From positions 1-27,568 of the IMG/VR virus record IMGVR_UViG_3300031695_000022: a stretch of DNA of 27,568 bases. One strand, given 5' to 3'. Shown piece after piece: positions 1 to 27,568 of this stretch; within the stretch, counting starts at the first letter, position 1, and the number at the start of each line of letters is the position of its first letter. The notes beneath the pieces were generated by a model that saw only the letters and a program-made list of their open reading frames with translations, was not told where the DNA came from and did not search any database. The translations under genes and the position numbers were made by a program. This stretch comes from a virus.

Positions 1-1143
1 TTGATGGATAGATTAGTTCCTTGGATATACTTGTATATCACAATGTGGTACAGACTAGAATTAGCTGTAGCATCTAACCAAGGGAAGATAGCGTTAATTG
101 ATTTATCTCTTATCCCTGACGGCTGGGATGTAGAGAAGTGGATGTACTATGCACAATCGATGAAGTTCGGTTTCGTAGATTCATTCAACGAAGGAAAGAA
201 AGGTCAGTCTTCAGGGAAACTTGCAGGGAATATCTCTACCCAGAATAAGGTATTAGATATGGAAACTGGTAACTATATACAACAACACGTACAGCTTCTA
301 CAATTTGTAGAGGAAAATTTACAGAGTCTTTCAGGAGTTACTAGGCAGAGATTAGGATCTATATCCTCTTCAGAGTTAGTAGGTACCACGGAAAGAGCTG
401 TTGAACAATCTTCTCATATTACGGAGAAATGGTATGACATTCATAACCATACTAAAACCAGAGTACTATCTACATTAGTAGACGTTGCAAAAGACGTGTA
501 CTCAGGAAAAACTAAAAGATTCCAATACGTAGCAGATGATCTAGCGACTATGTCTTTCAAATTAATGGGAGACGAGTTTGGTTACTCTGAGTACGGTATT
601 TATGTGTCTAATTCTAGCCAAGATTTACAAGCATTACAAGCTCTTAAATCTTTAACGCAGGCGGCTCTGCAGAACGATAAAATGACTTTATCAGATGTTA
701 TCGACGTTTACAACTCTAATTCATTGGCTGATGTCCGCATTAAGATTAAAGAGTCTGAAGCAGAAAGACAGCAAAGAGATGCGCAAATGCAAGAACAGCA
801 AATGCAAATGCAGCAGCAAGCAGAACAAGCTAAAGCTCAATCAGAGCAAGCCAAGTTGCAAATTGAACAAGCCAAGCTGCAGTTAGAGCAGATGAAGGAA
901 GACCGAGAGGATGCACGGAACACTGAGAACAACACCACTAAGGTAGAGATAGCAAGAATGAATGCTATGACTAAGTTAGCAGGAGATGCAGTGGACACCG
1001 ACACCAATGATAACGGTATCAGAGATGGCATCGATATGGCTAAGCTTAGCATCGAGGAGCGTAAGCTGACAGAGACTATACGTAAGAATAAAGCAGACGA
1101 AGAGATCAAAAAGACTGCTGCACGAAAAAAGCCAAGTAGCTAA
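1..1143 (+). CDS. Portal protein, C-terminal part (5' end outside the window)
   Basis: This is probably the end of the portal protein, the dodecameric ring at the capsid vertex through which DNA enters and leaves. The frame is open to the first base, so the apparent TTG/ATG start is very likely internal; I treat the gene as 5'-truncated. Visible segments are an aromatic and helical stretch (residues 1-60), a 'RQRLGSISSSELVGTTERAVEQS' type region near 115-137 resembling portal crown/wing sequence, and a long Gln-rich coiled coil at about 250-305 with repeated AKLQxEQ units. A DxDxNDNGxxD calcium-loop-like motif lies at 332-342, followed by a Lys-rich tail. The following scaffold-like and capsid genes are in the usual portal-scaffold-capsid order. 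The resemblance is to portals of crAss-like and other Bacteroidota podoviruses, judged by eye. Portal identity is fairly likely; the exact family is less sure. Confidence 0.72.
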   Translation: MMDRLVPWIYLYITMWYRLELAVASNQGKIALIDLSLIPDGWDVEKWMYYAQSMKFGFVDSFNEGKKGQSSGKLAGNISTQNKVLDMETGNYIQQHVQLLQFVEENLQSLSGVTRQRLGSISSSELVGTTERAVEQSSHITEKWYDIHNHTKTRVLSTLVDVAKDVYSGKTKRFQYVADDLATMSFKLMGDEFGYSEYGIYVSNSSQDLQALQALKSLTQAALQNDKMTLSDVIDVYNSNSLADVRIKIKESEAERQQRDAQMQEQQMQMQQQAEQAKAQSEQAKLQIEQAKLQLEQMKEDREDARNTENNTTKVEIARMNAMTKLAGDAVDTDTNDNGIRDGIDMAKLSIEERKLTETIRKNKADEEIKKTAARKKPSS

Positions 1144-1149
1144 AACTAT

Positions 1150-1169
1150 AACCTATTAAATTAGGTTTT
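1150..1169 (+). terminator. Weak hairpin after the portal gene
   Basis: AACCTA (1150-1155) pairs with TAGGTT (1162-1167) around a six-base AT loop and runs into TTTT. The stem is short and AT-rich, so it could be a weak terminator or an mRNA processing or stability element rather than a full stop. Confidence 0.35.
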
Positions 1170-1195
1170 AGCTATAAAATACTGACATTATTCCT

Positions 1196-1219
1196 ACAAC
1201 CCTTGCGAAAAGGGTTGTT
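1196..1219 (+). terminator. Terminator-like hairpin between portal and scaffold genes
   Basis: A perfect nine-base stem, ACAACCCTT (1196-1204) with AAGGGTTGT (1210-1218), closes a GCGAA loop. The tail is only moderately T-rich (TTGTTTATG), so termination is probably partial. It sits in the 124-base gap, the largest non-coding interval in the window, and would lower portal read-through relative to a new transcript for the scaffold and capsid genes. Confidence 0.5.
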
Positions 1220-1244
1220 TATGTGGAAATGTATATATATTTTT
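1215..1244 (+). promoter_or_regulatory. Possible Bacteroidota-type promoter before the scaffold-capsid genes
   Basis: A TTG (1215-1217) is followed about 18 bases later by TATATTTTG (1236-1244). This is close to the Bacteroidota consensus of TTG/TTTG, a 17-23 base spacer and TAnnTTTG, with one extra base between TA and TTTG. It overlaps the preceding hairpin and lies about 24 bases before the ATG. A fresh promoter here would fit the need for high capsid expression. The match is imperfect and AT-rich DNA gives such matches by chance. Confidence 0.28.
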
Positions 1245-1267
1245 GTTAACCATTAAAAGAAACTAGT

Positions 1268-2446
1268 ATGGCATTTGACGATGATGACATTTTGGGAGGG
1301 CTTGATTTAAGTGTACTGGAAGGTATCGCTACAGCCCCTGAAGGAGCCGACGCTAAGAAAGAAGACGGAACGGACGCACCCGTAGAAGTAGAACCAGGAA
1401 TATTTCAACCAGGTTTAGCAATTAAAGAAGTGGACGAACTTCCTATGGAGGATCCTGTTGAGGAGCCTGCTGCCAAGAAAGGTAAAAAGGAAGAACCTAA
1501 GGAAGATGAGGAAGAGGAAGATAAAGAAGACTCTGAGAAAGAAGACTTAGAAGGTGGTATAGATGCTGCGTCCGAAGAGGGAAAAGAAGACGAAGAGGAA
1601 GTAAATGCCTTTAAGATGTTTGCAGAGATGCAAAGAGAGAATGGTATTATAGACTTTGAAGACGGCGAGTTTGAAGATTCAGACGAGTGGTTGATGAGTA
1701 AAGTAAAAGGTTCTGTAAGTAAAGGAGTAGAAGATTATAAAGATACAATGCCTCTAGAGGTTAAGTACCTACTTGATAACTACGAAGAAGGAGTTCCGTT
1801 AAAGGAGCTTTTAAACATGCAGCACCAGGAGCAGATGTTCGATTCAATCACGAAGGAGCAGATGGAGAGTAATGAAAACCTTCAGAAAAACTTAGTGAGA
1901 GAATTCCTTACACGTTCAGGATGGAGTGATGATAAAGTCCAAAAGAAGATACAAAGGTATGAAGATACTGGAGTATTACTAGAAGAAGCTGACGACGCTT
2001 TAAGCTCACTAGTTCAAGGTCAGAAAGCTCAAAAGGAGCAGTTTGTAAATGAACAGAAGAAAGTTCAGCAAGATAGAGTGCAGGCCCACGAGAAGTGGCT
2101 AGTAGATCTTAAGGATCATATCGGTGAGAAAGAGGAGATAATCCCTGGATTCACTATGTCTCCTAAAGAGAAAGAAGCTGTATACAAAGGGATAACGAAG
2201 TTAGACCGTGACGGTAAAAATGAAATAATGCGAGCAAGGGAAGTTGATCCCGAGTTTGATTTAAAAATAGCATATTTAGCTACAGTCCTTAAGTGGGATT
2301 TTTCAGCTTTCGAGCGCCAGTCTACGACTAAGGCAACTAAGAAGTTATCAGATTCAATTAAGAACACCAAGAAAGCAGGATCCAGACCAAGTAGAGGTTC
2401 TTCAAAAAATGTCGATTTTGGCACAATGAGAAAATCTATTACCTAG
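1268..2446 (+). CDS. Acidic coiled-coil protein, probable capsid scaffold
   Basis: This 392-residue protein lies between the portal and capsid genes, where tailed phages usually encode the internal scaffold that guides procapsid assembly. The N-terminus is very acidic (FDDDD at 3-7). Residues about 65-120 are an almost uninterrupted Glu/Asp/Lys low-complexity stretch, expected to be disordered. A helical middle (about 120-290) includes a Gln/Lys-rich probable coiled coil around 235-275. The end is basic and Ser-rich (KATKKLSDSIKNTKKAGSRP region), which would suit the capsid-binding tail of a scaffold. There is no protease motif, so it is unlikely to be a fused maturation protease. The ATG follows AAAAGAAACTAGT with no Shine-Dalgarno site, as usual in this phage. 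The role is inferred from position and composition, not from a recognised domain. Confidence 0.5.
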   Translation: MAFDDDDILGGLDLSVLEGIATAPEGADAKKEDGTDAPVEVEPGIFQPGLAIKEVDELPMEDPVEEPAAKKGKKEEPKEDEEEEDKEDSEKEDLEGGIDAASEEGKEDEEEVNAFKMFAEMQRENGIIDFEDGEFEDSDEWLMSKVKGSVSKGVEDYKDTMPLEVKYLLDNYEEGVPLKELLNMQHQEQMFDSITKEQMESNENLQKNLVREFLTRSGWSDDKVQKKIQRYEDTGVLLEEADDALSSLVQGQKAQKEQFVNEQKKVQQDRVQAHEKWLVDLKDHIGEKEEIIPGFTMSPKEKEAVYKGITKLDRDGKNEIMRAREVDPEFDLKIAYLATVLKWDFSAFERQSTTKATKKLSDSIKNTKKAGSRPSRGSSKNVDFGTMRKSIT

Positions 2447-2495
2447 GGATTGCTTAATATTTATATAAACAATCGATTAATTAAATTAATTTACA

Positions 2496-3941
2496 ATGGC
2501 AACAAACGCAATTAGTAATTTACAATTGTACGCTCCGAAGAGTTGGTCTGGTTTAACAACTGAAAACCACTTAGGAAGTGTATTCGCTCAAGAACCTACA
2601 TTGGTATCCAATATCATTAGTAGAGTGTTCGGGCTAAACCAGTACGCTGGTATGGACTACTTCCTTTCAATAGGTGGTGGTGAACAAGAACTTCCAGATG
2701 ATAACGACTTCGAGTGGTTATTGAAAGGTGATGACGAAAAAGCTTTACCTATTATGACCTCTATCACTGATGCAGGTAAAAAAGGTGAAAGTGGTACAGT
2801 TATTCTTTTAGAGTTAGGTGAAAAGTATTTCGCTAAAACTGATAAGCTTATCTTAGATGATGGTGAAACAGCTTTACGTGTTATGCAAGAACCTTACATG
2901 CAAGGAACTAACTGGATTTACCCTTGTCAAGCTATGGTATTTTCTACTGTCGCTGTTGCAGCATCTTTATTAGCTGCTGGTGCGAAGGTAAGTAAAGAAT
3001 ACTCTCCACAGGAAAGAACATTGAACAGAACTTATGGTGAAACAAGCTATACTTCTCCGTTCAAAATGAGAAACTCTCTATCTTTCATGTCTAAGACTTA
3101 TACAGTGCCTGGTAACATGCACCAACGTCCGTTAGTTATTGAAATGCTAGATCCTAAGTCTAACAAGACTTCTAAGATTTGGACTCAATATGCTGAATGG
3201 GAATTCATTTGTCAATGGGCTAAGGAGAAAGAACGTATGTTATGGTTCTCTAAATCTAACAAACAAGCGAATGGTACTTACAACATGATGGGTGAGTCTG
3301 GTACTCCAATCATCGAGGGTGCAGGTATCCGTGAGCAAATTTCACCTTCTTACAAATTCAATTATAACGAGTTTACAATTGACTTCTTAGAAGATGTATT
3401 ATTGAATTTATCTATCAACATCCTTCCAGAAGACCAACGTCACTTCGTTGCCTTTACAGGAGAGCGTGGTATGGTACAATTCCACAGAGCATTAGAAAAT
3501 CATGCAGCTCGTTTCCAACCATTGGATTCTAAGCGTGTAGGAGGTTCTGGTCAAAACTTATCATTCCAAGGTCAATATAAAGAGTACATGGGACCACAAG
3601 GTATCCGATTTACTTTAGTACATTTGCCATTATATGATAATGAAGTTCGTAACCGTATTCCGCACCCAAAAGGTGGTTATACTGAATCTTACCGTTACAC
3701 TATCCTTAACATGGGTACGTCAGGTGGAGAGAAGAACATCAAAAGAGTATATCCTAAGGGCCGTAAGGAACTTATGTGGCACGTAGCTGGATCTACATCA
3801 CCACTAGGACCTAACACGTCGTTCTCAAAAGGATCAGCGTCTTCGGTAGATGGTTACCAATTGTTCGCACAAGCGCAACAAGGTGTACTTATCGCAAACC
3901 CTATGTCGTGTTGTGAATTAATCTACAACTCTACAATTTAA
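2496..3941 (+). CDS. Major capsid protein (HK97 fold expected)
   Basis: This 481-residue protein should be the main shell protein. It fits by size, by its place directly after the scaffold candidate, and by general resemblance to major capsid proteins of crAss-like phages. Features supporting this are the conserved-looking segments QWAKEKERMLWFSKSN (about 238-253), the GAGIREQ stretch, then FTIDFLEDVLLNLS and RHFVAFTGERGMVQFHRALE in the second half. There is no cleavable N-terminal delta domain visible, in line with a separate scaffold. The ATG is preceded by TTAATTTAC. Codon use differs from the tail genes: CGT is the main Arg codon and GGT the main Gly codon, as expected for the most highly translated virion gene. 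No competing capsid candidate occurs in the window. HK97 fold assignment is inference from the family. Confidence 0.83.
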   Translation: MATNAISNLQLYAPKSWSGLTTENHLGSVFAQEPTLVSNIISRVFGLNQYAGMDYFLSIGGGEQELPDDNDFEWLLKGDDEKALPIMTSITDAGKKGESGTVILLELGEKYFAKTDKLILDDGETALRVMQEPYMQGTNWIYPCQAMVFSTVAVAASLLAAGAKVSKEYSPQERTLNRTYGETSYTSPFKMRNSLSFMSKTYTVPGNMHQRPLVIEMLDPKSNKTSKIWTQYAEWEFICQWAKEKERMLWFSKSNKQANGTYNMMGESGTPIIEGAGIREQISPSYKFNYNEFTIDFLEDVLLNLSINILPEDQRHFVAFTGERGMVQFHRALENHAARFQPLDSKRVGGSGQNLSFQGQYKEYMGPQGIRFTLVHLPLYDNEVRNRIPHPKGGYTESYRYTILNMGTSGGEKNIKRVYPKGRKELMWHVAGSTSPLGPNTSFSKGSASSVDGYQLFAQAQQGVLIANPMSCCELIYNSTI

Positions 3942-3956
3942 AAATAAAGAACTAAT

Positions 3957-4847
3957 TTGAAAACACAAAAGATGGCGAAAGCAAAGAATGCTTCAGCGGT
4001 AGAGGGTAACACCTCTACCACTATAGCGATGGAGGGAGATGGTGTTTCTAATGCAGTTTTAGATAAAGTAACGTTAAAACCAATCAAGAAGCACGGATGG
4101 CTTCCCGACGATCACGACGGGAGTATTCGTTACTCTAGATGTTTTGAGAGATTGACAGTTCAATCTCAGCGTGGAACTGGAATTCTGAATACTGGGCTTA
4201 CAGAGGCAGACGAACGTCGCCTTGAAAAGAAGATGAATATGTCTTCAGGAACACTTTCTAGATACAATGGTGACTATTGGAATAAATTTTTCATAGACGT
4301 ACCTAAAGACGGAAAGCAACTTGTAATGGACAACCCAGATGATGAGTTAGTCTACTTAGTGCTTAAAGCGCATCAGCGCGTTGCGAACTCGGAATTAGAG
4401 CGATTCGACTCTCCATTCGCGGAATACATAATGACTTCGGTCGAGCAAGAAGCCAAGGTAGAAAATAAGAAGTCTAAACTTAAACGTAAGGCTTACAAAC
4501 GATTTAGTAACATGTCCACAACAGAGATGGGTAATGTTCTTAAGGTAATGGGGAAACGTGCGGGAGATTCTGCATCTGTAGATTTCATCGAAGCACAGCT
4601 AGATAGAATCGTAACCGAGAATCCTAAAGACTTCCTAGACACTATTGAGGATCCCACATTCGAAATGAGAGCATTCATTGATGACTGCTTAACAGAAAGA
4701 ATATTGGTTAAAAGTGGTACTAAGTTCACCTTACCAGGTGGAGACGTTGTAGGGTTTACTAGAGAGCAGACTGTAGAGTACTTACAAAATCCTGACAATC
4801 AGGAAGTGTATATTGACTTAAAAGGTAAACTTTCTATAAGCAAATAA
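3957..4847 (+). CDS. Conserved post-capsid protein of unknown function
   Basis: I do not recognise a named domain. The 296-residue product follows the capsid gene by 15 bases, so it is probably a virion or head-assembly protein. The first 30 residues are Ser/Thr/Ala-rich and look disordered. A compact segment at about 37-130 holds HGWLPDDHDGS and LSRYNGDYWNKFFIDVP. A Lys-rich helical region sits near 160-180 (KVENKKSKLKRKAYKRF), and the C-terminus ends in a small mixed domain with VGFTREQTVEYLQNPDNQ. Start choice is unsure: the frame opens with TTG at 3957, but an in-frame ATG at 3972 (residue 6) has an A-rich leader (ACACAAAAG) like the other genes and is probably the true start, giving 291 residues. 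It could be a capsid auxiliary or a connector component; I cannot tell which. Confidence 0.6.
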   Translation: MKTQKMAKAKNASAVEGNTSTTIAMEGDGVSNAVLDKVTLKPIKKHGWLPDDHDGSIRYSRCFERLTVQSQRGTGILNTGLTEADERRLEKKMNMSSGTLSRYNGDYWNKFFIDVPKDGKQLVMDNPDDELVYLVLKAHQRVANSELERFDSPFAEYIMTSVEQEAKVENKKSKLKRKAYKRFSNMSTTEMGNVLKVMGKRAGDSASVDFIEAQLDRIVTENPKDFLDTIEDPTFEMRAFIDDCLTERILVKSGTKFTLPGGDVVGFTREQTVEYLQNPDNQEVYIDLKGKLSISK

Positions 4848-4848
4848 T

Positions 4849-5502
4849 ATGACTATAGGTGCAATGCATACAGAGTTTAAATTACTGATGGATAAGGCAG
4901 ACGCGGGAGGTTCCCCGTCTTTCCTTTCCCCAGAAATTGATAGATTTTTAAACGCAGCTATAGAGCGATTTATAACTAAGCGGGCATTTGGAAACAATCC
5001 TAGAAGGACTTCTTTTGAGGAGGATCAGAAAAGACGGGATGACCTTAGAAACATTATAAAAGATCACAATAGTAGTAATTTTAAGCAGGACCCTTCCTCA
5101 AAACCTAACGGGCGGTTTGTAAGCCTACCTAAGGATTATAGACATTCTATTAACGAGGAGTGTACATTAAAAGGGGGGGCTAGAGTATCTGTTAAACCTA
5201 TTACGTACGACAGATACAATAAAATAATAAACGACCCTTTTAATACTCCAGATGGTTCTGAAGTATATAGGTTAGATTATAGTAAGGATTCGGTTGAATT
5301 AATTTCAGCTATAGAGCCAACTAAATATTATTTAAGGTACTTAAGTACTCCTAGGGATGTGAGTATGCAGGACAGTATAAGTTGTATATTAGCTGAACAT
5401 ACGCACAGAGAAATTGTAAGGATGGCTGTTACCGAGGCCCTTGAGAACATAGAGGACCCAAGATACCAGTCAAGTAAAATTGAACTTAACGAATTAGAAT
5501 AA
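4849..5502 (+). CDS. Head-tail adaptor / connector-like protein
   Basis: This 217-residue protein begins one base after the previous stop, suggesting coupled translation. The N-terminus (GAMHTEFKLLMDKADAGGSPSF, then LSPEIDRFLNAAIERFI) matches the pattern I associate with ring/adaptor proteins of crAss-like and related Bacteroidota phages: a short helix, a loop, then 'ei+rfLN.A.e+fi'. The middle is beta-rich with FVSLPKDYRHSI, and the end is helical (HREIVRMAVTEALENIEDPRYQ). Such proteins bind under the portal and join the head to the tail, like P22 gp4 in role. A run of seven G (5173-5179) lies within the frame and could be a slippage or sequencing-error site, although the frame is uninterrupted. 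Family assignment is by eye. Confidence 0.58.
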   Translation: MTIGAMHTEFKLLMDKADAGGSPSFLSPEIDRFLNAAIERFITKRAFGNNPRRTSFEEDQKRRDDLRNIIKDHNSSNFKQDPSSKPNGRFVSLPKDYRHSINEECTLKGGARVSVKPITYDRYNKIINDPFNTPDGSEVYRLDYSKDSVELISAIEPTKYYLRYLSTPRDVSMQDSISCILAEHTHREIVRMAVTEALENIEDPRYQSSKIELNELE

Positions 5503-5508
5503 AATAAA

Positions 5509-5853
5509 ATGGCAAAACTAATCAAAGTAACGAAGGCCAACGTAGGTCCTCGGAACAATGTAGGTGGAGCGTTGAATAACGCTTTAGTTACAGTGCAAGA
5601 CCACAATAAAGTGGTTGATGCTGTGAATTTACTGTACGACAATGATGCCGCAGGAGCAATGATCTTATCAGAGGTTGTTACCGCTGCAAGTACTTCCGCT
5701 ACTCACGCAAACTTCGCAAACCTAAAGGTTGGTGATATTGTGATCGGAGAGACTTCATCTGCGACAGGACTTATAACTGTAGTAGCAACAGCTGCTACTT
5801 GCCCTATAACTCCCGTAAGCGCAAAGTTGTATGTTGTACTTAGAGCAGTATAA
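5509..5853 (+). CDS. Small Ala/Val-rich protein, possible head decoration or fibre component
   Basis: This 114-residue product is unknown. It starts seven bases after the adaptor gene behind AATAAA. The first half contains VQDHNKVVDAVNLLYDN, a helix of the 'hN.~vdavN' type often seen in trimeric phage fibres and decoration proteins. The second half (about 50-114) is Ala/Thr/Val-rich beta sequence with GDIVIGETSSATGLITVVATAA. No signal peptide or membrane segment is visible. Its position among head genes suggests a minor virion protein. The composition of the C-terminal half would suit a beta-sandwich or fibre shaft, but this is inference only. Confidence 0.5.
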   Translation: MAKLIKVTKANVGPRNNVGGALNNALVTVQDHNKVVDAVNLLYDNDAAGAMILSEVVTAASTSATHANFANLKVGDIVIGETSSATGLITVVATAATCPITPVSAKLYVVLRAV

Positions 5854-5884
5854 TTAGATTAATTAATTTTTAAATAGAAAAAAA

Positions 5885-6805
5885 ATGTATAAAGCAGATA
5901 ATTCAATGCATGTATTTGTGTCTAACATAACGTCAGACATAAGTGAAAATTTAGCAGCGAGTTCGGATAACCAAATTGTTATCCTAGATAAGAATGGAGC
6001 AGCTATTAACGCAGGTACCGCTGCAATCCCTTCAGGGACGCTTATTCAAGTGGCTCAAAAGGATGCGGCAGGTAATGTTCGTATGTCGCCTTTAGTAGAA
6101 TTTAAAGGTGCTACAGGTCTATCTTATGGAGGTAGAACTCAACAAACAACTACTTTAAATCTTTGTGACGATACTGCAAATACTCGTTACACTTTAAGAC
6201 TGAATTTCAAACACAATGTAGAGTTATTCTCTCAGCAGTCTGATCTTCATTTCTTCGAGTATACTACTGGAGATTCACCTGTTGCAGGTGAGGTTATGGC
6301 TAGTTTTGCAGCTCAGATAAACCTTGCAGGCGGGACGAAAGATAAAGTTTCTGCTACACATGTATCAGGTGCAGATGGAATCGCTATATTAGGGTTAGCT
6401 CAAACATGGTCTTTAGGTCTTCACGCAGACACTATGGTATTGTTTGAGACAACAATTACTGGATTTGTAGCGGCAGCAACAAATGTTATTACTGGTGCAG
6501 TAAGAGGTAACGGTTCAGGAGAGCAGGTTGCAGAGTTAGAATGGTTTGGTGTAGGTTCCGCAGGAGCTCCTTACCGTAATAACGCTATGCCAAGTAACAA
6601 TGAGTTGATTTCTTTACAAGCAATAAGCAGTAATAACTATGATGTAGCATCTTTAGATTGTGTCATCCCAGGACCTTCTCACGCAGTTGCGGGATCAGGT
6701 GTAGGTAGATGTCAGATTATAATTGCAATGGCAACTGGCGCTGCAGGTATAGAGCTTGATGAAGTCTTAGGATTTACTGATGATACACTTGATATTTTCT
6801 CATAG
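5885..6805 (+). CDS. Probable abundant virion structural protein (306 residues)
   Basis: No named domain is recognised with confidence. The protein is Ala/Gly/Thr-rich and beta-rich, with a helix-plus-strand segment TRYTLRLNFKHNVELFSQQ (about 100-118). This is followed by FFEYTTGDSPVAGEVMASFAAQINL (about 124-148), a pattern I link loosely to phage tail-tube-like or surface structural proteins (strand, spacer, 'va..~a~~IN'). The gene is the last before a strong terminator, has an A-rich leader, and uses more GGT and GCA codons than the tail genes, all consistent with high expression. Candidates are a tail-tube-like subunit, a head fibre or a major decoration protein. The apparent lack of a tape-measure gene nearby makes a long-tail tube less likely. 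Confidence 0.5.
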   Translation: MYKADNSMHVFVSNITSDISENLAASSDNQIVILDKNGAAINAGTAAIPSGTLIQVAQKDAAGNVRMSPLVEFKGATGLSYGGRTQQTTTLNLCDDTANTRYTLRLNFKHNVELFSQQSDLHFFEYTTGDSPVAGEVMASFAAQINLAGGTKDKVSATHVSGADGIAILGLAQTWSLGLHADTMVLFETTITGFVAAATNVITGAVRGNGSGEQVAELEWFGVGSAGAPYRNNAMPSNNELISLQAISSNNYDVASLDCVIPGPSHAVAGSGVGRCQIIIAMATGAAGIELDEVLGFTDDTLDIFS

Positions 6806-6827
6806 TAACTAACTTACTTATATAACC

Positions 6828-6857
6828 AAAGGGCAGGCGTATTGTCTGCCCTTTTTT
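6828..6857 (+). terminator. Strong intrinsic terminator closing the head operon
   Basis: AAAGGGCAGGC (6828-6838) pairs with GTCTGCCCTTT (6844-6854) through one G-U pair around the loop GTATT, followed by six T (6852-6857). This is the best rho-independent terminator in the window and separates the head genes from the tail/adhesin genes, whose first ATG follows only 12 bases later. Confidence 0.88.
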
Positions 6858-6869
6858 AATACCCAAAAA

Positions 6870-7445
6870 ATGGCTTTAGATTTAAAATTAAACATATATA
6901 CTACAGATGATTGTAGAACTCTTGTCATAGAAGATTCGACAGGAAATTATTCTGAAGACAATTTAGGGGGTTGGGGAGAGCTTAATGTTTTTCCTGATGT
7001 AAATAATATTTCAATACTGCTCCAAATTAAGGTGTACGCTCAGCGGGAGGAGGGTATAGTACCTATTGAAGGAACTATCTCTCTGGACACATATCAATCA
7101 TTTGCTGACCTCCCTTATAATTCTAGTTATAGGGGTTTTAAGTTAGCACTCCCTATAGAGGAGTTAAAGGCTGTTATGGTGAACCCAGAGGGTAACACCC
7201 TGTTACCTGATTTTGAGAACGTAGAGGACGGTATATACCAAATAACTGCTATAGTTAGTAGTTTTCTTCAGTATAGTGCTACGCATGCGGAAAAGCAGTT
7301 TGTATTTAAAAACATTTGCAGTGTCTCTAAGCTTGTGTCAAGCGCATTAACATCTGTTAATTTAACGTGTAAAGACTGTGATGACTCTGATTTAGAGAAA
7401 GCTCTATTAGCTAAAAGTTTACTAGAAAGTTTAGAGAACGTATGA
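6870..7445 (+). CDS. Small tail-associated protein with a Cys-containing C-terminal segment
   Basis: This 191-residue protein is the first gene of the tail/adhesin operon. Its N-terminus, with TDDCRTLVIEDSTGNYSEDN and then GGWG (about 12-35), matches a recurring pattern I know from Bacteroidota phage tail proteins ('DCkt..i.DtTG.Y......GG(Y/W)G'). The middle is a beta-sandwich-like stretch. The C-terminus (about 148-191) carries ICSVSKLVSSALTSVNLTC, then KDCDDSDLEKALLAKSLL, a Cys-helix-CxxC-helix arrangement similar in layout to the last 65 residues of the 2738-residue protein downstream. It overlaps the next gene by four bases (ATGA), so the two are probably made in fixed ratio. A tail or baseplate-hub attachment role is inferred; no enzymatic motif is seen. 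Confidence 0.55.
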   Translation: MALDLKLNIYTTDDCRTLVIEDSTGNYSEDNLGGWGELNVFPDVNNISILLQIKVYAQREEGIVPIEGTISLDTYQSFADLPYNSSYRGFKLALPIEELKAVMVNPEGNTLLPDFENVEDGIYQITAIVSSFLQYSATHAEKQFVFKNICSVSKLVSSALTSVNLTCKDCDDSDLEKALLAKSLLESLENV

Positions 7446-8809
7446 TATTTTTAAATGGACATATATCAGGATTTGTAGATGAGTTAGTATCTTCTCTTAA
7501 CGATGTTGATAAAGCAGCCGCACTCGTAAATTACGAGGAGCAGGCGTCTTTAGGGTCTAACGACCTTGATTCTATAATAGGGATTCCTATCGTGTTTGTA
7601 TACCTTTATGACAATACAACCCCTGAAGGGCTTGCAGGTATAAAAAATGCGGACATAGGACTAGTAAGCGAGCTTCTTAAAGACAGGTTTAATGAAGCTG
7701 CAGAGTCTTTAAATGTAAAATTCTACCTAGCGAGTAAACGAGAAGCAGGCACGAATCTAGCAATACCTGGATCCCTATCTATTGATATAGCGGGGGACAC
7801 AACAGAGACAGAGTCTTATGGACTGCAGGGAGGTACTTATGGGTTTTACACTACAGTTAATACTTTCGATGACGGACTAGCTATGGGGGATGTAGACACA
7901 GGAGGTAACTATATTCGCGGCCTGAGAACCTCAACTATTGACTCTTTTTTCAATAATAACTTCTTCAATGGGTCTCAGGCTTTACCAATAATACTGACCA
8001 ATAGACTGAATGGTACCTCATTAGAGAGCACCGAAGGTAAATGGGGGTTTATGAGTGGCTGCCACCCTGCAGTAGGAGAGCTTCAGCCTTACTATGGGAT
8101 TTTACCTTACCACGCGTTAGGGCAGGATGTTTTAGATATGTTAGATATAGAGGTGCACACCCAAGCAGCAAGCACTACTACTCGTGACTCAGGTCAGGTA
8201 ATAGCGATGGATCCAGGTGTAGAGGATTTGATTTTAGAAGACTCCATACCCCTTATAAAACACTTTATAGGGTCTATGTTTGGTTTACTGCCTACGGGCA
8301 TGTCCAGTATGGACTCTATGCAGTTAGGTGTTTCATCCGACTGTAACTCTAGTGGGTGCATTATCACGGGAGGTTCAGGGGACTGTATCTCAGACACCCT
8401 CCCCTCAAGTAACTCCTTATACTTCTCTACATTTATAAGTGATATTTATACGGGAAACTGCGAAGAGGAAGCTACCGAGTCAGGGCACTACGAAAGTAAA
8501 GTTAATGCCATGAATTTTTTTAACACGGATTTAGGGATAATACCTACATATACCGCAGAACAAATACTCAAGATTAGAGGCGGATTTGCTACCTCAGGTA
8601 CAGTTTTACACTCACTGCAGAGCACCTTTGCGGATTTTGTAGATATAGCCGCACAGGAGGAGGACTACTGTGATAACTTTGAGAATTCGACGGCAGTTAT
8701 AGCTTTTAGGAGGGTTTCTAAAAGCGTAGATTTAAAGGAGGAGGCGGAAAGCTTTAACTCCGTTATAGGTAAGATAAAAACATTGTGTAACTATATAGTT
8801 TATAAGTAA
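7442..8809 (+). CDS. Degenerate M43 (pappalysin-like) metallopeptidase homologue, probable virion protein
   Basis: I read this 455-residue protein as an inactive relative of M43 peptidases. The order of landmarks fits the family. First comes IPIVFVYLYD (48-57, compare 'iPVVfHV'), then a helix with ELLKDRFNEAAESLNVKFYLAS (77-98, compare 'qi..LN..f.....i.F.LA'). Next is IKHFIGSMFGLLPTG at 272-286 in place of l.HExGHxxGLxHTf, then GDCISDTLP (313-321, compare GD.v.DTP). VNAMNFF (354-360) fills the Met-turn place, followed by YTAEQ (370-374, compare FT..Q). In the zinc motif only the first His (H274) remains; the catalytic Glu is F275, the second His is S278 and the third is P284. There is no signal peptide. 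It overlaps the next gene by one base (TAATG), and that gene encodes an M43 protein with an intact site. The role is probably structural or binding; catalysis is very unlikely. Confidence 0.65.
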   Translation: MIFLNGHISGFVDELVSSLNDVDKAAALVNYEEQASLGSNDLDSIIGIPIVFVYLYDNTTPEGLAGIKNADIGLVSELLKDRFNEAAESLNVKFYLASKREAGTNLAIPGSLSIDIAGDTTETESYGLQGGTYGFYTTVNTFDDGLAMGDVDTGGNYIRGLRTSTIDSFFNNNFFNGSQALPIILTNRLNGTSLESTEGKWGFMSGCHPAVGELQPYYGILPYHALGQDVLDMLDIEVHTQAASTTTRDSGQVIAMDPGVEDLILEDSIPLIKHFIGSMFGLLPTGMSSMDSMQLGVSSDCNSSGCIITGGSGDCISDTLPSSNSLYFSTFISDIYTGNCEEEATESGHYESKVNAMNFFNTDLGIIPTYTAEQILKIRGGFATSGTVLHSLQSTFADFVDIAAQEEDYCDNFENSTAVIAFRRVSKSVDLKEEAESFNSVIGKIKTLCNYIVYK

Positions 8810-11800
8810 TGGGTAAGTTTAAAAACAACACAAAAGTAGATGCACATCCAAACGAGTTTTGCGCACATGATATTATAAAGGAAGATCAAGAACCAGTACT
8901 ATCCCCTGAGGATAGGGAGGCGCTGAGGGTGGAGGAAGCTATTGTTCGTACACGACTAAAGAAGTACAATGACAAAGTAAGGTCAAATACACGAGCATTC
9001 ACCCCCCTAACAGAACCTTATCAGGATTATGCGGATTCGGAGCTTATTTATATACCTTTAGTATTTCATCAGTTTTCTAATAATGACCCTGAATGGTGGT
9101 ATAGCACCTCTAATCTTCCAGCAGGACATACTGACTCTACCTACCCAGAGGAATTTTACATAGAGGTAGTTGATTATTTAAATGCCTACTTGGATGGTAC
9201 AAACCTCCCTGAGATAGGTAATTTAGGTGCGCATAAGTTTCATCCTGATCACGGGGTTGTAAGCAAGCTTAGGTTTAAAATAGCTACCCACCTTCCTAGT
9301 ACTTACGTATCTAACTTTCTGTCCACTACGCCTAACCACAGTTTTGTGGAAATGGGAGCACTGAACGGGGAGACTAGTTTTTACCATACTAACCCTGCGA
9401 TAGAGGCTGCCGTAGCAAGCGCAGATGCCGCCGTAGCTGTAGCTCTAATAGCTAAAGACGCTATCTATAATGCCCAGATAGAAGCGGGAAAGACTGAAGG
9501 TGAAGCCTTAACAGTACTTTTCCAGTCTGACGCCTACAAGGCGTACTCAGACGCAATTTACATACAATCTCTTGGAGGACTGATGGAGTGCGGACCTAAC
9601 GGAGCTATACTTACTTATAATATAGACGATCTTGATTCATGCAAGATGGCGCTTATGCACGCACTTGAAGTAGAGGATTCGAGTTTATACCCCACTGCGT
9701 GTTCTGACGCGGCCTGCCTAGACAATCTGTCAGATGGTGGGGCCTGCAAGTCTGAGCCTACCACTCCTTTTGGGATGGTGTCGGGAGCTAGGAAGGACTA
9801 CTACGGTTCCCTGTATAAGCATGCAGAGGAAGTGGGCGGTATGGGGAATAGGATTCCTGTTATGAATGTATGGACCACTATTGGACAACTTCAGCAATCA
9901 ACTCTCTGGAGCGGTTTAGGGTTTCAGCCAGGCGGTACACATAACGGTAATGTGTATATGGATCAAAGCACTAGGTTTGAGGGCAGCTCTTCTTTTTACG
10001 CTGAAATACTACTTCACGAGTTAGGGCATGCCTTAGGGTTACCTCACACCTTTCAGGGAGGGGCTGTACGCTCCTTAAAAAACAAGGTTGTCCCAGCATT
10101 CAAATTCCCCCTAGTTGACCACACTTATATTGAAGACGCAGGAGCTTCTTATTTATCGGCTGTAACCTTTGGGTACTCCCATTCAGGTTGCGATGAAAAT
10201 GTTAGAATTATATCGGAAGTAATAAGTGACATAACTATTGGGGATTTATTCCACACTATGGGTGCCTATACCCCTGCGGGGAACGGGTACTCTTCGGGGG
10301 AGGAGGAGGATGATTCTTTCGCAATCCCTATCTCTAAATTAATAGGATTTGAAGGGGAGGGAATGTCTCTACTAGGATCTTTAGATTGTATTTTAAATGG
10401 CACTCCTCTCCTAGTTACTTTTTCGGGTGCATACTACATGAATATATCAATGAGCACTCTTGAGGAGATGCGGGCACTACCTCACGACTTTGTTGTAGCC
10501 CCCGCAGGAAGTGAGATAAGTTTTATGCCATTCCATTATGGTTTGAGGAAATACATGCGAATAAACTGGGAAGAAGGAGACTGGGCTACAGGGGATCATA
10601 TGACTATACCTATAAACGTAACTCCTCAAGGTTCTTTTGTAATAAATATTATGTATAATAAGGTGTACGATGATAATATGCCTTACAACCTTGAGTTTAG
10701 AGTTACCTTGGACGGCGAAGAAGTTATTGTAGGTACAACGGAGGGTGTAGGGGGAGGCCCATGGGAGGACGCTATAAGTTACTCTCTCGATGTAGCTAAT
10801 GCATTACCTGAAGTATCACTGTCGGGTATAACTGATGTGAGTGTATATTCCTCTACTGCCATTGGTGTGCAGGATTTTTCTGTAGTAGGGGGGTCTTTAA
10901 ATTCTATTGATGTAGTTATAGAAGAAGATCATGCGGATTTATCTGTGGATGAAGCAACTTTTGTAAATTTATTTTACAGCGAGATTCTTAACAGTATTGA
11001 TATAAACAGTAAGGCAGCTTTCCAAAGATCTTTTGCTGATGGGGTTATACTTAAAAATACAGCCTCAACCGCGGGTAATGGAAATTCATTTTCTGATGCA
11101 GAGCAAAGCCGTAGAATCTCTTTATGGGAGCAGACTTTAAACCTACCTAGTTTCTGGGGAGGGAGTGTTGACGAAACACAAGTTAACTCTCAAGGGAACG
11201 CTTCCCTAGTATTTAATAAAACCATAACAGAGGAGGCTTACTCGGATCTTGAGAGTTTGGAGATAACAAATGACCTAAACACTCCTGAAACTAACTTCCA
11301 GTTCACCTCAGTTACAGGTGTCCCCGCTATACTAGTCTACAGCTCCTCCGTTGAATACCAGAATCAATCCTACTGGGATAAGATTCATATACCTGTAAGT
11401 ACTTCGGTATCGCCTTTAGGGGATGTATATTTAGTTATAGGCTTCTCTCACTTTGAGCGGCCTATAGCTGTAACACAGGTCTTTACTTACGGAGGAGACA
11501 CTAGGCAATCCTACGGGGTTAGCGATCTAAATGATGACCTAGAGTTGATTATACCTATTGGAGATGTTTCCAGTATCGTAATCTCCCCTAATATAACCCC
11601 AAACCCAATAGAGGAATACTCTATTATAACATCTATAAAGACTACAGTAACTGGGAGTCTTATCAAAACAAAGACCCACGTTCCTTTTTGTCACCCAAAT
11701 GGAGACGGATCTACTTCTGATGTGTTTGATGAGTTTTGGCATATTAACTTTAATTGGTTAGATGAGAATTACCCCGTTTACCCAGACAACTGGCCTACAG

Positions 11801-13329
11801 ATAAAGCTTATAATCAATTTTTAGACGACGGAGTAACTCCTCTATGTCCTTGCCTGTATGCAACACAGTCTTATACTCTTTACAACAGCTTCAGAACTAA
11901 TATCCCTATAGAAGGGTCTTCGTTTTTAAAAACAATAGCGAATATGTATGAGTTTACGGGGTATTTTTATGCAGGATTCTGGAGGTCTATATTTGATACG
12001 GAGAGTATGTACGAACAGTCCCATATGGACTTCTCTAATACCAGGGATGTACTAGCTAATGGGCATGCACCTTTATTTGGGTATTATGGGTTTTCTCCTT
12101 ATCAAGGGATGCCAGCATCCTTCAAATTAAACTTTGATGCGGATTCTGAGGATTTCTATATATACGATGATTTACTCTCCGATACTCCTAGAGTAATTAC
12201 AAGTGGGAAGACCTCGTATTCAGAGCTACTAACTAGAGTTATGTTGGGGAGCTCAGCTCCTGAAGACGATAACTATAATCCGTTTAAAGTAGATGTAGCG
12301 GACGACATAACAGATCCGTACCTATTTAGTATGGACTACCTAAATGAGGACAATCCTTTCCATGGAACACAGACTTCTGTGGGGGTTGTTGATGTAAGGT
12401 TCATGCACCATGCCATGAACTATAACAGGTACGTGCAACCTATCGTAGATGGGGAATTCACTTTCAGCCAGGAGGTAATGTCCGCTAAAAGGATTTTATA
12501 CAGCCCTGAAGGGATATTTAGGGTGGAGGCTATCTACGATGGAGGTAGAGGTAAGTGGGGGTTTATAGATAGATTCTCAAAATTAACAGACTTTAAAAAC
12601 TCCTCTTCAACCTCTCCTGATATTCAGACCGCTCTGCAGGAGATAACCGATCGTGTAGTTGCTTTCGAACCTGACGCTCTCTTTGGGTGTACGGATGTAG
12701 ACGCAATTAACTACAATTCTACTGTTACGTATAATGATGGCAGCTGCATGTTCCCAGGAGATGATTGTCTTCAGGATACACTAGTTATAGAGATATGCCT
12801 GGACCAAAACCTACTTACATGCAACACAATAGTGGATGAGAATATAATAAACTCTTTCTTACCTGGCGAAGAATTCAGCGAACTTCACTACACACTCGAA
12901 CATCCTTACGTTGAGAATTGCGTAGGAGGGGGTATTCAGTACCATATAAACAATGCTGAAAAATGTGTTTATGGAGAGTGGGGTGTAGAAGGGTGTCTCC
13001 TGGTAGGAGACACTACCCTGGAAGATATACCTGCGGAGGCTCTAAGCCTAGACTGCCCTGGAGGAGCGCGATACACTATAACTTCTAATACCTATACTTC
13101 GGGAGGTATGTACTTTGACGGTACGGGAGCTAGTTATACGGGTAACTACTCCTTCCGAAGCGACAATCTCGCATACTCAGGAAGTGCTCATACCTCTGGT
13201 GTAAGGTTGTATACAGAGAAACAGCTATCTGTACCTAAGACGTCTTCAGATTCTTTACTTGCTTTAGCAAAAAAGTTTGAAAAAATACGAAAAAATATTG
13301 AAAATATTTGTAAATTTGTAAAATTATAA
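8809..13329 (+). CDS. Large tail/adhesin protein with an M43-type metallopeptidase domain apparently split by a ~700-residue insertion
   Basis: The 1506-residue product begins like secreted M43 peptidases: a short 'FCAHDIIKED' segment with a Cys at 18 (compare the family's CGT start), a Glu/Arg helix, then ELIYIPLVFHQF (78-89). The zinc site is intact at 403-413, HELGHALGLPH followed by TFQGG, with E404 as the expected general base. The usual nearby DTP and Met-turn motifs are not found there. Good candidates occur far downstream, as DTPR at 1125-1128 and HHAMNYNRY around M1203, followed by FTFSQEVM, so about 700 beta-rich residues seem inserted in the domain. An alternative Met-turn is M484 (FHTMGAY). 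One GCTD...DGSC repeat lies at 1293-1313. The last 40 residues are Lys-rich and helical. No signal peptide is seen, so it is presumably a virion protein acting on host surface or virion proteins. Confidence 0.72.
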   Translation: MGKFKNNTKVDAHPNEFCAHDIIKEDQEPVLSPEDREALRVEEAIVRTRLKKYNDKVRSNTRAFTPLTEPYQDYADSELIYIPLVFHQFSNNDPEWWYSTSNLPAGHTDSTYPEEFYIEVVDYLNAYLDGTNLPEIGNLGAHKFHPDHGVVSKLRFKIATHLPSTYVSNFLSTTPNHSFVEMGALNGETSFYHTNPAIEAAVASADAAVAVALIAKDAIYNAQIEAGKTEGEALTVLFQSDAYKAYSDAIYIQSLGGLMECGPNGAILTYNIDDLDSCKMALMHALEVEDSSLYPTACSDAACLDNLSDGGACKSEPTTPFGMVSGARKDYYGSLYKHAEEVGGMGNRIPVMNVWTTIGQLQQSTLWSGLGFQPGGTHNGNVYMDQSTRFEGSSSFYAEILLHELGHALGLPHTFQGGAVRSLKNKVVPAFKFPLVDHTYIEDAGASYLSAVTFGYSHSGCDENVRIISEVISDITIGDLFHTMGAYTPAGNGYSSGEEEDDSFAIPISKLIGFEGEGMSLLGSLDCILNGTPLLVTFSGAYYMNISMSTLEEMRALPHDFVVAPAGSEISFMPFHYGLRKYMRINWEEGDWATGDHMTIPINVTPQGSFVINIMYNKVYDDNMPYNLEFRVTLDGEEVIVGTTEGVGGGPWEDAISYSLDVANALPEVSLSGITDVSVYSSTAIGVQDFSVVGGSLNSIDVVIEEDHADLSVDEATFVNLFYSEILNSIDINSKAAFQRSFADGVILKNTASTAGNGNSFSDAEQSRRISLWEQTLNLPSFWGGSVDETQVNSQGNASLVFNKTITEEAYSDLESLEITNDLNTPETNFQFTSVTGVPAILVYSSSVEYQNQSYWDKIHIPVSTSVSPLGDVYLVIGFSHFERPIAVTQVFTYGGDTRQSYGVSDLNDDLELIIPIGDVSSIVISPNITPNPIEEYSIITSIKTTVTGSLIKTKTHVPFCHPNGDGSTSDVFDEFWHINFNWLDENYPVYPDNWPTDKAYNQFLDDGVTPLCPCLYATQSYTLYNSFRTNIPIEGSSFLKTIANMYEFTGYFYAGFWRSIFDTESMYEQSHMDFSNTRDVLANGHAPLFGYYGFSPYQGMPASFKLNFDADSEDFYIYDDLLSDTPRVITSGKTSYSELLTRVMLGSSAPEDDNYNPFKVDVADDITDPYLFSMDYLNEDNPFHGTQTSVGVVDVRFMHHAMNYNRYVQPIVDGEFTFSQEVMSAKRILYSPEGIFRVEAIYDGGRGKWGFIDRFSKLTDFKNSSSTSPDIQTALQEITDRVVAFEPDALFGCTDVDAINYNSTVTYNDGSCMFPGDDCLQDTLVIEICLDQNLLTCNTIVDENIINSFLPGEEFSELHYTLEHPYVENCVGGGIQYHINNAEKCVYGEWGVEGCLLVGDTTLEDIPAEALSLDCPGGARYTITSNTYTSGGMYFDGTGASYTGNYSFRSDNLAYSGSAHTSGVRLYTEKQLSVPKTSSDSLLALAKKFEKIRKNIENICKFVKL
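12685..12747 (+). repeat. GCTD-NYN-DGSC repeat, copy 1 (in the 1506-residue protein)
   Basis: A 21-residue unit with GCTD at the start, INYN in the middle and DGSC at the end, residues 1293-1313. This unit is common in large secreted proteins of marine Flavobacteriales and presumably folds as a small disulphide-linked or metal-binding turn. Four further copies occur in the 2738-residue protein. Confidence 0.85.
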
Positions 13330-13336
13330 TATAACT

Positions 13337-14074
13337 ATGACAGCTAATCATACATCTATCTATAAGAAGTACCTACAGGCTAGACACGCCTTCACGGAGT
13401 ACACCTTGCAGTTTATTAAAAATATAAGTGGGGGATCTAAATCTAAAGAAAGAACAGTTCTATATAATACGATAGCTTCTTGGATAGATTTCGTAGGTAA
13501 CGCAGTCCCCAACCCTACAAGTAATCAGGGTAAGGCGCCTAATAAAAGTGAGTTTATAATTGCCCCCCTAAGTGTTGAGGGGCTTTCTATAATCCATCCC
13601 CCTGTAAATGTATTTTTAAAGGACGCTAAAGGGGTTAAAACTCTTATAGGACGATTCACCCCTGGGGTTTCTTCGGGTACCGTAGGCTCTCTTGCAGCAA
13701 TGTTTACTAACCACCCAGATTTAACAGCTTCCTTTAATTCGGATACATTCTATATAACTGTTAACTTCTCAGTAGGGGCTAAGTATAACGGAGGGCAGAT
13801 AGTGGTGTCTAGCACCGCAGCCACCATTCCTCATACCATTATGATAGCAGGAGGGGCAGACCCTGTGCTACCTACTCTAAACCTAACTGACTCAGAAGTA
13901 GCTAAAGTTGACAGAGTTCTTGACAAAATAGCAATCAACTTGGGTATAGAGTACTCGGATAAAAAATACCTTGAACTAGTTTCAGGCCCCTTCGAAAGAG
14001 AGGTAAAAACATCTTTAAAGATTGCAAATAACTTATCATTAACTGCTGAAGATGGTAGCCCATTAGACGTATAA
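13337..14074 (+). CDS. Tail-associated protein of unknown function (245 residues)
   Basis: I do not recognise this protein. It begins with a helical segment (about 1-50, YKKYLQARHAFTEYTLQFIKN) and continues with a beta-rich core that includes EFIIAPLSVEGLSIIHPPV and FLKDAKGVKTLIGRFTPG. It ends in a helical Asp/Lys-rich stretch (about 180-230, SEVAKVDRVLDKIAINLGIEY). There is no signal peptide or membrane segment. It sits seven bases after the giant peptidase-containing gene and eleven before the tail fibre gene, so it may be a fibre or adhesin attachment protein or chaperone. That role is inferred from context alone. Confidence 0.5.
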   Translation: MTANHTSIYKKYLQARHAFTEYTLQFIKNISGGSKSKERTVLYNTIASWIDFVGNAVPNPTSNQGKAPNKSEFIIAPLSVEGLSIIHPPVNVFLKDAKGVKTLIGRFTPGVSSGTVGSLAAMFTNHPDLTASFNSDTFYITVNFSVGAKYNGGQIVVSSTAATIPHTIMIAGGADPVLPTLNLTDSEVAKVDRVLDKIAINLGIEYSDKKYLELVSGPFEREVKTSLKIANNLSLTAEDGSPLDV

Positions 14075-14084
14075 TATATATAAA

Positions 14085-15581
14085 ATGAAAATATCTAATT
14101 TACCTAAAACATCTAAACCTAAAGGTTCAGATTTAATAACTATTGTTCAAGGGGCGACCACAAAAGTTATCAGCTTTAAAGATTTCATGGAGACAGTAAA
14201 TATGACTGCATCTAAAATATCCTCCGAAGTAAAAACTCTCAGGGCAGATCTATTTAAAAGAGCTATTGATAAAAACAACCCTGTATTCGTTAACTCTGTA
14301 AGAGTTCCTACCCCTAAAAACGCCAAGGATGCTGCTACAAAAGCATATGTAGATAAAAGCGCAATGCATAGGGTGAAGGTAGATGGGAGCACCTCTATCG
14401 CAGCCCCTCTTACTTACGGTAAGAAGTTTAAGTTCGGACCTAGGGATTTGGTTTCTAAGGATTATGCAGACTCTTTATTAGATAGTACATTAAAAACTGT
14501 AAAATATTTAAACGCAAGTGCATATCCTAAAGCTTCTGTAGGGGATGTTTTTATCTCAAATCAGGAATATAAAAAATTCGCAGGTAATGGCCCCACTTTA
14601 CAGAAAGGGGACATACTTATATGCCTAGAAGATAGTCCTGGAGGAACACATAGTTCTTCTATATCTCAGTTTGCAATAGTAAACACTAATGTTGAAGAGG
14701 CTACTGAGAATGTAATAGGAATGGTTAAATTTTCTACAGACGAAGAGGTATTAAACTTCTCTTCAGATATGTCAGCATTAACCCCTAAGAAGTATAAAGA
14801 CTCGCTACTAGCTAGTAGTAGTTATAACAGAAAACTTATAACTACAACTACATATGCAGCTACAGAGATAGATAAAGGTATCCTAGCTGTAGATAACCGC
14901 AGAGGGGCTTCTGTTATTACGCTCCCTGCTGTTGCAGGATTAAAAGAGCCTGGCTTATTTAAACTAACTATTAAGGATGAGTTTGGTCAAGCAGACGTTA
15001 GAGCTGTAACAATTAAATCTACGGGGTCATCTATAGATGGTAAATCTTCTATAGTGTTAGCTAATAAATACCAAGCTGTAACTGTATACAATGATGGTAA
15101 AGATTACTATATAGAAAACAATACTCATACTGACGGAGAGATGTCAGATAACGTACTACGCTCAGGAGTAGTGTACCCCTCGATAAACAACGTTAAGGAG
15201 TCTTTATACTCTACAGAGATAGATTTAGCTCAATTCGATGTAGGGCAGGGATTTAAAATAACTGCTTCAGGATTCTTTGCAGCCAACACTAATACAAAAT
15301 CAGTTACAATTGATGTAGGAGGAATTTCTACGGTAGCAAACACTACTACAACTGCCCCAAACGCTAAGAGTTTTGTGGCAACTGTAACTATATTAAAAGA
15401 GGCTAGGTATGCTGTAGCGTACGGATCTATGCTTATAGATGCTGTAGCGGCCGACACATACCTAACTAATGGCCTTAACGTGGATTGGGGTACGTCAGTA
15501 GATGTAGCCATAACAGGTAATGCAGCGACAACTAATACGGATATTCAGATATATTCATTTACAGTAGAACCTTTAAAATAG
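14085..15581 (+). CDS. Tail fibre protein
   Basis: The 498-residue product shows several classic fibre signatures. The start (ISNLPKTSKPKGSDLITIVQG, residues 3-23) matches the 'i..Lp....sD.~~ivqgg.t.~is~~~l' segment of phage fibres and their baseplate-binding ends. KNAKDAATKAYVDKS (78-92) is the 'P.n..DAatKaYVD' fibre motif, with a second, weaker copy at about 116-132. NVIGMVKFSTDEE (209-221) followed by ALTPKKY (231-237) corresponds to the 'GvvrlAt..e......a.tP..~' fibre repeat. Residues about 254-348 resemble the ITLP...IKDE.G.A....I...GssIDG.....i...y..v.vy.dG..yy module found at many fibre tips. The C-terminus (about 370-498) is a Thr/Ala-rich beta domain, likely the receptor-contacting or trimer-locking tip. 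The protein should be a trimer. Confidence 0.8.
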   Translation: MKISNLPKTSKPKGSDLITIVQGATTKVISFKDFMETVNMTASKISSEVKTLRADLFKRAIDKNNPVFVNSVRVPTPKNAKDAATKAYVDKSAMHRVKVDGSTSIAAPLTYGKKFKFGPRDLVSKDYADSLLDSTLKTVKYLNASAYPKASVGDVFISNQEYKKFAGNGPTLQKGDILICLEDSPGGTHSSSISQFAIVNTNVEEATENVIGMVKFSTDEEVLNFSSDMSALTPKKYKDSLLASSSYNRKLITTTTYAATEIDKGILAVDNRRGASVITLPAVAGLKEPGLFKLTIKDEFGQADVRAVTIKSTGSSIDGKSSIVLANKYQAVTVYNDGKDYYIENNTHTDGEMSDNVLRSGVVYPSINNVKESLYSTEIDLAQFDVGQGFKITASGFFAANTNTKSVTIDVGGISTVANTTTTAPNAKSFVATVTILKEARYAVAYGSMLIDAVAADTYLTNGLNVDWGTSVDVAITGNAATTNTDIQIYSFTVEPLK

Positions 15582-15587
15582 AAAATA

Positions 15588-18500
15588 GTGGTTAATATTA
15601 TAAGTACTTCAGGAGTATTCGCTCCATTACTAGATGCTGTAAACACAGTTAAAGCAGGGACAGATAACGTTTTAGTTATTAAATACTCCTACGATGAAGC
15701 ATCTTTAAGCTCTCCCGCTTCAAGGCTATTACTTTCAGAGCATTTTAAAATAGATATTGAGAACACGCTGTTTCAGTGGGAGGATTTTATATCTAATCTG
15801 TACAGCAATAAGGTACACTTTAAAGGTAACCTAACTGTTCAGTTTAAACACACTGCCCTAGGGGATGAAGACTTATTATTTAGACTATCTCACATAGATT
15901 CTAATGTCCAGATAACACAGAAAGGTATAACTTTCAATAACTCTGCTGAGTGGGGTACAACTATAATTACTAATAAACTTGAGATAATGTCCTACGCTAT
16001 ATATGCGGTAGGATCTTTTTTAGGTTTAGGCGACACTACAACTAACTCCCCTATGAATAGGTTTAGACTTGCTCAAGGGTTTAAATCTTCTGTGGGGGTA
16101 TCTTCGGATGAAAATGGAGTTATAACCACCTCTGCCTTAGCTAGATACAAATCGCTAGCCGCTCACTTTAAGAGAGTGTTTGGAGGGATAAATAATACAG
16201 TAGCTAAGGTGTATGGATGTACGGACTCAAGTGCCTCTAACTTTAACTCTTCAGCAAACACTGAAGATGGATCTTGCGTGGAAACTCAAGAAGAAGTTAC
16301 TACACACCCTGCATCTAGGATGTACATCCCCAACAGAGATTATGCTGGAGGCGTGTCCTCCCATAAGGTTATTTGGTTAGGAGGCCCTGGAACTACTCTT
16401 CATTACTTGGGTGATAATGGTATTGAGGAGCTTGATAATTATTATGCTGCACCCACACCTTATTCAGAGGAACTCGCAGGCAGCGTCTCAGGGGTGCTAT
16501 CATTAGATGGGGGGGCTTTGATTAATATACTAAATTATCAAGAGCCTGCTAACTGCCGTACAGAGATATGGAATAGGAATGGAGGGATACTAAAAGCGGC
16601 TGGCACAGCTTATACAAGCTATGTAGATACTACTGATTTTACAATACTTTCCAAGGTTGAGGGTGTTTTAGCCCTTACTTGCTGGCACGCAATAAACAAA
16701 CTTTATAAGTATTATATAGGTCTTGAGAGTACTGCAGACGATTTTTCAGGGTTTGACTGTGTCAATCCTGATTTCCCTTTTGGGGAGGACCTCGGAGGGG
16801 CACAGGGAGTTAACGTGCACTCTGCGTTAGATATTATTGCAACCACAGGCAACGACCAATCCCCTACGAGAGCGCATATTAATCAGTTTTTTAATTTTGA
16901 CTCCCCCACTCTCGCGTCTGATGCGGAACCTATAAATCATTCATGGGCCCTTACAAGTGAGGAAGGTCTGGTGAACGGTACTTTTAGAACCACTAGAAGA
17001 GCGGCGATTGTTAGTTCTGCCCCATTCTCGCCTACTATTGATACAGCTCAATTCGACTTCTTCACTCGCTTTTACGCAGAGGTTAAGACTATCTCTATAT
17101 CCCCCCTTCAAGATAGTTATCAGGTAATCAGAGAGGGAGGGCAAGGATTTGCCACCTCGAGTAACACTCTGCTAATAAATGACGCACCTGGCTATGAAGA
17201 GGTTGGGTTTGAGGATATAAGTAGATCGAGAGCTGCTTTTGCATACAATACAAACTCAACTGAGGATGGGTGGAGATATGCGATCCAACCTATGGTTGGG
17301 TACTCTTTTGTGGGAGATAACCCTACAAAATCTATGGGGTTATTGCAGTTAAGCTCTAAACAGTGGAGTAAAGCTAGCGGGCGCTTTGCGGGTACGGATT
17401 ACTTTTCTGAAACGAATAGAATTATATTTCAAAATGAGGAGTACATCACTGAGGATGCAAGTGCTCCTATAGATACAAGTGGGGGTTCTCCTTTATTTGA
17501 CATGAGAATACTTTCTTCGGAAAATGCGGTTCATACGTTTTCCCCACGACTGGGCTCAATGGGTGCCGCACCGATTACTAATGCACTTGACTTTGTTATT
17601 TCCAAAAGACTTAGGGAACTTACTGGGCAGGACTACGAATTAGCTGGCGTCCAATACATCACTTCGCTGGAGTTTCTTTCTTTCACAGCAAGTAATTCAA
17701 GTAACCCAGGAGTTGGTAAGAAGCTAGCTGTTATAGGGACTATGTATGGGATGCTCCTTACCTTTATAGATAACATTACAGGTAAAATGCTATCCCCTGC
17801 ATTTACAGGAGGGCTAGAGTTGCAGATACCTGCAGGAGATGACTCCTTGTTGGGGTATTCCTCCTCTGAGTTTACAGAGGGAGGGTTTAGAATGAAGACC
17901 TTCGTAATATCCCCTATGGATAACTTTATTTACGCCATAGCAGAGGACCCTGACACAGGGGATTCACATATAATCGTATACGATATAACATCTTTAAGCT
18001 ATGCTTATATATTAGATAACGCTAGAAGTACTCCAAACCCATTTGACGGAGAGTTAACTAGCGTTGTTGTTGGGGTAGATGGGTGTGTTTATTTTTACTC
18101 GGTAGGATCTTCTGATTACATAAAAGTGAATAACCCCGACTCTCAGGAAAGTGTAGATATACTGCTTGCTTTTCCGTCCTCTTTAATTCAAGAAGTTGGT
18201 GTAACTATACATCATACACCTAAGATAGAGGTTATAGATCTATTAAAAAACTCCCCTTCCCTGGATAAATACCTGGTGGGTCTTGATAGGTTTAACCTGG
18301 GTGACGCAATGGAGGAAACTCCTTTTGAAGCGGGAGAATGGAATGACCCTAACATATACCGACAATTAAATGTTCTACCTGCTGTAGATAAAGGGGCGGG
18401 AGCTACTTTTCAGACAGGAGACTATGAAAGGATAATCGCAACACGATTAGTGGGTGACGGTGTAGATCCAATAGCCCTTCGAATAGATATTAACAATCTA

Positions 18501-21500
18501 AACTCTTCGGGATCAACCCCTAACTGGGAAGCTTTAGAGGGTATAAGTACTGAGGGCTCTACCAGAATGCTCTCTTTAGGGAACAGTCTGCTAGGAGCAG
18601 TAACCGACGGGGGGGGTAGAATCACTGTACTCGATAGGACTGGAAACACTTTAGGGGTTATCCAAGATGCAACCAGCGAGACTAACGAATTAATAGGGGT
18701 TGAATCTTACGTAGGCGCGGACGGTTTTGGGTTTAGAGCTCTTATTGAGACGGACACCCAGATTGCCTCAACTACTATTTACTTCGTTCATGACGAAAAT
18801 CAAACAGCCATTAAGCCTCTGGGATTATCTTTAGGGTTCGTGGCTAATGGCTCTGTTGGCGCTTTTAACGTTGCGGCAAATGAGGTTATAATGGATACGT
18901 GCATAGTAAACACAGGTCTTAGCAATACAGCCTCGATGTATATTGCAGTTAGTACAGGGGAGACTATCGATATAAATAAGGTGATATTTGACGGTAACAC
19001 TACCACTCAGGTAGGGGCAGTAGCCTCTTATGTGCTCCCTGTACCCTCCACAGTATTTTCTACAGATGTTCAGCGAAACTTTGAGGACTGTATACTTAAA
19101 TACTCCGCAGATTCGGAGGGAGAATACTTCCACATAACGTACTATAATATCACCCCTAAGGCTACAGGAGATGACCTTAACCCACTTTATAATGAGGGAG
19201 AGGTGATAGTTAAGATCTTTGTTCCTACAGGGGAGGCTGAATCCACCTCTAGTACGTACGCCATAGAGGATCTTGAGTTAGGGATTGACCATGGTGCCCC
19301 TATAAAGGTGATTTCTATGGAAACCCCTGTAGCAGGTAAAGCCATTGTTTTAGTTAAAGGGGGACCTGCCAGGGATGTTAAAGGGTTGTTTGCATGGAAT
19401 TCATTAGGGTTTTTACCTATAGAAATAATGTCTACTTTCGTGGCTTTCCCTTCGGATTTTGATAGTACTGAGGACGTACCTCTATATGACGGATCCCTAG
19501 ATTACCTTAATATTGTAAGTATGCTTAGAGTTCCTGATGGTAGCATATACCTAGGTACAAGTATGCCAGACAACTCACTGTCAAGAATTATAAACCCTGC
19601 ATCAGATTCTCCTAGATACGCTATTAGAATGTCTGTTAATACTGATGTACCTGAAGGGTATGGACCAATAAAATTCCCACATAGAGGGGAATTTGGTGGC
19701 GCTATATCAGGCCCTACAGGCCCTGAGGACCCTGTAATCCCTATGTCTCCAGGATGTACAACTGCAGGGGCGTGTAACTACAACCCTAATGCTACGTGGG
19801 ATGACGGATCGTGCGCATTCCCTGATCCAGATCTTACTGCGTCTTGCGGTAATGGCGGATGTAGTGGTGAGGATCCATATGTATTCCAAAATAACTGTGG
19901 TGACTGCTTTTCTAATTTTGCATCGGAAGATACAGGATGCTATGTCTGCCCTGAAGGCGTAGATTTAGGTGGAGGGGTAATGTCTAAAGGGTGTATCGGG
20001 TCTGAGACCCCTGACTGGTGTTATGAGGATCCAAGTGCTTGTACTATATACGGATGTATAGATACATACGTTCCTGAGTTTTCACAAGCGTTACTTTGTA
20101 ACGGGGTTCTATCTAACCCAAGTGAATACCCACCGTTAGGGACTACATATTTCCCTGGAAATCATGATGGCTCGCTGTGTAACTATTCGACTAATGCATG
20201 TGAGTGTGATGGTATGAACTCATTGACACCTATAATTGCTGTAGCTCCTTTCATTAACTGTACAGACTGTGTAGAGTCTCCTACCGTCCCCAACACTCTG
20301 GACGGTACCTACTGTTCATGCGAACAGTGGGCGAGAGAGGGGACGATTCAGCAGACGCAGCAGGATATTAACAGTCTTTATGCCCAAGGTGTTTGTAACT
20401 GCGAGGGAACTATACTGCCTGAGGCTGGATGTAACTGTTCTGGAGGCGTGTTAGATAACATTAATTACTGTGACTGTGGGATACCTACGGATACCTACGG
20501 TATCTACTGTGACTGTGAGGGTAAAACTATATTAGGAGATGGCTACGAATGTTTAGATCCTGACGGAACAGTTTTGTGCGACGAATACCCTACCCTACAC
20601 TTCTTAGATGCAGATGGGGATGGCTATTATGACGCCAACACTCAGTCATATAAATGTTCTACATACAATGTAGGTGCAGGAGTAACACCTTCAGACGGGC
20701 CTGTAGCTACGGGTGTAGCGGGGGCGGACCTATGGATAGAATCAACAGACGCACTAGCTTTAGGGCCAGACGACTGTGATGGGTTCTCGAATGATTGTAA
20801 TTATTGTATTCCTTATACTGACCCTGCTAACGGTGATTTCAGTTTGGTTTCTGCACCCTATGAATTGGATGATTGTGGTGTCTGCTTTGATCCCACAGGA
20901 GCTCCCCCTGTTTATGCTTGTGATTGTGCTGAAATCCCAGAAGGTTACTGCGACTGTGATGTAGCAGACTTAGGTTGTCTTTGTGATAACGGAGTAGCTA
21001 ATATTCCTTACGAGTTATCAGGAGGAGAAGGTGGTGTATGTCATTTATGTGACTCATCCGCTGACGGATCCCCTCAGCTTTGGGATTACTGTATGGATTG
21101 TGATGGGACTTCAAGTCTTAATAGCGTTACAGGATTCATAGAGTCAGGTGTTGCGGGATCAGACCTGAGATGTGTTTGCGGTGAAGACACAGTTGACGGT
21201 ACTGTATGTTGCCCTGGATATAAATACGACAGTTGTGCTTACGGCGGCGTCGGAGGGTGTGTTCTAAATGCACTAGATTTAACTGCTACAGGATGTGATG
21301 GAGGTTGTAATACCGCTATTGTCCCTGACGTATGTGGAGAGTGTAATGGATCTTTAGAGGAGATACCTCAATGTGGTTGTGGGACTACCAATACTTTTAT
21401 TGTAGGTACAACTACTTTTGGAGAAGTTTGCGATTGTAATGGAAACACCGTAGACCAGTGTGGAGTCTGTAACGGTGCTGGTATAGAATGTGTAGGTTGT

Positions 21501-23804
21501 ATGGATGAGGAGGCTTATAATTTTAATCCTTTATCTCTTGTAGGTTGCGATGAATGCTGTGAATATTATGGGCTTACAAACCCAGATGATTTCCCTGTTG
21601 TTGATTTTGAAGGGTTCCCAGTGGATCCTGCTAATATGGAGGGGGTTTTGACTGCGGATAGTAACTCGACAATATCAACGTCTTTACCGTTCGTGGCGGG
21701 GCAAACTGCAACTCCTGATCTTGTATTTAATTCATTTACTCTAAATGATGGTAATGTTATTCATATACCTACAGATAATGCCATGTACACTTCTAAGTGT
21801 CAGGTAATCACTGTTGGTAACCATGAGCTACGTCTGGACAACCCTCAAGCTAATGCAGAGGTAACTCACTACTATACTACTGTAGTTAATAATATGAGTG
21901 ACGGTGTGACAGGTGACGCTAATATTACTAATGAAGCTTTAGAGGATGTAGCTGTTTATAACCTTGCAGGTAAGGTTATAAACTTCTATTTTAGAATAGA
22001 GGGAGCTATAAACCCAGAATACTCTAATATTGCGGAGAGGTTTAGCCCGTATCTTAATTCTCATATATTTTCAATCGCTACGGGAGACGGCGGGAATAGT
22101 ACTACGTTAGAGTCGGATTTGGTAGATGATACTCCTATAACCGCTACGCTTACAGGCCCTGTTGGTCAATCTATATCTGAGGACCACCCTAACTACCATG
22201 TGTATCAGGTCACAATGGCAATGACTGATTATTCAATCAATGAGATCGAGGCAGGGATAAACCTAGCAATACTATTCTCTAACACTACAGAGGGAACAAA
22301 TAATACTGATATATATGTAGCACACACGTGCCCTACAGATGATGGGATAGACTATATAAATAGTTCTAGTGCTACTTGGGATGTTTACTTAACTGCAGAG
22401 CAGTTTGTAGGGGTAGCGGCAGGAGTTGATCTTGTTGTTGTGATAGAGGAGGCGACGCCTACTTCACCTCTGGTTACAGTAACATATAAGCTTAATGAAA
22501 CTGCTTCGTGTACTGATGCATGTTTAGATGGAGGTAATGACTATGCTATAATGTGTAGTGATCCTGAGGCAGAAAATTATGTAGAAGTTTTAGGAGTATG
22601 CCAGGAGTACCAAGCGTTCTCTGGTGGACACCCATGTACCTACCCTGAAGTATTTAACTACTACTGCTCTAACCCTTTATATGTGGAGTTCGAGGAGGTA
22701 GACTCAAATATACCAGGCACCTGGGTACCTGATACATCTTTATGTATAAATCCTACAACATCTGTTGAGACTGAGGTAGAAACCATAGAGGGAACTTACC
22801 TTATAGAGATAGAGCATATCGGAGATGTACCACCTGTAGTAGAGTATGATATTTATACAAAAACAGGAAGGATATTACAAGATGAGACAGGAGACATAGA
22901 AGTTAGAAGGTCTAAAACTGGAAACGTTACAAAGACGGTGAGAACAATTAAAAGTGTAGACCCTTGCGCAGGATTTACACCTATAGCCTTTAGAACTAAC
23001 GACGAATGGTTGCGAGCTAGATTTACTATTATGAAAGATAGTGTGGCTATTTGGGGCTTAGATTTTGGAGGCCTAAATCAAGAACACTCTCTAACTTATG
23101 GAGCATCTTCTACTGTAGATGGTAGTGCTATATTGAAATTAGGAGCTTCTACCGATTGTATTGCAGGATGTGGAGACACTACTGTAAGTGTTGTAGGGTG
23201 TACAAGATCTGTTCAAAAGGATGTAAAAGAGTTTACAGACTTTACGGTAGAGATAATGACAGAAATATCTCCTGCAGTAGCTTATGAAGAGACTACATTT
23301 ATAATATACGATATTACTACAGGGGAAAGATTAGTGGATCTTGTAGAGGGTGTTGCCAGTGGTGAGACTGTGGTGAAGAAATTTAAACTTTCTGAAACTA
23401 CTGCTTTAGCTGTAAAGGTTATATCTAAAAACATGCTTATCTACAGAATAATAGACGAGCAGGGTAATATCTTAAAGCATAAATCTATATACGATTCTTC
23501 TTACTTTGAGCCGTTCACATTCCAACTAGAGGAGTACGGATGTACAGATAAGGACTCTCCTAACTACAATGCAAATGCAGTAGTAGATGATGGAAGTTGT
23601 ATAAGTAAAGGTGTGTACGCTTGTGTTAAGGAGGCTTTATTTAGTATAGACTCTCTTCAGTGTGACAGCAGCGAATCTAACAAAGCTCTTCAGGTATACG
23701 CAGTGTACCAATCTTATAAGGAGGCCTTAAAGGGCAAGAACAAAGTTAAAATAGAAATGTACGGAGATAAATTATCAGATCTTTGTAATTGTAAAACATG
23801 TTAA
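15588..23804 (+). CDS. Giant Cys-rich tail/adhesin protein with an N-terminal inactive matrixin-like domain
   Basis: This 2738-residue protein starts at GTG six bases after the fibre gene and has no signal peptide, so it is probably carried on the virion. Residues about 25-160 follow the matrixin plan: FQWEDF (62-67), NLTVQF (81-86), GITFNNSAEWGT (113-124), then YAVGSFLGLGD at 139-149 in place of HExGHxxGxGH and SPM (154-156) at the Met-turn place. All three His and the Glu are replaced (Y139, A140, S143, D149). Residues about 640-860 have propeller-like strands (KKLAVIGTMYG, MKTFVISPMDNFIYAI). GCTD-type repeats lie at 210, 1389, 1970 and 2651. Residues 1389-1990 are Cys-rich and EGF-like, with FLDADGDGYYD (1672-1682) resembling MopE or thrombospondin type 3 calcium loops and CDCNGNTVDQCGVCNG (1948-1963). 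The C-terminus ends in a helical Cys module with LCNCKTC. It is probably the main host-binding protein. Confidence 0.72.
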   Translation: MVNIISTSGVFAPLLDAVNTVKAGTDNVLVIKYSYDEASLSSPASRLLLSEHFKIDIENTLFQWEDFISNLYSNKVHFKGNLTVQFKHTALGDEDLLFRLSHIDSNVQITQKGITFNNSAEWGTTIITNKLEIMSYAIYAVGSFLGLGDTTTNSPMNRFRLAQGFKSSVGVSSDENGVITTSALARYKSLAAHFKRVFGGINNTVAKVYGCTDSSASNFNSSANTEDGSCVETQEEVTTHPASRMYIPNRDYAGGVSSHKVIWLGGPGTTLHYLGDNGIEELDNYYAAPTPYSEELAGSVSGVLSLDGGALINILNYQEPANCRTEIWNRNGGILKAAGTAYTSYVDTTDFTILSKVEGVLALTCWHAINKLYKYYIGLESTADDFSGFDCVNPDFPFGEDLGGAQGVNVHSALDIIATTGNDQSPTRAHINQFFNFDSPTLASDAEPINHSWALTSEEGLVNGTFRTTRRAAIVSSAPFSPTIDTAQFDFFTRFYAEVKTISISPLQDSYQVIREGGQGFATSSNTLLINDAPGYEEVGFEDISRSRAAFAYNTNSTEDGWRYAIQPMVGYSFVGDNPTKSMGLLQLSSKQWSKASGRFAGTDYFSETNRIIFQNEEYITEDASAPIDTSGGSPLFDMRILSSENAVHTFSPRLGSMGAAPITNALDFVISKRLRELTGQDYELAGVQYITSLEFLSFTASNSSNPGVGKKLAVIGTMYGMLLTFIDNITGKMLSPAFTGGLELQIPAGDDSLLGYSSSEFTEGGFRMKTFVISPMDNFIYAIAEDPDTGDSHIIVYDITSLSYAYILDNARSTPNPFDGELTSVVVGVDGCVYFYSVGSSDYIKVNNPDSQESVDILLAFPSSLIQEVGVTIHHTPKIEVIDLLKNSPSLDKYLVGLDRFNLGDAMEETPFEAGEWNDPNIYRQLNVLPAVDKGAGATFQTGDYERIIATRLVGDGVDPIALRIDINNLNSSGSTPNWEALEGISTEGSTRMLSLGNSLLGAVTDGGGRITVLDRTGNTLGVIQDATSETNELIGVESYVGADGFGFRALIETDTQIASTTIYFVHDENQTAIKPLGLSLGFVANGSVGAFNVAANEVIMDTCIVNTGLSNTASMYIAVSTGETIDINKVIFDGNTTTQVGAVASYVLPVPSTVFSTDVQRNFEDCILKYSADSEGEYFHITYYNITPKATGDDLNPLYNEGEVIVKIFVPTGEAESTSSTYAIEDLELGIDHGAPIKVISMETPVAGKAIVLVKGGPARDVKGLFAWNSLGFLPIEIMSTFVAFPSDFDSTEDVPLYDGSLDYLNIVSMLRVPDGSIYLGTSMPDNSLSRIINPASDSPRYAIRMSVNTDVPEGYGPIKFPHRGEFGGAISGPTGPEDPVIPMSPGCTTAGACNYNPNATWDDGSCAFPDPDLTASCGNGGCSGEDPYVFQNNCGDCFSNFASEDTGCYVCPEGVDLGGGVMSKGCIGSETPDWCYEDPSACTIYGCIDTYVPEFSQALLCNGVLSNPSEYPPLGTTYFPGNHDGSLCNYSTNACECDGMNSLTPIIAVAPFINCTDCVESPTVPNTLDGTYCSCEQWAREGTIQQTQQDINSLYAQGVCNCEGTILPEAGCNCSGGVLDNINYCDCGIPTDTYGIYCDCEGKTILGDGYECLDPDGTVLCDEYPTLHFLDADGDGYYDANTQSYKCSTYNVGAGVTPSDGPVATGVAGADLWIESTDALALGPDDCDGFSNDCNYCIPYTDPANGDFSLVSAPYELDDCGVCFDPTGAPPVYACDCAEIPEGYCDCDVADLGCLCDNGVANIPYELSGGEGGVCHLCDSSADGSPQLWDYCMDCDGTSSLNSVTGFIESGVAGSDLRCVCGEDTVDGTVCCPGYKYDSCAYGGVGGCVLNALDLTATGCDGGCNTAIVPDVCGECNGSLEEIPQCGCGTTNTFIVGTTTFGEVCDCNGNTVDQCGVCNGAGIECVGCMDEEAYNFNPLSLVGCDECCEYYGLTNPDDFPVVDFEGFPVDPANMEGVLTADSNSTISTSLPFVAGQTATPDLVFNSFTLNDGNVIHIPTDNAMYTSKCQVITVGNHELRLDNPQANAEVTHYYTTVVNNMSDGVTGDANITNEALEDVAVYNLAGKVINFYFRIEGAINPEYSNIAERFSPYLNSHIFSIATGDGGNSTTLESDLVDDTPITATLTGPVGQSISEDHPNYHVYQVTMAMTDYSINEIEAGINLAILFSNTTEGTNNTDIYVAHTCPTDDGIDYINSSSATWDVYLTAEQFVGVAAGVDLVVVIEEATPTSPLVTVTYKLNETASCTDACLDGGNDYAIMCSDPEAENYVEVLGVCQEYQAFSGGHPCTYPEVFNYYCSNPLYVEFEEVDSNIPGTWVPDTSLCINPTTSVETEVETIEGTYLIEIEHIGDVPPVVEYDIYTKTGRILQDETGDIEVRRSKTGNVTKTVRTIKSVDPCAGFTPIAFRTNDEWLRARFTIMKDSVAIWGLDFGGLNQEHSLTYGASSTVDGSAILKLGASTDCIAGCGDTTVSVVGCTRSVQKDVKEFTDFTVEIMTEISPAVAYEETTFIIYDITTGERLVDLVEGVASGETVVKKFKLSETTALAVKVISKNMLIYRIIDEQGNILKHKSIYDSSYFEPFTFQLEEYGCTDKDSPNYNANAVVDDGSCISKGVYACVKEALFSIDSLQCDSSESNKALQVYAVYQSYKEALKGKNKVKIEMYGDKLSDLCNCKTC
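16215..16277 (+). repeat. GCTD-NFN-DGSC repeat, copy 2
   Basis: Residues 210-230 of the 2738-residue protein: GCTD, SNFN and EDGSC in register with the other copies. It marks the boundary between the N-terminal matrixin-like domain and the large beta-rich region. Confidence 0.85.
18609..18616 (+). other. Run of eight G inside the giant adhesin gene
   Basis: An uninterrupted G8 encodes three glycines (DGGGR). Two further G7 tracts occur at 16509-16515 in the same gene and 5173-5179 in the adaptor gene. In AT-rich DNA such tracts are likely slippage sites; see findings. Confidence 0.6.
19752..19814 (+). repeat. GCT-NYN-DGSC repeat, copy 3
   Basis: Residues 1389-1409 of the 2738-residue protein: GCTTAGACNYNPNATWDD followed by GSC. 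This is the copy closest to the form found in bacterial secreted proteins (GCT...ACNYNP.A..DDGSC), and it opens the Cys-rich region. Confidence 0.88.
20466..20517 (+). repeat. Micro-duplications in the Cys-rich region
   Basis: The 13-mer TACTGTGACTGTG occurs at 20466-20478 and again at 20505-20517, flanking a perfect tandem 10-mer, ATACCTACGG, at 20481-20490 and 20491-20500. The outer copies encode YCDC twice. This looks like recent slippage or unequal recombination that adds Cys-containing units. Confidence 0.75.
21495..21557 (+). repeat. GCMD-NFN repeat, copy 4 (degenerate end)
   Basis: Residues from 1970 of the 2738-residue protein: GCMDEEAYNFNPLSLVGC, with the usual DGSC replaced by a CDEC-type end. 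It closes the Cys-rich region just before the next beta-rich domain. Confidence 0.7.
23538..23600 (+). repeat. GCTD-NYN-DGSC repeat, copy 5
   Basis: Residues 2651-2671 of the 2738-residue protein: GCTD, PNYN and DDGSC. It immediately precedes the C-terminal helical Cys module. Confidence 0.85.
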
Positions 23805-23815
23805 AATAAAATAAA

Positions 23816-24169
23816 ATGGAGAAAGTAGCAGAATTATTAGCAAAGAGAACCAACGGTTTAATAGAAGAGCAACTAGATTTAGATTACGCTCGTAATGGGG
23901 TGACAGTTATACCTGAGGGTAAAGCTACTACTACAGCAGTAACAGGTAACTTCTATGCTGTAAAAGCTGATGGCCTTGATGATGAGGGGGTTATAATAGC
24001 GTCTATAACTGTAGACGGTGTAGTTATAGCAACCGACTTAACGTTAACCGCTGGCGATGTGTTTTACGGGAACATAACTTCTATTCTTTTAGCTGTAGGA
24101 GGTAGCGGTAATGCTATACTTTTACATAAAAAAGGACATGGACCAACTGTTGAAATAACACTTGTATAA
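23816..24169 (+). CDS. Small virion-type beta protein (117 residues)
   Basis: This is an unknown 117-residue product. The N-terminus is helical (EKVAELLAKRTNGLIEEQLDLDY). The rest is beta-rich and ends in GDVFYGNITSILLAVGGSGNA, then ILLHKKG. That closing pattern (G...yGn.tsi.l..G...~y~~g) recurs in small structural proteins of many tailed phages, so I take it as a minor virion component such as a decoration or tail-tip protein. It lies 11 bases after the giant adhesin gene behind AAAATAAA. It has no membrane segment and no Cys. The specific role is unknown. Confidence 0.5.
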   Translation: MEKVAELLAKRTNGLIEEQLDLDYARNGVTVIPEGKATTTAVTGNFYAVKADGLDDEGVIIASITVDGVVIATDLTLTAGDVFYGNITSILLAVGGSGNAILLHKKGHGPTVEITLV

Positions 24170-24172
24170 GTT

Positions 24173-24478
24173 ATGGGGTACGGAAATGGAACAGGCGGGG
24201 GAAAGCAATTAGGCTTGAAGCCCGCTAAAAGAATAGGAAGGTATAAGAAACAATTCAAAGTTTTTGCTGCTAACGTTCTTTCGACTAGAGGTAACTGTAA
24301 AGTTACCTGTGACTCCAGAAGGCTAAGAGCTGCAGACGGAACTATGACTTATAGGACTGGAAGTTCTTACGCATTGTTTACATCCGATGACGGTAGAACT
24401 GTCATCAAGTTTAAACTTCCGTACATGACTCGAGAGAGTGTTTCTAGGGGAGCTCATCTAATAACGTTTAGTGCGTAG
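24173..24478 (+). CDS. Small basic protein of unknown function (101 residues)
   Basis: The protein is not recognised. It begins Gly-rich (GYGNGTGGGKQLG), then has a strongly basic stretch (KPAKRIGRYKKQFKVF, about 17-32). A short beta-rich region follows with two Cys (NCKVTC) and TSDDGRTVIKFKLPYM. It starts three bases after the preceding stop. The basic N-terminal half could bind nucleic acid or an acidic partner. Nothing links it to a known family, and it may belong either to the tail module or to the start of the lysis cassette. Confidence 0.45.
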   Translation: MGYGNGTGGGKQLGLKPAKRIGRYKKQFKVFAANVLSTRGNCKVTCDSRRLRAADGTMTYRTGSSYALFTSDDGRTVIKFKLPYMTRESVSRGAHLITFSA

Positions 24479-24502
24479 TAACTAATTTTAATAAAAATTA
24501 AA

Positions 24503-24715
24503 ATGGAGATATTCAAGAACGATAATAATTGGAACGAGAAAGCTATTGTAGGCTTTATAGCTTTTGCTATAATGTGCCTCATCATGGTAGCGGATCTGGC
24601 TACAGGATGGATGGGAGTCGAACTAGTAGTAAACGAATTTGTTTACGAAGCCTTTGTATGGGTTGTACTAGGATGCTTTGGTATATCAGGAGTTGAAAAA
24701 TTCGCAAAGAAATGA
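24503..24715 (+). CDS. Two-TM small membrane protein, holin candidate
   Basis: This 70-residue protein has a short charged N-terminus (MEIFKNDNNWNEK), TM1 at about 13-33, a short loop with GWMGVE, TM2 at about 45-64 and a Lys-rich end (VEKFAKK). Size, topology and place at the head of a cassette that ends in an endolysin fit a class II holin, which would open the inner membrane at lysis time. It overlaps the next gene by four bases (ATGA). A 3TM-holin family gene also lies at the window end, so one of the two may be an antiholin or have another virion-related role. The holin call rests on topology and context, since such proteins share little sequence. Confidence 0.6.
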   Translation: MEIFKNDNNWNEKAIVGFIAFAIMCLIMVADLATGWMGVELVVNEFVYEAFVWVVLGCFGISGVEKFAKK

Positions 24716-25740
24716 AGAAGTTATTATACATACTCCTATTTGCTAGTACTGTTGCTAATGCTCAGATGGGGTTCTCTCTATTTAGGTTTGCAACGTTCTA
24801 TGCGAGTTTATCTACAACGGCCCCATTCTCAGAGAACCAAGCTTTTATAGTTGATGGGATTGCAGGCTCTGGGCAGCTTGTTGAGATGACTGAAGTCAGC
24901 GCTCCTAATTATAATATAACAATAGGGCTTAGAAAGATAGCGCGTTTTGATTATCAAGTAAAACAAGGTAATTTTTACACGGGCTCAGAAGATGAGAGTA
25001 GTGACTACGCTACAATATCTAATGCACCTGGTTTAGAGTACTTGTTTAAGTACTCATCCATTCGTAATAGAGGGATGAAATTTAAACAGCAAGAATATAA
25101 GGTTAGATACATATCTGATCACCTAACATCGAAAGCTTCGTATGTGGATGACGGATTAATTAATCTTAAATATACTCTGGGCGAGGTTAGGCTACGTAAA
25201 AGTTTTGGTAATATCGACCTTACTTTAGGCGTAGCCCATCGTTCTCACCCTGTGTACGGATACTCCCCTGTTAATGAATGGTTCTCTAAGCCTGAGAATA
25301 AGCACTGGTGGCAGTTAGCTAACGAGTTCGGTTTCTACGGAGACGAGGATGAGTGTTGGACTAATGATGGTACATGTGTTGCAGTTTCAGATGTAGAATT
25401 TTATACCTACCATTTTACTGACGCGGTAGATGAATACAACAACCAACAACTTAACGCTTTAGGTCTTCAACAAGAAGTTTCTATGGTAGTGGGGGCTGAT
25501 TATTATCATTATTCAGACAAGTCTTGGGTGCATGCATGGGGTTCTGTGTATCCTGCACACAAAGGTTTGAGTGAATACTCCTACTCATACCCTGGGGTAA
25601 CGACGGAATGGGATATTGGTGTGGTGTTTGGTGTTAAATTTAACAAACATTTTAGTATCTTCGTAGAAGGAAGACACCTTAAGTACTGGGATATAAGATC
25701 TTATAATATGCAAACGGGAATAAATTATTTAATATTTTAA
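24712..25740 (+). CDS. Phage-encoded exported protein, outer-membrane beta-barrel-like
   Basis: This 342-residue protein has a clear signal peptide (MKKLLYILLFASTVANA with predicted cleavage before Gln18). The mature part has alternating strands (YNITIGLRKIARFDYQV, VRLRKSFGNIDLTLGVAHR, WDIGVVFGVKFNKHFSIFV) and ends in MQTGINYLIF, with a terminal Phe as in the BAM recognition signal of outer-membrane proteins. I infer a small outer-membrane barrel made in the infected host. It is tightly coupled to the holin candidate upstream and a one-TM coiled-coil protein downstream. Possible roles are outer-membrane disruption at lysis or blocking of the receptor against superinfection. It could also be a periplasmic beta protein. 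No family is recognised by name. Confidence 0.58.
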   Translation: MKKLLYILLFASTVANAQMGFSLFRFATFYASLSTTAPFSENQAFIVDGIAGSGQLVEMTEVSAPNYNITIGLRKIARFDYQVKQGNFYTGSEDESSDYATISNAPGLEYLFKYSSIRNRGMKFKQQEYKVRYISDHLTSKASYVDDGLINLKYTLGEVRLRKSFGNIDLTLGVAHRSHPVYGYSPVNEWFSKPENKHWWQLANEFGFYGDEDECWTNDGTCVAVSDVEFYTYHFTDAVDEYNNQQLNALGLQQEVSMVVGADYYHYSDKSWVHAWGSVYPAHKGLSEYSYSYPGVTTEWDIGVVFGVKFNKHFSIFVEGRHLKYWDIRSYNMQTGINYLIF

Positions 25741-25743
25741 TAG

Positions 25744-26022
25744 ATGGCTAAAGAATTAAGTGAAGACAGTGCAGTACAGATAAGTGTAAAAACTTTAGGG
25801 GGTATAGCAGTCGGAATAACAGCACTAGTGGGATTGTGGTTTACACTGCAGAACGATATAGCAGAAGCTAGAGAGTTACCTTTACCTGTAGACCCTGTTA
25901 TAACACGAATGGAGTTTGATATGAAGGATAAACTAATCCGCCAGACTATCATGAATACCCAGGAAGATGTTTCAGAGATGAAAGAAGACATGAAACTAAT
26001 TAAACAAAAGCTTTATGAATAA
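25744..26022 (+). CDS. One-TM coiled-coil protein, possible spanin-like or lysis accessory protein
   Basis: This 92-residue protein has a short N-terminus, one membrane helix (about 17-36, TLGGIAVGITALVGLWFTL), a Pro-containing linker (LPLPVDP) and a charged helix from about 54 to the end with heptad-like spacing (DMKDKLIRQTIMNTQEDVSEM). This N-in, C-out layout with a periplasmic coiled coil resembles inner-membrane spanins (Rz-like) or small holin-associated proteins. The next gene starts eight bases before its stop and encodes a secreted protein, which recalls the overlapping Rz/Rz1 pair. That partner has a signal peptidase I site rather than a lipobox, so the analogy is incomplete. Confidence 0.5.
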   Translation: MAKELSEDSAVQISVKTLGGIAVGITALVGLWFTLQNDIAEARELPLPVDPVITRMEFDMKDKLIRQTIMNTQEDVSEMKEDMKLIKQKLYE

Positions 26023-26383
26023 GCTTCTACTCCTACTACTACTCACTACAAATATTGTAGCTCAAGAGTTTGTTACTTCTAGCTCATTTGGACCTAAAAC
26101 AGCTAAAGGAATTACCGTCGTAGAATTTTGGGTCGAGTGGAATCAAGGAAATGAAGTTGAATTCCTAGGTACTCTAAAAGATTGTTCCTCGTATAGAGTA
26201 TGTATTATTAAGAGTTCTGACCTCCAGAGTAAATACAAAGTAACCTCAGTTCCCACCATTATTGTCTTCGATAATGGTGTGGAGCAGAACAGATTTAACC
26301 CCAACATTATGATGGAGTTAAAAGCAACTAAAAAAGAAGTACAGTCTGTTATAGACGAAATAACATTTAACAAATTCCAATAA
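26015..26383 (+). CDS. Secreted thioredoxin-fold protein lacking the CxxC active site
   Basis: This 122-residue protein has a signal peptide of mostly Leu (MNKLLLLLLLTTNIVA, cleavage expected before Gln17). The mature chain has the thioredoxin order: TVVEFWVEW (34-42), a helix, YRVCIIKSSDLQSKYKVTSVPT (60-81) with the cis-Pro at P80, then IIVFDNGVEQNRF. Where thioredoxins have WCxxC, this protein has W42-N43-Q44-G45-N46, so it cannot carry out dithiol exchange at that site. Two other Cys (57 and 63) are not placed as an active pair. It would act in the periplasm as a binding or chaperone-like protein. It overlaps the coiled-coil gene by eight bases and the following secreted-protein gene by one base (TAATG). 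Confidence 0.62.
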   Translation: MNKLLLLLLLTTNIVAQEFVTSSSFGPKTAKGITVVEFWVEWNQGNEVEFLGTLKDCSSYRVCIIKSSDLQSKYKVTSVPTIIVFDNGVEQNRFNPNIMMELKATKKEVQSVIDEITFNKFQ

Positions 26384-26892
26384 TGAAAAAGCTATTATTC
26401 TTAGTGTTCGTGACATTGATGTCGTTAACATCTTCAGCACAACAACAACAAGTATTTGTAGAGTGTACAACAGGCGATTATCCTGATGAGATAACTTGGC
26501 AGATTCTAACCTGTAATGGTGGTATACTATTAGAGGGTGCAGCTCCTTATTTAGGTGCGGTTGTATTACCAGAGTATTACCAGATAAACATGATGGACTC
26601 TTATGGAGACGGATGGAACGGTGCATACTTGTATGTAGGTCAAACAGAGTATGATTTCTTATCTGATGTAGATTGGATCGATTCTATTGGTACTTGGCCT
26701 CAAGAATTCAAAGAGCAACTAGTAGATGTAGGATGCTTGACTATAGGAATAGAAGAGGTTGATAATACACCCTTCATCCCGACTCACTATTACGATATTT
26801 TAGGTAGAGAAGTAAAACCTGTAAGAGGTTTCTATATAGCAAGTAACGGAATATTAACTAGAAAGGTGTACATAGATGAGATTAAGCGATAA
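26383..26892 (+). CDS. Exported protein with a DSYGDGWNG domain and a T9SS-like C-terminal segment
   Basis: This 169-residue protein has a signal peptide (MKKLLFLVFVTLMSLTSSA, cleavage before Gln20). It continues with a compact beta domain typical of Bacteroidota secreted proteins: TGDYPDEITWQILTCNGG (30-47) and DSYGDGWNGAYLYVG (72-86). The C-terminal 45 residues (about 124-165) contain YYDILGREVKPVRG, then FYIAS and RKVYI. This matches the short form of the type IX secretion sorting segment ('yD.lGR.v....~G.Yi......~Kv.i'). A phage gene with this layout should give a product exported by Sec and perhaps recognised by the host T9SS. It overlaps the endolysin gene by 17 bases. It may have been captured from a host, and its function is unknown. 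Confidence 0.6.
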   Translation: MKKLLFLVFVTLMSLTSSAQQQQVFVECTTGDYPDEITWQILTCNGGILLEGAAPYLGAVVLPEYYQINMMDSYGDGWNGAYLYVGQTEYDFLSDVDWIDSIGTWPQEFKEQLVDVGCLTIGIEEVDNTPFIPTHYYDILGREVKPVRGFYIASNGILTRKVYIDEIKR

Positions 26893-27334
26893 TTTTGTAT
26901 TGTCTGAGATTACCAGAAGCAATGCAGCTAAACGGTTGGGGATAGATAATGGCCCCAACAAAGAACACCTACGAAGTATTCAAAGGATTATTACTAACCT
27001 TGTTCAACCTATGCGAGAAGCTCTTGGCCCTATCAGGATCAGTAGTGGTTATCGTAACCCAGCCCTCAACAGGGCTATCGGTGGAAGTAGCAAAAGCCAG
27101 CATTGTAAAGGTGAAGCTTTGGACTTACAGTTTTGGAGCGACGGTAAAATATCTAATAAAGAAATCTACGACTGGGTATTAGAAAGCGGTATTGAGTTCG
27201 ATCAAATGATTAATGAATTCGACTTTGCTTGGATACACATATCATTGATTAAGGAAGGTAACAGAAAGCAAGTGCTGGAAGCCTACAAGGATGAGGATAA
27301 TGATACTAAATATAAATACGCAGACTTATCATGA
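26876..27334 (+). CDS. Endolysin, peptidase M15 (D-Ala-D-Ala carboxypeptidase-like, M15_3 type)
   Basis: This 152-residue protein should cut peptidoglycan cross-bridges or stem peptides at lysis. The zinc-peptidase signature is complete: RISSGYRNPALNRAIGG (54-70), SQHCKGEALDLQ (74-85) with zinc ligands H76 and D83, and DQMINEFDFAWIHIS (109-123) with probable catalytic E114 and third zinc ligand H121. Length and motif order match single-domain M15_3 endolysins of phages of Bacteroidota and other Gram-negative hosts. No signal peptide is present, so it depends on a holin for access to the wall. It starts within the end of the preceding gene and its stop overlaps the next ATG (ATGA), placing it in a tightly coupled lysis cassette. 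Confidence 0.92.
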   Translation: MRLSDNFVLSEITRSNAAKRLGIDNGPNKEHLRSIQRIITNLVQPMREALGPIRISSGYRNPALNRAIGGSSKSQHCKGEALDLQFWSDGKISNKEIYDWVLESGIEFDQMINEFDFAWIHISLIKEGNRKQVLEAYKDEDNDTKYKYADLS

Positions 27335-27568
27335 GTAAACTACTAGACCTATTAGGAGGTGGAGTGATTAAGCAAGTAGGAGATGTACTTGATAATCTAA
27401 CCACCTCTAAAGAAGAAAAGTTAGCTGCCCGTCAAAAGATCGAGGAAGTGCTAATGCAAGCTGAAGCGAATGCCCAGGAACAAGTTTCTAGGAGATGGGA
27501 GGCAGACATGAAGTCTGACAACTGGTTATCCAAGAACATAAGACCTTTGGCTCTCGCTTTTTTAACTT
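27331..27568 (+). CDS. 'Holin of 3TMs' family protein, N-terminal part (cut by window end)
   Basis: The frame opens with ATG inside the endolysin stop and runs off the window after 79 codons, so the gene is 3'-truncated here. The visible part reads MSKLLDLLGGGVIKQVGDVL, followed by a Glu/Lys/Gln-rich helix and then RRWEADMKSDNWLSKNIRP leading into ALAFLT, the start of a membrane segment. This is the standard N-terminal layout of the family annotated as 3TM holins for gene-transfer-agent release (helix, 'RWe.Dm.sD.wLSKniRPl', then TM). The remaining TM helices should lie just beyond the end. Position straight after the endolysin supports a lysis role, though proteins of this family may have another function in some phages. 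Confidence 0.75.
   Translation, partial: MSKLLDLLGGGVIKQVGDVLDNLTTSKEEKLAARQKIEEVLMQAEANAQEQVSRRWEADMKSDNWLSKNIRPLALAFLT

Follow-up and report, generated by a model that had tools for sequence, protein, structure and literature searches.

An inactivated matrixin fold at the start of a giant protein in crAss-like phages, probably kept as a tail-appendage docking or assembly module

Pseudoenzymes are well known in animals; to our knowledge, few have been documented as modules that phages retain in their host-contact proteins. The CLCA metalloproteases with substituted catalytic sites (PMC3650047) and the iRhom pseudoproteases (PMC6451368) provide precedents in which catalysis was lost and the proteins were kept, and in Listeria a phage-derived metzincin is paired with a TIMP-like protein (PMC8235301). 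Among cultured crAss-like phages, Cellulophaga phage phi14:2 has, in the interval from its auxiliary capsid gene to its lysis genes, genes whose products MS/MS detected in virions. One MS-verified structural protein of this phage, gp081 (L133, 5364-7142), carries two HExxH motifs (HEFTH and HEFIH), and it is possible that it represents an unrelated zincin. No description of metzincins in crAss-like phages was found in the open literature, although subscription papers might mention them, and neither the crAss001 structural atlas nor a Crassvirales review mentions proteases or zinc.

The record analyzed here is a 27.6-kb virus record of 27,568 nucleotides (IMGVR_UViG_3300031695_000022), the whole of which we refer to as the window. 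Its major capsid protein is of the crassvirus type (36% identity over 99% to gut crAss-like phages) and its auxiliary capsid protein matches PF25650 (crAss_AuxCP; E 6e-11). As both are present, and in order, the window can be assigned as a fragment of a crAss-like phage. Downstream of the capsid genes lie all three of the metzincin-like genes considered here, in a gene block that corresponds to the virion and tail-appendage block of cultured crAss-like phages:

6870-7445, + strand: 191-aa protein, at the crAss001 tail-hub position between the auxiliary capsid protein and the appendage genes (synteny only)
7442-8809, + strand: 455-aa dead pro-pappalysin, with HFIGSMFGLLP replacing HExxHxxGxxH
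8809-13329, + strand: 1506-aa protein with an intact metzincin motif, HELGHALGLPH, at residues 403-413 and an N-terminal Cys18
13337-14074, + strand: 245-aa conserved protein of the same cluster, with homologs in relatives
14085-15581, + strand: 498-aa conserved protein directly upstream of the giant protein, 31-59% identical in all relatives
15588-23804, + strand: 2738-aa giant protein (ORF with GTG start), with the pseudo-matrixin domain at its N terminus

In crAss001, the position of the 191-aa protein is held by a tail-hub protein that docks the fibers (PMC10172136). The assignment of the window genes to the tail appendage is positional, since the 498-aa, 191-aa, and giant proteins have no significant similarity to crAss001 or phi14:2 proteins; a profile comparison of the 191-aa protein with phi14:2 gp98 was likewise not significant (E about 0.9). 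The 498-aa protein has no Pfam match, and by eye its N terminus looks like tail-fiber N termini.

A preliminary description had proposed, from the letters of the sequence, that a matrixin-like domain with every catalytic residue lost occupies 15660-16070. The strings it relied on are all present in the reading frame from 15588, namely, GITFNNSAEWGT at residues 113-124, YAVGSFLGLGD at 139-149, and TNSPM at 152-156. The domain does lie there, and it reaches slightly further, from 15588 to about 16202. Its features within the giant protein are as follows:

15588-16202 (end approximate), + strand: pseudo-matrixin domain, residues 1-205 of the 2738-aa ORF, supported by AlphaFold2, Foldseek, VIA-align, and relatives
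16002-16034, + strand: former zinc-binding helix and third-ligand position, with Y139, A140, S143, and D149 replacing H, E, H, and H
16050-16055, + strand: Met-turn equivalent P155-M156, within SPM at 154-156
16215-16277, + strand: first of the GCTD..NFN..A..DGSC repeats (residues 210-230), immediately following the domain (read from the sequence)

When supplied with a 12-sequence alignment (A1) and no templates, AlphaFold2 produced a model of the domain with a mean pLDDT of 86.6 and a pTM of 0.87. The model comprises a strand (27-35), a long helix (50-71), four further strands (82-88, 96-101, 107-109, and 113-117), a helix (133-145), a loop bearing S154-P155-M156, and a last helix (188-198), which is overall the metzincin order. 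All 50 of the PDB matches listed by Foldseek are matrixins, that is, MMPs and bacterial karilysin (best E 6.4e-6), and VIA-align superposed the model on MMP8 with a Z of 15.0 and an rmsd of 2.1 Å over 140 aligned residues at 14% identity, and on bacterial karilysin with a Z of 14.7. Among viral structures, matrix metalloproteases of insect viruses ranked at the top, and a few phage Zn proteases followed further down. With MMPs as the top matches of both methods, the domain has the matrixin (M10A) fold. No fold other than that of a metzincin was predicted for residues 20-165, and a structure overlay, which had been suggested as a check and was made here on MMP8, bears out the proposal, as do the Foldseek matches and the alignment.

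Searches that use sequence only gave much weaker signals. The A1 profile found MMP-12 among PDB sequences at an E of only about 0.5, in the expected register, such that Y-x-x-G-x-x-L-G-L is aligned with H-Q-I-G-H-S-L-G-L of MMP-12. Pfam Peptidase_M10 is weakly matched by 2 of 12 relatives (best E 0.0042), and the domain of the window itself has no Pfam match and falls short of the PF00413 gathering cut-off. These weak values would speak for a matrixin resemblance that is due to chance or to the small number of sequences aligned, yet such an origin is very improbable given a confident template-free model, uniform matrixin matches among the PDB matches listed at a Z of about 15, and a Met-turn and final helix that fall in the right register across relatives. 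A random match had also been called improbable at the outset; the pattern never arose when the 2738-aa protein was shuffled 20,000 times, but it was defined post hoc and the shuffles exclude letter coincidence only. The Met-turn is of the SPM/TPM type and its Met column is kept in most of the 12 relatives, though the zinc site is gone.

The loss of the catalytic residues extends to the relatives. Y139, A140, S143, and D149 stand in the sequence as first reported, and across the 12 sequences of A1, Glu never occurs at 140 and His never at 143 or 149, and the residues at column 139 are Y F H Y R H Q Y Y Y E Y, which includes His in 2 of 12. The matrixin motif HExxHxxGxxH thus lacks its Glu and its second and third His in 12/12 aligned sequences, and the conservation check proposed for the four positions in related phages gave, at 140, 143, and 149, the same answer as the window. 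A recent inactivation by point mutation was considered and rejected, as all relatives are dead; the pseudo-matrixin is old and clade-wide in these phages. Taken together, the matrixin fold and the inactivity of the domain are close to certain, and from its residues neither zinc binding nor proteolysis would be expected.

What has been conserved instead can be read from the alignment. The columns of residues 139, 140, 143, and 149 rank 88, 164, 158, and 96 of 190 in conservation, and the near-invariant residues belong to the framework (W64, Y72, F86, W122, G142, G177, and G199). In L100/L101 and L102, a deletion takes out the substrate-side strand, W122, and the Met-turn proline, and L097 is without part of this stretch. 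As catalytic columns drift, the framework holds, and the substrate-side stretch is deletable, we conclude that constraint acts on the scaffold. That an enzyme persists here, through a rebuilt metal site or some other chemistry, would be in keeping with the kept fold and with nothing else, and is the least probable reading, as the old active site offers no conserved polar residue in 12 sequences. A different proposal is that the dead matrixin acts as a receptor- or peptide-binding clamp, with the former cleft used to grip, and no longer to cut, a peptide or a host surface protein. The fold is kept with the cleft position open, the domain lies within a probable host-contact gene block, and rapid divergence of the cleft would suit a changing set of hosts; the same variability would be shown by a fast-evolving receptor-binding surface, and this counts against a docking explanation. 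The absence of the substrate-side strand with W122 from several relatives argues against a kept peptide-binding cleft, however, and the old catalytic positions have no shared conserved residue in A1, so that we regard a clamp as unlikely.

To place the domain in its phage context, relatives were collected through a capsid-protein scan of viral contigs (72 loci) followed by whole-record searches of those contigs. The first 221 residues of the giant protein have homologs in 11 records (24-44% identity), and further homologs occur in G006 (L102) and G037 (L109), one in each. The domain is thus present in 14 records including the window, or 13 other crAss-like contigs, a count in which G010 and G019 are nearly one phage. 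The intact-metzincin gene lies upstream in 14/14 records with the pseudo-matrixin and, conversely, the pseudo-matrixin is found in 14/14 records in which the live metzincin gene is accompanied by sufficient downstream sequence. In the fragments of the next clade (L050, L051, L055, L056, and L062; capsid protein ~65-68% identical), none of the three metzincin-like families was matched. Neither the window domain nor the 245-aa protein, when used as query in scans of viral contigs for close relatives, gave a match, and no match to the domain, the giant protein, or the live metzincin region was found among 50,697 phage records. Alignment A1 is too diverse to serve as a scan query, and scans with subsets of it brought no additional records. 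A scan of bacterial and archaeal genomes found no relative of the pseudo-matrixin domain, at a sensitivity that could miss a cellular source.

Full-length homologs of the giant protein measure about 2600-3300 aa, and Cys counts mark a Cys-rich middle at about residues 1351-2000. Repeats of the type GCTD..NYN..A..DDGSC occur at residues 210, 1389, 1970, and 2651 of the giant protein and are also found in the 8809-13329 ORF. They have no Pfam match and are typical of secreted proteins of marine Bacteroidota; together with the gene content, they suggest a marine origin of the phage. Most relatives carry the same repeat directly after the domain. In G002, the domain and its GCTD repeat make up an ORF of their own, of 253 aa, whose stop codon overlaps the start of the next gene as ATGA, and the remainder of the giant protein is divided among three more ORFs; the pseudo-matrixin module is therefore able to stand alone. 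BLAST hinted at a further pseudo-matrixin midway along the giant protein of L096, which was rejected, as only the GCTD repeat is shared.

The preliminary description presented a single odd domain, which is real, and overlooked that the upstream genes at 7442-8809 and 8809-13329 are metzincin-like too. The family profile of the 455-aa protein matches mirolysin (E 1.5e-4), and Pfam M43 is matched by 5 of its 17 relatives. Its AlphaFold2 model, of modest confidence (pLDDT 63), is similar to proulilysin (Z 20.2) and promirolysin (Z 19.1) with the pro-segment included, and at that confidence it has the pro-pappalysin fold. The catalytic Glu of HExxHxxGxxH is lost in 17/17 members of the family. All three His are retained only in L013, L018, and L065 (HSLGHMLGLVH, HSLGHILGLFH, and HTLAHMLGVPH), and an N-terminal Cys-Gly like that of promirolysin occurs in exactly these three, a coincidence with a chance of 1 in 680 under the assumption, not valid here, of independent sequences.

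By contrast with this dead neighbor, the 1506-aa protein retains HExxHxxGxxH, with H, E, H, and H invariant in 16/16 members of its family, and a zymogen-type pro-segment Cys near the N terminus (Cys18 in the window) is present in 15/16. Its Pfam matches to M10 (E 1.7e-4) and M43 (E 7.2e-4) are both under the curated cut-off, and the M10 match passes the cut-off in a six-frame search. From its residues, it is predicted to be a zymogen protease carried by marine crAss-like phages; G012 carries two live metzincin genes in tandem. By eye, the short C-terminal helices of the dead pappalysin and the live protein of the same genome are alike (f..v..KI..l[C/T]..i). In profile-profile comparison, the three metzincin-like families show weak similarity to one another, and for this reason we make no claim of duplication from one gene.

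With two metzincin-like neighbors, the picture becomes one of a conserved live/dead set. It could be speculated that the dead pair serves to regulate or present the live metzincin, as pseudo-protease partners in the manner of iRhoms toward ADAM17. Such regulation would agree with the co-retention of live and dead copies in every record where both are visible, with the pro-segment cysteine of the live one (15/16), and with the similar C-terminal helices of the dead pappalysin and the live protein. That similarity is by eye only, however, and does not include the giant protein, and co-retention is expected of any appendage genes; we consider regulation rather improbable. A broader and tentative idea is that the tail appendage contains a conserved three-part metzincin set, in which a live zymogen would be accompanied by two retired metzincins that build, hold, or switch it. 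If this is true, a single enzyme superfamily would supply most of a phage appendage, its live and dead members each having a fixed place, and the live zymogen protease of the set would cut the host surface on contact.

The window contains further genes downstream of the giant protein. The protein at 24712-25740 has a signal peptide and, behind it, a possible outer-membrane beta-barrel; it is conserved in relatives and has no Pfam match. At 26015-26383, a signal peptide precedes a thioredoxin-like domain (PF00085; E 1.7e-4, just under the cut-off). The protein at 26383-26892 has a signal peptide and a C terminus, YYDILGREVKP..GFYIASNGILTRKVYIDEIKR, which on visual inspection looks like a type IX secretion sorting domain, with database support that is sub-threshold only. 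This end has a homolog in L093 (14224-14772), and the L096 protein at 2519-5014 has such an end too. The Peptidase_M15_3 domain at 26876-27334 (E 5e-17) probably belongs to an endolysin.

Returning to the pseudo-matrixin, we favor, with a probability of roughly 0.6, an ancient inactivated matrixin that a marine crAss-like clade has kept as a docking or assembly module of the tail appendage. The docking role taken by itself is somewhat better than an even bet, and is suggested by the fold, the clade-wide loss combined with retention, the modularity in G002, the metzincin neighbors, and the position of the locus. The phage would have recruited metzincin domains into appendage proteins, of which one would be kept as a working protease with cysteine-type latency and the other two, having lost catalysis, as folded modules. 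The first 200 residues of the giant protein would then be a docking or assembly unit, located in the virion, where it might anchor the giant protein to the appendage or order its assembly. The live neighbor might be made as a zymogen and, during adsorption, cleave a protein on the host surface. The "attachment or folding unit" and the "adhesin" of the preliminary description are plausible as proposals for its role.

When placed beside known systems, the locus resembles each of them in part. Its gene order is similar to that of crAss001 and phi14:2 (head, ring, and auxiliary capsid genes, and in phi14:2 also appendage genes), and none of the three metzincin-like domains was found in either phage. 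CLCA and iRhom proteins differ from the phage domain in being cellular, of other families, and without a virion link. The Listeria pair is similar in that a metzincin of phage origin is kept beside a partner gene, and different in that the partner is a TIMP-like inhibitor and not a dead metzincin, and that it is not described as a virion locus. In the present phages, the loss of catalysis is traceable across relatives, with a pappalysin slot that is without Glu in all and has the zinc His and the N-terminal Cys in three. Pappalysins (M43; mirolysin, ulilysin, and PAPP-A) share the pro-segment and catalytic-domain fold with the 455-aa protein, whereas the catalytic Glu is missing from all 17 relatives of the latter. 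Similarly, matrixins (MEROPS M10A; MMP-8, MMP-12, and Tannerella forsythia karilysin) are like the pseudo-matrixin in the whole catalytic-domain fold, the order of strands and helices, the Met-turn, and a final helix ending in (F/Y)G, whereas the phage domain has shed HExxHxxGxxH and the zinc ligands and stands at the start of a 2738-aa phage protein.
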